NCBI GenBank assembly: GCA_016935665.1
Contig: JAFGQN010000204.1
Location: 1 to 64,000, forward strand
DNA length: 64,000 nucleotides
Direction of reading: 5' to 3'
From: Deltaproteobacteria bacterium
GTDB taxonomy: Bacteria > Myxococcota_A > Polyangia > JAAYKL01
A model generated the notes under the pieces. It saw nothing but the letters and a program-made list of their open reading frames with translations. It did no database searches and had not been told where the DNA came from. The position numbers and the translations under genes were made by a program. Positions within the stretch are counted from its first letter, which is position 1. The number at the start of each line of letters is the position of its first letter. Positions 1 to 64,000 of the stretch are shown here, one piece after another.

Positions 1-1
1 A

Positions 2-2305
2 GCAAATTCAGACGAAATCCGGGCCACCCAGTCCGCAAACACCTTGAATCTCGAGAAAATCACCTTAAGTGATCGGCATTGGGGCTACACGCCATCGGAG
101 CTGTTGTCCGGCGCGGTGAAATACGACCGGATTATTCATCCGGATGACCTTGAGCGAGTCACACGGGAGGTGGATTTTTTCAATAGGCAGGCGGATTTAA
201 AAAATTTTGTTCATGAGCCGTATCGAATTGTGTCCTCAAAGGGCGAAACGCGGTGGGTTGAAGACAGAACATATTTGCGACGAAACGAATCGGGAGACAT
301 TACGCACTATCGCGGCGTCCTGATTGACATTACAAACCGGATTGCGCTGGAGCAGGCGTTGCGGCAAAGCGAGGAACGTCTGGCCATGGCACTGGCCGGC
401 GCCAACGAGGGCATCTGGGACTGGGACCTCTCAACGGATAACGTGTATTTCGATTCGGGCTACTACCGAATGGCAGGTTACCCGCCCAATGACTTTCCAT
501 CCACGTTCACCGAATGGAATAAGCGCATTCACAAAGACGATGTTGCGCAAGTCAACGCAACCCTGTCAGATTACCTTGCCGGTTCGCTGGAATCCTACGA
601 AGTGGAGTTCAGATTTTTACGCAAAGACGGCAGCTATATGTGGATTCTGGCCAAAGGAAAAACGGTTGCCGGGGACACGCCAAAGTACCCGACGCGATTT
701 TTGGGCACCCACATTGACATCACGTTGCGCAAGCAAATGGAGCAGGCCCTCCTCAACAGCGAGAGTCGACTGAGCGAAGCGCAAAAACTGGCGGGGCTGG
801 GGTACTGGGATTGGAATATCAGCACTGGAGAAGTCACATGGTCGGATGAAGTCTTCAAAATATTTCATTTGGACCCGTCGTCGTTCACGCCACAAATCGA
901 CTCCATCATGCAGCTGTCACCGTGGCCGGAATACCAGAATCGCCACGAGGAACTTATCCAGCGCAGCATTGAAAAAAAAGAGAAGGGCAGTTACGATCAG
1001 AAATTTTTACGGCCGGATGGCAGTATTGGCTACTATTCTTCTTCGTTCAAAGGCGAGTACGACAGCGACGGCAATCTCACATCAATGCACGGAACAGTGA
1101 TGGATATTACGGAACGAAAAATCCAGGAGTCCGAATTGAAGCGTCTGCGCAATTATCTTGGAAACATTATTGATTCCATGCCTTCCATTCTCATAACCGT
1201 GGATGGCGATTGCAATGTCACCCAGTGGAACAGTCAGGCCGCGCAGGCGACCGGACTGAGTTTTGAGGCGGCAAGGACAAGACCGCTGGAAACGGTGTTC
1301 CCCCGGTTTGCCACAGAAATGGAGACAGTCAGAAAGTCCATTCGCGAGCGTCGGGTCATCACCGTGCCACGGATTGAACACACATTGGCAAAGGAAACCC
1401 ACTTTGACGCCATCACCATTTATCCGCTGATTGCAGAAGGCGACGATGGCGCTGTTATTCGTGTGGATGACGTCACCGAACAGGTTCACATGGAAGAAAT
1501 GATGATTCAGAGTGAAAAGATGCTCTCCGTCGGTGGGCTCGCCGCAGGTATGGCGCATGAGATAAACAACCCACTGGCCGGCATGCTGCAGACAGCAAAC
1601 GTCATGCGGACGCGGCTGGAGAATCTCGAACTGCCTGCCAATATCCGGGCGGCAGAAGAGGTGGGCGTTTCTCCCCTTGAAATTAAACGTTTCATGGAGA
1701 AAAGAAATATTTTCAGGATGCTCGATACCATCGACAAATCCGGTAAATGGATGGCGTCCATTGTAGAGAACATGCTCAATTTCGCCAGGAAGTCCACGAC
1801 CCGTATTGCCCCCAACGCCATGGAGGAACTGCTGGATAAAACCGTTGAACTCGCGGCGACAGATTACGATTTAAAAAAACAATACAGCTTTAAAACAATT
1901 GAAATAAAACGGGAATATGCCAACGCAAAGACCATTGTCCCATGCGAAGGGGCGTCCATCCAACAGGTGTTTCTCAACATTTTCCGCAACGGGGCGCAGG
2001 CGATGATGAAGCATGGGACACAGGCTCCCCATTTCATATTGCGAACACGAACCGATTTGGCAAAAGGGGTGGCCATTATAGAAATCGAAGACAATGGTCC
2101 CGGGATGGATGCCCAATCCCGAACACGCATTTTTGAACCATTTTATACCACCAGGTCACCAGGGGTCGGCACGGGGCTTGGTTTGAGCGTTTCCTATTTT
2201 ATCATCACTGACAATCATCATGGCAGTTTGACGGTGGAATCAAATCGAGGCGCCGGCGCCAAATTTGTCATTCAGCTGCCACTGACTCCGGCAAAAGCAG
2301 CTTAG
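2..2305 (+). CDS. Multi-PAS sensor histidine kinase (5' end outside window)
   Basis: The reading frame is open to the left edge, so the gene is partial; the first in-window start-like codon is a TTG at 44. Numbering from that TTG, there are about four PAS/PAC units (roughly residues 1-105, 110-235, 240-365 and 370-490), each of the first three ending in a typical DIT-plus-amphipathic-helix linker. A HisKA/HATPase_c transmitter follows. The H-box reads AHEINNPLAG with the phospho-acceptor His near residue 505. N-box (FLNIFRNGAQAM), G1 (DNGPGMD), F-box (FEPFYTT) and G2 (GTGLGLS) are all present, so the kinase core looks intact. No membrane segment is visible in the available part, which suggests a cytoplasmic sensor, though an upstream part could change that. 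No receiver domain is attached. Its stop lies 2 bp from the stop of the convergent transporter gene. The ligand and partner regulator are unknown; the orphan receivers at 7.5-8.5 kb are possible partners, by inference only. Confidence 0.9.
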   Translation, partial: ANSDEIRATQSANTLNLEKITLSDRHWGYTPSELLSGAVKYDRIIHPDDLERVTREVDFFNRQADLKNFVHEPYRIVSSKGETRWVEDRTYLRRNESGDITHYRGVLIDITNRIALEQALRQSEERLAMALAGANEGIWDWDLSTDNVYFDSGYYRMAGYPPNDFPSTFTEWNKRIHKDDVAQVNATLSDYLAGSLESYEVEFRFLRKDGSYMWILAKGKTVAGDTPKYPTRFLGTHIDITLRKQMEQALLNSESRLSEAQKLAGLGYWDWNISTGEVTWSDEVFKIFHLDPSSFTPQIDSIMQLSPWPEYQNRHEELIQRSIEKKEKGSYDQKFLRPDGSIGYYSSSFKGEYDSDGNLTSMHGTVMDITERKIQESELKRLRNYLGNIIDSMPSILITVDGDCNVTQWNSQAAQATGLSFEAARTRPLETVFPRFATEMETVRKSIRERRVITVPRIEHTLAKETHFDAITIYPLIAEGDDGAVIRVDDVTEQVHMEEMMIQSEKMLSVGGLAAGMAHEINNPLAGMLQTANVMRTRLENLELPANIRAAEEVGVSPLEIKRFMEKRNIFRMLDTIDKSGKWMASIVENMLNFARKSTTRIAPNAMEELLDKTVELAATDYDLKKQYSFKTIEIKREYANAKTIVPCEGASIQQVFLNIFRNGAQAMMKHGTQAPHFILRTRTDLAKGVAIIEIEDNGPGMDAQSRTRIFEPFYTTRSPGVGTGLGLSVSYFIITDNHHGSLTVESNRGAGAKFVIQLPLTPAKAA

Positions 2306-2307
2306 CG

Positions 2308-3567
2308 CTACCGGCCCTGCCCTGGCCCATTGCCTTTTACAAACGTAGCGAAAAAGAAAATGAGTATCAAAGAACCCACACCGGTGACCATCATGAGGTG
2401 TTCGGCGCCGTATGTGGTGATTATCCAGGCGCCCATTTTGCCCGCAACGGCGGATGCCAGGGTAAAGCGCACCAGGCTGGCCAGGTTCATGTAGGTGGAT
2501 TTCATGTGTTCGTGACTTCGGCGATCGATAAAATCGATGGTGCCCAGATGCAGCATACCAAATCCGGCGCCCTGCAGCGATGCGGCCGCCCACTTCCACA
2601 TAAATGGGGTGTCAATTGTAAACAGTGAAAAGAGCACCAGTCGAATCCCGTTGAGCAGCAATCCAAAAATAATGAGCCAGCGGTTGCCCAGTTTTTGAAT
2701 GAGCTGTCTGGAAAACAGCATCACCGGCACTTCGAATACGGTCCAGGTGCCAAACACCAGTCCCATTTCAAACGGACTGTCCAGCACATCATCGAAAAAA
2801 TAACTGGTATATAAAAATGACGCCGACCACAGGATGCCGCTGATAAGGGAAAATCCCAAAAAGAGCACAAAGAGCCGGTCCTTTTTGAGATGATCCCAGG
2901 GGATATGCGCCAGAGGTGACTTCTTTTTAAAGTTGAGACCTCTCAACGACACAATTCCCAGCACCAGAAACGCCACGGAACTGGCGTAGTAAATGATGGG
3001 CAAATGGTAATCCACGTGCAGTATCAGTCCCATGATGATGCACGCCACACTCCAGCCAAATGTGCCAAACACACGAATTTTTCCGTAGTCGTCGTGCTGA
3101 CCAATCCGGTTGAGATGGGTCATGGTTTCCCCGTCCACCGTGGGCACAATGGGCATGGAGAACATGTAGTAGGCCATCACGGCGGCAAACATCCAGGCAA
3201 ATTTTGTTTCCAGAGGCCAGTCGTTGGTAAAGCAGTCGCCGGACATTCCGGTAAGCAGTGTGAAGATGGCCACGGCAAAACAGAAAAAAGTGATAAGATG
3301 CCGGCCCAGCTGCAGTTTGTCCGCCATAATGCCTGCGGGAATGTTGGCGGCAATGCCCACCAGCGGCATGAAAAAATAAATCCAGCCAATTAAATCATTG
3401 GCCGGTGTGCCATCCGGATGCACCAGTGCGTGCTTAAAAAACACCGCGGAAAAGGGCGTCATGAATCCAGAGGAGATAAAAATAAAAAAATAGAGCGATT
3501 TTAAATAAGAACTCTGAACATCAGCGCCACGAAAGACGCCGCGGGTTGGGGATGCTGTTGTATTCAT
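2308..3567 (-). CDS. MFS transporter (MFS_1-like, nucleoside/sugar symporter type)
   Basis: A polytopic protein of about 420 residues with some 12 hydrophobic segments. The region between TM4 and TM5 carries YGKIRVFGTFGWSVA, which resembles the Y-G-R/K-hydrophobic-R-hydrophobic-G-S/T-hydrophobic-G signature of the NupG/LacY-related MFS_1-like families. This suggests proton-coupled import of a nucleoside, sugar or similar small molecule across the inner membrane, but the substrate cannot be told. The frame extends to a GTG at 3609. I chose the ATG at 3567 because it leaves a normal N-terminal tail before TM1; neither start has a clear Shine-Dalgarno. It is convergent with the histidine kinase, and the next gene upstream, the MocR regulator, is on the same strand. 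A regulatory link is possible but nothing shows it directly. Confidence 0.85.
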   Translation of the reverse strand: MNTTASPTRGVFRGADVQSSYLKSLYFFIFISSGFMTPFSAVFFKHALVHPDGTPANDLIGWIYFFMPLVGIAANIPAGIMADKLQLGRHLITFFCFAVAIFTLLTGMSGDCFTNDWPLETKFAWMFAAVMAYYMFSMPIVPTVDGETMTHLNRIGQHDDYGKIRVFGTFGWSVACIIMGLILHVDYHLPIIYYASSVAFLVLGIVSLRGLNFKKKSPLAHIPWDHLKKDRLFVLFLGFSLISGILWSASFLYTSYFFDDVLDSPFEMGLVFGTWTVFEVPVMLFSRQLIQKLGNRWLIIFGLLLNGIRLVLFSLFTIDTPFMWKWAAASLQGAGFGMLHLGTIDFIDRRSHEHMKSTYMNLASLVRFTLASAVAGKMGAWIITTYGAEHLMMVTGVGSLILIFFFATFVKGNGPGQGR

Positions 3568-3732
3568 GAAATATGCGACAAATTCAGATAATGGTTCAGG
3601 GGCCGTCACGTATCTGCGGCCGCGTCAATGCGCCCCATTGGGCAATGCGCCTCTCTTATACAGCTTTAATGGGGCAGTTCAACACAATCCTTTGAAAATG
3701 AGGGCGCGACAATGGCGTGACCATGCGGGAAA

Positions 3733-5121
3733 TCACAGCAGTATCTGCTTTAAAATTCCAATCCCCTTGTCTATTTTTTCGGGTGACAGCATCCCAAATC
3801 CAAGGATAATGGTATCATCGAACGACGTATCGGTTCCGGCATGCTCCCAGACCGGATAAACGCGGACGCCTGCCTGTTCAAGGTTATCCAGAAGATTCTT
3901 TGAAAAGACGACGCCTGGAAACTGAACGCACAGGTGAAGTCCGGCATTTTCGCCAATAATTTTAGCTCGTTCCCCCATGTGTTGCTGCAGACACGCCAAC
4001 AGAAAATCGCGCTTTGACCGGTATCGCTTTTTCATTTTCATAAGATGCCGATAATAGTGGCCACCGCGGATAAACCGCGCCAGCACCAACTGATCGAACA
4101 CGGAGTTGTGTAAATCGGTCAGCCATTTCATCTGCCTTGCCCCCGCAATCAATGAGGGCGGCAATACCAGATAACCGATACGCAGGGCGGGACTTAAGGT
4201 TTTACTGAAGGTGCCAATATAAATGACTCGCTTTGGACACAGCCCCTGCACTGCACTGATGGGGTGACCATCAAAACGGTATTCACTGTCGTAATCATCT
4301 TCAACGATGTAGCAATTGGATTTTTGCGCGTATTCAATCAGTTTCACGCGCCTTTTTGCCGAAAGAATGGCGCCCAGCGGGTACTGATGCGATGGCGTGA
4401 CATAGATGCACCTGGGCGCTTTGTGGCTGGGCAATGCCGACGTGCACAATCCCCACTGGTCCGTGGGAACCGGATAAATTTCTGCCCCCAGCTTTTGCAG
4501 AATCCTGCGAATATCCACTGTGATTGGATTTTCAATGACGGCCAAAGGATGGGATTGCCCCTCAAACAGTGCGCTGCCGGCAATGCCGATGGCCTGTGTG
4601 GTGCCGGATGTAATGAGAATCGATGCGGGATCACAGCGGACACCTCTGTAGGTCTGCAAATATGTGGCGATTTCTCTGCGCAGTTCAATGTGCCCTTCGG
4701 GGGCTCCGTAACCCAGTTCCGCCGGCGTAATATGGTCCATGACGTCTCGGTACAACTGTCCAAAACGCTTGACCGGGAACACGGACAAATCGGGCAGACC
4801 GGATTTGAAATCCACAATATCGGACCGATACGGCATAAACCCGGTGGGGGCAATGGCGCCCAGGGACGCGGTGGCATTGGTTCCAAGTGCAACGTTGTCG
4901 TTCACGTAACACCCGGAGCCCGTTTTGGCGACCACGTACCCTTCGGCCACCAGCCGCTCCACCGCGACCAGCACCGTATTGCGGGACACCCCCAGTTCCT
5001 CTGCCATCACCCGCGACGGCAGAAGGCGCGTCCCCGATGAAAGGGCGCCATCGAGTATCTGTTGTCGAAGCAGCAAAAAGATCTTTTCCTGCAGATGCAT
5101 CTGTTTGGGTTCATTCATCAT
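3733..5121 (-). CDS. MocR-type GntR/aminotransferase-fold transcriptional regulator
   Basis: The N-terminal 70-80 residues form a GntR winged helix (LPSRVMAEELGVSRNTV recognition region). The remaining ~350 residues are a fold-type I aminotransferase domain with the PLP lysine in GTFSKTLSPALRIGY at about residue 307. This two-part build and the length (462 residues) are standard for MocR regulators, which sense PLP adducts or amino-acid-like ligands and bind DNA as head-to-tail dimers. The frame runs up to a TTG at 5148. I place the start at the ATG at 5121; a GGAGAG stands 13 nt upstream, and a TTG at 5127 would have better spacing, so the exact start is uncertain. The gene is divergent from the EamA-type exporter, a common arrangement in which the MocR protein controls the transporter. 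Repeated CCAATT boxes lie between them. Confidence 0.9.
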   Translation of the reverse strand: MMNEPKQMHLQEKIFLLLRQQILDGALSSGTRLLPSRVMAEELGVSRNTVLVAVERLVAEGYVVAKTGSGCYVNDNVALGTNATASLGAIAPTGFMPYRSDIVDFKSGLPDLSVFPVKRFGQLYRDVMDHITPAELGYGAPEGHIELRREIATYLQTYRGVRCDPASILITSGTTQAIGIAGSALFEGQSHPLAVIENPITVDIRRILQKLGAEIYPVPTDQWGLCTSALPSHKAPRCIYVTPSHQYPLGAILSAKRRVKLIEYAQKSNCYIVEDDYDSEYRFDGHPISAVQGLCPKRVIYIGTFSKTLSPALRIGYLVLPPSLIAGARQMKWLTDLHNSVFDQLVLARFIRGGHYYRHLMKMKKRYRSKRDFLLACLQQHMGERAKIIGENAGLHLCVQFPGVVFSKNLLDNLEQAGVRVYPVWEHAGTDTSFDDTIILGFGMLSPEKIDKGIGILKQILL

Positions 5122-5126
5122 TTTCA

Positions 5127-5174
5127 AATTGGTTCTCTCCCAAATCAAATAATTGGCTCTTCACCATACCAATT
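5127..5174. promoter_or_regulatory. Candidate MocR operator: three CCAATT boxes
   Basis: The divergent intergenic region holds AATTGG at 5127-5132 and 5151-5156, a direct repeat 24 bp apart, each followed by a CTCT-like tail. An inverted copy, CCAATT, lies at 5169-5174. Several characterised MocR regulators (GabR, PdxR, TauR) bind repeated short boxes near divergent promoters, so this is a plausible operator. Binding is inferred. Confidence 0.45.
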
Positions 5175-5214
5175 AAATTACAGACACTCATCAAGGGATG
5201 TAAAGGAGTGTTTG

Positions 5215-6114
5215 ATGAATATTCTGATAATGTCGACAGCCATGTTTCTTGCGGGCTCCAGTATTGTGGTCGCTAAAAAGCTCATCTGTACCATGCCCGT
5301 ATTTCTCGCCAATGAACTCAGCCTGCTGCTGGCGTTGCTTATTCTGCTACCGGTGGGCGTCCGCCATTTGACGCAAGTGGCCCCCCGCGATGCCGTCGCG
5401 CTGTTTAAAATGCTGCGATGGCCCTTTTTGCAGGCGCTGTTTGGCATGGCCCTGTTTCGCGTGCTTATGTTTTTGGGACTGCAACATCTGTCCGCCATTG
5501 ACGGGGGACTGGTCACGGCCACCACACCGGGAGTCATGGCGCTGCTGGCATTTGTGCTGTTGCGTGAAAAAACCAACATCATGCGAATCGTTGGCATCCT
5601 GCTCGCGGTAAGTGGAGTGGCGGTGCTTCACTGGCACAACACGGCATCCGGCGGCTCGGCGGTGGGGGTTGTGCTCATTTTACTGGCGACGGCCTGCGAA
5701 GCGATGCTGACCATTTTCAGAAAGATGGAAAAGGCGCCCATATCCCCGCTTTCCAATACGTTTTACATCGTTGTGTTCAGTAGTGTGCTGCTCGCGCCGG
5801 CGACGGTTGTGGAGGGACAATGGCCATCCATAATCTCCCTGTCGCTGGAGGAATGGATGGGGTGTCTGTACATGGGATGGATTGCCACCGTGCTTGCGTA
5901 CTGGTGCTGGGGATATGCATCTGCTCACCTGGAGGCAGGCGTTACCGGGATTATCACCGCCATGATGCCCCTGTCGGCCACAGTCATCTCTATTGTGTGG
6001 CTCGGCGAACCCCCTGGATTGCAGCACCTGCTGGGCGGCCTGTGCGTTATTTCCTCAATCTTTGTCATCACTGCACCGTTTGACGCCTGGATGGATCGGA
6101 GACAAAGGACATGA
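5215..6114 (+). CDS. EamA/DMT-superfamily exporter
   Basis: An inner-membrane transporter of 299 residues with about ten hydrophobic helices in two EamA repeats of ~140 residues, the usual size for drug/metabolite exporters that release amino acids or related metabolites. The frame is open further upstream to 5062, but the ATG at 5215 has a strong AAAGGAG at 5202-5208 with 6-nt spacing, and the protein then begins directly in TM1. It is divergent from the MocR regulator, which suggests control by it. The 3' end overlaps the 3' end of the convergent MFS gene by 47 bp. The substrate is unknown. Confidence 0.9.
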   Translation: MNILIMSTAMFLAGSSIVVAKKLICTMPVFLANELSLLLALLILLPVGVRHLTQVAPRDAVALFKMLRWPFLQALFGMALFRVLMFLGLQHLSAIDGGLVTATTPGVMALLAFVLLREKTNIMRIVGILLAVSGVAVLHWHNTASGGSAVGVVLILLATACEAMLTIFRKMEKAPISPLSNTFYIVVFSSVLLAPATVVEGQWPSIISLSLEEWMGCLYMGWIATVLAYWCWGYASAHLEAGVTGIITAMMPLSATVISIVWLGEPPGLQHLLGGLCVISSIFVITAPFDAWMDRRQRT

Positions 6115-7366
6115 GCAGCAGTCCGATGGCGAAGAATACGCCGATGGACAGCACGGCCATTCGCTGACTGCTGAATGCATCCGAGACGAGTCCAAACACC
6201 AGGGGGCCAACAATGGCCGACCCCTTGCCGGCAAATGCCATGAAACCGAAAAACTCCCCACTGCGTCCCTCTGGCGCCAGCTGTCCCACAAACGCACGGC
6301 TGGTTGCCTGAGAGGCGCCGATGCACAGAGACGCTAAAACGGCCACTGCCCAAAAGCAGGTTTGTGCGCCGTCCACTGTAAACAGTCCTGGCCATGCGGC
6401 GAGTTCTGATCCGAAAACCACCGCCAGCCACATCAGCAACGTGATAACGATGGTTCGCTTTCCCCCTTTGGCTTCGGCGATGCGCCCGAACACATAGGCG
6501 CCAGGGGCCGCAATTACATTCATAACAATAATTAAAACGATATTCTGTGTGGTGGTAAATGCCAGCGAATCCTTTGAAAACGCCACCGCAAACACAATAA
6601 TGGTGGCCACTGCGTTGTTGTAAAAAAAGAACGCGGCAAGGAACTTGAGCAGGTTTTTGTAGTTGCCCAGTTCCAGGACAGTTGAAACAAAGCGACGCGT
6701 TCCCATTTGAATGGATTTAATGGCGCCTGCCGGGGTTTCGGGTTTGCTGTCACGCAGCAAAGCAAACGCGGGAATGGCGAACACCGCAAACCAGACCGAT
6801 ACAATGAGGGGTATCAGATGCAGCCAGGTTCCCCCCATTGCAATGGGCAAACAAATCAGCAGGCAACCCAATCCTCCCAAATATCCCAGAGCCCAGCCCG
6901 CGCCACTCAATCGATCCATTTGAGCGGGGGGCACGAGGGTTGGCAAAAATGAATTGTAAAACACCTGCGACCCCTCAAATCCGACTAACGCCAGAACAAA
7001 AGCGCCAAACGCCAGCATGACAGTCCCGGGTCCGGTAAAAGTCAGCGCGGCTGTGGCCACCATGCACAGCAGGGCAAAACTCACCAGGAAAAACCGTCGT
7101 TTCCCCGAAAAATCAGCGATGGCCCCCAGCAGAGGCGCCGTCAGAAAAACCACGGCGGCCCCCAGTGAGTTGGCCATTCCCCACAGTTTATCGGATTCGC
7201 CCACTTTATCGGCGCCAACCACCACGTCCTTGAAATAAATCACGTAAATGGCTGTGATAATTACAGTTGGAAACGGTGAATTGGCAAAATCAAAGAGACA
7301 CCAGCTGAATCGCTGTGCCTTGGTGGACATGGCAGGGACGTCTACAGTACTGTTTTCGATATTCAT
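6068..7366 (-). CDS. MFS transporter of the UMF1 (Atg22-like) type
   Basis: A protein of 432 residues with about 12 hydrophobic segments. The N-terminus carries FSWCLFDFANSPFPTVIIT, which matches the W-x-x-x-D-W/F-A-N-S-A/P-F motif at the start of UMF1-family proteins. These relatives of yeast Atg22 are thought to export amino acids or other small molecules; the bacterial substrate is generally unknown. It starts with an ATG at 7366. The coding sequence converges with and overlaps the exporter on the other strand (6068-6114). Upstream, between this gene and the response regulator, lies a long inverted repeat. Confidence 0.85.
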   Translation of the reverse strand: MNIENSTVDVPAMSTKAQRFSWCLFDFANSPFPTVIITAIYVIYFKDVVVGADKVGESDKLWGMANSLGAAVVFLTAPLLGAIADFSGKRRFFLVSFALLCMVATAALTFTGPGTVMLAFGAFVLALVGFEGSQVFYNSFLPTLVPPAQMDRLSGAGWALGYLGGLGCLLICLPIAMGGTWLHLIPLIVSVWFAVFAIPAFALLRDSKPETPAGAIKSIQMGTRRFVSTVLELGNYKNLLKFLAAFFFYNNAVATIIVFAVAFSKDSLAFTTTQNIVLIIVMNVIAAPGAYVFGRIAEAKGGKRTIVITLLMWLAVVFGSELAAWPGLFTVDGAQTCFWAVAVLASLCIGASQATSRAFVGQLAPEGRSGEFFGFMAFAGKGSAIVGPLVFGLVSDAFSSQRMAVLSIGVFFAIGLLLMSFVSDPSRRQTVQ

Positions 7367-7393
7367 GCAGGCACTCTATTGCGAGAACATCAT

Positions 7394-7445
7394 TGTGGCA
7401 ATAATTTGCAGGCAATCAACGCCGAATTGTTCCGTTATTGCCACA
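7394..7445. repeat. Perfect 11-bp inverted repeat with 30-nt loop
   Basis: TGTGGCAATAA at 7394-7404 is exactly complementary to TTATTGCCACA at 7435-7445. It sits in the 102-bp gap between the stop of the response regulator and the start of the UMF1 transporter, both on the minus strand. No T-run follows on either strand, so it is not a standard intrinsic terminator. It may be a two-site operator or a leader-RNA hairpin. Confidence 0.7.
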
Positions 7446-7468
7446 TACGCATCGCTGCCATGCCGGCG

Positions 7469-7906
7469 TCAATTCGCCAGAGATTCGACGATACCTTCGA
7501 AAGACACGGGCTTGATATGATAATGCTGAATCAGGCCGGACCGGATGTGGGGCGCAAACAGCGCCGGGTCGTTGGCTGAAATCATCACTCTGGCCATCGC
7601 CGGGTAATTGATAGCCACCTGAGCCAGCAACCAGATCCCATTGTATGTGGGCATGTCGAAATCGGTAATAATGGCTTCAAAATCACCTGTGGCCAACCGC
7701 ACCGCCGCCATCTCGGCATTCGGCGCGGTCTCTACAATGAAATGTTTGGTTAGAAATCTCCTCAATGCCCGCAATACAGATCCGTCATCATCCACCACGA
7801 GCACCTTTTTCTTCTCGCTTTGCCTGGAAATTCCAAACTGGACCAATTCGGTTTTCAATGCGCGTACTGCCATGATTCCCCCAAATTTAATTGTGTTGTG
7901 GAACAT
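7469..7906 (-). CDS. Single-domain response regulator (CheY-like)
   Basis: A 145-residue protein made of a short N-terminal tail and one receiver domain. Visible residues are the acidic triad VVDDD, the phospho-acceptor Asp82 in ITDFDMP, the MISA Ser/Thr position and the conserved Lys in HIKP. No DNA-binding or enzymatic output domain is present. The last part, SGLIQHYHIKP, closely resembles SGLIQCFLNKP in the neighbouring regulator at 8095, so the two are paralogues. The partner kinase is not identifiable; hybrid or PAS kinases at either edge of the window are possible. It is probably expressed apart from its neighbour because a terminator lies between them. Confidence 0.88.
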   Translation of the reverse strand: MFHNTIKFGGIMAVRALKTELVQFGISRQSEKKKVLVVDDDGSVLRALRRFLTKHFIVETAPNAEMAAVRLATGDFEAIITDFDMPTYNGIWLLAQVAINYPAMARVMISANDPALFAPHIRSGLIQHYHIKPVSFEGIVESLAN

Positions 7907-8046
7907 GCTACTGTACCAATGTATAGCATGAACTCCTGTCCAGGCAAAAAATAAATGACAGGCAGCGTGTTCCCTTTACCCCAGGGAATTGAAACCGTTA
8001 CTCCGCCGGCTCACGTTCCTCTGGCAGTTAAGTTATTAAGATATTT

Positions 8047-8073
8047 AAAAAAATCAGCTGGCGTTGTCGCCAG
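8047..8073 (-). terminator. Intrinsic terminator downstream of response regulator
   Basis: On the minus strand CTGGCG-acaa-CGCCAG forms a 6-bp GC-rich stem with a 4-nt loop, followed after four bases by seven T (7 A at 8047-8053 on the plus strand). It begins 22 nt past the stop of the 8095-8541 gene. Confidence 0.75.
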
Positions 8074-8094
8074 ATTTACTATGGAGGAATTCCT

Positions 8095-8541
8095 TTAAAG
8101 CATCATTAGTCCAATGACAAAATTCCGCAACGCGTCACCGGCAAGGGGCTTGTTTAAAAAGCATTGGATGAGTCCCGACTTCATATAAGGTGCAAAACGT
8201 TCCTGTTCTCCGGCACTTGTGAGTATTCGAATGGTATTGGGGGAATGACGGCGGGTTTGCTCCAGCAACCACAAGCCATTTCTGCCTGGCATGTCGCAAT
8301 CGGTGATAACTACTGAATATCCGTTTCTGCGAATCAGATACAACGCTTCGTCTGAACAGGCCGCAACATCGATTTCCCAGTGTTTTCTTAGAACTCTGGC
8401 CATTCCCCGCAATGCAACCGGCGAATCATCCACCAGCAACACCGAGAATTGTGTATGAACGTCCACCGCTCCGGTATCCGGATAGCTGTCGCGTTGCGCG
8501 GCAATGGCAGCTTCAATGCCAGACTCTGTGGACCTGTTCAT
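8095..8541 (-). CDS. Single-domain response regulator (paralogue of 7469-7906)
   Basis: A 148-residue CheY-like receiver with VDDS at the acidic pocket, phospho-acceptor Asp81 in ITDCDMP, the TSA switch residue and the NKP lysine; no output domain. The frame continues upstream to 8598, but the ATG at 8541 has a GGTGAT just before it and gives a shorter, more usual N-terminal tail. It is the paralogue of the downstream regulator: both end in A-P-(H/Y)-(I/M)-(R/K)-SGLIQ. It lies next to a YjfB-like motility gene, so a link to motility control is possible but unproven. Confidence 0.87.
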   Translation of the reverse strand: MNRSTESGIEAAIAAQRDSYPDTGAVDVHTQFSVLLVDDSPVALRGMARVLRKHWEIDVAACSDEALYLIRRNGYSVVITDCDMPGRNGLWLLEQTRRHSPNTIRILTSAGEQERFAPYMKSGLIQCFLNKPLAGDALRNFVIGLMML

Positions 8542-8642
8542 AGTTATCACCAAATTGTTGCACTTGCTATATAATCCCACTTTTCCATCGCAAGTCAATT
8601 TTTAATTGAAAAACTTTACAGAATTTCCAATTTATTTTTTTC

Positions 8643-8669
8643 TCAAGTATTCGCTGGGGCCGCCGATGT
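8643..8669 (+). promoter_or_regulatory. Candidate sigma-28 (FliA-type) promoter of yjfB-like gene
   Basis: TCAA at 8643-8646, then exactly 15 nt, then GCCGATGT at 8662-8669. This is close to the flagellar sigma-28 consensus TAAA-N15-GCCGATAA (9 of 12 positions). It lies about 90 bp upstream of the GTG of a YjfB-family motility gene, which fits functionally. Confidence 0.45.
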
Positions 8670-8760
8670 ATGGGTGTAGGATATGGCGCAGCAAGGATGG
8701 CGCCCCCAATGGAAATCTTACGCCAGCGCAAGGCTGCAGGTTGCAGCAAGGAGGCCCCCG

Positions 8761-8949
8761 GTGAACGGTATCAGTCCTGAAATGACCGCCACAGCCATGG
8801 ATGTGGCTGTAATGAAAAAGCAAAAAGATGTGATGGAGCAGCAGGGTCAGGCAGCAGTGGAACTGATTCAGTCCGCACAGACAGCTCCCGAACCGGTACG
8901 CGTCGCCGCCACCCATGGTCTGGGGAGACTCATCGACGTATATATTTGA
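8761..8949 (+). CDS. YjfB-like putative motility protein
   Basis: A 62-residue protein starting at a GTG with a strong AAGGAGG 6 nt upstream; the frame opens further upstream but without comparable support. The sequence shows the YjfB family pattern: an early stretch ending in M-D-V-A-V-M-K-K, a helix with Q-G-Q-A-A-V-E-L-I-Q, and the C-terminal G-L-G-R-L-I-D-V (compare LGxxIDxxA in YjfB). YjfB proteins are small and of unknown mechanism, associated with flagellar motility regulons. The sigma-28-like promoter upstream supports that. Confidence 0.7.
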   Translation: MNGISPEMTATAMDVAVMKKQKDVMEQQGQAAVELIQSAQTAPEPVRVAATHGLGRLIDVYI

Positions 8950-9092
8950 TTATAAATACTTAACTGTAACTCCCTTCATTTTCACTCCCTCAATAGTAAT
9001 CTGAGTTGTTCCCTCTTCCCAATTGGCGCCGTGCATGCCATTAATTGCTAAATTTCAAACACGACAAACCAATCTGAGGCAAAGTAACGCAA

Positions 9093-10187
9093 ATGTATAA
9101 AAAAATTTTTTCCACCAGCATACACGGCGCGGCGGCCGGTATTCAGCGATTTAAAAGCAAGCTGGGCGCTGCGCCCGGCACAGTGGAATACACCGGATTG
9201 AGGCCCAAAACCGCGACGCGCATTTTTGTGACGGATTATGACGAAACAGGTGTGCAGCACCTGGAACTCAATGCAACGGACAACATGCCGCCGCAAATCA
9301 AAGCCAAACGATGGATTCAGGTAAGTGGACTCAGCGACACGGAGTTCATTAAAGAGTTTGGAAGCCGCCAGCAGATTCCAACGCTGGTATTGGAAGATAT
9401 CGTAAATCCGGGGCATCTCGCGAAGCTGGAAAACCTGGACGACTTTATATTTATAATTTTGAAAGTGCCACTTTTCCATGAACAGAATCTGCAGTTGCAT
9501 TTTGAGCATGTATGCATTCTGCTTTTTGAAAACCGCATCATTTCCTTTCAGGAATCAGATACATTTCATTTTGAGGCGCTCATTAAACGAATGAATGTTC
9601 AAGGAGCGCGAATGCGACTTCTGGGATGCGACTATTTTATGTACGCCATGATTGACCTGGTGATTGACACCTATGCGTTCCTTGGCGATCTTTTCGCTGA
9701 AAACATGGATACACTGGAAGAGGAAGTGCTCGACTCTCCCCATCAAAACCATGTCAATCGCATTCACCAACTCAAACATCGCATCGCCGCCACCCGCAAA
9801 GCCATTCGTCCGCTGCGCGGTATCACGGAGTCACTATTTGTGGGCGACCTGCCATTTATCACCGAAGAAATCAGTCCCTATCTGAACGATTTAAGGGATC
9901 ATGTCACAGGATTGTTCGATGCCATTGAAAACCATCGGGAGTCATCCACCCTGCTTATGGAAAGCTATCTTTCGTTGATGAGCCATCGCATGAATGAAAT
10001 CATGAAAGTGCTCACCATGATGAGCGCCATTTTCATTCCACTGGGATTTCTCGCCGGGTTGTACGGGATGAATTTTGATCATATGCCGGAATTGCACTAT
10101 CGATATGGCTACTACGGTGTGCTTGGTATTATGGGGTCGCTGGTGCTGACCATGGTGGTGTATTTCAAGTATAAAAAGTGGCTATGA
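9093..10187 (+). CDS. corA: CorA-family magnesium/cobalt transport protein
   Basis: A 364-residue protein with the full CorA layout: a soluble alpha/beta N-terminal domain, a long helical stalk (about residues 190-300) and two C-terminal membrane helices. The selectivity signature YGMNF is present (Gly-Met-Asn at 325-327) in the loop between the two helices, and the protein ends with the basic KYKKWL tail typical of CorA. CorA forms a pentameric inner-membrane channel for Mg2+ and related divalent ions. It stands alone, convergent with tamB, and a bidirectional terminator hairpin overlaps its stop codon. Confidence 0.93.
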   Translation: MYKKIFSTSIHGAAAGIQRFKSKLGAAPGTVEYTGLRPKTATRIFVTDYDETGVQHLELNATDNMPPQIKAKRWIQVSGLSDTEFIKEFGSRQQIPTLVLEDIVNPGHLAKLENLDDFIFIILKVPLFHEQNLQLHFEHVCILLFENRIISFQESDTFHFEALIKRMNVQGARMRLLGCDYFMYAMIDLVIDTYAFLGDLFAENMDTLEEEVLDSPHQNHVNRIHQLKHRIAATRKAIRPLRGITESLFVGDLPFITEEISPYLNDLRDHVTGLFDAIENHRESSTLLMESYLSLMSHRMNEIMKVLTMMSAIFIPLGFLAGLYGMNFDHMPELHYRYGYYGVLGIMGSLVLTMVVYFKYKKWL

Positions 10188-10201
10188 CAATAGCCTCTTT
10201 G
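10174..10201. terminator. Bidirectional terminator hairpin between corA and tamB
   Basis: GGCTAT-gaca-ATAGCC (10180-10195) is extended by AAAG/CTTT across one T-T mismatch. On the minus strand the stem is followed by CTTTTTATA, a good intrinsic terminator for tamB; on the plus strand it is followed by TCTTT, a weaker one for corA. The corA stop codon lies in the hairpin. Confidence 0.65.
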
Positions 10202-10210
10202 GGTGCGGCA

Positions 10211-13200
10211 TTATTTTTCCAGCCGTTTTGATTTTTTGTTGGGAATTGGAATGCGCCGATACATACCAATCGAAGAAGCGCGTTCACCAAACGCTGATCC
10301 CACACTGGTTTTATCGGTCACGCTGGTTTCCACCTGGATTTCGTACTCGTTTTCATTTTTCGCCGGGTTTGTATTCATCACCGTGTACACCGTGGACCGT
10401 TTGGTAACCCGCTTGCCGGCTTTGAGCGCCGTGCTCCCCTGATCTGTGGTTTCCACCCTAAGCTGACTGATGCCGAATTTGTTGTACAACAGGTTGTGAA
10501 TCCCGGGATACTGAACGGAAAGCAGTGTGGTGATGGCGCCGGTGGATGTCTCGGCGTCCTCCTCGGCGCTGCCGGATACCAGCAACGACAATATCTGTTC
10601 CTCTGATAAAAGCGGAGAGGAAGACAAATGCAGTTTGGGATGCATGAGATTGCCGGTCACGTTTAAATTCACTGTATAAGAAGAGATATTGCTGGAGGAC
10701 TCCAACTGAACATAGGCGGTCATATGCGGTGTACTGGCCAGGGTCAGCTGGCCTTTGTGCAACGTGAAATTGCTTTGAAACAGTGTGAATCGCCCCCGTT
10801 CCGATCGAATATCACCGCCGATGGATCCCAGGCCATCTGTTCTGCCAAACAGTAAATTCATATTCCAGCGGGTATCCATATCTTTGCCCGTCACGGTGAT
10901 GGGATCCCGGCTCAGCAGCTGAATCCGGTAGTCCATTCCGGGAGATTCCGCGTCTGTTGGATCGCCGGAATTTCGAACCGTCACATTGCTGTTGGAGGGA
11001 ACAAAGCGCATGGTGTTTCGACTTTCGGCCGGTTTGGTGAAGGTGGTTTTGAGCAGCTCCACTTCAGCGTCGAATTTGTTGGCGGTGGCCTCAAATCGAA
11101 AATGGCTTATTAAATCCGCAACAAAACGCGGCAGCCCGGACGTGGCCACGGGAAACCTGGACAACTTCAGGTTCCCCTTCCCTTTCCAAACGCCTTTGAG
11201 GGCAGCCACTTTTCCGGAAAAAGCGCCGTTTCCTCTGCCGCTTCGAAATCGCATCTTTGGAACGGAAAGCGAATTGTTGTGCAGCTTAATATCGCCATAA
11301 AGCTTTTGAATCTGATTGGCCAATCCAGCGATGGCAAACCGACCGTTTCGAATTTTAATGCTGCCGCTGAAATCCGGACTATTCGCTGTGCCTTTTATGT
11401 CTGCGCGCGCATACAGTTCACCATCGGGTCTGGACACCACGGGAAATGGCATCAGTTCCAGCAATCGCAAATCAAACCGACCGCTGCGCAAAGTTGCCTC
11501 AAAAGGAACATCACGCCAATCCGTCTTCCCTGCCACGATGGACGGGATATGCCCAATGGCATTGGCCTTGAGTATGAATCGATTCTCGTTATCAAAGGAC
11601 ATCGACAACTGCGCATCCTGTTTATCCGGCCGGATGTGAACGTCCATTTGCCACGGGACCGAAATGGCGCCCGGCGTCTGAACCATCCCCAAAAAAGAAA
11701 CGGACGCCCAAAACGCATCTGCGTTTCCGGTCACGTTCCCTTTGGACTCCAGTCGAATATCGAAAACGTCGGGCAACTTCAGCAATTGGCGAAACGGATA
11801 AAGTCCCATTCCTGGAATCTGCCACTGGAGCCTATGGGGCTCTAAACGCTGCCACTGCACTGTGCCGGCAGGTGCGTCAATATGAATTGGGATACTGGCG
11901 CTGAGCGTGATGTCATCACCGTACGGATGCTGCCCCACCAGCGACACACGCAATTTGTCATCCTTAAACGTGGCTTTAAGCTGCGCCAAATCCAGGCGCC
12001 AGTTTTCCCCGGTCACGGCAGACGCCTCCACATTGCAACTTCCCTGCACCTGCCCATCGTGCAACTGCACATCCACATTCAGATCCAGGGTGGCGTCCAC
12101 CTTATCGGTCTGCAAAAACGGCTTCAACGACGACAGCCGCACATTGTCGGCGCGCGCCCTGAGTTCACCGTTTTGCATGTCGTTGAGATACCCGTCGAGC
12201 GCCAGTTGAATGTCCCCCCATCGCAATTGCGCCTGATACGACGGTATTGTAAACTTCCCCTGCAGCAGATGCACCAAATCCATTGCTGCGCCAACTGTAA
12301 AACTGGCGGGAACGCCATTGGGCATCATCCACTCGGCCCGAAGATCCTGACGTTCCCTTGAAAGCTCGTAATGCAACTGTGCGGGAAACCGCAGGAACAG
12401 GCCATGTCCCACCCAACCATCCAAATCTCCCGCAGCGCGAATATCCGTGCCATCGTATACCACACTGCCTGAAAACCCCGTATCGAACATCACCGGTTCG
12501 ATGGTCATTCCCAGTTTCTGCACCAATGTATGGCTGATGTGCCGCAGTTCCCATGACAGTCGCCACGGCTCACCGGCAATGGGAGAAATAGCCAGAGTCT
12601 GCGTATCCATGGACCATTTCACATTGCCGGACACTGCCCCTTCCAGCGGGGTATCGCCCCAGCCCACGTAGGAGGCCATCAGCGGCACCGATAATGATTC
12701 TAAATCCAGCGACACATCCAATTGAGATTCGGGGCGCACCTGGATACTGGCGCCAACGCGACTACCATCCACATCAGCAGTCATGTTGACCTTTCCAATG
12801 GGTGGTTTTCCTTTCAGTAATGCGTTCACCGGGAAATCCGCATCCAGTTGCATCTGAATCGGACGACCGAATCCATCGGTTGCATCGAGCTCCAGATGTT
12901 GTCGTTGACGCTGCATGCGCGTCTGCATCGACACCGACATATCTCCTGTGGCGGGATGGGAAAGCGCCACTGCCATTGTATTTTTCAGTTCAATTTCCTG
13001 CCCCTCTCTGGTCAGCATGCCATCGGCATCAAATCGGAAAGACAGCTTTTCTGGCAAAGAAACCCAGCCGGCAAAATCCTGGCTGGAAATCTGATGCAGC
13101 GTCCATTCAACGCGTTGCGGCTTCGTTTCATACACTTTGAACTCAAACGTGTCGAGGTTCATCAAAACTGATGCGATGCCGTTCATTTCCACCACCGGCT

Positions 13201-15076
13201 CATCGTGCCGGATTGCATTCATATCAAAAGAAAGCGCTCCGTTGGACAATCGCGCTTTTGTGGAAAGACTGTCGAGGGATATGTTGTTCAAGGAGAGATT
13301 GGTCACATCCAATTCAAGGGACACATCGGGATTGAGTGATGCCCCGCCGATCAGAATGCGCCCCGCCGCTGTGCCCCCCATGGGCTTTTCGAGCAACGCG
13401 CCCACATCCTGCAACGCCAAATTTTCAAATGAAACGTCCCCAGTCAATTCCAAACCATTTCGCGCCAGTTTCTCAAAACGAACGGGGGTTCTGTTTACTT
13501 TTAATACTGCGGTGGATGCGTCCCAGTAATCTTTATCCCGTATTCGAAGCGAAAACGGTTGCTGCGCCTCCACCTGCACGCCCATCAGCGTGCTTTTGAG
13601 TTCGTCGATTTGCACGGTCACCGTATCGCTGAACAAAATGGTGGCGTTGATGTTCGCCGACTCCGACTGACGCCGTTTCAACTGCACAGTCAGCTTTGCA
13701 CGATCATTTTTAAATGCGCCGGAAAGTCTCAATCGCTGAAAATCATATTTCTTTGCATGGACACCTCTGGCGACCACGTCCCCCTGAACGGCAATCACAT
13801 CGCCTTCCACGGTTCCATTCATGTCCGCCTGCAAATTGTGTATTCGAGAATTGCCAAAATGGGCTCCATTCAATTGAACGGCGCTCTCACAAAAAAATGC
13901 GTCGCCGGTGGCACATGTGCTTTTTACAGAAAACCGGTCAATTTCAGCATCCACGCCCAGGCTGCCTGCCACACTTTTGGACAATGCGCCGTCCAGTTGA
14001 AGGGATACTTTTCCCGAAGCGTTCAGCTCTCCATCATACTTGCCTTTAAGTGATATTCCACCGCCGTCCGCCTCCACGTTCACCGATGTCGACATATCAT
14101 GCAAATGCGCATCTGCCGTCATGGTCACATCGCCCATTGCCGGCACAACACACTGATCGCACATCAACGTCGCATCCACTTTTGGCCCGCGATTTTCATC
14201 CAGTCGGAAGTGAACGTCCCCGTGTCCGCGCAATGTCCCATTCAAACCGGGCAACAGCTCGGTATCCCCCAATACCGTTGCCAACGCCGGAACATCAAAC
14301 GTTAGTTTCGCCCTGGTGGACAGCGCATCGGACAACACCGATTGCACGGCAATATGCACCGTTCCCATTTTTGAGCGAATGCTGAAGCCAGTGCTGACAC
14401 TGCTGGATTTCAGCTCTATCTGCCGGGTATCTGTCATGGACACCTGCAACGGTTCAGGCATCACGTTCAGCTCACCATCCAGCCTCGAAATATTGACCCG
14501 CAGCTGTTCTTTCCAATCGAGTTTTCCATGGAGGGCATCCAGCTGAACCAGTGGTTTGTCCGTGTTCTTCTCGTCCACGATAAGCTGAACATCATCAATA
14601 ACAATGCGGGCGATGTTCAAATGCGCCCCAAGGGATGGAACCAGGGGACCAACGGGGGGCTCCTCCACGGAATCAGATGGCACGATCAGGTCGGCCATGG
14701 ACAGTCGGCCTTCGCGCTCCACCAGTCGAACCCGGCCCCCTTTCAACTTTACTGACGGCACAATGATTTCACCCAGCAACAGATTTGCCGGAGAAACCGA
14801 TATATACAGTTCTGCCACATCAACAATGGGCTCGTTGTCTTCGGAGACGGCAGTGACCGAAAGCAACGAGAGTCCTTTCGCCAGGGAGCCTTCAATTTTA
14901 TCGACGTGAATGCGACCGGGAATCTCGCGATGGTACCATCCCAATGCGCTATGCAGTAAGAGCCTGGCGCCGAAAGCAGTATAAAATGCGACAAAAAAAA
15001 CAGTCGCCAGCGCCACCAGCAGCGCGATCAAAAACGTTGCCAGTGCCAGCCACCGCTTTTTCGGTCGCCTTCTCAA
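10211..15076 (-). CDS. tamB: TamB-family inner-membrane/periplasmic assembly protein
   Basis: A 1621-residue protein with one N-terminal membrane helix (about residues 9-40) followed by a very long beta-rich periplasmic domain. The C-terminal ~350 residues show the TamB (DUF490) signature, including the S-S-P-x-L-S-E-E-Q-I-L-S-L-L-V-S-G segment and the terminal Tyr/Arg-rich strand. TamB spans the periplasm as a lipid-carrying groove and works with the outer-membrane TamA in outer-membrane protein and phospholipid homeostasis. Its start overlaps the stop of the upstream tamA gene by 4 bp, so the pair is translationally coupled. It is somewhat longer than E. coli TamB (about 1260 residues), as is common in deltaproteobacteria. 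Confidence 0.9.
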   Translation of the reverse strand: MRRRPKKRWLALATFLIALLVALATVFFVAFYTAFGARLLLHSALGWYHREIPGRIHVDKIEGSLAKGLSLLSVTAVSEDNEPIVDVAELYISVSPANLLLGEIIVPSVKLKGGRVRLVEREGRLSMADLIVPSDSVEEPPVGPLVPSLGAHLNIARIVIDDVQLIVDEKNTDKPLVQLDALHGKLDWKEQLRVNISRLDGELNVMPEPLQVSMTDTRQIELKSSSVSTGFSIRSKMGTVHIAVQSVLSDALSTRAKLTFDVPALATVLGDTELLPGLNGTLRGHGDVHFRLDENRGPKVDATLMCDQCVVPAMGDVTMTADAHLHDMSTSVNVEADGGGISLKGKYDGELNASGKVSLQLDGALSKSVAGSLGVDAEIDRFSVKSTCATGDAFFCESAVQLNGAHFGNSRIHNLQADMNGTVEGDVIAVQGDVVARGVHAKKYDFQRLRLSGAFKNDRAKLTVQLKRRQSESANINATILFSDTVTVQIDELKSTLMGVQVEAQQPFSLRIRDKDYWDASTAVLKVNRTPVRFEKLARNGLELTGDVSFENLALQDVGALLEKPMGGTAAGRILIGGASLNPDVSLELDVTNLSLNNISLDSLSTKARLSNGALSFDMNAIRHDEPVVEMNGIASVLMNLDTFEFKVYETKPQRVEWTLHQISSQDFAGWVSLPEKLSFRFDADGMLTREGQEIELKNTMAVALSHPATGDMSVSMQTRMQRQRQHLELDATDGFGRPIQMQLDADFPVNALLKGKPPIGKVNMTADVDGSRVGASIQVRPESQLDVSLDLESLSVPLMASYVGWGDTPLEGAVSGNVKWSMDTQTLAISPIAGEPWRLSWELRHISHTLVQKLGMTIEPVMFDTGFSGSVVYDGTDIRAAGDLDGWVGHGLFLRFPAQLHYELSRERQDLRAEWMMPNGVPASFTVGAAMDLVHLLQGKFTIPSYQAQLRWGDIQLALDGYLNDMQNGELRARADNVRLSSLKPFLQTDKVDATLDLNVDVQLHDGQVQGSCNVEASAVTGENWRLDLAQLKATFKDDKLRVSLVGQHPYGDDITLSASIPIHIDAPAGTVQWQRLEPHRLQWQIPGMGLYPFRQLLKLPDVFDIRLESKGNVTGNADAFWASVSFLGMVQTPGAISVPWQMDVHIRPDKQDAQLSMSFDNENRFILKANAIGHIPSIVAGKTDWRDVPFEATLRSGRFDLRLLELMPFPVVSRPDGELYARADIKGTANSPDFSGSIKIRNGRFAIAGLANQIQKLYGDIKLHNNSLSVPKMRFRSGRGNGAFSGKVAALKGVWKGKGNLKLSRFPVATSGLPRFVADLISHFRFEATANKFDAEVELLKTTFTKPAESRNTMRFVPSNSNVTVRNSGDPTDAESPGMDYRIQLLSRDPITVTGKDMDTRWNMNLLFGRTDGLGSIGGDIRSERGRFTLFQSNFTLHKGQLTLASTPHMTAYVQLESSSNISSYTVNLNVTGNLMHPKLHLSSSPLLSEEQILSLLVSGSAEEDAETSTGAITTLLSVQYPGIHNLLYNKFGISQLRVETTDQGSTALKAGKRVTKRSTVYTVMNTNPAKNENEYEIQVETSVTDKTSVGSAFGERASSIGMYRRIPIPNKKSKRLEK

Positions 15077-17022
15077 AACGCCTCACCCAATCCCAGATGT
15101 ATGCCAAAGCGTCGCTCAGCGCGATAGGCTTCGGGTTCATTGAGTCGTATCCCCATATCAAATCGAATTTTACCCACAGGCGTGCTGATGCGTATCCCTG
15201 TGCCGGCCGAATAGTTCCACTGGCCGGGTTTAATTGTACGCACCGCATATTGCACATCGCCCATGTCCACAAAGAGCACTGAACTGACAACCTTGTTCCA
15301 GCGAAAGCGCAACTCGGCGTTTGCCTGCACCATGGTTCTGCCCCCTATCCAGATCTTTTCACACTTCGGTTCCACTCCCTTTGCAAGAGCAGTCGTGTCT
15401 TCGCAGATGCGCACCCAGGGCGCCAGTCGCTTTCCCCCCCACCCTCGGACGGTGTTGTGCCCCCCGAGAAAAAAATTGGAACGAATGCCCGTGTAAACCT
15501 TGCTGCCAAGGGGATAGATATATCCCACTTCACCATGAAGCACCAGTTGCAGGAAAGGCAGCATTCGCCAGTATCCGGTTACCGCGGGTCGAATCTTGTT
15601 GAAACGCACTTCACTGGCCAGATAGGGGCCCGAATGCCAGTAGTCAAATCGGAACACCACACCGTTGTCTGGGTCGTTTTGTCTGTCTGCAAACCAGAGC
15701 CGAGTCCCCACGTTCAAGTCTGCCAATCGTATGGGACTGCGCATATCCTCATGTTGGCGCTGCAGCTCCTCCATCACGTAATCGTCTATTCCATACAACA
15801 CGATGTACTCAATGTTATAGGCCAGACGAATGTTTAAATGTTTAAAAAACGTCCGTGATACCGACAACCGATTGGAAGGACTGAACAGTTTGTAGTTCTC
15901 CTCCACATCGGTTTGCAGCGCCATGGTCCAGTTCCAGCGAAGGCGCCGCTCCAACAGCCCCTTTTTGGTAATACCGGGTTCAATCAGCGTTACGGGCCCC
16001 ATATCTTCCACATTCCAGAAAGCGGGCACCAGCGCCCATCCCAATCTGGCCCGCAACTGGAACTGATTGAGCCGGTGCAGAAAGTTATTGTGTTGATACA
16101 CCGCCGATGTCCATCCCAGAAATTTGTTGGTTTCGAACTGTACCCCCACCCCCAGCTTCAGGGTTTGAAAATCGGCCTCTATGACGGACACATCCAAATC
16201 GATTTGACCACTTCGATTTGGCGCCGGCACGGGCTCAATGGTTACCATCCGGAAGGCGTTTAATTCCCCCAGGTTCTCCTCGATGTCCGACTTGACACGC
16301 GGCGTGTACACCTTTCCTTTGAACTCCTCGAGTTCCGCATACACTAAATTGGAAGGGGCAAATTCAAGTCCCGTGATGTGAATTTCCCGGACGCGGCAAA
16401 TGGGGCCGGCGTCGATGTGAAACACCACGTCAGCAGCGTGCTCATCCCGAGTCACAACCATGGATTCATGCACTTCTGCCAGTGCATATCCCAAATCCGC
16501 AAGTCTGTCGTTGAGAGTTTCCACAGCTTTATTCAACTGCTCAATGTCTGCAATACCACCTTCCTGCAGTGGAAGTGCCCTGGCGATGATGCTGCGATGA
16601 GGGGTGGCCCCTTTCCATTCAAACCGAACAGAACGCACCAGGGTGGGCTCCCGTTCCAGTAAATGTACCTTTATGTCAAGGCGGTTTCGGCGGGTTTCGG
16701 TGACTTCAACACTCTCGAGTACGGCATGATAATACCCATGAGCCGCATACGCCTGAAGCAGAATATCGAACACCGCAGATTCACTGCCTTCCAAAAAGTA
16801 GTCCTTTTTCTGAACCGGCAAATATTTTTTCAGTTGCTCATCGGACAACGCACTGTTCCCGAAAAACGCGATGGACGCAATCTGCTTGCCCTCGCGAAAC
16901 TGCGTATCCGGATCGGTGCGGCGCCGACATCCCGTCTGGGAAAAACCAAATAAGACAAGAGCCACAACTACCACGGGATGGAGCGCTCTGAAATGTCGAA
17001 AAACTGTGTGCATGTTCTCCAT
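15073..17022 (-). CDS. tamA: TamA/BamA-family outer-membrane protein (POTRA plus barrel)
   Basis: A 649-residue protein. An N-terminal signal sequence ends near residue 32 in the lipobox-like SQTGC, so it may be lipidated or cleaved. Three POTRA-like repeats follow (about 45-115, 120-200, 205-265), and then a C-terminal 16-strand Omp85 barrel. The barrel contains VRGWGG, matching the VRGF/Y motif of the L6 lid loop. The length and POTRA number fit TamA rather than BamA, which usually has five POTRA domains. The tamB partner lies directly downstream with a 4-bp overlap, which strongly supports the assignment. Confidence 0.88.
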   Translation of the reverse strand: MENMHTVFRHFRALHPVVVVALVLFGFSQTGCRRRTDPDTQFREGKQIASIAFFGNSALSDEQLKKYLPVQKKDYFLEGSESAVFDILLQAYAAHGYYHAVLESVEVTETRRNRLDIKVHLLEREPTLVRSVRFEWKGATPHRSIIARALPLQEGGIADIEQLNKAVETLNDRLADLGYALAEVHESMVVTRDEHAADVVFHIDAGPICRVREIHITGLEFAPSNLVYAELEEFKGKVYTPRVKSDIEENLGELNAFRMVTIEPVPAPNRSGQIDLDVSVIEADFQTLKLGVGVQFETNKFLGWTSAVYQHNNFLHRLNQFQLRARLGWALVPAFWNVEDMGPVTLIEPGITKKGLLERRLRWNWTMALQTDVEENYKLFSPSNRLSVSRTFFKHLNIRLAYNIEYIVLYGIDDYVMEELQRQHEDMRSPIRLADLNVGTRLWFADRQNDPDNGVVFRFDYWHSGPYLASEVRFNKIRPAVTGYWRMLPFLQLVLHGEVGYIYPLGSKVYTGIRSNFFLGGHNTVRGWGGKRLAPWVRICEDTTALAKGVEPKCEKIWIGGRTMVQANAELRFRWNKVVSSVLFVDMGDVQYAVRTIKPGQWNYSAGTGIRISTPVGKIRFDMGIRLNEPEAYRAERRFGIHLGLGEAF

Positions 17023-17112
17023 TTACTGCTTTGAAAAAACGATTCTCAATCGGCACGCGTTATCCCATTTTGCCGAGTTGAGATCCAGTACAAACAATGC
17101 TAAGTATTTACT

Positions 17113-17718
17113 ATGACAACGCAACGCCACAGACCTGAACTGATTTTGCTTTGGACTTTGCTTGCCTTCCAGATATTCCATTGGGGCTGCAGCAACGACG
17201 AGTGCGATACCCTCGATGATTGCGATGGGGGCGCGCTGTGTGCGGCGGGAAAATGCGTTCAGCCGTCGACTTCCACCAACAATTCGTCACACCGTCCGGA
17301 AAATACAGGCCATACCGTCAGTTCACCCCCCTCACCAAAGGATACAGACTCCGAAAAATCGACCAGCGATACAGAACCCGCTTTAATAAAAACGGACACG
17401 GACACATCATGGGGAATTTCCATCAATACGCTGAATGCGGATACGGAATTTGATGTTGCAGTGGGCTGCGTTACAAGATTGGGCAATCTGATAGCATGTC
17501 ACCCCACCCACAAACCGGACAATCAATCATGCGACATCATCAACGCCGAGGGTTGCAGACCATTACTCTTTCCCCATGGTTGCATTTTTGTCGAAGACAA
17601 TGGCGTTGAGGTTTCCTTAACCACTATCTGCTACTCATCCATCAATGAGATAGACGATGAAGACCTTTTGCTGGCATGCACCCTGTCCGGCGGCGAATGG
17701 CTTCCCTGTCCGTACTGA
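17113..17718 (+). CDS. Small cysteine-rich lipoprotein of unknown function
   Basis: A 201-residue protein with a signal peptide ending in the lipobox-like HWGC (Cys near residue 26), so probably an outer-membrane or surface lipoprotein. Right after the lipidated Cys comes a compact Cys-rich stretch (NDECDTLDDCDGGALCAAGKC) like the EGF/metal-type Cys knots common in myxobacterial lipoproteins. A Ser/Thr/Asp-rich linker (about residues 52-110) and a C-terminal domain with several more Cys follow. I do not recognise the C-terminal domain. It is divergent from tamA and 106 bp upstream of the metallophosphoesterase. No clear Shine-Dalgarno precedes the ATG. Confidence 0.7.
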   Translation: MTTQRHRPELILLWTLLAFQIFHWGCSNDECDTLDDCDGGALCAAGKCVQPSTSTNNSSHRPENTGHTVSSPPSPKDTDSEKSTSDTEPALIKTDTDTSWGISINTLNADTEFDVAVGCVTRLGNLIACHPTHKPDNQSCDIINAEGCRPLLFPHGCIFVEDNGVEVSLTTICYSSINEIDDEDLLLACTLSGGEWLPCPY

Positions 17719-17824
17719 ATCGCCTGAAAAATTTATTCGGGTGCGTCCCCGTCGCTTTTCGGCTAAATATTAAATGTCCCGACAATCGGTCCAATCCGGC
17801 GATGTCAATGCAAGGAGCAACGGA

Positions 17825-18751
17825 ATGCGTACCACTATCATTCATCTCAGCGATCTTCACATTGGACACTGGCCCGAATTTCCGCCATCCGACATAGAGG
17901 AGAGCAACCTGCGCCACATTGTTCAGTCTCTCGTACAACTGTTTAATGTTGCCCCAAGGCCGGTTATTGTCATTACCGGGGATCTGGTTAATGATGGCAC
18001 GACCAAACAGTTTGCAGATGCGAGAAGAATCCTCGCTCCACTTTATAACGCCGGGTTTGTTGTGCTTCCTGTTCCAGGAAATCACGACTACGGTGTTTTG
18101 GGAAACCACACGGAGAAGAAACGATTTGCCAGATTTAAAAAAGCCTTTTTTGGAATGGATAATCCGCATTTCCCCCTGGAAAACATTACATACCCGTTTG
18201 TGAAGAAAATTCACGGTCACTACTTTATCGGGCTCAATTCAATGAATGCGGAAACCGATGGCGCTGACCGTTGGCTGCCCAACGGAGAAATGGGACTAAG
18301 ACAGCGCAACGACCTCAAAGGCGTGCTCCGACGATTGTCATCCAGAACCGAGGCGCGTCGAATGAAGGAAAAAGTAATTGTCTATCTCCACCACCATCCT
18401 TTCATTTTTCCCCACGACAAAGAACGCCTCGCCGTGCGCGCCATCGAACAATTCGCCCACTGTCTTAAGGATGGTGATGAGTTTTTAGAGATCATAAATG
18501 GGCAGGTGGATGTCCTGTTATTTGGCCATGACCATGAGCATATCAACTACTCCAACACGTTCCTTTCCAGCGAAAAAGAGTACAATATACCGGTAATACT
18601 CGCGTGCGGAAAAAGCACTCAGCCGTCCCATGAAACAGTCGTGGACTACGCGGCCATCGTCTCCGGAAAAGCCTATAGCGACACATTGCTGGGATGGCGG
18701 ATGGATATTGACGAGGCCGGTCAAATGGTCATTGAATCCATATTTTTCTAA
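17825..18751 (+). CDS. Calcineurin-like metallophosphoesterase
   Basis: A 308-residue protein with the full metallophosphatase motif series: SDLHIG (D-x-H), GDLVNDG (GD-x-x-x-D), GNHDYG (GNHD), YLHHHPF (H) and GHDHEH (GH-x-H). These residues ligate two metals for phosphoester hydrolysis. No signal peptide is seen, so it is likely cytoplasmic. The frame opens earlier at 17774, but the ATG at 17825 has AAGGAG with 7-nt spacing and begins directly at the first beta-strand. Substrates of this family range from cyclic nucleotides to nucleic acids, and the exact one cannot be inferred. Confidence 0.9.
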   Translation: MRTTIIHLSDLHIGHWPEFPPSDIEESNLRHIVQSLVQLFNVAPRPVIVITGDLVNDGTTKQFADARRILAPLYNAGFVVLPVPGNHDYGVLGNHTEKKRFARFKKAFFGMDNPHFPLENITYPFVKKIHGHYFIGLNSMNAETDGADRWLPNGEMGLRQRNDLKGVLRRLSSRTEARRMKEKVIVYLHHHPFIFPHDKERLAVRAIEQFAHCLKDGDEFLEIINGQVDVLLFGHDHEHINYSNTFLSSEKEYNIPVILACGKSTQPSHETVVDYAAIVSGKAYSDTLLGWRMDIDEAGQMVIESIFF

Positions 18752-18946
18752 CATCTCCCAATCCGTCTGTCCCCAATCGACCAGAGGATGACACCTGCAA
18801 CGATACCATTGCAAAAATAAGCGTATGGCAATGCGTCTCCGCCATGGAAGACGACCATGTATTGATCAGGATTTATCTATTCATTTGCACATCGCAAAAT
18901 CCATGGTTAACTGAGATTACAGCTTTAACAGAGGAGACAAAAACCG

Positions 18947-20665
18947 ATGATGACATTCGGAAGACGCATCGCATCTCGTTTTATGCGGTTGCGCATTGGC
19001 ATGAAAGGCGCCGCTATGCTGAAACGCCTCAATGCGGAAAGCAAAGACGTTAAACGTGCACAGGCGAATGTGTTGAACGATATTCTGTCGTATGCCGGCG
19101 ATACCATATATGGTCTGGAGCATGGGTTTTCAACTGTTCGTTCGCCTGCAGAATTCAAAGACTCTGTTCCGGTGAACACATACGAGGATTTGCGTCCCTA
19201 CGTAAGGCGTCATGAGGAAGGCGAATCGAACGTTCTCTTTCCGGGCAAACCCATGTTCTACGCAACCACCAGTGGCACAACGGACGCCCCCAAGCGCATC
19301 CCAATCACGCGCAAATACCACGACGAGTGTTACAACGGGCTATCCAATATCTGGCTGCACTCCATGTTCCAGGAGTCACCGGGCTTTATGAACGGGTACG
19401 ACATCAGCATGGTGGGCAAAGCCATTGAAGGATACACCGCGGATGGCACCTCATACGGTTCGTTCTCGGGACATATGAATGCCTATATGCCGGAATTCAT
19501 CAAACGGTTTCGCGTTATCCCATTTGAGATTCACGATATCGACGATTATCCATCCAGATACTACGCTCTGCTTCGCGTGGGGCTAACGTATCCCATTCGG
19601 TGGATAGTGGCCGCGAATCCAAGCACATTACTGGAATTGCATCGCGCGTCCATGATGAACATTGAGAGCATTATAAAAGACATTCATGACGGCACGCTGA
19701 AAGAACATCTCAACATCAGCGCGCCCATCAGAGCCAGAATTGAGGCCCGGCTCAAACCCTGTCCCAAAAGAGCCAAAACGTTGGAACGTTTACTCGACCA
19801 ATGGGGGAACGCGCTTCGCCCCAGGCATTACTGGCCATCGCTGCAGATGATAAACACCTGGAAAAGCGGAAACGCCGGAGTTTACCTTGAACAGACCGCT
19901 GATTTTTATTCGCCGCAAACGGTTATTCGAGAGTTTGGCTACCTTGCCACCGAAGCACGGGCCGGCATAGTGCTGAACAAGAATCAGGAAACCAGTATCC
20001 TGGCATGCCATCTCTTGTACTTTGAGTTTGTGGACCGTGACGATTTAGACAATACGCATCCCACATATCTTTGTGCCCATGAGCTGGAAAAAGGACGGGA
20101 ATACGCCATTTACATCACCACCCCCAGTGGTCTTTACCGCTACAACATTAATGACATTGTGCGAGTGGAGGATTTCCACGGCACTTTTCCAATGGTTCGC
20201 TTTGTTCAAAAAGGCAGTGGCGTCACCAGCATGACCGGGGAAAAACTCTATGAGTCTCAGTATCTGATAGCGGTAAATAAATCCATGCACGACCTGAATA
20301 TACAGCCGGGATTCCATTTGGCCTTCGCAGATATTGAACGGTCTGTTTACCATTGCTTTGTGGAACTGGAGCAACGCAGCATTGAACAGGACAAGATCAT
20401 CGCCAGGCTGTCAGCCGACATCGACGACACGCTGCAACAGATGAACCCCGAATACGCCGCCAAACGAAAATCGAACCGACTTGGGCCACTGCAGGTTCAC
20501 TCTTTGCAGCCCAACGCGTTTGCTGCTTATAAAACCGAAAAACTGAAACAGGGACACCGGGAAGGTCAATTCAAAATGACCCATCTGCAGCAGGATCCCT
20601 CGCAGATGCGCCTATTTTTTGACCTTTGCAACAACGAATCCAAATCCACCGGAGGAAATTTATGA
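18947..20665 (+). CDS. GH3-family acyl-acid adenylating/amido synthetase
   Basis: A 572-residue protein of the GH3 (auxin-responsive) fold within the ANL adenylating superfamily. The ATP/AMP motifs are visible: TTSGTTDAPKRIP (near residues 107-119, phosphate loop), YLATEARAGI (motif II) and YRYNINDIVRV (motif III, near 397). GH3 enzymes adenylate a carboxylic acid and usually join it to an amino acid or amine; bacterial members are mostly uncharacterised. A GAGGAG lies 10 nt before the ATG at 18947. The stop overlaps the start of the polyketide synthase gene as ATGA, so the two are translationally coupled. The acid released by the PKS thioesterase is therefore the most likely substrate (inference). 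The downstream RBS sits inside the 3' end of this gene. Confidence 0.88.
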   Translation: MMTFGRRIASRFMRLRIGMKGAAMLKRLNAESKDVKRAQANVLNDILSYAGDTIYGLEHGFSTVRSPAEFKDSVPVNTYEDLRPYVRRHEEGESNVLFPGKPMFYATTSGTTDAPKRIPITRKYHDECYNGLSNIWLHSMFQESPGFMNGYDISMVGKAIEGYTADGTSYGSFSGHMNAYMPEFIKRFRVIPFEIHDIDDYPSRYYALLRVGLTYPIRWIVAANPSTLLELHRASMMNIESIIKDIHDGTLKEHLNISAPIRARIEARLKPCPKRAKTLERLLDQWGNALRPRHYWPSLQMINTWKSGNAGVYLEQTADFYSPQTVIREFGYLATEARAGIVLNKNQETSILACHLLYFEFVDRDDLDNTHPTYLCAHELEKGREYAIYITTPSGLYRYNINDIVRVEDFHGTFPMVRFVQKGSGVTSMTGEKLYESQYLIAVNKSMHDLNIQPGFHLAFADIERSVYHCFVELEQRSIEQDKIIARLSADIDDTLQQMNPEYAAKRKSNRLGPLQVHSLQPNAFAAYKTEKLKQGHREGQFKMTHLQQDPSQMRLFFDLCNNESKSTGGNL

Positions 20666-23600
20666 ACGATACATATCGTGATGGTAAAATGCCCATCGCC
20701 ATCTGCGGCATCGGCTGCCGTTTTCCGGGAAACGCAAATACCGCAGACGAATTCTGGACACTGCTTAAAAACAAAACCGACGCCATCGGGAAAGTTCCCG
20801 CTGACCGCTGGGATGCTGACGCGCTGTACGACCCCAACTATAAAACCAACGGAAAAATCCACATTAAGGAAGGAGGGTTCATCGACAAAATTGCGGAATT
20901 CGACGCCGCGTATTTTGGAATTGCGCCAGTGGAAGCCCACAACATGGACCCGTCGCAACGGTTATTGCTGGAACATACCGTCATGGCACTTGAGGACGCA
21001 AGGGAGCGACTCGATTCCATCGAAGGCACGCGTGTGGGCGTGTTTGTCGGGGCATCCTCGTCTGAATACAGCGGCATTCTGCAGAATTTTTCAGAACGTG
21101 CCTCCATTGGGGCCCATACAAACACGGGCAGTTCCCCAGCGATAAATGCCAATCGCATCTCTTATACCTTCGACCTGCACGGACCAAGTTTTACAGTTGA
21201 CACCGCATGTTCCGCCAGCCTTGTGGCGGCGCACCTCGCATGTCGCAGCATTTGGAACGGTGAGGCCAGCGGCGCCATTGTGGCCGGTGTGAATGTAATG
21301 ATTAAGCCCGAACTGCATATCGGTTTCAGTACAGCAGGCTTTTTGTCCCCTGACGCCCGGTCAAAATCGTTTGACGCCAAAGCAAATGGATATGTGCGCA
21401 GTGAAGGCGTTGGTGTCCTTTATCTCAAGCCGCTCAATGAGGCCATCGCCGACGGCAACCGAATCTACGCCACCATCATAGGCGGCGCCATCAACGAAGA
21501 CGGTCGCACCAACGGAATTGCGTTGCCCAATCCGGACGCTCAAATCGATGTGATCACGCGAGCGTGCAAGGATGCGGGAATCGCACCGCAAATGGTGACC
21601 ATTGTTGAAGCCCATGGCACCGGTACCGCAGCGGGCGACCCCATCGAATGTAAAAGCATCGGCGCCGCTATCGGACAGAACCGAAATGATGACTGCCTCA
21701 TCGGTTCGGTTAAAAGCAATATTGGACACACGGAACTGGCGTCGGGCAGTGCAGGCCTCATAAAACTGGCCTTGTCGCTGTACCACGGCGAGGCTCCGCC
21801 CACTGTGCATTTCGAAACCCCCAACCCGGCAATCGACTTTGACAAACTTCACATCCGGGTTGTGGACCGACAAATGACCATTCCAAAACGGGATGGCGTG
21901 ATTTACGGGGGTATCAACTCATTTGGTTTTGGTGGCGCCAATGTCCATCTGGTGCTTAAATCATTTGTCCCCCAACCACCGTTCACGCGAACCAGCGAAT
22001 CGTTTCCGTTGCCTTTGACAATTTCGGCAAGGAGTGACAACAGCCTTCGAGCACTCGCTGCGCAGTACAGAAACCTGCTTGAGCAGGAGGACATTCACCT
22101 TTTAGAACTGGCTCGCAACACAGCGCTGCACAGGTCGCATCTGGAGATTCGTGCGGCCATCAGCGCCAACGACAAGTCGGATGCAATATCGAAATTAACC
22201 GACCTTGCGAACGGTGTCTCCCACCCTCATGTGGCCATCGGTCGTCCAAAGAATCGTTCAGGGGACAAGGTGGCGTTCGTTTTTTCGGGTCAGGGCCCCC
22301 AATGGTTTGCCATGGGCCGGGAGTTGTTGAAAACGGACGATACCTTCCGGGACACTGTCGAGGAAGTGAACAGACACCTCAGTAATTTAGGCTGGCTCAA
22401 AGAAGACGACAGCTCGTTGCTGGAAGAGCTTCAAAAAAGTGAACAGGACTCCCGATTAGACGAAACCGAAATCGTACAACCCGCGCTGTTTGCACTACAG
22501 ATGGGTGTCGCCCGCATTTGGCAGCGACTGGGTGTACAACCAGATATGGTGGTGGGCCATTCCATTGGCGAAGTGGCCGCTGCCTGCTTAAGCGGTGCAC
22601 TGTCGCTGGAAGATGCGGTGAAAGTGGTGTACTGGCGCAGCCGGTGCCAGTCCAAAGCCACTGGTCGCGGACGTATGCTGGCGGCCGGATTAACGCTGGA
22701 CGACGCCAAATCCATGCTGACACAGTTTAACGGCAAAATTGATATTGCAGCTGTAAATGGTGCCGCCATGCTCACTCTGGCAGGGGAAGACGACGCGTTG
22801 CAACTATTGTCTCGAATGCTTAAAGACAAAAAAATATTCAATCGGTTTCTGGTGGTGGATGTCCCGTTTCACAGCCACTTACTGGATGACGTAACCGCCG
22901 ATTTTAAGGCGAACGCGCCTTTGCAAAAGGGAGACGCCACCCGAATTCCACTGTACTCCACAGTTTCTGGCGCCCTTATGAATGGCGCCGATTTGAATCG
23001 CGAATACTGGGCGCAGAACATCCGTGACAGCGTGCTGTTTTATCCCACCATCGAAAAAATGATCACCGATGGCGCCACGGTTTTTGTGGAAATCAGTCCT
23101 CAACCCATTTTATCACATGGCATCAAAGAAGCGCTGGATGCGCACAACGTCGACGGTGTGATTGTTCCATCGCTGCGCCGCAATGAAGCGGAACGACTCA
23201 CGGTGTGTCGTTCACTGGCCTCTTTGCATGTGTCTGGCGTTTGCATCGACTGGAAAACGACGTTTTCCAGAGTGGCGGATAAAGATATTGCCCTGCCCCT
23301 TTATCCTTTTCAGCGGGAGCATTTCTGGAATGAATCAGAAGACGCCAAAACAGATCGAATCGGCAGCCGCATTCATCACCATTTAACCCGTAAAGTGATG
23401 GCTGCGGACAATCCCAACGACATTATCTGGGAGGTGGAATTGGACGCACGCAGTGCGCCGTACATCACCGATCACCGAGTACAGGGCCCTGTTGTATATC
23501 CCGGCGCCGGGCATGTGGATCTGGCCATTGCCGTGGGACGCGCGTCGTTTGGCGATCAATTTGGATTCATCGAGGAGATGGAATTCATGTCGCCTCTTTT

Positions 23601-26600
23601 CCTTAAAGACAAGGGAACACCGTATGATGTCCAGATACACGTGGACAGCGATGACGGGCAGTTTACAATTGCCTCCAGAAACCGCGATACCGCAACCGCC
23701 ACATGGACTGTTCACTCAAAGGGAAAACTGAACCATATCGGTGATCGCTTCGACAGCACACCGGTAACGCTGGCCGTACTGAAATCCAGAATCGACGAAC
23801 CGGTCGATCCGGGGCCGCTTTTTGCTCAGCTAAAAAAAGGCGGGCTTGATTTAGGCGAAACGTTCAGAGGAATTTCAAAACTCATGCGTCGCGATAATGA
23901 AGCCCTTGGCCGCATTCAGATTCATCCGTCCATACAACCACTGATGCACCAGTTCAACCTGCATCCCGCACTGCTGGACGCCGCTTTTCAGTCCGCATTT
24001 GGAATCATTGAGGACCGCGAAAATATGGGCGTGTACATTCCAAAAAAAATAGGCAAAATAAAATTCCACGCGCCCCCCAAAGGTCAATGCATATACTCTT
24101 ATGCCCGGGCCAGCAAAAATGAATCTGACTACATTCTTGTGGACCTCTGGGTTTTTGATGAAAATGGCGCTCTGATAGCAGAAGTCCAGGATTTCATGGG
24201 CAAGTATCTAAAAGGCTCAAGAGGCGAGGTGGACGGGGCATTGGACAGACTGTTTTTCACATCCGCGTTTGAGCGCACGTCGCGCCCCTCTCAACTGCAG
24301 CGGCGTCAATCTCTTGCGATTTTAAGTGACGCAAATTCAGTGCACACTGAGCTCGATTCAATTGTGGGACAAATACAGCAGGACGAACAGTTTCAGCCGT
24401 TTTTAAAAGCCCTTTCACCAGCGATGGACGAGTTGGCCATGCATTATGTTTTTGATGCGTTTAACAAATTGGGCGCACCACTGATACCAGGGCGACGTGC
24501 CGATGTAGAACGTTGGCCTGATACGTTGCGAATTTCACCGCGGCATCGCAAACTGTTTGATCGTATTGTCTACGAACTGGTTGACAGGGGTATTTTGAAA
24601 CGCACCGGGAAATATGTTGAAGTTCAGCACCGTCTGGAAATTCAGGATGTAACGAAAATCATCGAACATGCGTCCGTTGAGCTGGCGCCATTTGCGGCGG
24701 AGATAGATTTTTTTCGTCCAGTGGGTGAAGCACTGGCGGACGTTCTCAAAGGTGAGCGAGATCCGGCGGAAGTGCTTTTTGCCGATTCCCGCTGGGATGA
24801 AATTGTATCGTACTACACCTCTGCGTATTCGATGAACAAATACAATCGGATGATGGCTGCGGCGCTGAACGCACTCACAAAACCGGCAAAAGGCAAACCG
24901 TTACGCATTCTGGAGATTGGCGGTGGCACCGGAGGGATTACCAATGCGATTCTACCGGCACTCTCCCAGTCAGAGGTGGAGTATGTATTCACAGACATAT
25001 CTCCATTGTTTCTGGAACGCGCCAGAAATCGGTTTATTGACCATCATTGCCTGCAGTACGCAATGCTGAACATCGAAGAACCTCCGGAAGCACAGGGATT
25101 CGTGAAACACAGCTTTGACATTGTCATCGCGTCCAACGTGTTGCACGCCACAAAGAACATTCGCCAGACCATTGCCCATGCTCATTCACTGCTGGCCAAT
25201 CACGGCGCCTTGTGTCTGTTGGAGGTCACCCATGTGCCATTTTATGTGGATTTGAGTTTTGGCATGACCGATGGATGGTGGCGCTTTGAAGACGATGTCC
25301 GACTTTCCCGCTGCACCCTCGATGGGAAGGCGTGGGTTCATCTGCTCGCAACCAGTGGATTTACCGACGTGCTGGCGCATTGCGACGTAACCGACGGAAA
25401 CTGGCCCAAACAGAACGTTATGGTGGCGAGGGCCACCGGGATAGATCTTATCGATGAACCGATTCAGAGCCTTCCGAGGTGCCTGATTATGGGTGATGAG
25501 GGATTGGTCTCACAATCAATTGAATCGTTTCTAATTGACGCGGGTGTGGAATGTACACAATTGCTCACAGAAAAAGAAAAAACGACCGCCATCGAACATG
25601 GTTCAGCGTTTTCCTCAAATGTACTCTCGTCACTGGCTCAAAAGTGGTCATCCGACAGGGACAAACCGACGATTCTTTTGTACACCAGAGCGTTGGACGT
25701 TCCCGATTTGGATCGTGATACAGCCGCCGCTTTGCAAAACTCGCAAGACGTGTTGGCGGAACTCGTCGCCATTTCCAAAGTGCTCATTGACAGTGGCGCC
25801 CGGGGAGGACGTATCGTTGTTGTGACAAAGGGCGTTTCCGGCAAAAAGCCCAATATTTCTCAGTCTCCAGTCTGGGGAATGACCCGGGTAATGAGAAATG
25901 AAATGTCCAACATCCTCATAAGTGTGGTTGATGTGGACACGATCAACGATGACGTCCTCCGTCTGATATCGCATGAAATAATCGACGGCGAAAACAGTGA
26001 GGAAGAAGTGGTGTTTCAGAAGGGTCAGCGGCTGGCCACGAGGATGGCGCCCATTTCGAGAGAGGACCGGATTCGCGCCGCATCGACAGAATCCAATATT
26101 CGTGGGCAATCGGTTCAATTGATCACATCGGAAGCGGGCATCATCTCCCAATGCGCATTTCGACGCATCGAACAGGAAGCGTTGGCCAAAGACGAAGTGG
26201 CAATCGAAGTCCATTTTACGGGACTCAACTTCAGAGATGTGATGATTGCCGCCGGTACTCTTCCCGACGACGCCATTGAAGGTGGCATATTTGGCCGCAA
26301 TGCCGGACTGGAATGCGCGGGCATTGTACTTGAAACGGGCAGTCACGTATCGCATGTCAAAAAAGGCGACCGAGTAGTAGCCATCGCAAAAAGCGCCATC
26401 TCAGGTCGGGTGGTGGCCAACGCGCTGTACACGCGACAGCTGCCCAAAGATATACAAATGCCAATGGGGGCGGCAACTCCCATGGCCGCACTGACGGCCT
26501 ATACGGCGCTCTTTAAAATGGGCGACATCAAACCTGGCAGTCGTGTTCTCGTGCACGCTGCAGCGGGTGGGGTGGGGATGTTTGCCGTTCACTTCGCACA

Positions 26601-29022
26601 GGCTGCCGGTGCTATCGTGTACGCCACAGCATCGGAGGGCAAACATCAATATCTCCGGCAGATGGGCGTTGAGCATGTGTATGATTCCCGCAGCACCGGA
26701 TACTACAGCGACATCATGGCGGATACCGGAGGCGTCGGTGTCAATGTGGTGATCAATTCGCTTTCCGGTCCCCATATCACACAGAGCCTCAAGCTGCTCT
26801 CTGCGATGGGGCGTTTTGTTGAGATTGGCAAAAAAGACCTGTATGCCGACAAAAAAATAGGACTTCGGCATCTGGCCAACAACATTTCGTATTTTGCGCT
26901 GGACGTGGACAGACTCCTTTCGCAGGCGCCGGAAATGATGTCTACCCTGCTCAGCGATGCCATGACGTATTTGCAGCATAATGGCTGGCCCAATATCCCA
27001 ATTAACACGATGCCATTCAAGGATGCGACAAAGGCGCTTTCCAAAATGGCGGCGGGAGAACACATGGGTAAAATTGTCCTGGAATCGGGTATTGTGCCCG
27101 TTCAACCATGCGATACACTGCGACTGCGCGATGACGCCACGTACCTAATTGCGGGGGGTACCCGTGGTCTGGGTCTGGAAATGGCGGCGTTTTTGGCCAA
27201 ACGGGGGGCTAAGCACCTGGCACTGTTCTCTCGCAATGGGCTCAATGGCACAACCGAGATGCAACAGGTGAAACAGTTGCAAAAAGCGGGCGTGGCTGTA
27301 GAAACATTCAGCGCGGACGTCTGCGATGCCAAAGCGGTACACGCGCTGGTTCAAAAAATTAATCGCATCGGCAGACCTCTTGCAGGCGTCATTCAATCCA
27401 CTCTGGTACTGGCGGATGCCCTGCTGAATCAAATGACGCCCGAGCAATTGGCCGCACCACTGCGCCCCAAAATTACGGGCACATGGAATCTCCACGAGGC
27501 CACCAAAGAAATTCCTCTGGACTTTTTTGTCTCATTCTCATCGGTATCGTCGCTGTATGGCTTACCGGGTCAGGCCAATTATGCCGCAGCCAATCGTTTC
27601 CTTGATGACTTCGCCGCCTATCGCCAGTCGCTTGGCATGCCGGCATCCACAGTGAATCTGGGGCCTCTGGCCGAAACCGGTTTTGTGTCCCGCGAGGAAA
27701 AGATGCACGACTACCTCGACTTGAGTGGATGGCAGCCACTTGCCACCGCCGAAGTGCTGGACGCGCTGGAGCGTGTGATACTGGAAGGTCATGCGCAACT
27801 GGGTGTTTACCGGTTGGATTGGCAGCGACTGAACACGGCGTTTCCAAGGCTCACCTCTTCAAATCGATTTGCTGCCATTCGCGATGTTCTTTCCAGACAG
27901 AGTGGAAAAGCGGATTCCGGCGATATAAAACAGCAAATACAGGCCGCATCCACCAGGCAAAGACCCGTGCTCATCCGAAAAATGCTTGCGGAAGTCATGG
28001 AAAAAATACTGGGTATTGATCGAACAAAAATCGATTTTGAGACCCCCATAAACCGCATGGGGATGGATTCACTGATGTCAAATCAACTCCGCAGCGTCCT
28101 CTCCCAGCAGACCGGAATCGAGTTTTCGCTCATGCAAATCATGCAGGGGCCCAGACTCTCCGAACTGGCCAACGACATCGAGTCGCAGCTGGAACCCTCT
28201 TCATCCAGCAATGCCATCCCCGCATTGCATACGTCCTGGGCCAAACCGGTGGTTCGCAGACGCAAAGCCGCTGTACGTTTATTTACGTTGCCGTATCTTG
28301 GTGCCGGCGCATCTGTTTTTTCGAACTGGCGTCTAAATTCGCAAATCGAAGTTCTCCCCATTTTGCTCCCCGGCCGAGAGGAGCGTGCCACCGAGGCTCC
28401 CATTACCGTCGGTGAAGAACTTATTTTGAAAATGGCAAAAGGCATTGAACCGTTGCTGGACAGACCATTTGCCATCTATGGACACAGTTTTGGCGGCAAC
28501 ATCGCCATGAGCCTGGCGTCCTTTCTGGAAGGTAAACTGAACAGGCAGCCGTCGCATGTGTTTATCGGTGCGGCAGTCCCCCCGGGAGTCGCCAACCCGC
28601 TGGAGATTGAATTCACTGTCACCGATACCGAAGACGCATTGTCACTGCCCAAAGAAAAAATGATGTCCCTTTTACAACGCATCGGTACGCCACCGGCTCT
28701 ATTTAACGATAAGGAACGGTTTGATCGCATGCTCCCGGCATTGAGGGCGGATTTGGCCATTACCAAACAACGCCTGTTTCCCAGAGAACACATCATCTTG
28801 TCCCCCATTACCGCCGTGGCGGCGGACGGCGATTCCATCTATGCGCCATCACTGATTGAAAAGTGGGCACGACACAGCAGCGATTTCACAATGCACACGG
28901 TTAACGGAAGTCATCTGTTCATTCACGAAAAAGCAGCCAGAGATGAACTGCATCGGATAATTTGTGAAACGCTGCTTTCCGGGACATCACACGCATCAGC
29001 GGGAAAACAGAAATCAGCATGA
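20662..29022 (+). CDS. Iterative-type highly reducing polyketide synthase with C-methyltransferase and thioesterase
   Basis: A 2786-residue megasynthase. Domains: KS 11-432 (Cys183 in DTACSAS, both His in EAHGTGT and NIGHTEL); AT 535-826 (GHSIGE Ser634, PFHSH substrate motif, probably malonyl); DH 905-1186 (His938 in HRVQGPVVYP, Asp in HPALLDAAF); C-methyltransferase about 1330-1590 (SAM motif LEIGGGTGG near 1417); pseudo-KR about 1606-1806; ER 1810-2140 (HAAAGGVGMF); KR 2153-2413 (GGTRGLG, Tyr2307); ACP 2433-2513 (Ser2470 in MGMDSL); TE 2533-2776 (GHSFGG Ser2609, Asp in ADGD, GSH). All catalytic residues are present. The KR motif that usually reads V-I-H-A-A-G is V-I-Q-S-T-L here. One complete set of domains with KS-AT-DH-MT-ER-KR-ACP order implies iterative use, as in fungal reducing PKSs. 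GGAGGA lies 5 nt before the ATG at 20662, which overlaps the GH3 stop. The frame opens 12 codons earlier without support. Confidence 0.95.
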   Translation: MNDTYRDGKMPIAICGIGCRFPGNANTADEFWTLLKNKTDAIGKVPADRWDADALYDPNYKTNGKIHIKEGGFIDKIAEFDAAYFGIAPVEAHNMDPSQRLLLEHTVMALEDARERLDSIEGTRVGVFVGASSSEYSGILQNFSERASIGAHTNTGSSPAINANRISYTFDLHGPSFTVDTACSASLVAAHLACRSIWNGEASGAIVAGVNVMIKPELHIGFSTAGFLSPDARSKSFDAKANGYVRSEGVGVLYLKPLNEAIADGNRIYATIIGGAINEDGRTNGIALPNPDAQIDVITRACKDAGIAPQMVTIVEAHGTGTAAGDPIECKSIGAAIGQNRNDDCLIGSVKSNIGHTELASGSAGLIKLALSLYHGEAPPTVHFETPNPAIDFDKLHIRVVDRQMTIPKRDGVIYGGINSFGFGGANVHLVLKSFVPQPPFTRTSESFPLPLTISARSDNSLRALAAQYRNLLEQEDIHLLELARNTALHRSHLEIRAAISANDKSDAISKLTDLANGVSHPHVAIGRPKNRSGDKVAFVFSGQGPQWFAMGRELLKTDDTFRDTVEEVNRHLSNLGWLKEDDSSLLEELQKSEQDSRLDETEIVQPALFALQMGVARIWQRLGVQPDMVVGHSIGEVAAACLSGALSLEDAVKVVYWRSRCQSKATGRGRMLAAGLTLDDAKSMLTQFNGKIDIAAVNGAAMLTLAGEDDALQLLSRMLKDKKIFNRFLVVDVPFHSHLLDDVTADFKANAPLQKGDATRIPLYSTVSGALMNGADLNREYWAQNIRDSVLFYPTIEKMITDGATVFVEISPQPILSHGIKEALDAHNVDGVIVPSLRRNEAERLTVCRSLASLHVSGVCIDWKTTFSRVADKDIALPLYPFQREHFWNESEDAKTDRIGSRIHHHLTRKVMAADNPNDIIWEVELDARSAPYITDHRVQGPVVYPGAGHVDLAIAVGRASFGDQFGFIEEMEFMSPLFLKDKGTPYDVQIHVDSDDGQFTIASRNRDTATATWTVHSKGKLNHIGDRFDSTPVTLAVLKSRIDEPVDPGPLFAQLKKGGLDLGETFRGISKLMRRDNEALGRIQIHPSIQPLMHQFNLHPALLDAAFQSAFGIIEDRENMGVYIPKKIGKIKFHAPPKGQCIYSYARASKNESDYILVDLWVFDENGALIAEVQDFMGKYLKGSRGEVDGALDRLFFTSAFERTSRPSQLQRRQSLAILSDANSVHTELDSIVGQIQQDEQFQPFLKALSPAMDELAMHYVFDAFNKLGAPLIPGRRADVERWPDTLRISPRHRKLFDRIVYELVDRGILKRTGKYVEVQHRLEIQDVTKIIEHASVELAPFAAEIDFFRPVGEALADVLKGERDPAEVLFADSRWDEIVSYYTSAYSMNKYNRMMAAALNALTKPAKGKPLRILEIGGGTGGITNAILPALSQSEVEYVFTDISPLFLERARNRFIDHHCLQYAMLNIEEPPEAQGFVKHSFDIVIASNVLHATKNIRQTIAHAHSLLANHGALCLLEVTHVPFYVDLSFGMTDGWWRFEDDVRLSRCTLDGKAWVHLLATSGFTDVLAHCDVTDGNWPKQNVMVARATGIDLIDEPIQSLPRCLIMGDEGLVSQSIESFLIDAGVECTQLLTEKEKTTAIEHGSAFSSNVLSSLAQKWSSDRDKPTILLYTRALDVPDLDRDTAAALQNSQDVLAELVAISKVLIDSGARGGRIVVVTKGVSGKKPNISQSPVWGMTRVMRNEMSNILISVVDVDTINDDVLRLISHEIIDGENSEEEVVFQKGQRLATRMAPISREDRIRAASTESNIRGQSVQLITSEAGIISQCAFRRIEQEALAKDEVAIEVHFTGLNFRDVMIAAGTLPDDAIEGGIFGRNAGLECAGIVLETGSHVSHVKKGDRVVAIAKSAISGRVVANALYTRQLPKDIQMPMGAATPMAALTAYTALFKMGDIKPGSRVLVHAAAGGVGMFAVHFAQAAGAIVYATASEGKHQYLRQMGVEHVYDSRSTGYYSDIMADTGGVGVNVVINSLSGPHITQSLKLLSAMGRFVEIGKKDLYADKKIGLRHLANNISYFALDVDRLLSQAPEMMSTLLSDAMTYLQHNGWPNIPINTMPFKDATKALSKMAAGEHMGKIVLESGIVPVQPCDTLRLRDDATYLIAGGTRGLGLEMAAFLAKRGAKHLALFSRNGLNGTTEMQQVKQLQKAGVAVETFSADVCDAKAVHALVQKINRIGRPLAGVIQSTLVLADALLNQMTPEQLAAPLRPKITGTWNLHEATKEIPLDFFVSFSSVSSLYGLPGQANYAAANRFLDDFAAYRQSLGMPASTVNLGPLAETGFVSREEKMHDYLDLSGWQPLATAEVLDALERVILEGHAQLGVYRLDWQRLNTAFPRLTSSNRFAAIRDVLSRQSGKADSGDIKQQIQAASTRQRPVLIRKMLAEVMEKILGIDRTKIDFETPINRMGMDSLMSNQLRSVLSQQTGIEFSLMQIMQGPRLSELANDIESQLEPSSSSNAIPALHTSWAKPVVRRRKAAVRLFTLPYLGAGASVFSNWRLNSQIEVLPILLPGREERATEAPITVGEELILKMAKGIEPLLDRPFAIYGHSFGGNIAMSLASFLEGKLNRQPSHVFIGAAVPPGVANPLEIEFTVTDTEDALSLPKEKMMSLLQRIGTPPALFNDKERFDRMLPALRADLAITKQRLFPREHIILSPITAVAADGDSIYAPSLIEKWARHSSDFTMHTVNGSHLFIHEKAARDELHRIICETLLSGTSHASAGKQKSA

Positions 29023-29174
29023 GTTGGACTTGACTGAAGGATCACATATCGTCAGATTTTTTTGAGTTCCGACACACAACACATTGTCTGAAAACAGGCG
29101 GGCAGCGCTCATTGTAAACGGTTCGAATCATTCAATCGACGCGGCTGCCCAATTACGTACCGGGAGCAATTTTT

Positions 29175-30041
29175 ATGAATAAATTAAACACAACATCGAC
29201 TGAACTGTCTTTGCTCACTGAGCAGTTGATGGTGCAGCTGAGAGATTTTGTCATTACATATGGGATGCGCGTTCTGGGAGCGCTGGTGCTCATTATTGTG
29301 GGGTATCTGGCCGCAAAACTGTTGAGCAAAAAAATGGAAGCGCTGGTGCGCCGCTCCAAAAACGCCGATACATCGGTGGGGACCATTGTGCGCAAAGCCT
29401 CCTTTGTCGGCGTCATGCTCATGGTGCTCATTGCGGTGCTGGAGCGCTTTGGCGTGGAAACCACCAGCTTTATTGCCGTGCTGGGCGCAGCAGGCCTCGC
29501 CATTGGTCTGGCGCTGCAGGGCACCCTGAGCAATATTGCAGCGGGCGTCATGTTATTGGTACTTAGGCCTTTTCGCGCCGGAGACGCAGTGCAGATTGGC
29601 GGAGGTGAAGTATATCTCATTGATGAGATTGGCCTGTTCGTCACTCGCGCTCATAAACCGGATTGCCCCAAAGTTATGATTCCCAACGCGAAAATATGGG
29701 GAGATACCATTGTTAATTATTCCAACACCCAGGATGGCAATCGACGCTTCGATATTCTGTTTGGCATTGCATACAACGACAATATATCAGAGGCCATTGA
29801 CGTACTGCAACAATTGGCCAACGACGATGAGCGCGTTCTAAAAGATCCCGCTCCGTTTATAAAAGTGGACAGTCTGGGCGACAGTTCTGTCAATATTCTC
29901 TTCCGTGTACACACAAAGGCATCTGACTGGTGGGACGCCAAACTGGATCTCACCAAACTGGGCAAAGAAGCGCTGGAGGCCAACGGGAAATCCATCCCGT
30001 TCCCACAACGGGATGTGCACCTCTTCAATCAACCCAGATAA
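29175..30041 (+). CDS. mscS: Small-conductance mechanosensitive channel, MscS type
   Basis: A 288-residue protein with three N-terminal membrane helices (about 20-120), the pore-lining TM3 with Gly/Ala packing (AAGLAIGLALQGTLSNIAAGVML), and the C-terminal beta and alpha/beta vestibule ending in the FPQRDVHLF motif. MscS opens under membrane tension to release solutes during osmotic downshock. Its length is close to E. coli MscS (286). It follows the PKS on the same strand after a 152-bp gap and is probably separately transcribed. A 7-bp inverted repeat (GGGCAGC 29100-29106 with GCTGCCC 29144-29150) lies in its leader. Confidence 0.92.
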   Translation: MNKLNTTSTELSLLTEQLMVQLRDFVITYGMRVLGALVLIIVGYLAAKLLSKKMEALVRRSKNADTSVGTIVRKASFVGVMLMVLIAVLERFGVETTSFIAVLGAAGLAIGLALQGTLSNIAAGVMLLVLRPFRAGDAVQIGGGEVYLIDEIGLFVTRAHKPDCPKVMIPNAKIWGDTIVNYSNTQDGNRRFDILFGIAYNDNISEAIDVLQQLANDDERVLKDPAPFIKVDSLGDSSVNILFRVHTKASDWWDAKLDLTKLGKEALEANGKSIPFPQRDVHLFNQPR

Positions 30042-30154
30042 TTTTGCAACATGGTAAAATACTATTTCCACGCGCTTTTTCTCATTTTTCCCGTTTGCAC
30101 TTAATCATCCGAAAGTTTATATTTATGCTCCCCACAACGACTGGAGATAAAACG

Positions 30155-32011
30155 ATGAACGGTTCAGTCATACCTTCAAAGGTTGCCTTTGTTGCCATGC
30201 CCTTCGGAACGAAAAAAACGGAGGTTGACGTCAAATCCGACGCCCCCAAAGAAGTTAATTTCGACAGACTATGGGACCTTGCGTACCGCCCTGCTCTCGA
30301 GGAAGCCGGTTACTTGCCTATTCGCGCGGACGAGCAGGATGGCGCGCTTATTATTAAGGATATGATTACGCAGCTGATACTGGCAGACCTGGTTGTGGCG
30401 GATATTTCGATTCCTAATGCCAACGTTTACTACGAGACGGGACTACGCCACGGCGGTAGCAAACAGGGTTGTCTGCTCTTTGCTGCTGACTGGGCCAAAC
30501 CGGTTTTCGATTTGGAGCAGGTGCGCCGTGGTACATACGCGTTGACAGGAGAAGATATCAAAAACGAAGACTACGAAAAGCAAAGAATTCAGATTTATAA
30601 AGCGATTGCGAATTTTGACAACACGCGCAATCCGCTGCGCGAGCTGCTGGATGACCACGTAATAGAGGCGGGGGAAAGCAAGCGCCTCACCGAAGTGCGC
30701 GATGCCGTTGTCCAATTTCAAATTGACCTTAAGGCTTGCAGACTCAAAGCTTTCAGCACTCCGGAAAGTGCAAAGATTGCAGTAACAGAATTGCTCGATA
30801 AATCCGACATTTCCAAACTGCCTTCCTATTCCCTTCGTGAGCTTTTCGATCTTGTAAGAGATGTACTCGGGTGGAAGTCTCTCGTCGATTTTTATAATAG
30901 GCTCGGCGATACCGACAGGAAACCTGTATATTTTAAAGAACAAACGGCTCTGGCGAAAAGCAGACTGGGACAATTTATCGAGGCCACCGCCGAAATCGAA
31001 AAGTTGGTTGAAGAATATGGTCGAACAATCGAGCGATGCCAACTCCTGGGGCAATTTTACAGACAACAATATTATGCTGAAGAAAACAACGCCAGGAAAA
31101 AGCGCAATCTTAACACGGCGATCAACCACTATGAAACCGGTCTTTATTTAGACTTGAACGATTACGTCTGTGCACAGAACCTGTTGCTCCTCTACTCGCT
31201 CAGAAATAACGACGGAGACGCCGAAAAGGCACGCGAAACAGCGGCTCATATTTTGCGTGCCTGCGATCATAAAGAAGCAATTCAGAGCTCCGACAAATTG
31301 ATCGATGCTGCGCGATTATCGGTTGCCTTTTTCCGCTGCGACGAAAATGCCGCCCGAGAGCTGGCCGACAAAGCATCTCAACATGACCTGTCAAACTGGG
31401 AGACATCTCTTTTCATCGAACTTTGGGAGTCTTTCGTCAAAACAATTTCGGATGAACAAAAGGAAACATTTAACAGCATTATCGATGAGTTTAAGTCATT
31501 TGTCAGCATTCCCCAAAAAGAACTGGTGACGCGCATACAACCATTGCTCATGTCATCGGGCAAAGATTATGAAAAATTCCAAACCGTAAAGGCGCGTATT
31601 GCAATAGCGGGAGAAAAGATTGTGTCCGTGGTTTCATCGGGTAGGGAAACTGTCAATACCGCGCAAACTGGAGATTACGTCGTGGAAAATCAGACCGGCG
31701 CCAAAGAAGTGTATATTGCACCAAAATCAAAATTCGAAAGTCGCTATGTTTTTAATAAAAAACTTGATTCGGAATGGAGTCTCTACAAACCGATTGGCAA
31801 GGTCAGAGGAGTGGCTGTTGATCACAGTATTCTAAGCCTTTTCGGTCAGCAAGACTCTTTTTACATCACGGCCCCCTGGAAAGAAGCTCAACATGTCGCA
31901 GAGGGGGACATGTTTGTGACAACCTTGCCAATGGATGAAAAGCTGGAGGTCTACCGTATTGCCCAAAAAGAGTTCGCCGAAACATATCGGCTCATCAACA
32001 GTACTGAATAG
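30155..32011 (+). CDS. TIR/deoxyribosyltransferase-like N-terminal domain with TPR (DUF4071-like) and C-terminal PGDYG-like region
   Basis: A 618-residue protein. Residues 8-115 form a Rossmann-like domain with VAFVAMPFG at strand 1, then LADLVVADIS and NANVYYETGLRHG. The last has the Asn-Glu arrangement seen in TIR and nucleoside deoxyribosyltransferase folds, with the Glu a candidate NAD- or nucleoside-cleaving residue. The middle (about 180-490) is all-helical and TPR-like, resembling DUF4071, the domain also found in animal MAP3K5/ASK1 kinases. The C-terminal ~100 residues contain GDYVVENQTGAKEVY, like PGDYG-type small domains. The ATG at 30155 has GGAG 8 nt upstream; the frame is open to 29930. 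Such proteins occur in bacterial conflict systems. It is directly followed by a patatin remnant, a likely former partner. Domain naming is from memory of family motifs. Confidence 0.6.
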   Translation: MNGSVIPSKVAFVAMPFGTKKTEVDVKSDAPKEVNFDRLWDLAYRPALEEAGYLPIRADEQDGALIIKDMITQLILADLVVADISIPNANVYYETGLRHGGSKQGCLLFAADWAKPVFDLEQVRRGTYALTGEDIKNEDYEKQRIQIYKAIANFDNTRNPLRELLDDHVIEAGESKRLTEVRDAVVQFQIDLKACRLKAFSTPESAKIAVTELLDKSDISKLPSYSLRELFDLVRDVLGWKSLVDFYNRLGDTDRKPVYFKEQTALAKSRLGQFIEATAEIEKLVEEYGRTIERCQLLGQFYRQQYYAEENNARKKRNLNTAINHYETGLYLDLNDYVCAQNLLLLYSLRNNDGDAEKARETAAHILRACDHKEAIQSSDKLIDAARLSVAFFRCDENAARELADKASQHDLSNWETSLFIELWESFVKTISDEQKETFNSIIDEFKSFVSIPQKELVTRIQPLLMSSGKDYEKFQTVKARIAIAGEKIVSVVSSGRETVNTAQTGDYVVENQTGAKEVYIAPKSKFESRYVFNKKLDSEWSLYKPIGKVRGVAVDHSILSLFGQQDSFYITAPWKEAQHVAEGDMFVTTLPMDEKLEVYRIAQKEFAETYRLINSTE

Positions 32012-32031
32012 TCGCCGAAGAGGAGGTTACG

Positions 32032-32156
32032 ATGCTTTATGAGAAATACAAGAAACGTATTTTTAACAAAAGCTCAAAGACACACATATTGCATTGGATG
32101 GTGGTGGGATTCGCGGTTTGCTTACCATTGAAGGCACTCTGATAAAATCGTTTTAA
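32032..32156 (+). pseudogene. Truncated, frameshifted patatin-like phospholipase remnant
   Basis: Twenty bases after the TIR-like gene, a GAGGAGG Shine-Dalgarno and ATG at 32032 start a short frame. After about 16 codons the coding sense shifts to another frame (32067-32156), which reads H-I-A-L-DGGGIRG-L-L-T-I-E. DGGGxR is the oxyanion-hole signature at the start of patatin phospholipases. The sequence stops at 32156, where the repeat GATAAAATCGTTTTAA begins, so the Ser nucleophile (GxSxG) and DGG/A catalytic parts are gone. At least one 1-nt frameshift plus a large 3' deletion are needed to explain it. It is too short to encode any active enzyme. Confidence 0.65.
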
Positions 32157-32185
32157 CCGAACAGGTCCCAAATCATTTTCGTCCC
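32141..32185. repeat. Short dispersed repeats, copy A (two motifs)
   Basis: GATAAAATCGTTTTAA (32141-32156, near-palindromic around TCG) is followed by a 21-bp motif at 32165-32185 ending in AATCATTTTCGTCCC. Both recur with 16/16 and 20/21 identity at 33416-33475, in swapped order. Copy A marks the end of the patatin remnant. Confidence 0.75.
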
Positions 32186-32230
32186 ACTACTCGCGCCTCT
32201 CATCGTTTGGTGTACAGCGGGTATCCCAAC

Positions 32231-33271
32231 TCAGGCAGGCGTCATCTTCAATCGCTGAACCATTTGCTCGAAGTGGGGCGGTGGCTCTGCAGTGAAATGA
32301 AGACGTTCTCCGGTTACGGGATGCAAAAATCCCAATTCAGCAGCATGAAGCATCAGCCTTGGGGAATCGATTTCTTTACCTTTGTAGTCGCGCATATAAA
32401 TTCGTTCTCCTATCAGCGGGTGCCCCTGCTCAGCCATGTGAATGCGAATCTGATTGGTTCTCCCGGTTTCCAGTATGCATTTCACAAAAGTGGCATTTTT
32501 CAGCAGTTCAACCACCTCCACGTGGGTGATGGCAACCTGCCCCTGCGGATTGCGGCGCACTTTCCCCAGGACAGATGTTTCACAGGAACCGCGAATTCCG
32601 TCGCCTCTGTCCTGCATAATATGAGTGGTGATGGTTCCTGGCCTGGCCAGCCCATGAACCAGCGCCAGATAATGCCGAACGATGCTGTGATTTCGAAACT
32701 GTACCGACAGTCCTTCTTTTGCTTTGAGGGTTCTGGGAAACACCAGCAGGCCACTGGTGAGTTTGTCGAGGCGGTGCACCACCAAAAGGGGCGCCATGGC
32801 CGCTTTCTTTTTTGCATTTGGAGGGCGTTTCCATGTGAGATACCCGCGTATCTGCATATCGAAGGTATTTTTATCGCCCTCTTCGTAGGGAACCGTAAGA
32901 ATATCCGCTGGTTTATTCGCTACAATCAGATGAGCGTCCTTGTAAACAATGCATTTTGGATTGAATTGCCCTTCAGCGAAAGGCCGCCGCGCATTGGGAG
33001 AATAATGCAGCGTGCCCCCCTCGCTCACCGTTGCTTCCAGGGAGTTCACAACCGTCGCATTGACGCTGATTTTTCCCCCTTCAATCCAATGGCGCGCTGT
33101 GGACCATGGAACATCAAACAAGTCCTTCACCGTTTTGTCCAGCCGCACACGGTGATGTGCGGCGTCTATCACTACCGATTGTTCCGTATCCTTCGGGTTT
33201 TGCTTTCCGGACATTCTTCTCACACAAACCGCCCCTGAAATTCGAGTGAACGGCTCCGGTTTCGCCTGCAT
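32231..33271 (-). CDS. RluA/RluD-family RNA pseudouridine synthase
   Basis: A protein of up to 346 residues: an S4-type RNA-binding domain near the N-terminus (V-R-L-D-K-T-V-K-D-L-F ... W-I-E-G-G-K-I-S-V-N), then the RluA catalytic domain with VVHRLDKLTSGLLVF, whose Asp (about residue 169) is the nucleophile. Conserved GRTNQIRIHMA and GHPLIGE follow. It converts specific uridines of rRNA or tRNA to pseudouridine; the exact target cannot be assigned. The ATG at 33271 has no clear Shine-Dalgarno; an ATG at 33214 is an alternative that removes 19 residues. The gene is intact although it lies between two decayed genes, and it is flanked closely on both sides by copies of the same two short repeats. 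Confidence 0.87.
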   Translation of the reverse strand: MQAKPEPFTRISGAVCVRRMSGKQNPKDTEQSVVIDAAHHRVRLDKTVKDLFDVPWSTARHWIEGGKISVNATVVNSLEATVSEGGTLHYSPNARRPFAEGQFNPKCIVYKDAHLIVANKPADILTVPYEEGDKNTFDMQIRGYLTWKRPPNAKKKAAMAPLLVVHRLDKLTSGLLVFPRTLKAKEGLSVQFRNHSIVRHYLALVHGLARPGTITTHIMQDRGDGIRGSCETSVLGKVRRNPQGQVAITHVEVVELLKNATFVKCILETGRTNQIRIHMAEQGHPLIGERIYMRDYKGKEIDSPRLMLHAAELGFLHPVTGERLHFTAEPPPHFEQMVQRLKMTPA

Positions 33272-33415
33272 GTTCAGGCGATTACCATTTTGGGATTGAC
33301 TATGAATCCATGTGCTGCTGTGTACAGGAGTTCGGATAAAAAAAGCAACGACCGATTTTCAGGATTGCGCCATCGCTCGCCCGAAAGTCCTTCCCTACCC
33401 CTGCTCGTTCCTAAA

Positions 33416-33475
33416 GTCCCTAATCATTTTCGTCCCTTGCGTCCTGCAGAATTGATCTGGATAAAATCGTTTTAA
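33416..33475. repeat. Short dispersed repeats, copy B (two motifs, order swapped)
   Basis: The 21-bp motif ending AATCATTTTCGTCCC lies at 33416-33436 and GATAAAATCGTTTTAA at 33460-33475, same strand sense as copy A but in reverse order. The second motif overlaps the end of the damaged sulfatase-modifying-factor gene. Confidence 0.75.
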
Positions 33476-34571
33476 TCCCCCCTCATCGCCTCTCCGGTGT
33501 TGGTCTCCACCACCTCCGGCACCTCGCTCTTTGGCTCCGCCTCCTGCCTGAGCTCAACCGGACCTCGGGCCAAATGATAGTTTCAGTCCTGGATTCTCTG
33601 TGTTGATGCGTCCAATAAAAGTGGTGCAATCATACCATCTCACTTTTTCAACCGGTCGCTGTTTTCCTTTAAATTCACTCGGACTATCTCCCATCACCGC
33701 ATCCCACAACTCCTGGGTGCATGCGGTATCCGCCAACCAGGAACCTTTGGTCAATTCAACGGGATGCTGCAGTTCATTGGAACGTCGTATATGCTCACTC
33801 GCCGGTGAACCCATCATGAACTCGCCACGTGGTATCCACCGGAAACGCTGAATGACGCCGCAAATCATAAAATCACGGTAGATTCCAAAATCATCTTTAA
33901 AAGCAGCATTGAGATACCAGGTAAAATCAAGTATTCTTCCAATGCACGCACGCATATATGTTTGGCTATCATCCAATAACCTTGTGAAAACTCTTTTTGG
34001 ATATGCACCACTGGCGTGCATAAAATGATAGTCAACGATCCCATATCCATCAGTTGTACCATTTTTCACCCAATTGTATTCCCCCGGCGCCAGCCAGTAA
34101 TACCGTTCATCCTCAATCTGAATATACAGCCCATCCCTGTCCCGCTCCATTTCGTCGACCCACCAGGGCTTTTCCATTTGCTCGAGTGAAATACAAAATC
34201 TGTCTCCAACCTCCTGTATCCGACTTGTTAAAGGTTCGGGCTGCCTTAAATTTTCGGGATATTGAAGTTTTTTTGAATCGGCTGTATCGGCGAATCGCCG
34301 CGTCTGTTCCACACGCCAAAATGTAAGGTGGAGTATCTGAGGATATAGACACTTCGATTTCTGCCTCTTTTTCAAAAGGCTTCAACTCTCGGCAATGAAG
34401 CGCAAGAGTCGATTTGTCCGGCACGGCAACATTGGTGGCGCGAACTCGCACAGCCTCAAATGTCAGACCCAGCGCATCAGAAACCTGCTTTACAGCATTG
34501 TCTCCTGCTGCGAACGCGCGGACCAGGTCTGCCCGGCTCATCATGGCGCGGGGACGTCCACATTCACTCAT
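33472..34571 (-). pseudogene. Formylglycine-generating-enzyme-like (SUMF1) protein, frameshifted and internally deleted
   Basis: Three minus-strand frames together make one broken gene. From the ATG at 34571 about 100 codons read well (M-S-R-A-D-L-V-R-A-F-A-A-G-D), up to a run of seven A (34268-34274 on the plus strand). After it the sense continues in another frame. That frame reaches the start of an FGE-sulfatase domain (I-P-R-G-E-F-M-M-G-S-P, then Q-E-L-W-D-A-V-M-G) and ends abruptly after N-P-G-L-K-L-S-F at about 33571. The next bases, one frame away, read L-A-R-G-P-V-E followed by an acidic tail to a TAA at 33472; L-A-R-G is the usual end of such domains. So roughly the middle 130 residues, with the catalytic Cys region, were deleted. 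It is coupled (TAATG) to a small upstream frame. Confidence 0.65.
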
Positions 34572-34813
34572 TAAGCGGATTCCCTGTGCTTGCGATAAAA
34601 GAATCGTCCCAGGGAGTTCATCATATCCGCCGGGCCGTTTTTGTTTTTTACAGGGAGCGTTTTAAGCGCCTGCAGTAAATCCAGGTACTCCGCACAACCG
34701 GGAGGGCACAGCCCTTTCTCCTCAACGGCTATTTTTCCGTCCCTTTTTTTTCCGTCCCAGGTTATTTTTAATTGCAACAAAATCAAAAAACGGCCGATAG
34801 GGGGCCATGACAT
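34571..34813 (-). CDS. Small ORF upstream of the SUMF1-like pseudogene, possible 5'-truncated remnant
   Basis: An 80-codon frame whose stop overlaps the start of the next gene as TAATG. The C-terminal half (C-P-P-G-C-A-E-Y-L-D-L-L-Q-A-L-K-T-L-P) reads like real protein. The N-terminal part is translated from two GGGACGG-plus-A-run repeats (34732-34758), so the original 5' end is probably lost. No function recognised. It overlaps the start of the transposase gene on the other strand. Confidence 0.3.
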   Translation of the reverse strand: MSWPPIGRFLILLQLKITWDGKKRDGKIAVEEKGLCPPGCAEYLDLLQALKTLPVKNKNGPADMMNSLGRFFYRKHRESA

Positions 34814-35697
34814 TACCAAGGCAATTTCTACCCAATACCACATATTTCATCACCAGACGCACCACTCAGCTGGAATTCTGGCTGAAGCCAACAAAGAAAA
34901 ACACACAGATATTTTTGTATTGCATCGCTGTGGCTGCCCAAAAAACCGGCGTGCGACTGCATGCCGCCTGTGTGCTCAGTAATCACTGGCATGCTGTGGT
35001 GTCCGACCCGGATGTCAAAATTGCGCAATTTTACGCATGGATGCACAAGTATGTGGCTAAAGCCATTAACTGCTCCCGAGGTCGAAGGGAAAACCTTTGG
35101 TCATCGGACAAAACCAGTGTCATTCCGCTGGAATCGCCGAAGGACATCCAGAGTAAAATCGTGTACTGCCTCGCCAATCCCGTCAACGCACATCTGACGG
35201 CGAAAGCATCGCATTGGAAAGGCGTATGGTTTTACAAACAGAGTCACTCGCAAACTGTGCGGCGGCCAGATGAATATTTTCAAAGCGATGGGACGATGCC
35301 GGACACGGCAAAACTGCAAATTTATTTGCCTGTATCCCATGAAAACATGTGTATCGAGGCATATGAAGAGCTGATTACAGAACTGTTATCCACGCGGGAA
35401 CAGGATATTGCAGATGAAATGAAAACGAAAAGACAAACGTTCATGGGAATAGACGCTGTTTTGAAACAATCATACACAGACAGACCACAATCCACAGAAG
35501 AGCGTCGAAGCATGAATCCCAAATTCTTCTCCACCGAAAAGAAACAGCGCATCGAGGCAATACGCCGTTACAAACATTTTGTCTCACAGTATTGGGATGC
35601 CCTGAAACAGTGGAAAGACGGACATCGAGAAGCCATTTTCCCGGCTGGCACCTATTCAATGAGAATTCACGCGAGTGTAACAGTTTCTTCTGGATAA
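34807..35697 (+). CDS. IS200-like Y1 transposase domain protein (REP-associated, RAYT type)
   Basis: A 296-residue protein. The N-terminal domain begins with T-T-Y-F-I-T-R-R-T, the typical opening of REP-associated tyrosine transposases, and carries SNHWHAVV, the HUH-type metal site (H-W-H). A candidate catalytic Tyr is in the helix with I-V-Y-C-L-A-N-P-V. The C-terminal part (about 190-296) is charged and not recognised. RAYTs are usually single-copy and act on short palindromic repeats instead of moving themselves. Short repeats (GATAAAATCGTTTTAA and the TTTTCGTCCC motif) occur within 2.7 kb, and related TTTTTCCGTCCC units lie 50-75 bp upstream of its start. There are no flanking inverted repeats or orfB, so it does not look like an IS200/IS605 element. 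Confidence 0.8.
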   Translation: MTLPRQFLPNTTYFITRRTTQLEFWLKPTKKNTQIFLYCIAVAAQKTGVRLHAACVLSNHWHAVVSDPDVKIAQFYAWMHKYVAKAINCSRGRRENLWSSDKTSVIPLESPKDIQSKIVYCLANPVNAHLTAKASHWKGVWFYKQSHSQTVRRPDEYFQSDGTMPDTAKLQIYLPVSHENMCIEAYEELITELLSTREQDIADEMKTKRQTFMGIDAVLKQSYTDRPQSTEERRSMNPKFFSTEKKQRIEAIRRYKHFVSQYWDALKQWKDGHREAIFPAGTYSMRIHASVTVSSG

Positions 35698-35866
35698 AAA
35701 AACTCTGATTTTACGAGTATTGTAAAAATATGCAGAAGCATTTCGCATTCCTGTATCTACTGTCTGAAAATAATACCAAAATGCTTCGTCAGATATTTTT
35801 ACTCGTCCTGAAGTCTGGATAAACACATAACCGTTAATCAATACTTTCTACTTTTTGTATCAAATT

Positions 35867-36154
35867 ATGGCATACTCAATCGTATTGGATATGTGCAACC
35901 AGGGTGAGGAAGCGAAGCAGCAGGAAGCAGCAGCAAGCAAGCAAGCAAGCAAGGCACCGGCGCCCACATACAGGGCATCGGCATCCATTTTTCCACGGTT
36001 TCACGGACAAAAATCTTGGCAGCAGCTTCTTTGTGAAACAGTCGCCAGTGGCGAAGCCCCATATATGCAGGATTTCTCTGAAGCTGAGCAGCGTGCTCTC
36101 AACGACACCGCGAGAAAGCTACAAAAGTACCTCTTGAGCACCTACAATTATTGA
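35867..36154 (+). CDS. Hypothetical small protein with tetranucleotide repeat
   Basis: A 95-codon frame starting at an ATG (a TTG at 35855 is possible). Residues about 16-32 are low complexity (E-A-K-Q-Q-E-A-A-A-S-K-Q-A-S-K), produced partly by five CAAG units. The C-terminal part (S-W-Q-Q-L-L-C-E-T-V then F-S-E-A-E-Q-R-A-L-N-D-T-A) could be a helical domain. No family recognised and no clear Shine-Dalgarno; it may be non-coding or a remnant. The remaining stretches on either side, 35698-35866 and 36155-36258, hold nothing else I can support. Confidence 0.3.
   Translation: MAYSIVLDMCNQGEEAKQQEAAASKQASKAPAPTYRASASIFPRFHGQKSWQQLLCETVASGEAPYMQDFSEAEQRALNDTARKLQKYLLSTYNY
35934..35953 (+). repeat. 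(CAAG)5 microsatellite
   Basis: Five perfect CAAG units within a possible coding frame, preceded by CAG/GAAG-rich sequence. Length changes by slippage would shift the frame. Confidence 0.85.
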
Positions 36155-36258
36155 TATTTTACCCACAGATTTCGTGGGAGAGCACGATTATTAAATGTAA
36201 AAAAATTCTGGTGTTGTTTTTATCTGCAAACTCTCCAAAGTCCCAAGGTTGCAAAGTT

Positions 36259-36633
36259 CTATGACAGACCCTTATCTCTGAAGAAAAAAGTCCACACACT
36301 GCCTGAAAGGGCCGTAACAGCAGGAAGCACAATTGAGATGCACTCCTTGGTATTTTCCCATGATTTAGCACCTCCCATAATGGGTGAAATAATCGACGAA
36401 ATTAACGCGGATAAAATAACTACAAACAACAGTCCGGATGTGACCTTCACAAGAAAAAGTCTGCTCACATCGACAGTTGTTTCCCGGGGAGCCTGTGGTC
36501 TTTGCGTCATTTCAGGAAGGACGATGTCTTCAGCTTCTTCAACTATTTCACTGGGAACCTGAGCGACCTGCTCCATTTCGGGCAATTCGATGGTATCTAA
36601 TTCCTCGTCATTGTCGTTTTTCGTGTTGCACAT
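36259..36633 (-). CDS. Small acidic protein with two C-terminal membrane helices
   Basis: A 124-residue protein. Residues 1-60 are acidic and Pro/Glu-rich, with two similar segments (I-E-L-P-E-M and I-V-L-P-E-M-T). Two hydrophobic helices follow (about 64-86 and 101-119), separated by a short polar loop, so it is an integral inner-membrane protein with a soluble acidic tail. GGGAGGGGG lies just before the ATG. It is 37 bp downstream of the ribbon-helix-helix gene and probably in the same transcript. No family recognised. A small-membrane-effector role beside a DNA-binding partner is conceivable but unsupported. Confidence 0.6.
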   Translation of the reverse strand: MCNTKNDNDEELDTIELPEMEQVAQVPSEIVEEAEDIVLPEMTQRPQAPRETTVDVSRLFLVKVTSGLLFVVILSALISSIISPIMGGAKSWENTKECISIVLPAVTALSGSVWTFFFRDKGLS

Positions 36634-36670
36634 TTCCCCCTCCCATATGTATCAACAACAAAACACTATA

Positions 36671-36985
36671 CTATGGCATAATAACTTCTTTCCATTCGCT
36701 GCCACGCTTCACCATTATTTTGTCGCCAGCTTTGTTCACATCGTGAAACCACTTTTCCAGCCCAATTGCATGTCGCAAAACTTCTGTCAGCGTCGTTTGC
36801 CTATCTTTGGCAATATTGTCCAGAATTTCATAAACCTCACCGGGGATCACAGCGCTAAGCCTCTTCTTTCCCTGTCTGCTCAGTACAGGCAGGTTCGGCT
36901 CATCAGTCCTTTCTTCGGGATGCAGTGAATCCCGCAGCTTTTCAGGGGGATGTTGTTTAGTTTTATCTAAATAATTGGGTGACAT
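36671..36985 (-). CDS. Ribbon-helix-helix (CopG/Arc-like) DNA-binding protein
   Basis: A 104-residue protein. After a polar N-terminal 40 residues, R-L-S-A-V-I-P-G-E-V-Y-E-I-L-D-N-I-A, then T-T-L-T-E-V-L-R-H-A-I-G-L fits the ribbon-helix-helix pattern: a beta strand, a helix, the T-x-x-E-V-L-R-x-A second helix. A basic tail ends in the V-K-R-G region, similar to the MetJ/CopG-like regulators of small operons. The ATG at 36985 has AAAGGAG with 8-nt spacing; the frame is open to 37030 but without support. It is the first gene of a two-gene operon with the small membrane protein. The promoter region contains a palindrome over a perfect -10, fitting autoregulation. Confidence 0.7.
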   Translation of the reverse strand: MSPNYLDKTKQHPPEKLRDSLHPEERTDEPNLPVLSRQGKKRLSAVIPGEVYEILDNIAKDRQTTLTEVLRHAIGLEKWFHDVNKAGDKIMVKRGSEWKEVIMP

Positions 36986-37048
36986 TATGTTTTCTCCTTT
37001 TGCGGAATCGCATAATTCAAATGTGACCAATTTATGTGTTTACGATGC

Positions 37049-37099
37049 GCGTATTATACGCAAATATTGCACATATTCTACATCAATATTGCACCTATT
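37049..37099 (-). promoter_or_regulatory. Promoter with palindrome over -10 and direct repeats, RHH operon
   Basis: On the minus strand a perfect TATAAT (37053-37058 on the plus strand as ATTATA) sits inside GCGTA-N3-TACGC (37049-37061). Just upstream are direct repeats AATATTGCAC(A/C)TATT at 37063-37077 and 37085-37099, 22 bp apart, i.e. on one DNA face. This is a typical arrangement for self-repression by the RHH protein encoded 64 bp downstream. The -35 is poor. Confidence 0.55.
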
Positions 37100-37201
37100 T
37101 AGGATATAACAACTTTTTTTTCATCTCAAAATTGCTCAATTCCAAGGTGGGTATATTTTTTTCTGGTTGTTCTACAATTATGATGCCGAAGGGGGAATGC
37201 G

Positions 37202-37555
37202 ATGGAAAAGAAAGCCTGGAGTGTGTTCATGGAGAACATTATTTCAAATTGGGGCAAAGTCAAACCAACATCCAGCCTTGACTCTGAAATGCCACAAACA
37301 CGGAAAACAGAGAGTATTAACCGCGCTGCAGAAGAAATACATGTGGAGTTGAGCGAAGAATTGTTTCGTCCGTCGGAAGTGCTGTGTGATACCCATTGTC
37401 CTGGAAAATCAAAGAGAGTAGAAACTATAAATAACGTCAAACGTCTCGAGGAAGTGAAAGTGCACGATATCGAAACAATGGAAAGCACGGTATCCAGGGG
37501 ACATGTGCAACTCGAATCGACTGCGAACTCAGAAAAACATCCCCAAAAAAAATAA
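37202..37555 (+). CDS. Hypothetical protein
   Basis: A 117-codon frame starting at an ATG with GAAGGGGG about 7 nt upstream. The product is polar and charged, with helical segments (I-N-R-A-A-E-E-I-H-V-E-L and V-K-R-L-E-E-V-K-V-H-D) and no signal peptide or membrane helix. No family recognised. It is divergent from the RHH operon and could share its control region. The 133 bp after it, before the convergent BNR lipoprotein gene, hold no visible feature. Confidence 0.4.
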   Translation: MEKKAWSVFMENIISNWGKVKPTSSLDSEMPQTRKTESINRAAEEIHVELSEELFRPSEVLCDTHCPGKSKRVETINNVKRLEEVKVHDIETMESTVSRGHVQLESTANSEKHPQKK

Positions 37556-37688
37556 CCGCTTCTATGCCAACGCAGTGCAACAATACAAACATCTGAAACC
37601 GCCTACTCTGACGAGATGCATTCCCCCCCGACGTTGCGTCAGGGAAATGATGTGCACATCTATAATCAAATCAGTCCAGGTAATTTGC

Positions 37689-39410
37689 CTAATTCAGCGT
37701 GTATTCCAGCCCCCAGATATTCACCGAAGACGCTTCGGGATAAATGATGGTGAGTTTGTCTTCTGTTTGAAGTCTGAAGGTATCGATGAGTGGATCGGAA
37801 AAATAGTTGTGGTCGGTATCGGTATGCAGCAGTTTCCAGTCGGAAAAATCATTTTCCAAAGATGCCCCGGCAATGCGAAGTCCCGGCAGTATGGCGTAAA
37901 CGTTGCCCGATGAAGATACGGCAATATTCCCGCGAAAATTTAAGATCACTTTTTGCCCATCGATATTCTCACGACGCCATTTTCCATCGGTGTCGCGCCA
38001 GTAGTGAAAGTATTCGGCTTTGGTGCGAGAACGGGTGAAATCACTGTCGTCCCCTTCAGTGTCGGGCATGTGCGACAACAGCACATGCACCCTGCCCGAT
38101 TTGTCCACTGTCATGTGTTCCTGATTGATGAGCCCTCGGTTTTGTCCGATTTCCCACACTCTGGCACCTACTGTTCCTGTTTTAATCTGGCTCTGCCCCG
38201 AAACGGCCACTTCATTTCCGTTATTGTTTTTCCACGTGCGCCCGTTGTCATCGCTGTACACATAAAATAAATCATGATTGGTTTGGGCATCGGGGGTTTC
38301 GCGCCAGCACCAAGCCGCATGCAGTCGTTTCTTGCCTGGGGTATATGCAATTCCGTGCAGGTATGCATTCACGCTGTCGCTAATACCATCGATATATACA
38401 CCAATCTCCATCCACTGATGGGTATCCGCGCTGTACTCCCACAGCGCCTCGTTGCCGCTGCCACTCTCTCCCAGTCGTACATCAAAAAGCATTCTGTTGC
38501 CGCCGGGAACGGTCACAAAGCGCGGATAGGTGACCAAAGCGATGGGTTTCTGAGAAACCAGCGAATCGGTCACATTGGAAAAACTGATAGCCGCCCACGC
38601 CACCCCCTCGGGATCCGTGATGAGATTTTCAACAGAACGCCGATAATGCAGCGTATTGCCATGATGATCAAAAGAAAGATGCAACGTTCCATCCCCAGGG
38701 CAAATCCCAAGGGAAATGGTGTTGTGCGCATCATTCGCCGTGTTTCTGTAGTCGGTAAAATCAAATTTCACCCACTCGCCATACGGCAGTTTGCGCCTGG
38801 CCATCACCACGTTTCGATTGGTATTCCAAAACGCCGTGTATTGATATCCTTTGTAGGTCAAAATGCCGTCCTGCTGGAATGATTCCCCGTTGAGATAGCC
38901 GCCATAGGAAACCACCATCAGTCCGGAATACGTCATTTTCCCTTCACCATCTTTGGTCACTCCAGGTGAAACAGGCTCAATCGCTTCAGTGGCGCTGTCA
39001 GAATCGGACACGGTGTCACTGTCGGATTCAGTCTCGCCAAGGTCACAGCACGTCTGGTTTTCATTGTCACAGAGTCCCGCTTTCTCCATGCCGCCTGCAG
39101 CATCACAATCATTGACGCAGTTGAACGCGCACCCCGAATTTTCTGTGTCTGCATCGGAATCTCCATCCGAATCGGCATCTGTGTCTGCGTCCGAATCCCC
39201 ATCCGCATCGGTATCGCCGTCCGCATCCGAATCCCCATCTGTATCAGAATCGCCATCCGAGTCTGAATCCCCATCTGTATCCGCATCAGCGTCAGCGTCA
39301 GAATCTACATCGCCATTGGAATTACCGCCCAAATCGTTGCCACCACCGCCGCACCCCATTGCCATAGTCGCTACAAGTATTAAAAAGAACATATAAAGTC
39401 CGAATCGCAT
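37689..39410 (-). CDS. Surface lipoprotein with Asp/Ser linker and BNR_4-type (ulvan-lyase-like) beta-propeller
   Basis: A 573-residue protein. The signal peptide ends in the lipobox ATMAMGC (Cys20). Residues about 32-95 are an almost pure Asp-Ala/Gly/Ser/Thr tract encoded by tandem hexanucleotides (39150-39310). A short Cys-rich piece (C-A-F-N-C-V-N-D-C-D to Q-T-C-C) comes next, then a ~420-residue domain. This domain resembles BNR-4 repeat proteins, a fold shared with PL24/PL25-type ulvan lyases: A-F-W-N-T-N-R-N-V, D-A-H-N-T-I-S-L-G, L-S-F-D-H-H-G-N-T-L-H-Y-R. The histidines there are candidate catalytic residues. It probably binds or cleaves an anionic polysaccharide at the cell surface. 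It stands alone, 155 bp after the trmD operon on the same strand. Confidence 0.7.
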   Translation of the reverse strand: MRFGLYMFFLILVATMAMGCGGGGNDLGGNSNGDVDSDADADADTDGDSDSDGDSDTDGDSDADGDTDADGDSDADTDADSDGDSDADTENSGCAFNCVNDCDAAGGMEKAGLCDNENQTCCDLGETESDSDTVSDSDSATEAIEPVSPGVTKDGEGKMTYSGLMVVSYGGYLNGESFQQDGILTYKGYQYTAFWNTNRNVVMARRKLPYGEWVKFDFTDYRNTANDAHNTISLGICPGDGTLHLSFDHHGNTLHYRRSVENLITDPEGVAWAAISFSNVTDSLVSQKPIALVTYPRFVTVPGGNRMLFDVRLGESGSGNEALWEYSADTHQWMEIGVYIDGISDSVNAYLHGIAYTPGKKRLHAAWCWRETPDAQTNHDLFYVYSDDNGRTWKNNNGNEVAVSGQSQIKTGTVGARVWEIGQNRGLINQEHMTVDKSGRVHVLLSHMPDTEGDDSDFTRSRTKAEYFHYWRDTDGKWRRENIDGQKVILNFRGNIAVSSSGNVYAILPGLRIAGASLENDFSDWKLLHTDTDHNYFSDPLIDTFRLQTEDKLTIIYPEASSVNIWGLEYTLN

Positions 39411-39565
39411 CCGTTCACTCCTTCAAGCTCTCGACGCGCAATCCACATCGCCTTTGTTTTAAAAGCGACAAACTATAATACAGTGCCACAAAAAAAAACG
39501 TAACGAATATCGCATCTGTTGCACATTAGCGCCACGAGCAAAAGATCTCAGTGGCGACGATGGGA

Positions 39566-40141
39566 TTAATAATCGGCGAGCAGACGATCGAGCGTGATGG
39601 CAACGGCACTGCGGACAGACAAATGATTCCAATCCGAAGGAGTGCCAATGGGTTCCAGCAGCACGTCGGAACGCGCCAGTATTTCACTGGCCAACCCGTA
39701 ACCTGTTCCAAAAAGAATAATGTACGGGGCGTCTGTGTTGGCGTGCATTCTCTTGCGCAATTGCCGATAGGTGTATTCCTGCCCCAAATCCCGTGCGCAG
39801 GTGGAAACAATAACGGGCGTCACGTCTCTGCCGGCCACGATGGTCTCAATGGCGTCATCGAGTGTGCGACTGATATGCAGGAGATTCATCGCCAATGCTC
39901 TGGATGGGATACGCGTCGCGCCATACCCTTCCTGCCAGTGCGCCACAATTCGCGACACCAGTTCAATCTGTGCGTCCAGCGGCGTAATCACGTGATAGCT
40001 GGCAACGCCAAATGTCCGGGCGCTGCGCGCGTTATCGTGAATATCCAGATTGGTCACCGCCGTGGCAACCACTTCTCCCGAGCGGTTGACCACTGGATGA
40101 TGCAAAAGACAAATGTGGACTTCCGGTTTCAATGCTGTCAT
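39566..40141 (-). CDS. trmD-linked SAM-dependent RNA methyltransferase (PF09936-like)
   Basis: A 191-residue SPOUT-like protein. Its start codon overlaps the trmD stop (ATGA). The arrangement rimM-trmD followed by a ~190-residue RNA methyltransferase is characteristic of deltaproteobacteria. The sequence fits: an N-terminal H-I-C-L-L-H-H-P-V-V-N-R-x-G, D-I-H-D-N-A-R-S-A-R-T-F-G, and C-terminal F-G-T-G-Y-G-L with N-H-L-S-V-R-S-A-V-A-I, matching the SPOUT knot that binds SAM. Its RNA target is not known. It is the last gene of the ribosome/tRNA operon. Confidence 0.82.
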   Translation of the reverse strand: MTALKPEVHICLLHHPVVNRSGEVVATAVTNLDIHDNARSARTFGVASYHVITPLDAQIELVSRIVAHWQEGYGATRIPSRALAMNLLHISRTLDDAIETIVAGRDVTPVIVSTCARDLGQEYTYRQLRKRMHANTDAPYIILFGTGYGLASEILARSDVLLEPIGTPSDWNHLSVRSAVAITLDRLLADY

Positions 40142-40869
40142 TCCCCTGGCGATCCTTTCAGGGCCTCATCAAATAGTTGTTTTTCTTTATCTGTCATCTG
40201 ATGCTTTTCAAACAGGTCGGGGCGATGCAAATACGTTCTGAGCAACGACTGACCATGTCGCCACTCAGCAATTTTCCCATGATTTCCAGACAACAGGATG
40301 GGTGGCACCCGCTTGCCGTCAATTTCCTCCGGACGCGTGTATTGGGGATACTCCAGCAGACCGTTGGAAAATGATTCCTCCACAGTGGAATCCAATTTCC
40401 CAATAACCCCCGGAATCAGACGGGATATGGATTCGATGACCACCATCGCTGCGACTTCACCCCCATTCAGGACAAAATCCCCAATGCTGATTTGCTCATC
40501 GAACATCTCTACAATCCGTTCATCGAGTCCTTCGTACCGTCCGCAAAAAAGAAGCAATGGTTTATCCAGTTTTGCCAGTCTGCTCGCGGCCCCCTGGTCA
40601 AATCGTTTTCCCTGGGGGGACATGAACACTTTGTGACACTCGGGCAACGTTTCAAATGCACCCAGAACAGGCGCGACTTTCATAACCATTCCGGGCCCGC
40701 CACCATAGGGTGTGTCATCCACGGTGCGATGTCTATCGGTCGCGAAATCCCGAACATTAACAAAATGAAAATTCAGCAACTCTTTATCTACGGCCTTGCC
40801 AATGATGCTTGTTGCCACAAACGACTCGAAAAGTTCGGGAAACAATGTCGCCAGGATAAACTGATACAT
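40138..40869 (-). CDS. trmD: tRNA (guanine-N1)-methyltransferase TrmD
   Basis: A 243-residue SPOUT enzyme that methylates G37 of tRNAs next to the anticodon, preventing frameshifts. Diagnostic motifs are present: D-D-x-P-Y-G-G-G-x-G-M-V near residue 54, C-G-R-Y-E-G-L-D-E-R and S-I-G-D-F-V-L-N-G-G-E (SAM-binding trefoil knot), and P-Q-Y-T-R-P. The ATG at 40869 overlaps the rimM stop as TGATG; one more codon upstream (TTG) is possible. It lies in the conserved rpsP-khpA-rimM-trmD order, so expression follows ribosome synthesis. Confidence 0.96.
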   Translation of the reverse strand: MYQFILATLFPELFESFVATSIIGKAVDKELLNFHFVNVRDFATDRHRTVDDTPYGGGPGMVMKVAPVLGAFETLPECHKVFMSPQGKRFDQGAASRLAKLDKPLLLFCGRYEGLDERIVEMFDEQISIGDFVLNGGEVAAMVVIESISRLIPGVIGKLDSTVEESFSNGLLEYPQYTRPEEIDGKRVPPILLSGNHGKIAEWRHGQSLLRTYLHRPDLFEKHQMTDKEKQLFDEALKGSPGE

Positions 40870-41432
40870 CAACGGCCCTTCCCAACAAATTCGTGGGTTG
40901 GCAGATCTTCAATATTCCGAACTTCGAAAATCCTGCGAGGAATATCCCTGTGAACAACGTATTCATCCACCACTGGAATCTGTATCTCACGCACCTCATT
41001 CTCCACGGTTATCACTTCAATTCCCCCCTGTTCGCGGCTGTCCACAATGACTCCCACCGGTTCTCCATTACAAGCCACGTTCAAACCAATCAAATCGGCC
41101 ACATAAAATTCGCCATCATCGAGGCTGGGCAGCAAATTTCGTTGAATTTTAGCGACCATTCCATTGAGTTGCTGAGCCTGCTCCCGGTTGTGTATGTTTT
41201 CCAAAGAAAGAATGAGAAATCGCACCCCATCTTTTACGGACCGAATGGAATAACACTCATTCTGCCTTCCATCGGGTAACGAAAGCGTCAGCGCGTCCAG
41301 CGAAAAAATCAGATCAGAATCTGGATTATGCAGAAAAAGACGCACGTCGCCACGAACACCGTGCGGTCGACCTATCTTGCCGAGTTCAACAAACTGGCTT
41401 GAATTTTCAGAATTGCAATCGATTTGGTTCAA
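40869..41432 (-). CDS. rimM: 16S rRNA processing protein RimM
   Basis: A 187-residue protein with the two RimM barrels: the N-terminal domain beginning L-G-K-I-G-R-P-H-G-V-R-G-D-V and the PRC-like C-terminal domain with E-F-Y-V-A-D-L-I-G and V-x-D-E-Y-V. RimM helps maturation of the 30S head domain near uS19. It lies 6 bp after khpA and overlaps trmD. The C-terminal tail is a little longer than usual but has no added domain. Confidence 0.94.
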   Translation of the reverse strand: MNQIDCNSENSSQFVELGKIGRPHGVRGDVRLFLHNPDSDLIFSLDALTLSLPDGRQNECYSIRSVKDGVRFLILSLENIHNREQAQQLNGMVAKIQRNLLPSLDDGEFYVADLIGLNVACNGEPVGVIVDSREQGGIEVITVENEVREIQIPVVDEYVVHRDIPRRIFEVRNIEDLPTHEFVGKGR

Positions 41433-41438
41433 GATGCT

Positions 41439-41675
41439 TTACTCTATAATATCGAGTACAGACCTTTTTTGGAGTTTGGTGGATGCGGCACTCAGAATAG
41501 TGCGCATCGCGCGGGCGGTTCGACCTTGTTTTCCAATCACTTTTCCAAGGTCCTCCCTGGCCACACGAAGCTCAATGACCGATGATTGTTCTCCCTCGAT
41601 TTCCCGAACGACAACATCATCTGGGTTGTCCACCAAAGCTTTAGCCATGTACTCAATTAATTCATGTGTAGACAT
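41439..41675 (-). CDS. khpA: KH-domain RNA-binding protein KhpA
   Basis: A 78-residue single KH domain with the RNA-contact loop [13 protein letters not shown], matching the G-K-x-G-R motif of KhpA (YlqC). KhpA works with KhpB as a small-RNA and mRNA binding protein. The ATG at 41675 has GGAGGT with 6-nt spacing; an ATG nine codons upstream lacks one. It sits between rpsP and rimM, as in most bacteria with this operon. A 150-bp spacer with a reverse-oriented terminator separates it from rpsP. Confidence 0.93.
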
Positions 41676-41770
41676 ATCAGTACCTCCAACTTCAACATTC
41701 AACGCGACAGCGCGGATGCGTGACCATTTTGGCCACCAGCAAGTTTATGCCCCCCAAAATAGCTCGACCC

Positions 41771-41806
41771 CCCTGTGATGGAGGCAACATACACAGGGCT
41801 TTTTTT
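41771..41806 (+). terminator. Intrinsic terminator facing against the rpsP operon
   Basis: CCCTGTG (41771-41777) pairs with CACAGGG (41792-41798), followed by C and seven T (41800-41806) on the plus strand. The genes on both sides run on the minus strand, so it would end an antisense transcript. On the minus strand the stem has no T-run after it but could act as a processing or attenuating hairpin between rpsP and khpA. Confidence 0.6.
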
Positions 41807-41825
41807 CACGGCCGGCTAAAAACTG

Positions 41826-42074
41826 CTATGCTTTTTGCCCTTGCTGACGCTTAACGATCTCGCTGACAGTCTGGCTTACCTGTGCGCCGTTGCTCTTCCA
41901 GTAATCCACTCTGTCCATTTTCAATGTGACTTGAGCAGGATCAACAGTTGGTGCATAGGTGCCCAGAACTTCGAGATAGCGTCCGTCTCTAGGGTTACGC
42001 TCATCAGTAGCTACGATTCGATAGAAAGGTTTTCCTTTTTTTCCTTTGCGGGTCAGTCGAATTTTAACAGCCAT
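41826..42074 (-). CDS. rpsP: 30S ribosomal protein bS16
   Basis: An 82-residue protein with the bS16 pattern: V-K-I-R-L-T-R-x-G-x-K-x-x-P-F-Y-R-I-V at the N-terminus, [12 protein letters not shown], and the [12 protein letters not shown] motif. The length is typical. The ATG at 42074 follows a GGAAGGA 10 nt upstream; a GTG two codons earlier is an alternative. It is the first gene of the rpsP-khpA-rimM-trmD-methyltransferase operon, so its promoter must lie in the 42081-42394 gap. Confidence 0.95.
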
Positions 42075-42080
42075 ATTCAC

Positions 42081-42394
42081 ATATTCCTTCCGTAGGCTAC
42101 CAGCTCATATTTCGATGTATGGCCAGTATTAACCAATTTGTAACAAAATTTAAAGCAGAATCTGCTCAAAATGTCGAAACGTCGCAATATCCCGCATTGC
42201 GGCATATTGTCAAGTTTGATTTTCCTAAATATAAAGAAAACCTGAAAAAGAGTTTTGCTCCACTTTTGATAAAATCTTCCGGCATTCGCTGGTTGAAAAA
42301 AAACGCATTTTCTGTAACAAAGCGTTGCAACTTCAGTTAAGGAATCCTATATGAACAGGACAAATGTCCACGCTACACCGACAACAGGGAGTCA
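42081..42394. other. Intergenic control region between rpsP and hom
   Basis: A 314-bp AT-rich divergent region that must hold the promoters for the rpsP operon (minus) and homoserine dehydrogenase (plus). I see no strong hairpin or palindrome; a TTGAAA (42293) and TAACAA sixteen bases later are a weak candidate for hom. A short open frame at 42119-42340 looks non-coding. Confidence 0.4.
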
Positions 42395-43681
42395 ATGATG
42401 CAATCAGTCAATTTAGGGGTCATCGGATTTGGAACGATTGGAACGGGCGTTGTCCGAATTCTGCAAAAAGACGCTGCGCTTCTGGAACAGAAATGCGGCA
42501 GACCGCTGGTACTCAAGAAGGTTGCAGAGTTAAATTTCACTGAAAAAGAAGGCATCAACACATCAGACTTTGAAACGACTTCCGATGCAATGAACATTGT
42601 GCAGGATCCGGACATCCATATTGTCGTCGAAGTCATTGGTGGAGTAGAACCTGCAGGAACGTTTATTGAAAAGGCATTGAAGGCTAAAAAGCACGTCATC
42701 ACAGCCAATAAAGAGCTGATTGCCAAAAAAGGAAAAGAGCTCTTTCAGCTGGCCCGGGAGAATAATGTAAATCTGTTTTTCGAAGCATCCACCGGTGGAG
42801 GGATTCCGATAATCAATGCGTTGACATGCTCGCTCGCAGCCAATTCAATACGCAAAATTTATGGCATTCTGAATGGTACGACCAACTACATTCTCACTAA
42901 AATGTACCAGGAAGGCGCTGATTTTAAAGATGTTCTAAAAGAAGCACAGGAGCTGGGCTATGCGGAGGCAGATCCTACCTCGGATATTGAAGGACATGAT
43001 ATTGCATACAAGCTGTGCATTTTAGCCACAATCGTTTTTGATCACTTTTTTGACATTAATGAGGTGTATCGGGAAGGCATTTCATCCATCTCTAAACGCG
43101 ACTTTCAAATCGCTCGTGAATATGGATATGTCATCAAGATGCTGGCCATGGGGGTGTCACATGGAGACAGAGTGGAATTGCGGGTGCACCCGGTGATGCT
43201 TCCCAATTCGCATCCGCTGGCATCGGTCAATGGGTCTTTTAATGCGGTATTCGTGGATGGCGAAAATGTGGACGAATCCATGTTTTATGGCCGTGGCGCC
43301 GGTGAACTCCCCACAGCATCCGCAATAATGGGAGACGCCGTTGATATTGCCCGCCATATGGATACACGAGGAACCAGCGCTGCATTGAATTTCGGCAACA
43401 GTGAAAAAGAATTACTTCCCATGGGGGAGATTGAAAGTCAGTACTATCTACGCCTGAATGTAAAAGACGAATCGGGCGTGCTGGCTGAAATCAGCCGGGT
43501 TTTCAGCGACAATGGTGTGAGTATTCGATTGGTGAAGCAGGAAAATGTCGGATCTAAAAACGCTGAATTGAATATTATAACTCACTCTGTCAAGGAACAT
43601 CGATTCCAGAATGCGTTGACCCACATCCGACAGCTCGCCGCGGTTGACGACGTATGTTCAGTGCTGCGGATGGAGCTGTAA
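42395..43681 (+). CDS. hom: Homoserine dehydrogenase
   Basis: A 428-residue protein reducing aspartate semialdehyde to homoserine in threonine and methionine synthesis. It has an N-terminal NAD(P)-binding motif G-F-G-T-I-G-T-G-V, the substrate/catalytic region A-N-K-E-L-I-A, F-E-A-S-T-G-G-G-I-P, L-N-G-T-T-N-Y-I-L and E-A-D-P-T-S-D-I-E-G-x-D, and a C-terminal ACT domain (about 350-428; D-E-S-G-V-L-A-E-I) for threonine feedback. It is monofunctional, without a fused aspartokinase. Two consecutive ATG codons (42395, 42398) follow a GGGAG; the second has better spacing. Confidence 0.95.
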   Translation: MMQSVNLGVIGFGTIGTGVVRILQKDAALLEQKCGRPLVLKKVAELNFTEKEGINTSDFETTSDAMNIVQDPDIHIVVEVIGGVEPAGTFIEKALKAKKHVITANKELIAKKGKELFQLARENNVNLFFEASTGGGIPIINALTCSLAANSIRKIYGILNGTTNYILTKMYQEGADFKDVLKEAQELGYAEADPTSDIEGHDIAYKLCILATIVFDHFFDINEVYREGISSISKRDFQIAREYGYVIKMLAMGVSHGDRVELRVHPVMLPNSHPLASVNGSFNAVFVDGENVDESMFYGRGAGELPTASAIMGDAVDIARHMDTRGTSAALNFGNSEKELLPMGEIESQYYLRLNVKDESGVLAEISRVFSDNGVSIRLVKQENVGSKNAELNIITHSVKEHRFQNALTHIRQLAAVDDVCSVLRMEL

Positions 43682-43764
43682 TTTCGCGACACAAAGCCCG
43701 TATTCATTGAAATTCGTTATATTAAAAAACTATCAATACATTTCCATCATGATATAATCAAGCA

Positions 43765-45552
43765 ATGTTATTTCGATGCCAAAGACTCATTATACCATTT
43801 TTGTTTATTGGCATAATCGGGATTTTTGTTGGTTGTGGTCAAGATAATCCGACGTTTGACGTCGAGCCCAACGAAGTAAAACTCGGTGACACGGGGACAT
43901 TTTGCCTTCGAGACAAGGACTTAAAGCCCCATGTCGTACGACACATGGGGTGTGGTTCACAATCCATGGAAGTCCAGACCGACTACAAAGTGACCGTTTA
44001 CGATGCCGATACCAATAAAGTGGTTCAAGAGTTTTCCGGGCAGTTGTGGAACACCAACAGAAATTGTCTCCAATTTAAAATTGGTGCGGAAGAAATTGAG
44101 GCCATGGGGTTGGGCGGCTATTATATCGAGATTGTTCACCCGGATGGCCAAATGTTGCGCAGCTCGGACGTATTTGAGATAATACTGGACATCGATTCTG
44201 AATCGATTTCAGATGTCACCGATTCCGGTCCCGACTCGGATAGCTCGCCGGACACAGCAATCGATACAGGAACGATTTCCAAACCAACTGACTCTGACAC
44301 TGGCGCAGTGGATACAGGCGTCACGGATTCCAGCGAAATCGATACAATTGACACCGAAACCGAGGATTCCGAGTCTGGAGACGTCAGTTACGACAGCGGC
44401 ACTGACACCAAAGAAATACCCGTGGACACGGAAACTTCTTCCGAGCTTCCTTTGCAACGCATAGCCATTGCCTGGGAAGCAGCGACTGCACCAACAATTG
44501 ACGGAAATATCGACGAAGATGAATGGCCCACCCTGGCAAACGGGTATCTTTCCAACCGTGCTGACCGCATCATGCTGGACACCCACAGCGGCTCAGCATT
44601 GCAGCCACCGACCACTTCATTTGATGTCATGTGGGATGATGACGCCATGTATCTGGCAATGCGCACGGACGACGGAAATAAGATGGTGCCTAAAGATGAC
44701 GAAGAACTGATTAACGGCGATTCATTTGAGATTTACATTGATATGCCTCGCTATGAAACAGATGGAATATACATCCGTATGACAGGGGAAAACCCCATGT
44801 CCCCTGGCAACATGGAAAGCAACCTTGATGACATAACAGAGATACGCGCCGCCCAGCAATCGAAAGGGCATTCGGACTATATGTCCGGCTACTCAATGGA
44901 AGTAAAAATTCCGTGGGCCACGCTCGGTGTCGATATGCCGACACATGGTCTCAAAATCGGATTCGACATTGGATTCAATGACCACGATGATTCCACAAAT
45001 CGCGATTACAAAGCCCTGTGGAATGGCACCATGAAAAATTCAGATTCCACCGAAGATTTCGGCACACTCATTTTTCAGGAGACAAATGCCCCTGATCTGA
45101 TTGAATTCTACACGACTGAGACAGCAACAAACAGCTGCACCGATTCAGGAAAAGTATCCTGGTCTGCCAGCAATCACACCATCGTCTGGGAACAAAATGT
45201 CTACAATGCCAGTGACACCGCGCCGTGCAATAATGGAGAAAAACAAGTCTGGTACCTATTCCGCCAGATGACGACCGTTTCTCATTTAATTGTCGATACA
45301 TTCGACAACAGGAATTTCAAAACCAACGTATCATTAATGACTTCACCAGCAGTGGAGTGCAAACAGGCAACCTGCATATCGTTGCAGGCGGTACCTTGGC
45401 CACAAAACGATGACAGCAGCATATTCCAGCGTTATGTCATCGATAATTCGGCGATGAACGCCAACATCACCATCGTCATTTCCGCCAAAGATGAAAACCT
45501 GCCAGCACTTCTTGAAGATGATGTGACTTACGTATTTTTTAGCGCAGAGTAA
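43765..45552 (+). CDS. Surface lipoprotein with Asp/Ser/Thr linker and CBM9-like domain
   Basis: A 595-residue protein. The signal peptide ends in the lipobox IFVGC (Cys24). Residues 28-140 form a beta-rich domain with paired Cys. A long D/S/T-rich linker (about 145-230) follows, then a domain starting I-A-W-E-A-A-T-A-P-T-I-D-G-N-I-D-E-D-E-W. That start is the hallmark of CBM9-like/DOMON-type carbohydrate- or haem-binding modules, continuing with F-D-V-M-W-D-D-D-A-M-Y-L-A and Y-S-M-E-V-K-I-P-W. The C-terminal ~150 residues have two Cys pairs. It probably anchors on the outer membrane and binds a polysaccharide; no catalytic domain is recognised. It shares the linker style with the BNR lipoprotein 4 kb away. 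It is 83 bp after hom. Confidence 0.75.
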   Translation: MLFRCQRLIIPFLFIGIIGIFVGCGQDNPTFDVEPNEVKLGDTGTFCLRDKDLKPHVVRHMGCGSQSMEVQTDYKVTVYDADTNKVVQEFSGQLWNTNRNCLQFKIGAEEIEAMGLGGYYIEIVHPDGQMLRSSDVFEIILDIDSESISDVTDSGPDSDSSPDTAIDTGTISKPTDSDTGAVDTGVTDSSEIDTIDTETEDSESGDVSYDSGTDTKEIPVDTETSSELPLQRIAIAWEAATAPTIDGNIDEDEWPTLANGYLSNRADRIMLDTHSGSALQPPTTSFDVMWDDDAMYLAMRTDDGNKMVPKDDEELINGDSFEIYIDMPRYETDGIYIRMTGENPMSPGNMESNLDDITEIRAAQQSKGHSDYMSGYSMEVKIPWATLGVDMPTHGLKIGFDIGFNDHDDSTNRDYKALWNGTMKNSDSTEDFGTLIFQETNAPDLIEFYTTETATNSCTDSGKVSWSASNHTIVWEQNVYNASDTAPCNNGEKQVWYLFRQMTTVSHLIVDTFDNRNFKTNVSLMTSPAVECKQATCISLQAVPWPQNDDSSIFQRYVIDNSAMNANITIVISAKDENLPALLEDDVTYVFFSAE

Positions 45553-45822
45553 TCCTGGTCATATCCGCCTATTCCTGTTTCAAACACAAACAGAAGTATT
45601 CATTAAAAGCCGTTTCATTTATCCCAATACTAATACTCTGATCCTGCCTGGCCCAAAATCGGAACCGGGTATAAAGCCCGCAACCACTTTCATTTTGCCG
45701 ATGTCACACTATAGACAAAAACTGGCGATGCATCAGGGACAAACCCGGACATAACCCTCTACAGGATACTATTGCACAAGTGACAGATCTTCCAGGGTTA
45801 TCCGTGGTGATTTAGATTCAGC

Positions 45823-48800
45823 TTATTTCCTGGATTTAGGAGGGGGTGGCGGGGGTGGCGCCAATGATCCCCCTTTGGGCGGAGAAGGAATCCCAGGAAT
45901 ACCCGGTACCGAGGGGGGAGCGGGCGGCCGAGTAATCGACGGTGGCGCCGGAATCGAAGGCGGTCTGGGGACACCTGCATTCGGCATAGACGGCCTTACG
46001 GGTGGCGGAGGTGGCGCCACAGAAATTCCCCCCGGCATTCCCGACGGCCGTGGAGGCAACGGCGGTTTGGGAGGTGCTGGCGGTCTTGGAACACCTGCAT
46101 CACTGTCGAGATCGTCCTCCTCCACTTCAACTTCATCAGAATCTACTTCCAAGCGGCCGTCCGAGTCATCCGTGTCATTAAAAAACAGTCCACTATCCCC
46201 TTCCCCGGATTCGCTTTCAGGTTCATCTGAGGATGCTTCCGCATTGGACGTTTCGAGTGTGCTCTCCTCGGTGTCGACGACGATTTCTTCGCCAGCTGCA
46301 TCGGCTTCTTCGGTTTCCTCGTCCGCTTCCGCATCGTCCATATCGTCCGCTTCTTCTTCCACTTCGTTTATGGTCTCTGCATCCGCATCCTCCAATCCGT
46401 CGGAATCCGCCTCATCATCGGCGCCAGCTTCGTCCACCATAGAATCCTCGTCCGAAAACTCTTCCGACTCATCATCCCCGCAATTCTCAGCAGACACATC
46501 ATCCGCATCATTTTCCGGCATATCGTCGGTGTCAACATCATCATTCAGAGCTTCGACAGCATCGACAGCCGAATCGGTGCCATCGTCTTTTGTATCTTCA
46601 GCATCAGACACCGATTCGTCGGTGTCCGTTTCAGCAGGCTCATCTGTTTCGTCGGTGCTGTCCTCTGAATCATCAACTTCCTGTGAATCATCAACATCCT
46701 CGTCGGCCTCGCCGGCGACGGCGTCCTCATCGTCATCCAATGCGGACATGTCATCCTCCGGCTCTTCGGAGGAATCCGTCTCATCTGCATCTGTTTCGTC
46801 GGATGTATCGTCTGTGTCGCCCACCATTTCCTCATTGGATGCAGCTTCGGCATTATCAGAGGAGGACTCCTCAGAAACACTATCGTCCGTTGCGTCTGAA
46901 GCATTCGCCGCTGTCTCTTTTTCAACATGAAGTGGCGGTGAGATGGATACCAGCTCCTGCATATCTGCATCCGTATCATCGTCATATCCGCCCACTTTGT
47001 CCGCAGAGGCCAGGCGTTCCAATGCTTCCTTTGCCACTGTGTTATCTGGCCAGAGTGCAGTTACCTGCTCATACCAATCCTTGGCTTCGTACTTGTTGCC
47101 AATACGGTTTTCCCATATATCAGCAATCTGCAGCAACAACTCCTGACGCTTGTCGTCATTCGACGCAGCATCAAGCTGACGTTCCAACAAGTTCACCAGA
47201 TCGTTCCACTTTTCGGCTGTTTCGTAATATTGCAGCAACTCAGCATAGGCGCGCTCATCCTGAGCATCCAGCTGGATGATCTGCCAATAGTGCTCCGCTG
47301 CTTCGTCAAGCTGATCGAGATGTTCTGCAAGGATGCGTGCTCTTCGCCGGTGATACATGACCGCAGTACTCATTTCGAACGTCTCATCGAGAATATCGCG
47401 GTAGTGTTCAACCAGGTCTTCCCACAGATTGAGTTCACCAGCCATGTCCTCCAGCATATCGATGGTATTCTCATCGCCCGGCGCCAACTCCTGTGCTTCT
47501 TTAAGTGCATCAAATGCACGGGTATTTTCGTGCAGTTCCTCAGCATAGATTTTTGAAATCACCAGCGTCAGTTCAACCTGTTTTGTTGCATCCCGCCGAT
47601 GCGCATCAGCGAGTTGCCGGTAAACCTCGACCATTTTAGCCCAATAGGCGCCCTTTTGCGCTTCCACCAGGTCCGCTTCCATCTCACGGACGAACTCCCA
47701 GACCTTGGCGACTACATCTTCATTAAAGGGAGAGACCACCAACGCATCCAGGGCGCGATCCAATGCACCATCACCATCGTCCATGTTATTTCGATACACG
47801 TTCGCCGACCGAAGCAGGAGTTCGACTTTTATTTCCTTTGGCTCAGCGCGATCAGCACAAACCTTATACACTTTGACCAAATCATTGAAGCGAAGTGATG
47901 CTCTGCCCACCTCTTCCACAAATCGGAGAATTTCAACACTTTGTGGATTCAACTCAAACGCCTTGAGCGCTACGTCAAACGCCATGCCCGACTCTTGAGC
48001 ATTTTCGTGCAAAACCCTGGCATGGCGCATCAGGATTTCAATTCTGGCTTCCAATTCTTCCGTTCGTTTGGCCAATACGGCGTACACCGTTGCCAGCCGT
48101 TCCCATGCGTTGGCCATCACTGCAAGCCGATCCACGCTATCGAGCATTTCTTCGTTATCCGGATCCAACCCAAACGCACGCAGCACTGCTTCCAGCGCCT
48201 GGCCGGGTTCATCGAGCTTCTCCTCAAAAACCGCTGCGATTTTCATCCACCAGCTGACTTTCTCGTCATCTGTGCCCACCTGGGTCATCTTGCCGAAAAC
48301 ATCTATCAGCTCCTTCCACAGCGACATGCGGTGTCCGGCCTCTTCCACAGTCTCCATGGCTCCGTCATGTTCCCGCATCTGCTCGAATATCTGCCGATAC
48401 CATCCCCAGGCCTGCTTGTTGTCTTCCAGTTTTTCTTCGCAGAGTTGCCCCCCCCGAAGCAGGTAGCCGTAACGCACGTCCTCATCTTCACTTCGCTGAT
48501 ATCGGCCGTACATCATCTTTAAAAGTTTATCCCACTCCTCCGCTTCCACGAAAATTTCGTCGAGAGTGTCCAATACCGCTTCATCATTTATATCCATCGC
48601 CGCCGCTTTTTCATATGCGGCCATGGCACGATTCAAATCCGAAAGCTCCTTGCGGCTCCAGTTACCCAGTAAAATCTGAAACTGACGCAGTTCTTCTTTG
48701 TCCTGAGTGTACCCAATTTGCTGCTCCAGCACTTCAGCAGCTTCCTCAAAGTTCCCTGCTTTGGCCAGCACGTCTCGCAACAGCCCCAAAGTTGGAACAT

Positions 48801-51534
48801 GCGCAGGATTGACATCGGCCTGAATGGCTTTCAGTTCTTCAATGGCCTTGTCCTTTTGACCCAGCTTGTCATAGAACATCTTAGCCCGCTGAAACAGCAC
48901 ATCTGATTTTTCAACATGGTCTTCCAGCAACGGCGCCAGCTGCGACAACACCTGCGTCAGCTCATACCATTCGTCTCTGGATTCGTGCCACTTCGATAAT
49001 GCACGCAATGCTTCGACATCATCCTCTATTTTAAGAAGCGCGTGCCAATGACTCACGGCCTCTTCAGGGTTCTTCAGTTCAGAATCAAGGACTTTGGCCA
49101 GCTTCCGATACAGTTCCACTTTCTCAGAATCACTATCTGAACTATCGATTCGCAACTTGAGAATTCGAACGAGTTCGGTCCACTCTCCGGCAGTCTCGTA
49201 CAATTCAATGGTAGTATCCAATGCCTCGTCATCCGCGGGATCCACCTCAAGAACCTTATTCCACGCTTTAAGGCTGAGCACACCGTCTTCCATACGCGCA
49301 GAAGCGATGGTGGCCACCTTCTTGTAAGCGGCAACTTTATCTGCTTTATCCTTGGTAACGCGCGCTTTCAGATTGAGGGTTTCCACAAGCCGTTCCCAGT
49401 TTTCACTTTCCTCATCAACGGCTTCCATCGCCTCAATGGCGCCAAGATCACCGGGAAGAAAATCCAGGATACTTTTGGCTTTTTCGTATGCTTCCTCAAA
49501 ATGTCCCAGGCGTTCCTGCAGCACAGAAGCGGCGCGAAGAATCAGATTTTTACGATCCACTTTGTCGTGCGCGTTTTTCGCCCGCTTATCCAGCAGAGGC
49601 ACCAGCCTGTCATACATCTGCTCTCGCAAATACAGTTCGTCCAACGCTTCAACTGCCGAGTTATCGTCGGGCGCCAGTTCGATGATGTTTTGCAGCGCCT
49701 CTGCCGCTTTTTCGGCGTTACTCAAACGAATTCGATAAATTTCAGCCAAATGCTGCCACGCAGCCACCTTTTTGGATCTGCTGCTGGTGTTCTCTATTTC
49801 TTCTTTATATAGTTCAACCAACTCCTCCCAGCGTCCGGTTTCTGCCAGAAGGCGCTCAAGGGCATCCCGTGCATCACGAACCTTGGGATCATGTGCCTTG
49901 ATTTGATACCATGTTTCTATTGCGCCATTAACATCGTTCAAATTCTCTTCAGCCAGCTTGGCAGCCTGTCGCAACCGCACCGTTTTTACCGCTGGAGGGA
50001 AATCGTCGCTACTCACACACTGCAACAACAGTTGTCGCAGCGCATGCCAATTTTCGGTCCCTCTATATCGTCGTTCCAGGTAGGTTGTAGCTTTTTGATC
50101 GCCTGGCTGGTGATCAATGATCGCGCGCATGATTTGCTCAGCCAGGTCGTCTTCCCCACTGCGTCTGGCGTTTTCGGCCTCCTGATGCATCTGCGCAATC
50201 CATTCGTCCAAATCGATGCCCGTCGGCGGGACCATGGGAATGCTAACCGCCAGTGCCGGAGGTGGTTCACTGATGGTGGGTGCCGGCCGAGACTCAAAAT
50301 CTGCGGCGCCGGGCACCATTGAGGGTGGACCGGACAAAAAGCTTGACGGTGAATCAGGCACTTCGCTGTCAAACAGAGACGCCCCTCCATGGGAGGCTGC
50401 TTCTTTCAATTTGGCTATCAGCGCCCTGTCCTTTTCGTTGGCCACCTGCTCCAGTTTTTCCGCCCAAACGAGTGACTCGTTCATCGAACCCATCCTCAAA
50501 TAGCTTTTGACGATTCGTCTGATAAGCGGCGCCTGCTCTTCCAGTGACCCCATGCTGCTGTACGCGGCCTTACACTCGTCGATAAGCGGTTGAAAAGCCC
50601 TCAATTCACGTGCGCGCGCGCCGGCAATAGCCAATGCCTTTTCACTTGTCGGATAGGCGCGAACAGCGAGACATCCAAAGCGAAGTCCGTCGTCGCCACC
50701 GGTGTGTTTCGCCCGTTTTGTCAGATAATCGGATGCCCATTTATGATCTTTGGCATTGGCTGGTTCCATCCGGGAATCCGCAATTGTGGTGGCCAGCTCC
50801 AACTTCACATCGTCGTTATTCTGATCGGCCTTTAACGCTCGCTTCAACGCTGTAACCGCTTGCGTTTTATCCCCCATCTGATTGCCGAGAATATTCGCAA
50901 GTTCCCGATACAATAAGATTTTACGGCCGCTATCCTTTTCGAGACGGGCTTCCAGTTCACAAAGCTTGGCAGCATTCTTAAACTTGCTCAGCCCCAGATA
51001 AATCTCCCGCGCGCGAGCCAACGCACTGGCGTTGCTTTTATCGAGTTCAATAGCTTTGCGATAGTGAGTCAGTGCTCTCTCGGTATCGCCCAGTCTGTCC
51101 TGAAGTATTTCACCAGCTTGAAAATGCAGGTCCGATCGAATGGAAACCTGCGTACCGGCGATGTCCGCATTTCCAATGGCATTGAGACGGCCTTCAACAA
51201 TCGCCAGCGCCGCGGCATAATCCCCCGCGTCAACATACGCGTTTACCAACCGCGCACCGATACCCGCATGGGCCTGGTCAATATCAAACGCCTGCAGAAG
51301 CACCTCTACACCACGGGCCAGATCATTCATTTTTTCGATGTAAACAACCCCGGCGCGAAAGAGCAAATCCACGATCTCTGCCTGATCCCCAGTTATCTGA
51401 GTACGATACTTCAGCAGCTCCGTCAAATACTCGTAATCCTGCGCTTTTTCTGCTGCGTGACACACGTTGTTAAACGCCTGCAAATCAGTGGGATCGCGTT
51501 CGAAAATCTGTTGATACTTTTCAAGTTCAGACAT
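45823..51534 (-). CDS. Giant TPR-repeat protein with acidic and proline-rich C-terminus
   Basis: A 1903-residue protein. Residues 1 to about 1515 are helical TPR-like repeats throughout, with recurring W-x-x-L-v-e-l-y and A-a-x-a-y-e-K-A-i-x-l-x-p patterns. Residues about 1517-1810 are extremely acidic (D, E, S, T). The last ~90 residues are proline-rich with runs of up to seven prolines (P-P-P-P-P-P-P-K-S-R-K at the end). There is no signal peptide or membrane helix, so it is probably a cytoplasmic scaffold. The frame extends to 51639, but the ATG at 51534 follows GAGG at good spacing and begins the first TPR. The plus strand over the acidic part carries a 351-codon Ser-rich shadow frame. 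It stands alone, divergent from ftcD. Proteins of this size and layout occur in myxobacteria-like genomes; the function is unknown. Confidence 0.8.
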   Translation of the reverse strand: MSELEKYQQIFERDPTDLQAFNNVCHAAEKAQDYEYLTELLKYRTQITGDQAEIVDLLFRAGVVYIEKMNDLARGVEVLLQAFDIDQAHAGIGARLVNAYVDAGDYAAALAIVEGRLNAIGNADIAGTQVSIRSDLHFQAGEILQDRLGDTERALTHYRKAIELDKSNASALARAREIYLGLSKFKNAAKLCELEARLEKDSGRKILLYRELANILGNQMGDKTQAVTALKRALKADQNNDDVKLELATTIADSRMEPANAKDHKWASDYLTKRAKHTGGDDGLRFGCLAVRAYPTSEKALAIAGARARELRAFQPLIDECKAAYSSMGSLEEQAPLIRRIVKSYLRMGSMNESLVWAEKLEQVANEKDRALIAKLKEAASHGGASLFDSEVPDSPSSFLSGPPSMVPGAADFESRPAPTISEPPPALAVSIPMVPPTGIDLDEWIAQMHQEAENARRSGEDDLAEQIMRAIIDHQPGDQKATTYLERRYRGTENWHALRQLLLQCVSSDDFPPAVKTVRLRQAAKLAEENLNDVNGAIETWYQIKAHDPKVRDARDALERLLAETGRWEELVELYKEEIENTSSRSKKVAAWQHLAEIYRIRLSNAEKAAEALQNIIELAPDDNSAVEALDELYLREQMYDRLVPLLDKRAKNAHDKVDRKNLILRAASVLQERLGHFEEAYEKAKSILDFLPGDLGAIEAMEAVDEESENWERLVETLNLKARVTKDKADKVAAYKKVATIASARMEDGVLSLKAWNKVLEVDPADDEALDTTIELYETAGEWTELVRILKLRIDSSDSDSEKVELYRKLAKVLDSELKNPEEAVSHWHALLKIEDDVEALRALSKWHESRDEWYELTQVLSQLAPLLEDHVEKSDVLFQRAKMFYDKLGQKDKAIEELKAIQADVNPAHVPTLGLLRDVLAKAGNFEEAAEVLEQQIGYTQDKEELRQFQILLGNWSRKELSDLNRAMAAYEKAAAMDINDEAVLDTLDEIFVEAEEWDKLLKMMYGRYQRSEDEDVRYGYLLRGGQLCEEKLEDNKQAWGWYRQIFEQMREHDGAMETVEEAGHRMSLWKELIDVFGKMTQVGTDDEKVSWWMKIAAVFEEKLDEPGQALEAVLRAFGLDPDNEEMLDSVDRLAVMANAWERLATVYAVLAKRTEELEARIEILMRHARVLHENAQESGMAFDVALKAFELNPQSVEILRFVEEVGRASLRFNDLVKVYKVCADRAEPKEIKVELLLRSANVYRNNMDDGDGALDRALDALVVSPFNEDVVAKVWEFVREMEADLVEAQKGAYWAKMVEVYRQLADAHRRDATKQVELTLVISKIYAEELHENTRAFDALKEAQELAPGDENTIDMLEDMAGELNLWEDLVEHYRDILDETFEMSTAVMYHRRRARILAEHLDQLDEAAEHYWQIIQLDAQDERAYAELLQYYETAEKWNDLVNLLERQLDAASNDDKRQELLLQIADIWENRIGNKYEAKDWYEQVTALWPDNTVAKEALERLASADKVGGYDDDTDADMQELVSISPPLHVEKETAANASDATDDSVSEESSSDNAEAASNEEMVGDTDDTSDETDADETDSSEEPEDDMSALDDDEDAVAGEADEDVDDSQEVDDSEDSTDETDEPAETDTDESVSDAEDTKDDGTDSAVDAVEALNDDVDTDDMPENDADDVSAENCGDDESEEFSDEDSMVDEAGADDEADSDGLEDADAETINEVEEEADDMDDAEADEETEEADAAGEEIVVDTEESTLETSNAEASSDEPESESGEGDSGLFFNDTDDSDGRLEVDSDEVEVEEDDLDSDAGVPRPPAPPKPPLPPRPSGMPGGISVAPPPPPVRPSMPNAGVPRPPSIPAPPSITRPPAPPSVPGIPGIPSPPKGGSLAPPPPPPPKSRK

Positions 51535-51701
51535 GCGAGACCTCATACATGGGAAATGGTTCCCTTTTTTTTGTAAAACCAGTAAATTAGGCAAGGACCT
51601 TAGCATGAACGAAAATGTGTATTCAACATGGAATTTCATATTTATGAAAATTGGACCTCAAGAATCGCCATCAGATACACAGATACAGACAGGCAAATTC
51701 A

Positions 51702-52730
51702 ATGTGCACTGACGATGAAATCACAACCTCTCCTCTGGTCGAATGTGTTCCCAACGTAAGTGAGGGAAAAAACAAAAGAAATATTGAATGGATGGCCGAT
51801 ACCATCCAAAATACCGACGGTGTCACACTGCTGCATGTGGACAGCAACGCGGACGCAAATCGCACGGTTTACACATTTGCCGGAAACCTTCAGAGCGTTT
51901 CGAATGCGGCGTTCGCTCTTTTTGAAGTAGTGAACAAGACTGTTGATATGCGCACTCAAAAGGGAGCGCATGTGCGCAATGGTGGGATGGACGTTTGTCC
52001 CCTGATTCCCGTTGGAAATGTGACCACTGAGGAATGCGTGGTCGAAGCGAAGGCGCTGGGGCGTCGAATTGGAGAGATGGGCGTTCCAGTATATCTATAC
52101 GGTGCTGCGGCGACAAGCAGGCCCAGGCAGGAACTTTCATGGTTGAGAAAAGGCCAGTATGAGGCCCTTGAAGCAAAACTGCGCCACAGGGAATGGCAAC
52201 CTGATTTTGGTCCCACAGAATGGACGCCGCAGGTGGCGCGTTCCGGAAGCGTCCAAATCGGTGTCCGCCCTTTTTTAATTGCTCTTAATGTCAATCTGAA
52301 AACGAAAGATGTCAACGTGGCCAAAAATATCGCACGAAAAATCCGTTCTAGCGGTTTTGGGGGCCAGAAGGGTGAATTCCCCTGGCTAAAAGCCGATGGA
52401 TGGTGGATGGCGGGGTACGATTGTGCTCAGGTCACAATGAACTTCACGAATCACCATGAAACACCGGTTCACATTGTCTATGAGCGAATTCGGGAACTGG
52501 CGTGCCAGACCGGCACGGACGTGGATGGGGCGGAACTTATCGGCCTGATTCCACTGTCAGCCATTTTAACAGCGGGCTTATATTATGCGGCACAAAGTGG
52601 ACGAATCGACCAACTCTCCGAAAAGGAACTCATCGCGCTGGCAATCCATCAACTGGGTCTGCAATCCAGACACTCGTTTGAGCCAACAGAACGAATCTTT
52701 GAAAAACGGCTGGATTCATCCCGAAAGTAG
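51702..52730 (+). CDS. ftcD: Glutamate formiminotransferase
   Basis: A 342-residue protein matching the formiminotransferase part of FTCD: L-V-E-C-V-P-N-V-S-E-G at the N-terminus, D-x-D-A-N-R-T-V-x-T-F-A-G, G-A-H-x-R-x-G-x-x-D-V-C-P-L-I-P, and V-G-V-R-P-F-L-I-A-like I-G-V-R-P-F-L-I-A-L-N-V-N-L. The family transfers the formimino group from formiminoglutamate (histidine degradation) to tetrahydrofolate. There is no cyclodeaminase domain. No other histidine-degradation gene is in the window. The frame is open to 51651; I chose the ATG at 51702, though its Shine-Dalgarno is weak. It is convergent with the methyltransferase, 6 bp apart. Confidence 0.9.
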   Translation: MCTDDEITTSPLVECVPNVSEGKNKRNIEWMADTIQNTDGVTLLHVDSNADANRTVYTFAGNLQSVSNAAFALFEVVNKTVDMRTQKGAHVRNGGMDVCPLIPVGNVTTEECVVEAKALGRRIGEMGVPVYLYGAAATSRPRQELSWLRKGQYEALEAKLRHREWQPDFGPTEWTPQVARSGSVQIGVRPFLIALNVNLKTKDVNVAKNIARKIRSSGFGGQKGEFPWLKADGWWMAGYDCAQVTMNFTNHHETPVHIVYERIRELACQTGTDVDGAELIGLIPLSAILTAGLYYAAQSGRIDQLSEKELIALAIHQLGLQSRHSFEPTERIFEKRLDSSRK

Positions 52731-52736
52731 ATGAAA

Positions 52737-53810
52737 TTACTCCGACATCTTTTTTTCAAACTTCATCAGAGTGTGCGCAACACCGATCTCATCTTTTTGA
52801 AGGACGCAGTGCAAGCCCACCGATTCGGCACATTCTCGAATGACTCTTGAATGATACATTTTACTGTTTGCGTTTGCCATCACTGTAAAATACAGCGAAG
52901 TATTGTGAAGGCTAAACGCAGAGGCTTCAAACCGCTGACAGTCCCAGAATGTATCCAGCACACAAATAACACCATCTTCGTGCAATGCATCTTTGGCAGA
53001 CTCAAATATGGCCGTAATTTCTGTGGGACTGAAACAACAGAGGAACTGACTCATCCAAATCAAATCCACACCATGCCCCAGACTGGGCCCCTCCAGCATG
53101 TTGGCTGGCAAAAAGGTGACGCGTTCGGCAAAACCGGCGGCGTCGATATTCTGCTTTGCCACATGAAGCTGGCCCGGAAGGTCTACCGCGATGATGTGCA
53201 CTTCCGGATTATAGGCCAGACATTCCAGGGACCATTTTCCTGTGTTGGCGCCAATATCCATCAACGTAAGGGGATGATGTTCGAATACCATGGGCAGCAA
53301 CGCATGAAATGCAATATCGGAATAGAAATGATCGAACGCAAACCAACTCTCTTTCACTTTGGGAGGCAATGACGCCAGTGCCTCGTATATGGTTTTCCAT
53401 TCGCCCATCGCCTTCAACCCCAAAGGCTTCCCTTCCAGCAGTGCCGCCTGCAGGTGAACCATGCCCTGATAGCAAACGTCATTTACAAAATTCATATTGA
53501 CGCGCGTCATTTCGTCCCGAAGCAAAAAAGTGCCTACATTGGTCAATCCAAAACGGTCGTTATCAATCAGGTAAACAATCTTTGCACTCAGTCCACTCTC
53601 CAGCAGCACCTCCACCGCATATTCCGACAATCCGGTTTTCTGTGCTATCTCTTTCACCTCCGCCCCGGCGTCACCCACCAGTGCCAGGTGGTCGAGAATT
53701 TTCAAATCCACCATTGCTTTGGCGGTCTGAAACACCATGGGCGCAAACGCAATCTTCTGAGCTTCGTATTTTGCAGTCAGCGCATCCACCGGCGCCTTTT
53801 GTTTAAACAT
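52737..53810 (-). CDS. SAM-dependent O-methyltransferase (Methyltransf_2-like)
   Basis: A 357-residue class I methyltransferase. The N-terminal ~100 residues form a winged-helix-like dimerisation domain (V-K-E-I-A-Q-K-T-G-L-S-E-Y-A-V-E-V-L-L-E-S). The SAM-binding Rossmann domain has motif I L-M-D-I-G-A-N-T-G-K-W near residue 185, then I-I-A-V-D-L-P-G-Q and D-L-I-W-M-S-Q-F-L-C-C-F. This build is that of small-molecule O-methyltransferases involved in secondary metabolism, quinones or carotenoids. No biosynthetic genes adjoin it; the PKS lies 24 kb away, so any link is speculative. Confidence 0.82.
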   Translation of the reverse strand: MFKQKAPVDALTAKYEAQKIAFAPMVFQTAKAMVDLKILDHLALVGDAGAEVKEIAQKTGLSEYAVEVLLESGLSAKIVYLIDNDRFGLTNVGTFLLRDEMTRVNMNFVNDVCYQGMVHLQAALLEGKPLGLKAMGEWKTIYEALASLPPKVKESWFAFDHFYSDIAFHALLPMVFEHHPLTLMDIGANTGKWSLECLAYNPEVHIIAVDLPGQLHVAKQNIDAAGFAERVTFLPANMLEGPSLGHGVDLIWMSQFLCCFSPTEITAIFESAKDALHEDGVICVLDTFWDCQRFEASAFSLHNTSLYFTVMANANSKMYHSRVIRECAESVGLHCVLQKDEIGVAHTLMKFEKKMSE

Positions 53811-54229
53811 ATTTCATACCTCAGATGGCAAGCGACAATGCTTCCAGACAGATGTTTTCTCTGCGAGCTCTGCATAGCAGCAATGCACGGCAGCCGCAAC
53901 GATGAAAGCTTTAATCTCTGGGTTTATCACCGGTTTTTCATTGCCAACGCATCGGTGTTCATACAAATTATTTTCCCTGTTGACGATTTTGACCCATGTC
54001 TGATATGTTATTCACAGCTCACAAATACTTGATGTCAACTGGATTCAGAGGCTCGCTATTCCTGTTGCCTGTTAATAAGATCTTTGTTGTGTTGTTTTGA
54101 TTGGATTCCAGCTCCTGCATATACCGATTCCGAAACTTTACGGTCATCTGTGAAACTTTTGACAGAGGCAAAGCCCCAAAATCAATTGTTGTGCAGATTG
54201 TACAGCAACAAACAGACAGGAGAACAAAA
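53811..54229. other. Intergenic region between methyltransferase and conserved small protein
   Basis: 419 bp, AT-rich towards 54229, containing the start region of the methyltransferase (minus) and the Shine-Dalgarno ACAGGAG of the small protein (plus). Short frames on both strands here do not look coding. No hairpin, repeat or RNA gene recognised. Confidence 0.5.
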
Positions 54230-54538
54230 ATGGCAGTAAAAAATGTTAATGAGTACAATTATCAGTTTCATGGCGGTCCAAACGGATACCAGGGAAATCG
54301 ATGTATTCTCCGCTTGAACGATGGAAATACGTCAGTGGCATACGTATATTTCGTCGTCGACGGCAAACCAATTCCGTCTGATACGGAAACCAGCCGGATA
54401 AACATGTATATGCCGGAATCTGCGATAGACAGTGTCATCGATATGCTACGCAACGAGAAACCGCTTCAGATTTATTACGCTTCTGGCAGTGCTTTTTTCA
54501 AGACAGGCGATGAACCTGTGGGCGAAGAGGAAAGCTGA
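54230..54538 (+). CDS. Conserved hypothetical small protein
   Basis: A 102-residue protein. The ATG at 54230 has CAGGAG with 7-nt spacing; the frame upstream of it (to 54101) is unsupported. The sequence is beta-rich with the pattern Y-x-F-H-G-G-P near the start, V-A-Y-V-Y-F-V-V-D-G-K-P-I-P-S-D-T, I-N-M-Y-M-P, L-R-N-E-K-P-L-Q-I-Y-Y and the C-terminal T-G-D-E-P-V-G-E-E-E. I recall this set of motifs from a widely scattered family of uncharacterised ~100-residue proteins in proteobacteria, often isolated in accessory regions. It has no signal peptide or membrane helix. Function unknown. Confidence 0.75.
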   Translation: MAVKNVNEYNYQFHGGPNGYQGNRCILRLNDGNTSVAYVYFVVDGKPIPSDTETSRINMYMPESAIDSVIDMLRNEKPLQIYYASGSAFFKTGDEPVGEEES

Positions 54539-54997
54539 AAAAAAAACATCAAAAAATATGTATGAATCCGGGAATGAATTTGTCCCAAAACGCTTTGGGC
54601 CAACAGTTTGACCATGTCAGCGCACCTCTGCGATTAAATTGCACAGCCTTTTGTTTTTTTAAGGAAGACCCCATACGGTAATTTGGAGTCGCTACTCCAT
54701 ATCACGCATATCATCAAACGTGATAAATCCATATTGATGCAACGCAACGTCAAACGCTTGTTGCCATACTCGACCCGGCAAATACTGCATGAAAAAAATG
54801 CGGTATTTGCAGAATTTTGGTTATGATAATTGCCTCCTCGCCATATCTCGCCAAATATGGGTTGTCACCCGCTGAAATAACAGTCATTATGCGCGCTGTG
54901 AAGAAGGCACAATTGGCAAGAATTCGGGAGTGCAATCAGGGGCTTCCGTGCGTGGCCCAACAGAAACCAACGACGTTCCCAAACGGGGAATCCGTTC
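54539..54997. other. Accessory intergenic region
   Basis: 459 bp. It holds a hairpin CCCAAA-acgc-TTTGGG at 54584-54599 without a T-run and a small GGAGT-cgc-TACTCC inverted repeat near 54687. A possible short frame at 54823-55056 (beginning I-I-A-S-S-P-Y-L-A-K-Y-G-L-S-P-A-E) could be a remnant of a helical protein. Nothing can be assigned with confidence. Confidence 0.35.
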
Positions 54998-55546
54998 GTG
55001 GAAAAGAAAAATCGGACCTGTGTACAAATCGAAAAAACATTGAAAGCCAGAAATAAAATTAAAAATGGTACTCCCGCTGTTTCCAAGAAAACCAACAACC
55101 CCAGAGTGCCGAATGTTCTGGCTGAAAGGCTGTCTGTTATTCAGTTCATGAACTCCTTCCCATTACAGTATCGAAAAGCATTGGCGCTTCAGCAGCTGGA
55201 CAGAAATCCGAATGGCATTTTTTGCAATCTAAAATTTCACTTCGCGTGGAATGTTAGAGGACGCAGACCACTGTTCAGAAATTGCGAACCGTATCTTGAA
55301 CATATTCAAAACGCGTTTCTCTCCAAATTTATATCATCGGTACAGATGGCCCAGCTTCTTTGGATGGCGTCTGATCACATACACGTATATTGCGAATCGG
55401 ATGGCGAGCAATCGCCTGAAGCTATCTCATTCGCACTGAAAACACAACTGCACAGCGTTCTTGCATCTTCAGAACAGATCGAATCAATTGAGAGTTCTGC
55501 AAAAGAACTCTGGGATGAGAGTTATTTTGTCGAGTCAATTGGATAG
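54998..55546 (+). CDS. IS200/TnpA-like HUH-domain protein lacking the C-terminal tyrosine helix
   Basis: A 182-residue frame from a GTG; an ATG at 55148 is a shorter alternative. The core matches the IS200/IS605 TnpA fold: I-F-C-N-L-K-F-H-F-A-W-N-V-R-G-R-R-P-L-F (strand 1 and basic loop), W-M-A-S-D-H-I-H-V-Y-C-E (HUH metal site at about residues 127-129) and E-L-W-D-E-S-Y-F-V-E-S-I-G. In active TnpA the last motif is followed by a helix carrying the catalytic Tyr; here the protein stops right after it. So it is either 3'-truncated or a domesticated relative that does not use that Tyr. It has no visible terminal hairpins, target repeats or orfB. The next gene starts 28 bp downstream. Confidence 0.6.
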   Translation: MEKKNRTCVQIEKTLKARNKIKNGTPAVSKKTNNPRVPNVLAERLSVIQFMNSFPLQYRKALALQQLDRNPNGIFCNLKFHFAWNVRGRRPLFRNCEPYLEHIQNAFLSKFISSVQMAQLLWMASDHIHVYCESDGEQSPEAISFALKTQLHSVLASSEQIESIESSAKELWDESYFVESIG

Positions 55547-55573
55547 CACGCCTTTGCGATAAGGAGAATGACC

Positions 55574-56896
55574 ATGGTCGGGTTGCAGCCCTCAAAAAAG
55601 ACGATAATGGCGAACCTTGAAGCCGAAATTGAACAGGCATTGGCGCCTGGACATTTTGTGGAATGGCGCGAAGGGTACCCTTTTATTAGCAGGCTTGAAC
55701 AGGTTGAAGAAACGATCAATGGTCTTGTGGACGCACTCCCTGATTGTGCGGCGGATTTGTACGAGACGTTTCTCGCGGGTTGTTTTGAAAAGGCTGAGGA
55801 GATTGACGATTCAAGTGGTTACCTGGGCATGTTTATATCTGAACTGTTTAACGGATGGGTGCGAGCCCGGGAAAGCGCTGTGGCCAATCCGGACGAAACT
55901 GCGTTGCGACTTTTGAAATGGATGGATGATGACCCATATGGCTACACAGATGGTATTGAAAAAAATATCTGTAGCGTTTTTTCAAAAAAGGGACGAAATG
56001 CATTTGTTGAGGTTATCAGATCACGATTTGAGAAACATGCCAATGCCCCGAAGCCCTTTGTGCGGCAGAAATGGGCCAATGTACTGAAGACGATTTATGC
56101 CACATCGAAAAATATATCTTCATATGTCGGCGTGTGTGAGGATTCCGAATACCTCACGTCTGATTGCGAAACAATCGCCAGAATTTTTCAGTCACAAAAA
56201 AAATATGTGCAGGCTCTGGAATGGGTAGAAAAAGGGTTGGAGATAGACAGGCAGCCTTCCATTCGACACACCTGGCACAATTTGGAGACACTGCAACGAG
56301 AATTACTGACTCGAGTTGGTCGGGGAGATGAAGCGCTCGACTCCGCGTGGCACAAATTTGAGGCATACCCGTCAGAGTATTCCTACGCTGAGTTGATGAA
56401 GTATGTTCCGGCCAAAAAAAGGAAAAAATGGCATGCGCGAACGCTTGATGTCATTGCCACTGCGGAATTGCGGAGTGCTTTGACACTACTAAGGGTGATG
56501 AGCGAGGATGCTCGGATAATTACCCGTATCCAGGAAGCCAGTGATGCGGAATTGGAATCCATCAGTCACACTGTTATCGAGCCGCTGGCAAACAGATTCA
56601 GGGAATCAAATCCTCAGATAGCGGGAAGGTTGTTTTGTGCAATGGGCATGCGAATCGTCGAAGCGGGTAAAAGCAAGTATTACGACGCCGCGCTTTCCAA
56701 CTTTGAAGATGCCGGCAATTGCTGGAAAGCGGCTTGCTGTCCCCAATTGTGGGATGCACTCGTTGACAGAATACGTATCGACCACCGCAGAAAATACAGT
56801 TTTTATCCGTATTTTGAAGATATCGTTGCAGGTAAAAAATTGGACAAGGAGCCGTCTTTTTTGGAACGGGCCAAAAATCGATGGAAAGATTCCTGA
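55574..56896 (+). CDS. Helical-repeat protein, DUF6880-like
   Basis: A 440-residue, all-helical, soluble protein. The N-terminal part has L-E-A-E-I-E-Q-A-L then F-V-E-W-R-E-G-Y-P-F-I-S-R-L and A-E-E-I-D-D-S-S-G-Y-L-G-M-F. That pattern resembles DUF6880-type proteins, which often sit next to or fused with SWIM zinc fingers. The later part contains TPR-like helices (Y-V-Q-A-L-E-W-V-E-K-G-L-E-I) and ends in P-S-F-L-E-R-A-K-N-R-W. Two ATGs are close to AAGGAG (55561-55566); the one at 55574 has correct 7-nt spacing. It follows the HUH protein closely, so the two may be cotranscribed. Its function is unknown; no SWIM finger is present here. Confidence 0.55.
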   Translation: MVGLQPSKKTIMANLEAEIEQALAPGHFVEWREGYPFISRLEQVEETINGLVDALPDCAADLYETFLAGCFEKAEEIDDSSGYLGMFISELFNGWVRARESAVANPDETALRLLKWMDDDPYGYTDGIEKNICSVFSKKGRNAFVEVIRSRFEKHANAPKPFVRQKWANVLKTIYATSKNISSYVGVCEDSEYLTSDCETIARIFQSQKKYVQALEWVEKGLEIDRQPSIRHTWHNLETLQRELLTRVGRGDEALDSAWHKFEAYPSEYSYAELMKYVPAKKRKKWHARTLDVIATAELRSALTLLRVMSEDARIITRIQEASDAELESISHTVIEPLANRFRESNPQIAGRLFCAMGMRIVEAGKSKYYDAALSNFEDAGNCWKAACCPQLWDALVDRIRIDHRRKYSFYPYFEDIVAGKKLDKEPSFLERAKNRWKDS

Positions 56897-56902
56897 ATAT
56901 GA

Positions 56903-57059
56903 CGTCATTGCCCGTCTTTCGTTTTTTGATATGTCAATTGACAATGACCACCTGATTCCTAAACCGGGGGTCGACGCCAATGTTCCATCTTTTGTGGAAC
57001 GAGCTGAAAAGGTTTTCAGTAGGCGGAGTGTTTTCGCTCGAGAATTGCGGAGGCGGTAG
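56903..57059 (+). other. Coding-like remnant after the DUF6880-like gene
   Basis: One plus frame from about 56897 to the TAG at 57057 reads as plausible protein (D-V-I-A-R-L-S-F-F-D, H-L-I-P-K-P-G-V-D-A, P-S-F-V-E-R-A-E-K). P-S-F-V-E-R-A echoes P-S-F-L-E-R-A at the end of the preceding gene. It has no proper start and overlaps the 3' end of transketolase, so it may be the tail of a lost paralogue. Confidence 0.3.
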
Positions 57060-59085
57060 CGGCGATGTTTTCTTTTGTGAATCCGTATTTATGGTGAAGC
57101 ACGTTCATTGGGGCAGACTCGCCAAATGTGTCTACGCCGATGATGGCATCCGGGTTTTTAACCACTCCGGTCCATCCCAGGGTGGCGCCCTCCTCTACTA
57201 CAATGCGAACGGTGGCATTCGTGGTAAGCACGGCAGTTTGATACTCTGCGCTCTGCGCCAGAAAAAGTTCCCACGACGGCACGCTGACAATCCGTACTGT
57301 TTTACCCGACGCTTCCAGGACCTCTGCAGCATCCACGCACAGTGACACTTCGCTGCCGGACGCAAATAAACAAATATCGGGATTATCGACGTTTTCACCA
57401 TATAAAATATAGGCACCATTGGCGACCCCTGATGCAGCGGCAAATTTACGTCTATCGAGGGTGGGCAGCGCCTGTCTGGAAAGCGCCATGGCGACCGGTT
57501 TTCTCTTTGATTGAACAACGATTTTCCACATTTCGAGGATTTCATTGGCATCGGCGGGACGAAACGTGGTCAGGCCGGGAATGGCCCGCAGTGAAACCAT
57601 GTGTTCGACGGGTTGATGGGTGGGGCCATCTTCGCCCACACTGATGGAATCGTGCGTAAAGACATGAACGACAGGTATTTCCATCAGCGCCGCGAGTCGA
57701 ATGGAGGGCCTGGCATAATCGCTGAACACCATAAAACCCGACCCATATGATCGCAACTTACACAGAGCCATTCCGTTCATGATGGCGGCCATGGCGTGTT
57801 CGCGAACGCCAAAATGCAGATTTCGGCCAGCGTAATTATCGGCCGAAAAATCTCCCATATTATCGTCGGTCAAACGCGTCATTGTGGATGGCGCCAAATC
57901 CGCTGAACCGCCCACAACCCACGGGATGGCCTTCGCCAGTTGGTTGAGCACCATACCCGACGCGGTTCGCCCTGCAATACCTTTGGGATCCGCATCAAAC
58001 GGTGACAGATATTTGTCAAAATCAGCAGGCATTCCATTTTTATCCATGATTTCGAGCTGCTGTGCCTGCTCGGGAAACGCAGTGCGGTATTCATTGAACA
58101 TGGCCTCCCAGGCATCCCTAACTGCTTTGCCACGCTGTCCCATCCCACTTTCGAAATGCGTGTACACATCATCGGGAACATAAAACTGTTTATCCTCCGG
58201 CCAGCCATACGCTTTTTTGGTGAGGCGAATCTCCTCGTCTCCAAGAGGCGCGCCATGAGCCCCGTGAGTGTCCTGCTTGTTGGGGGCGCCAAAGGCAATG
58301 TGACTGTTCACGATAATCAATGTGGGACGATCAGTGGTGTTTTTGAAATTTTCAAATGCCGTTTTAAGCGCCGGCAAATCGTTGGCGTCTTCGACTCGGG
58401 TCACATTCCAGCCGTAACTTAAAAATCGCGCCGCCACATCCTCGCTGAACGCCAACCCGGTATCCCCTTCAATGGTGATACGATTATTGTCGTACACCAC
58501 ACACAGATTGGAGAGCTTGAGGTGTCCCGCAATGGACGCTGCTTCGGAGCTGACCCCCTCCATCATGCAGCCATCCCCCGCCAACGCATACACATTGTAA
58601 TCAAACAGCTTAAAATCGGGCCTGTTATATGTTGCGCCAAGCCATTTGCCCGCCAACGCCATTCCCACACTGGTGGCCACGCCCTGCCCTAACGGTCCCG
58701 TGGTGGTTTCCACTCCGGACGTCCATCGATACTCGGGATGCCCCGGACATTTGCTGTGGAGCTGCCGAAAATTTTTAATACTTTCAAGGGACACGGACAC
58801 ATTATCTGAAATTTTTCCATCTTCGGTGACGCTTTTTACCTTCGTCAAATGCAGCATGGAATACAGCAGCATGGATGCATGACCAATGGAGAGCACAAAG
58901 CGATCTCTGTTGGGCCACAGGGGATGAGTGGGGTCATACTGCATCACCTGCTGCCACAGGGAATAGGCCACCGGCGCCATGGCCATTGGTGTCCCCGGAT
59001 GTCCGGAATTCGCCGCCTGTACTGCATCCATTGATAGTGTTCGGATTGTGTTTACACTTTTTTGTTCGATTGATTCAGTCGTCAT
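57016..59085 (-). CDS. tkt: Transketolase
   Basis: A 689-residue thiamine-diphosphate enzyme of the pentose phosphate pathway, transferring two-carbon ketol units between sugars. Seen: the N-terminal N-S-G-H-P-G-T-P-M motif, the ThDP/Mg site G-D-G-C-M-M-E-G-V then N-N-R-I-T-I-E-G, and the pyrimidine-domain glutamate region R-N-L-H-F-G-V-R-E-H-A-M-A. Also H-D-S-I-S-V-G-E-D-G-P-T-H-Q-P-V-E and a C-terminal transketolase_C domain. Full-length, no defects. It starts at an ATG at 59085. A 25-bp palindrome lies 72 bp upstream of the start and recurs before the aldose epimerase gene, suggesting common sugar-dependent control. Confidence 0.96.
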   Translation of the reverse strand: MTTESIEQKSVNTIRTLSMDAVQAANSGHPGTPMAMAPVAYSLWQQVMQYDPTHPLWPNRDRFVLSIGHASMLLYSMLHLTKVKSVTEDGKISDNVSVSLESIKNFRQLHSKCPGHPEYRWTSGVETTTGPLGQGVATSVGMALAGKWLGATYNRPDFKLFDYNVYALAGDGCMMEGVSSEAASIAGHLKLSNLCVVYDNNRITIEGDTGLAFSEDVAARFLSYGWNVTRVEDANDLPALKTAFENFKNTTDRPTLIIVNSHIAFGAPNKQDTHGAHGAPLGDEEIRLTKKAYGWPEDKQFYVPDDVYTHFESGMGQRGKAVRDAWEAMFNEYRTAFPEQAQQLEIMDKNGMPADFDKYLSPFDADPKGIAGRTASGMVLNQLAKAIPWVVGGSADLAPSTMTRLTDDNMGDFSADNYAGRNLHFGVREHAMAAIMNGMALCKLRSYGSGFMVFSDYARPSIRLAALMEIPVVHVFTHDSISVGEDGPTHQPVEHMVSLRAIPGLTTFRPADANEILEMWKIVVQSKRKPVAMALSRQALPTLDRRKFAAASGVANGAYILYGENVDNPDICLFASGSEVSLCVDAAEVLEASGKTVRIVSVPSWELFLAQSAEYQTAVLTTNATVRIVVEEGATLGWTGVVKNPDAIIGVDTFGESAPMNVLHHKYGFTKENIAATASAILERKHSAY

Positions 59086-59501
59086 TTACGCCACCTCATC
59101 TGAAGTTTTAGTTTTTGCAGACCCACCATAAACACAATTTCGAGTTCCGTCACCATCATTTGTAAAGTTTATTTACAAATGAGTTTGAAAAATTGTCTCT
59201 CCCCCTTGCAGATTGAGTGTTCATTGGCCGCAACCAGGCCTTTTCGAAAATAGTTTTCCTTATAAAACGAGGCCTCCATGGGATAAAAATCGGCCTGCAA
59301 ATAACTTTTTAGCGTGAAACCGACTACCCGCCGGGTGGTTGGCAAATTTTCACAGGAAGCACTGCCGTGCCCTGTTCAACAACACTTTTAGGCACCATGT
59401 CCAACAGAGAATCCGTATTGCCGACTCTGATGACGGCCAGGACCGGCTACTATTTTGCTGATATGCGGCGCAACAGGGCTCATACTGCACCTCGCCCGCA
59501 A
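59086..59501. other. Intergenic region between the CotH gene and tkt
   Basis: 415 bp with the tkt leader and the palindrome listed separately. The remainder (59182-59501) shows a GGCC-gcaacca-GGCC inverted repeat near 59228 but no gene, RNA or clear terminator for the CotH gene, whose stop is at 59502 with transcription running this way. Confidence 0.4.
59157..59181. promoter_or_regulatory. 25-bp palindromic operator upstream of tkt
   Basis: CATTTGTAAA (59157-59166), spacer GTTTA, then TTTACAAATG (59172-59181): a perfect 10-bp inverted repeat, 72 bp upstream of tkt. A copy with the same length and nearly the same arms is at 62093-62117 upstream of galM. It is the size and symmetry of a site for a dimeric helix-turn-helix repressor. 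Confidence 0.75.
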
Positions 59502-61511
59502 TCAAAAAAACTCAATATCGTCAATTTGAACACTCCCCGTGTCCACCACATCTTTGGGCAAAATACCATGGCCATTAACCTCGGTACTCGCCGGGCTGAA
59601 AACAATGCCATGTAAACCGGTCAATACCTCCTGAAGTGAGTTTGAGGGGGATTCCCCTGTGGCAATTGCCCAGTCTGGCAGAGCGGCATCTGCAAATCGG
59701 ACTTCCATCTGTTGAACGACGCGGGTCGGCTTCAGGTCCCAGCCAAAAGCGATTGGACTAAAACCCAAATCTGCATTCTCGTTCCCCGCCAGGTAAAGGC
59801 GTACCGGACGAGGCGGGTCCGCGCTGATTTTTAGCCGCATTCCGGTAAATTGCTGAATGTTGTATGGACGCTCTGACACAAGCAATTCGTAAGACAGCCA
59901 GCTGCTCCACGGATACTCGTCACTTGAAAATTCAAATGTCAGGGTTAAATTCCTGTTGCCGGAAATCGAGGCGTCGGTTGATATGGTATCCGACAGGAAA
60001 GTGGAAGAACTGGGATATACCTTTGCCCCATTCAATAACGAACACGTGGTCAGATCTTCCATGTCAGCGACTTTCGACACCGACACTTCCGCAGCCGGCA
60101 CTGCCGCTTCATCCAGACACTCGTTCCGTTTTTGCATCATGGGTATATTTAGCTTTAACATTTTCACTGCATTCTCAAATGAGGTTTGCCCTGGCCCCAG
60201 TGGGTCGGCGCCGGCGGCGTTTCGGATTCTGGCGGCATACTTGTCTATCTTTGCCTGCAGCGCGCCCTGGGTAAATGGTCCGCCGCCGGTTAATAGTTGT
60301 TTCCTTGCGTTTTCGTAGGGCGCCATATCCTGTGTGAGGGTTTGAAAAATGCGATCACAGCCAGACGCAATAATCGTTTTATTTCCATTCCATGCGCTAA
60401 ATCGCGCGTCGCAGTTTTCAGGCACATTACGCCACGTTGGAACGTCACTGAAAAAAGGCATGCGCGAAAAAAAGGTGGTGTCCAGGTCCCAGGGAATAAG
60501 CACCAGTTTTCCATCCGATTTTTCGTATATGTAAAAATTGTGGTTAAATGCAGTCTTCTTTTCATCGCCCTCGTAGTACCATGCCGTCACGCCATCCACA
60601 TTGGCAATCAGGTCATCAACCGCCATGTATCGGCTGAGATAATCGAAGCCCATGGTGTCATCCAGAAGCGTCTTCCAGTCTTCGGGCGCCGCCGCCATGA
60701 ACGAGGTGGAGAATTTCAGCAGTCCCGCCACATTTGCGTCTGCTTCGTTGGTCTTTAGCTTTGATACTGCCCTGTCAACATCCATGACCGTGGATCCATT
60801 TTCCTTAAACGACAGTGGCCACTGTTCCTTATACAGATTGCCATCCGGATCATCTGGCCATCTATCTTCGGTAAATCGGCCATCCACTGGTTCAATCAGA
60901 ATATATAGTCCCTGTGACTTGCCATTTACCCGCAGATTGGCCCAACCAGTACGCGGCGTGACAATGTTCATTTCACGATAAACATCGTATACCAAAGGTT
61001 CCTTTATGTAGCTGGCGTCTCCACCACTTGTATTAAAACTCAGCCGTTTCAATCCCATGAAGCGCCGCTTTTCATCGTATTTGTCAAACTTAAGTTTGAT
61101 GTCGAGTTTTGGGCAAATCAGTTGGTTATTTTCATCAAAACACATCTCCAGGGATCCCACATTTCCCTTGAACCGCATTCCCACCTCTCCAATGGCCCGC
61201 CCCTTAAAGCAGGCATTGGCTGAAACGTATTCCTCGTTACGGGCATTTTGTTTCAACGTCTCCCATTCTCCCGGTGGCAGGTACAGGTCAAAGGTCGGCA
61301 CTCCTGGCGCGTCAAATAATGCCGACGCATCCATCGTGGAAAGAGACGGGTCAATCTCTCCGCAACCGAAAGGAATCTGTTCGTTCTCAGTGCAGTGCGC
61401 CCCCATCATCCAGGCGGACACAATCCATAGAACCATAGTGTGCCTGTAAGATGCGTTTATCCCATATCGGGTCGCGCCTTTTTCGTTGAAATTATATCTG
61501 TGCTTATACAT
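59502..61511 (-). CDS. CotH-kinase-family surface protein with C-terminal beta-sandwich
   Basis: A 669-residue protein. The N-terminal hydrophobic segment (M-V-L-W-I-V-S-A-W-M-M-G-A-H-C) is a signal sequence ending near a Cys, possibly a non-standard lipobox. Residues about 70-430 match the CotH atypical kinase fold: M-R-F-K-G-N-V-G-S, K-L-K-F-D-K-Y-D, L-S-F-N-T-S-G-G-D-A-S-Y-I-K-E, G-L-Y-I-L-I-E-P-V-D, and the metal motif L-I-P-W-D-L-D-T-T-F. CotH proteins phosphorylate secreted or coat proteins. The C-terminal ~180 residues look like a carbohydrate-binding beta-sandwich ending in V-Q-I-D-D-I-E-F-F. The ATG at 61511 has GGGAGGA with 6-nt spacing; the longer frame (61595) has none. There is no neighbour in the same operon. 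Confidence 0.8.
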   Translation of the reverse strand: MYKHRYNFNEKGATRYGINASYRHTMVLWIVSAWMMGAHCTENEQIPFGCGEIDPSLSTMDASALFDAPGVPTFDLYLPPGEWETLKQNARNEEYVSANACFKGRAIGEVGMRFKGNVGSLEMCFDENNQLICPKLDIKLKFDKYDEKRRFMGLKRLSFNTSGGDASYIKEPLVYDVYREMNIVTPRTGWANLRVNGKSQGLYILIEPVDGRFTEDRWPDDPDGNLYKEQWPLSFKENGSTVMDVDRAVSKLKTNEADANVAGLLKFSTSFMAAAPEDWKTLLDDTMGFDYLSRYMAVDDLIANVDGVTAWYYEGDEKKTAFNHNFYIYEKSDGKLVLIPWDLDTTFFSRMPFFSDVPTWRNVPENCDARFSAWNGNKTIIASGCDRIFQTLTQDMAPYENARKQLLTGGGPFTQGALQAKIDKYAARIRNAAGADPLGPGQTSFENAVKMLKLNIPMMQKRNECLDEAAVPAAEVSVSKVADMEDLTTCSLLNGAKVYPSSSTFLSDTISTDASISGNRNLTLTFEFSSDEYPWSSWLSYELLVSERPYNIQQFTGMRLKISADPPRPVRLYLAGNENADLGFSPIAFGWDLKPTRVVQQMEVRFADAALPDWAIATGESPSNSLQEVLTGLHGIVFSPASTEVNGHGILPKDVVDTGSVQIDDIEFF

Positions 61512-61761
61512 CTGAAATCCTCCCTCGGGACAACTGTGACATCTCCGATTCGACCATATTGATAAAGAGACACGCAGGTATGTCTGATTAAGCAATCGCC
61601 GTCCGAAATAACATTTTGACCGATAATTTTATATTTGGGAGGTCGTCTCTTTATGCACTGGAGGACCAAAAAAATTTCAGATTTTCACTGAATATACCCC
61701 CGTGCCCCTTTCCCATAAACAGATGCTGCCAAAATTGAGGCGCATGTTGCGGCCGTGTTGG

Positions 61762-62076
61762 TCAAACCCGCTCAACCGGGCGTATTTCAAATATTGAAAG
61801 TGACCGGGCGGTGACCAGGCCCCGTACCATGAGGGTTTCTATTTCCGACCCAACGGTCGGCAGTTGGTTGGGACCGCTTTGCAACAGCGAGAGCAACACT
61901 GTCACTGCACGAGGATTGGGCAGTTGCTGTGCGAGCATAGCGCGTAGCGACTCGACCCATTCTTCCACTGATGAAACTGAACGGGGAGTTATGGAACGCT
62001 CACAGACCGCGTTCCAAACTCTTCGTGGGTGTGCTGGAGCTGTTGTAAATGAAGTCAACCAGAAAATAACTTGCAT
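61762..62076 (-). CDS. Possible small protein divergent from galM
   Basis: A 104-codon frame with natural-looking helical periodicity (V-E-E-W-V-E-S-L-R-A-M-L-A-Q-Q-L, then A-V-T-V-L-L-S-L-L-Q-S-G). The plus-strand frame over the same bases looks like a shadow. The ATG at 62076 has a GAGGAT 11 nt upstream. The shared 25-bp palindrome begins 17 bp upstream of this start, so it would be under the same control as galM. No family recognised. The rest of the 61512-61761 stretch is empty as far as I can see. Confidence 0.35.
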   Translation of the reverse strand: MQVIFWLTSFTTAPAHPRRVWNAVCERSITPRSVSSVEEWVESLRAMLAQQLPNPRAVTVLLSLLQSGPNQLPTVGSEIETLMVRGLVTARSLSIFEIRPVERV

Positions 62077-62092
62077 GGAAATCCGATATCCT

Positions 62093-62117
62093 CATTTGTA
62101 AAGGTTGTATACAAATG
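62093..62117. promoter_or_regulatory. 25-bp palindromic operator upstream of galM
   Basis: CATTTGTAAA, spacer GGTTG, then TATACAAATG: outer 8-bp arms CATTTGTA/TACAAATG are perfectly complementary, and a smaller TTGTATACAA palindrome lies in the right half. 98 bp upstream of the galM start; the counterpart lies before tkt (59157-59181). Confidence 0.7.
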
Positions 62118-62214
62118 AACGTTTTAAATGTAAAAACCAACACTGATTGAATAGGACAACAGCGGCAGCTGGGCCTCTTGAAAAGGACCTGCCTCGTCGT
62201 AAGGGAGTTTTACC

Positions 62215-63276
62215 ATGACGCACACAAGGACACTTTTTGGCACTATGCCCAACGGGGACGAGATCTTCAAATACACACTCGTAAACACCCAGGGGGCGTC
62301 GTTCAACATTATCAACTACGGTGCAATTGTCCAGTCTCTGATGGTTCCAGACCGTAATGGCCAACTTGCGGATGTGGTGTTGGGTTGCGACACTCTGGAT
62401 GGCTATTTGCACAACAACCCGTATCTGGGCGCCATTGTGGGGCGTTATGGAAATCGGATACACAACGGAAAATTCGAGCTCAACGGACAATCGATTCAAC
62501 TGGCCCAAAATGATGGCGCTCAGCATCTGCATGGCGGACCTGTGGGATTTGACAAAAAAGTCTGGGAACTTGAACCCTTTGAAACCGACCAGGGAACGGG
62601 GGTGCTCGCCAAACTGGAGAGCCCCGACGGTGAGGAAAACTACCCTGGCGCCGTTCAGCTGGAAGTCCGTATCATGCTTACCAACAATAACGAACTTCAA
62701 TTTGACTACATTGGAACGTCAGACCAGACCACCCTGCTAAACCCCACCCATCATTCCTATTTCAACCTCTCGGGAAATCTCGGCAGTTCCATTGAAAATC
62801 ACACCCTTCAAATTAACGCCAGCGCGTACACCCCGGTGGATAGCGCGCTCATCCCGCTGGGGCCCATTGAAGAAGTGGACAATACGCCAATGGATTTTCG
62901 TGCGCCCACTCGGATTGGCGACAATCTGGCCAAGGAGAATGATCAATTGCGCCATGGTGGCGGCATTGACCACAATTTTGTGCTCAATGATTATCAGCCA
63001 TCACAGCGACGCAAGGTGGCGTATCTGGCAGAAGCGACCAGTGGGCGCACAATGGAAGTGGTGACAGATCAGCCCGGGTTACAAATATATACCGGCAACA
63101 ATCTGAACGGCGCCGTCATTGGCAAAGAGAATATCGCATACGGCCATCGCTGCGGAATCTGTCTCGAAGCGCAGCATTATCCGGATTCCCCCAACCGACC
63201 GGAATTTCCTTCCACTGTGCTGTCTCCCAACGAAACCTATCGTCAATTCACCGCATATCGGTTTGGCGCTATCTGA
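62215..63276 (+). CDS. galM: Aldose 1-epimerase (mutarotase)
   Basis: A 353-residue enzyme that interconverts alpha and beta forms of galactose, glucose and related sugars. Family motifs: N-Y-G-A-I-V-Q-S, V-V-L-G-C-D-T-L-D-G-Y, G-A-I-V-G-R-Y-G-N-R-I, H-L-H-G-G-P-V-G-F-D-K-K-V-W, N-P-T-H-H-S-Y-F-N-L-S-G with the general-acid His, D-H-N-F-V-L and C-L-E-A-Q-H-Y-P-D-S-P-N with the catalytic Glu. The ATG at 62215 follows AAGGGAG. The last strand reaches within 21 bp of the convergent hybrid kinase gene. The upstream palindrome ties its control to that of tkt. Confidence 0.95.
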   Translation: MTHTRTLFGTMPNGDEIFKYTLVNTQGASFNIINYGAIVQSLMVPDRNGQLADVVLGCDTLDGYLHNNPYLGAIVGRYGNRIHNGKFELNGQSIQLAQNDGAQHLHGGPVGFDKKVWELEPFETDQGTGVLAKLESPDGEENYPGAVQLEVRIMLTNNNELQFDYIGTSDQTTLLNPTHHSYFNLSGNLGSSIENHTLQINASAYTPVDSALIPLGPIEEVDNTPMDFRAPTRIGDNLAKENDQLRHGGGIDHNFVLNDYQPSQRRKVAYLAEATSGRTMEVVTDQPGLQIYTGNNLNGAVIGKENIAYGHRCGICLEAQHYPDSPNRPEFPSTVLSPNETYRQFTAYRFGAI

Positions 63277-63297
63277 ACCCGTTTTCGGGAAAAATTT

Positions 63298-64000
63298 TCA
63301 AGCGAAGCTGGAGCGACTGTCCCGTTTTTCCCTGCTCACCCGAAGAAGCTGCCGCATCAGCGCCGCCAACTGTTCGGCGCGGAATGGCTTGGCGAGGAAC
63401 CGGACATGGTCTCGGTTGTTGTTAAAATCATCCATCTGTTCCGAATCGTCGGAGTATCCGGACACCAGAATGGCTGGCATCTCAGGTTCCATCGCATGAA
63501 TCTGCGCCAATGTATGGAGCCCGTCCATAGACGGCATGATCAAATCCACAATAATCAGTGATACTTGGCTTCGATGTTTCTCGAACATCGCCACGCCGTC
63601 GCCTCCCGATTCAGCGCTCAGCACATCGCAGCCCAGCGTTTTCAACATGCGTATTCCGGCACGCAAAACCAGCGGCTCATCATCGATGATAAGAACGGTG
63701 ATTCCTGGCAAAGAATAGACATCCTCGGTGGATGCGACTGCCGAAAGAGAGACCGGCAAATCCGTTCCCGGTCGTGCGGGAAAAGACAAAGTGATCCGTG
63801 TCCCCTGCCCCAAAGAACTTTCAAGCGAAATCCTGCCCTTCATCGCATGGACGGCGCCATATACCATTGCCAGTCCCAATCCAGTCCCCTTCCCTTCCTC
63901 CTTGGTGGTAAAAAATGGCTCGAAAACATGCTCCTGGACAGCTGCATCAATTCCCGTCCCCGTATCGGCTACCCGGACAAACGCTCTCCTCTCGTCCATA
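63298..64000 (-). CDS. Hybrid sensor histidine kinase, C-terminal part (5' end outside window)
   Basis: The minus-strand frame runs off the right edge, so only about 234 residues are seen. It begins inside the HATPase_c domain (G1 V-A-D-T-G-T-G-I-D, F-box F-E-P-F-F-T-T-K-E, G2 G-K-G-T-G-L-G-L-A-M-V) and continues through a ~15-residue linker to a receiver domain (I-I-D-D-E, phospho-acceptor Asp in I-I-V-D-L-I-M-P, S-G-Y at the Ser/Thr position, A-K-P-F lysine). The order HATPase then REC is that of hybrid kinases. The first Met seen (63999) is internal. Signal and output are unknown; single-domain regulators elsewhere in the window could be targets by inference. Confidence 0.9.
   Translation of the reverse strand, partial: MDERRAFVRVADTGTGIDAAVQEHVFEPFFTTKEEGKGTGLGLAMVYGAVHAMKGRISLESSLGQGTRITLSFPARPGTDLPVSLSAVASTEDVYSLPGITVLIIDDEPLVLRAGIRMLKTLGCDVLSAESGGDGVAMFEKHRSQVSLIIVDLIMPSMDGLHTLAQIHAMEPEMPAILVSGYSDDSEQMDDFNNNRDHVRFLAKPFRAEQLAALMRQLLRVSREKRDSRSSFA

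Follow-up and report, generated by a model that had tools for sequence, protein, structure and literature searches.

A conserved gene pair of a GH3-family ligase and a single-module polyketide synthase in an uncultured family of Myxococcota

The analyzed stretch of DNA, 64,000 bp long and hereafter called the window, contains a gene for a GH3-family ligase immediately followed by a gene for a type I polyketide synthase (PKS). The same pair, in the same order and on the same strand, was found in all five genomes which hold either clade, belonging to three genera of one uncultured Myxococcota family; these represent five species of a single family, hence related rather than independent cases, and all are fragmented drafts, three of them named as metagenome-assembled. 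Functional coupling of the two genes is well supported by sequence comparison, because the pair persists in changing surroundings and neither gene turned up without the other. As to the chemistry, the balance tips slightly towards a route in which the acid made by the PKS would be released by the terminal thioesterase (TE), and then adenylated by the GH3 enzyme and coupled to an amine or amino acid.

The features of the pair are reported in Table 1. The stop codon of the GH3 gene (TGA, 20663-20665) overlaps the start codon of the PKS gene as ATGA, confirming the overlap claimed in the earlier note; the ATG at 20662, located behind a GGAGG, was taken as PKS start in place of the TTG at 20626, which opens the mechanically derived ORF. 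Similarly, the GH3 gene and the KS-AT-DH-MT-ER-KR-ACP-TE synthase claimed there were borne out by the Pfam domains found in both ORFs. The unit consists of two genes only, spanning, overlap included, about 10 kb in contig C37 of an 8.16-Mb draft genome: a metallophosphoesterase gene lies 195 bp upstream and a MscS channel gene 152 bp downstream. No convincing sigma-70 site was found in the stretch 18752..18946, where the promoter scan scored fewer matches than in shuffled sequences.

Table 1. Features of the gene pair, of its GH3 product and of related loci. Nucleotide positions refer to the window, unless another locus is named.
Feature	Location	Strand	Size or sequence	Basis or note
GH3-family acyl-acid amido synthetase-like ligase gene	18947..20665	+	572 aa	Pfam PF03321/PF23571/PF23572, motifs, AlphaFold model
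Single-module type I PKS gene	20662..29022	+	2,786 aa	KS-AT-DH-MT-ER-KR-ACP-TE, Pfam
Stop/start overlap of GH3 and PKS genes	20662..20665	+	ATGA	Shine-Dalgarno GGAGG just upstream
PKS C-terminal part with thioesterase	28252..29022	+		PF00975; Ser2609, Asp2724, His2751
Intergenic stretch 5' of GH3 gene	18752..18946		195 bp	Expected promoter location
GH3 motif I	residues 105-116		YATTSGTTDAPK	
GH3 motif II	residues 330-336		FGYLATE	
GH3 motif III	residues 395-403		GLYRYNIND	
GH3 GEK	residues 431-433		GEK	
Paired loci besides the window	G001 (L032), G002 (L033), G010 (L034), G005 (L035)			
GH3 and KS-KS-AT (PUFA-synthase-like) locus	L055 (G246:C462) 992-7796			KS-KS-AT gene truncated by contig end
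Other synthases of the window genome	G000:C191, C58, C208, C37:90-98 kb			L115-L118; one on the contig of the window, outside the window

At the four other loci, the GH3 proteins are 53-70% identical to the window one, and the gene that follows on the same strand encodes in each case a PKS, with 51-63% identity across the full length. The ATGA overlap is present in the window, in G001 and in G002, while the two genes are about 26 bp apart in G005 and about 70 bp in G010. Pairwise identities of the GH3 and PKS proteins correlate (r=0.92, 10 pairs). The upstream flank is common only to the window and the sister species G001, and is different in G002, G005 and G010. In G010 a gene for a Sfp-type phosphopantetheinyl transferase (L034:2-670; PF01648 and PF22624) is located directly upstream of the GH3 gene; three matches of this type are found elsewhere in the window genome.

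A search of the 20 nearest genomes and of 379 sampled genomes of the phylum revealed full-length PKS matches, scoring 4,930-5,271 bits, in the five genomes only, the next-best match (1,822 bits) being found in G081. The GH3 clade is restricted to the same five genomes, and within this set of Myxococcota each gene was found only together with its partner; beyond the phylum, sampling consisted of plasmid records. A genome-wide scan with the GH3 sequence detected no more than three close relatives, which came from a single metagenome series (ZodW), and three related loci carry Myxococcota as their record lineage. PKS homologues consistently devoid of a GH3 neighbor, named in the earlier note as the finding that would speak against it, were looked for, and all five members of the orthologous clade turned out to have one. 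The pair recurs throughout the clade; outside it, the closest PKS with this architecture, that of G081 (L108), lacks both the GH3 neighbor and the TE. Conservation of the pair in five out of five genomes, despite mostly changed flanks, rules out chance neighbors. Membership in a larger cluster was also ruled out, since the metallophosphoesterase, MscS and TPR-S genes around the window pair are not conserved with it; exceptions to the unconserved flanks are the upstream side in G001 and, some way downstream, a BNR_4 gene in G002.

The GH3, GH3_M and GH3_C domains of the ligase score 214.7, 74 and 60 bits, against a Pfam cut-off of 23.6. The nucleotide-binding motifs I-III are intact, with Ser109, Glu336, Arg398, Tyr399, Asp403 and the GEK triplet conserved; S109, E336 and D403 are invariant in a motif comparison of 30 GH3 sequences. 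The AlphaFold model (pLDDT 87) superposes on the plant GH3 structures 7vka, 4epl and 4epm with TM scores of 0.79-0.86. By sequence and predicted structure, the protein belongs to the GH3 family and has the acyl-acid amido synthetase fold, amide synthesis itself being predicted. It is, at the same time, distant from every characterized GH3. In a tree of 64 sequences the GH3 clade of the pair is monophyletic with full support, and the nearest other clade, joined with weak support (80/11), is a second GH3 of the same family, about 40% identical; in the window genome this second gene adjoins a radical SAM gene and has an amidase gene, but no PKS, in its vicinity. The pair's proteins differ from the other GH3s of the family in the motif II region (REFGYLATEARAGI vs LDFGYIASEITATD), where FGYLATEARAG stands against FGYIASEITAT, and at residues 156-163, changes which suggest an altered substrate pocket. 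Orthology to OlsH, the GH3 enzyme of Singulisphaera, was ruled out both by score (108.1 bits against the 620 required by the NF052613 equivalog model) and by context, as the operon partner is a PKS in all five genomes, not OlsI or OlsG. Ser109 nevertheless aligns with Ser115, an essential residue of OlsH (PMC12493201).

By its domains, the PKS is a single-module, highly reducing type I synthase. Its sequence begins straight at the KS, with neither a loading ACP nor a ligase domain matched by Pfam. All tested catalytic residues are intact, and invariant in five homologues: Cys/His/His of KS, Ser/His of AT, His/Asp of DH, His/Glu of MT, Lys/Ser/Tyr/Asn of KR, the ACP Ser and Ser/Asp/His of TE. 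The AT contains the motifs GHSIGE and VPFHS, and by the usual motif rules would be malonyl-specific; methyl branches are therefore expected to derive from the SAM-dependent MT domain. Among solved structures, mycocerosic acid synthase (MAS) comes closest to the condensing part. The TE is by sequence closest to type II hydrolytic thioesterases, such as RifR, TesA, the medium-chain FAS type II thioesterases and RedJ (3qmw). A lone module, a TE at the end and the absence of further PKS genes nearby make iterative use of the module probable. The same genome also encodes two synthases of the AMP-ligase-ACP-KS-AT-ACP-TE type and two PUFA-like ones.

In the proposed pathway, the PKS, working iteratively, would elongate an acyl starter with malonyl units, C-methylate the chain by using SAM and reduce it, producing a methyl-branched, mostly reduced acid. 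The type-II-like TE would hydrolyze the chain, leaving a free carboxylic acid, which the GH3 enzyme would adenylate at the expense of ATP; the acyl group would then be passed to an amine acceptor, for which an amino acid is the likeliest candidate, yielding a lipid or metabolite of the N-acyl amino acid type. OlsH needs a free fatty acid and ATP/Mg, but neither ACP nor CoA, and its authors suggested that it is inactive in living E. coli owing to scarce free fatty acid (PMC12493201). A TE-bearing PKS translated together with a GH3 would meet this problem of free-acid supply, and for this reason the sequence of release, adenylation and amidation is favored. The concomitant absence of GH3 and TE in G081, a single genome, supports it as well.

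The main rival reading, which is considered unlikely, places the GH3 enzyme at the beginning of the route, where it would adenylate a fatty or other carboxylic acid and hand it to the PKS as a starter, in a FAAL-like manner. FAAL enzymes supply starters to mycobacterial PKSs, as in the couples FadD28-MAS and FadD32-Pks13, and MAS, to which the condensing part is closest among solved structures, is itself fed by an adjacent FAAL. The GH3 gene is the first of the pair, an order which fits starter activation equally well, and in a borrelidin-like cluster, described below, a GH3 gene is located among what are presumably starter-unit genes. However, the window PKS opens with a KS and no loading ACP, while fused AMP-ligase-ACP loading modules occur in two further PKSs of this genome; the intact hydrolytic TE would yield precisely the free acid that suits a GH3, and characterized GH3s form amides, none being known to us to acylate an ACP. 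A FAAL in disguise was ruled out, as no PF00501 match was found in the two genes or in the nearest neighbors scanned.

Still less probable is a scheme in which the GH3 enzyme amidates bulk fatty acids to form an aminolipid while the PKS acid goes elsewhere, the two genes being co-expressed in one lipid program without catalyzing consecutive steps. That the two genes overlap tightly, always occur together and diverge in a correlated way argues against it, in favor of a shared substrate, and the second GH3, present in non-PKS contexts of the same genomes, may be read both ways: it shows that such enzymes occur there apart from a PKS, but it could itself fill the bulk-lipid role. On the other hand, OlsH does act on ordinary C14-C18 acids (PMC12493201). 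Least probable of all, the GH3 enzyme might join the PKS acid to a non-amine acceptor, such as an alcohol, a thiol or CoA, or re-activate it for export into a larger lipid; the divergent surroundings of motif II leave room for an unusual substrate pair, but the characterized GH3s named in the cited literature all form amides.

The pair was compared with known systems. The plant GH3s JAR1, GH3.5 and GH3.12 share with the window enzyme the three-domain fold (TM about 0.8) and the nucleotide motifs, but they are only about 20% identical to it, act on plant hormones and have no PKS partner; JAR1 links an oxylipin acid to an amino acid through an amide bond. OlsH is, like the window protein, a bacterial GH3 with recognizable motifs I-III, and the window protein would likewise form an amide from a free acid and ATP; however, the OlsH gene sits with OlsG and OlsI, with no PKS, and its product takes ordinary fatty acids and prefers ornithine (PMC12493201). 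In the case of coronatine, the polyketide acid is released and then joined to an amino acid by a distinct ligase, whose gene adjoins those of the PKS (PMC4814525). The logic proposed for the window pair is alike, although the coronatine pathway (cfa PKS and coronafacate ligase) relies on a modular PKS and many genes. Coronafacate ligase presumably belongs to a separate ligase family, not to GH3; assignment to a CfaL-type system was rejected, as the window ligase is a GH3.

Plasmid NZ_CP027299.1 of Streptomyces (L120, 1-17431) carries a GH3 gene, whose product is about 28% identical to the window one, within a type I modular PKS cluster which also includes P450, aminotransferase, dehydrogenase, F420 oxidoreductase, hydrolase and thrS genes. 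Its gene order is taken to be that of the borrelidin genes borI-borO, with BorL as the GH3. A GH3 gene, RubP3, is also included in the rubiginone cluster (PMC8487521). In both, the GH3 gene lies inside a polyketide cluster, but one that is large and multi-gene, with an aromatic or modular PKS. MAS or Pks2 with their FAAL resemble the window pair in combining a fully reducing single-module PKS, making methyl-branched acids, with an adjacent adenylating enzyme; assignment to this type was rejected, since the window AT motifs are malonyl-like instead of methylmalonyl, a C-methyltransferase and a terminal TE are present and GH3 replaces FAAL. Fungal highly reducing PKSs of the LovB type share the order KS-AT-DH-MT-ER-KR-ACP, including the HTH_51 part of the C-methyltransferase, but the window PKS is bacterial, has its own TE and is closest, among solved structures, to MAS, not to LovB.

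The earlier statement that no such system had been described holds for the exact two-gene unit of PKS and GH3, which was not found in literature, but must be qualified by the precedents of RubP3, the borrelidin-like cluster, OlsH and coronatine. For the combination of GH3 and PKS only rubiginone was retrieved, in a search covering few subscription journals; a lead on BorL returned nothing, and a survey of Myxococcota biosynthetic gene clusters never mentions GH3. Parts and logic have precedents, therefore, while the dedicated two-gene unit is, as far as searched, without one.

Other GH3 genes are found close to synthase genes in Myxococcota. G246, which belongs to another family, encodes a GH3 sharing about 40% identity with that of the window; its gene lies 250 bp upstream of a KS-KS-AT gene, in the same direction, on a single contig whose end truncates the latter gene (Table 1). 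In G050 a related GH3 gene lies about 1.1 kb from a divergent KS-KS gene. These KS-KS genes match best, with scores under the cut-off, the NCBIfam models for type I PKS and PUFA synthase. In L079, L080, L093 and L042 the KS matches near GH3 correspond to single KS genes, 4-7 kb off and not adjacent, and were discarded. The evidence is thin, but hints that GH3 enzymes may repeatedly join iterative lipid synthases. A self-contained class of two-gene pathways is conceivable, with chances a little short of even: an iterative PKS bearing a TE and a GH3 dedicated to it would make methyl-branched N-acyl amino acids or amides by an undescribed off-loading-and-capping route, which might recur with PUFA-type synthases elsewhere in Myxococcota. 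If so, the pair would count among the smallest routes by which malonyl-CoA is turned into an amidated lipid with methyl branches, and its two enzymes share a 10-kb operon which could be moved to a laboratory host. Bacterial GH3 chemistry would then take in polyketides as well as ornithine lipids, and genomes could be mined by a simple rule, that of looking for a GH3 gene next to a PUFA-type synthase or to an iterative PKS with a TE.

Some further features of the window were recorded. The upstream phosphoesterase gene (17774-18751, +) is calcineurin-like, is not present at this place in G001, and weakly resembles anti-phage phosphoesterase models (57 bits, cut-off 420). Downstream of the MscS channel gene, 30155-32011 (+) encodes a protein with a TPR-S domain (PF20308), whose N-terminus begins MNGSVIPSKVAFVAMPFGTKK and which may be part of a conflict or sensing system. 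An IS200-like Y1 transposase gene (PF01797) is located at 54998-55546 (+). The BNR_4 protein gene lies 8.7 kb downstream of the pair in the window (37689-39410, -), and is the next gene in G002 (L033:20153-21706, -); the two proteins are 71% identical, and the window copy has an Asp/Ser/Gly-rich repeat near its N-terminus.

Follow-up and report, generated by a model that had tools for sequence, protein, structure and literature searches.

Two 25-bp palindromes upstream of transketolase and aldose 1-epimerase genes as candidate ROK/XylR-type operators in a bacterium of the Polyangia

Described ROK-family xylose operators

ROK-family XylR proteins govern well-characterized regulons in Firmicutes and Thermotogae (PMC9104551, PMC2873477, PMC3750489, PMC12285236, PMC8579813). 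The operator bound by the ROK-family XylR of Paenibacillus polymyxa is ACTTAGTTTAAGCAATAGACAAAGT, given in degenerate form as ACTTWGTTTAWSSNATAVACAAAGT, and its C before TTNG is called critical (PMC9104551). The XylR of the Clostridium acetobutylicum group, also a ROK protein, was assigned a 25-bp inverted repeat, ACTTattAAAnnnnnTTTaaAAAgt, which was tested by EMSA, and xylR is autoregulated in this group (PMC2873477). The ROK XylR of Thermotoga maritima is a repressor acting on xylAB and xylan-degrading enzymes at several loci; tkt and galM were not found as members of its regulon in the available part of the paper (PMC3750489). ROK XylR sites have also been described for Caldicellulosiruptorales (PMC12285236, PMC8579813), and a xylose mutarotase lies within the XylR regulon of G. 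stearothermophilus (PMC12285236). In the literature searched, we found no xylose regulon joining xylR, an aldose 1-epimerase and a transketolase, and the matches for ROK-family xylose repressors combined with "Myxococc-" concern other matters, judging by their titles and the beginnings of their abstracts.

Two matching palindromes at outward-facing sugar genes

The window is the whole stretch of 64,000 nucleotides that was analyzed. The gene tkt2 (57016–59085, minus strand) encodes a 689-aa transketolase, identified by Pfam and NCBIfam (TIGR00232, 807 bits), and galM (62215–63276, plus strand) encodes a 353-aa aldose 1-epimerase, or mutarotase, identified in the same way (PF01263). Each gene faces outward from a 25-bp palindrome annotated with no strand. 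Site 1 (59157–59181; CATTTGTAAAGTTTATTTACAAATG) consists of perfect 10-bp arms around a 5-bp centre and ends 71 bp from the tkt2 start at 59085, whereas site 2 (62093–62117; CATTTGTAAAGGTTGTATACAAATG) has perfect 8-bp outer arms with one mismatched pair inside and ends 97 bp from the galM start at 62215. The first-pass annotation had described two matching palindromes at these positions, 70–100 bp upstream of sugar-gene starts, and both points hold in position, sequence and gene identity. A gene with a CotH domain (59502–61595, minus strand) occupies the space between the sites; the relative G002 also has a CotH-domain gene (L206:5257-6765, plus strand), 845 bp from a site with two mismatches to the core motif defined below.

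The same annotation judged a chance origin very unlikely, and our counts agree. The exact pattern CATTTGTA-N6..12-TACAAATG occurs in the own genome (8,161,753 bases in 249 contigs) only at sites 1 and 2, against an expectation from base composition of about 1.4e-5 per 64 kb and 0.0018 per 8.16 Mb for the 16 bases, and the two sites still stand alone in the window when up to three mismatches are allowed. The window holds four 25-mers with perfect 8-bp outer arms compared to 1.4 in first-order surrogates, and two 25-mers sharing the same perfect 8-bp arm appeared in none of 60 such surrogates. Another 25-bp palindrome with perfect 8-bp arms (TGGAACGCTCACAGACCGCGTTCCA, 61992–62016) lies 76 bp upstream of site 2 and belongs to a class of which about 1.4 are expected per window. 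Consensus scans found no sigma-70-like promoter beside either site, and a role of the palindromes as promoter or terminator was set aside since these scans were empty.

In layout, the window sites resemble the P. polymyxa operator, which precedes a xylose operon and likewise measures 25 bp with 10-bp arms, a 5-bp centre and TTWGT..ACAAA in the same places; the inner-arm contrast, P. polymyxa versus window, is TTTA against AAA, and the ends are AC..GT there and CA..TG here (PMC9104551, available text). The operator of the C. acetobutylicum group, from another phylum, is also a 25-bp inverted repeat with 10-bp arms and an inner AAA-N5-TTT; it differs at its ends and carries at/t where the window arm has GT (PMC2873477, available text). 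Against the published ROK-XylR consensus operators the window sites match 12–13 of 20 arm positions, a level at which many positions in the window score equally.

The same core upstream of a ROK-family xylR

The inner core of the two palindromes, TTTGTAAA-N5-TTTACAAA, is found in the own genome (G000) without mismatch at the tkt2 site and at C230:37158, and with one mismatch at the galM site and at C210:5466, which falls within an ORF. Among the sites with two mismatches is C230:16640, 50 bp upstream of xylR, and a second, weaker copy of the core lies 84 bp further upstream. This xylR (C230:16711-18015) opens an operon of the order xylR(ROK)-xylB-xylA-GH43-GPH, in which GH43 is a xylosidase and GPH a symporter. 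Its product carries the ROK domain (PF00480, E 2e-58) and an HTH_24 match just under its cut-off (E 3.5e-4), and matches ROK regulators of known structure over its full length, the best being Lmo0178 (5f7p). The gene order is the same in the relative G002 (xylA 86%), and another relative, G010, has xylR-xylB-xylA-GH43; the closest ROK proteins are those of G002 (70%), G001 (66%) and G010 (53%). A ROK regulator with xylose genes and xylan enzymes over several loci is also the arrangement in T. maritima, as described in the available text (PMC3750489).

An operator-like palindrome precedes xylR itself in three genomes: the own genome, G002 and G010. In G002, the own-genome xylR site recurs with its first 23 bases identical and its flanks changed, accompanied by a second site, and in G010 a perfect core stands upstream of xylR-xylB-xylA. 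No core site was found upstream of nine inspected ROK genes outside the own family, nor upstream of the ROK genes on C83 and G001:C257. The first-pass annotation had likened the half-site to operators of GntR/LacI-type regulators such as AraR. AraR, a GntR-family protein of Bacillus subtilis, has a palindromic operator of 16 bp whose half-sites abut. The window shares its half-site ATTTGTA / TACAAAT, but at both window sites 9 bp separate the two halves, so the comparison with AraR is not supported. We moved the regulator class from GntR/LacI to ROK-XylR because the same core precedes a ROK-family xylR in three genomes.

Adjoining C230:37158 is a gene (C230:35050-36885, minus strand; L030:16851-18686) whose 611-aa product combines a LacI-type sugar-binding domain with a C-terminal half that matches no Pfam family; its G002 ortholog (55%; L196:1921-3783, minus strand) stands beside an exact site of the degenerate core. 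This protein was considered as the regulator and rejected, as the sugar-binding domain is present and no HTH matched. Separately, a core with two mismatches (TTTGTAAA-N5-..TACAAA) was seen at G000:C90:8649 (L019) and G001:C55:4206 (L210), about 30 bp upstream of orthologous genes for GAF/sigma-54 activators; it may mark a real regulon member or may have been kept for another reason.

Distribution of the sites in related genomes

The exact 25-bp form was discarded as a regulon motif, because the own genome has the exact CATTTGTA-N6..12-TACAAATG pattern only at the two window sites and all 38 relatives lack it. At up to three mismatches it gave 45 sites compared to 23 with a reversed control, and three of the four sites at two mismatches, all but that on C237, lie inside ORFs. 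The further promoter copies that were anticipated genome-wide exist for the core motif and not for the exact form.

A degenerate core, TTWGTWAA-N5-TTWACWAA with at most one mismatch, was compared to its mirror image as control. Across G000, G001 and G002 it gave 25 sites (8, 9 and 8), eight of them exact, and the control 13 (9, 2 and 2), none exact; therefore the excess is clear in the relatives and there is none in the own genome. With ORFs called by a purpose-made caller and upstream defined as within 300 bp of an ORF, 18 of the 25 core sites, a set that includes the sites that had defined the motif, lie upstream compared to two of the 13 controls (Fisher p 0.0012), and four compared to eight lie inside ORFs (p 0.0067). 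Leaving out the own genome, the upstream fractions are 13/17 for the core and 0/4 for the control. The strict core at up to two mismatches gave 10 sites against 14 for its control in G000, 12 against 4 in G001, 12 against 9 in G002 and 27 against 21 in G010.

In G002, these sites stand in front of two GH8 genes, of which one is divergent from xylR, and also of genes for a GDSL esterase and for the ortholog of the LacI-type sugar-binding protein, with a SASA carbohydrate esterase behind a two-mismatch site; in G001 the genes are those for a GH45 enzyme, for a GDSL esterase and for a GH30/59-like protein. Many products in the relatives look, by eye, like secreted lipoproteins with serine-aspartate linkers, and others match no Pfam family or carry VWA, beta-propeller or TPR domains. 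The genus of G000, G001 and G002 is rich in hemicellulases: GH10 matches number 16, 11 and 5, respectively, and GH8 matches 9, 9 and 7. Upstream regions were scanned for 53 of the 60 GH10/GH8 matches listed, seven being dropped as split, fragmentary or without a locus; five reached at least 14/16 (none with the mirror pattern) and two at least 15/16. A regulon covering all xylanases was rejected on this basis, since just 2/53 regions hold a strong site.

The conservation upstream of tkt and galM in close relatives that the first-pass annotation looked to did not appear. The tkt2 ortholog of G002 (71%) and the galM homologues of G001 and G002 have no upstream site (best 13/16), and among the 14 family genomes searched, 12 with tkt at E<=1e-100 and three with galM at E<=1e-20, a site at either gene occurs in the own genome only. 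This weakens a claim of conserved membership and not one of operators in this species.

Candidate regulators and the proposed regulon

The own genome encodes a ROK paralogue of XylR (C83:2941-4332, locus L141; 64% identity) whose recognition helix is almost identical and whose stretch before GGRRA differs, and the window sites could be read by this second protein, diverged toward another sugar or toward the CA..TG form. All four window half-sites share an outer CA unlike the xylR sites, and most sites outside the window have A followed by C or G in its place (A in 23/34 and C or G in 26/34 half-sites of 17 hand-picked sites, at positions that were unselected and with background rates assumed), which would fit such a divergence. 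So would G001, where the sole ROK match at E<=1e-40 is the ortholog of the C83 protein, yet core sites precede GH45, GH30-like and esterase genes. However, those G001 sites do not end in CA..TG, the C83 gene itself has no upstream site, and no sugar gene was recognized on its 5.3-kb contig, so that we consider this reading unlikely.

A regulator unrelated to XylR, of the GntR, LacI or another family, would make the likeness to the xylR sites a coincidence of a common half-site. The restriction of the exact 25-bp form to two places in the window and the differing outer positions lend this some weight, but what three genomes share at xylR is the whole spaced core and not a half-site alone, and the LacI-type protein adjoining C230:37158 has no HTH match; we regard it as improbable. 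The similarity of sites 1 and 2 does extend past the palindrome, over 37 nt at 81% with partly agreeing centres, and the homologues in relatives have neither site, which might indicate that one of the palindromes has no regulatory function and is a duplicate of a promoter fragment or some other repeat, or that both arose by chance. Since both sites precede outward-facing sugar genes, since copying leaves the dyad symmetry and the match to the xylR sites unexplained and since chance is remote, this is the least credible explanation and a very doubtful one.

We therefore favor, at a probability of roughly 0.55, the reading that a ROK-family XylR, most likely the one encoded at C230:16711-18015, uses the window palindromes as its operators. 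The simplest account, which the sequence comparisons support in its main line, would make tkt2 and galM additions to a xylose regulon. When xylose is absent, a XylR dimer would sit on each 25-bp site with one subunit per half-site and keep transcription of tkt2 and galM down, and xylose or a close relative, bound by the sugar-kinase-like domain, would release the repressor. In this state, the part of GalM would be to interconvert the anomers of the sugar ahead of xylose isomerase, and that of the additional transketolase to feed xylulose-5-phosphate into the pentose-phosphate pathway. Because the genome has another transketolase on C233 (94338–96338; 49% identity to tkt2), a second, inducible copy would serve pentose flow. 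What we infer from these observations is that the protein binds, that it represses and does not activate, what the inducer is and which of the C230 and C83 proteins is at work. The siteless tkt and galM genes of G001 and G002, the outer CA and the 12–13/20 fit to the consensus weaken the regulon account. The absent excess of core sites in the own genome, the scarcity of strong sites at GH10/GH8 genes and the empty sigma-70 scans also speak against it.

Of the undescribed sugar regulon proposed at first, a single regulon with related sites in this genome and its relatives thus stands, with binding predicted and conservation at tkt and galM not found. The word "undescribed" applies, within the literature searched, to this lineage; regulons of the ROK-XylR kind are familiar from Firmicutes and Thermotogae, and the present one probably adds a new branch to this type of xylose switch. 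More speculatively, and on balance doubtfully, the locus could reflect lineage-specific rewiring, in which a second transketolase and an epimerase came under a ROK-XylR-type operator absent there in the nearest relatives, perhaps with the CA..TG form read by the C83 paralogue and two neighboring regulons sharing one operator design and differing only in its outer base pairs.

If the favored reading of XylR operators is true, these sites would outline how xylose is handled by the regulators of a little-studied, biomass-degrading lineage and would bring a second transketolase under sugar-specific control. It would also suggest that the 25-bp ROK-XylR operator type of Firmicutes is used in a distant lineage.
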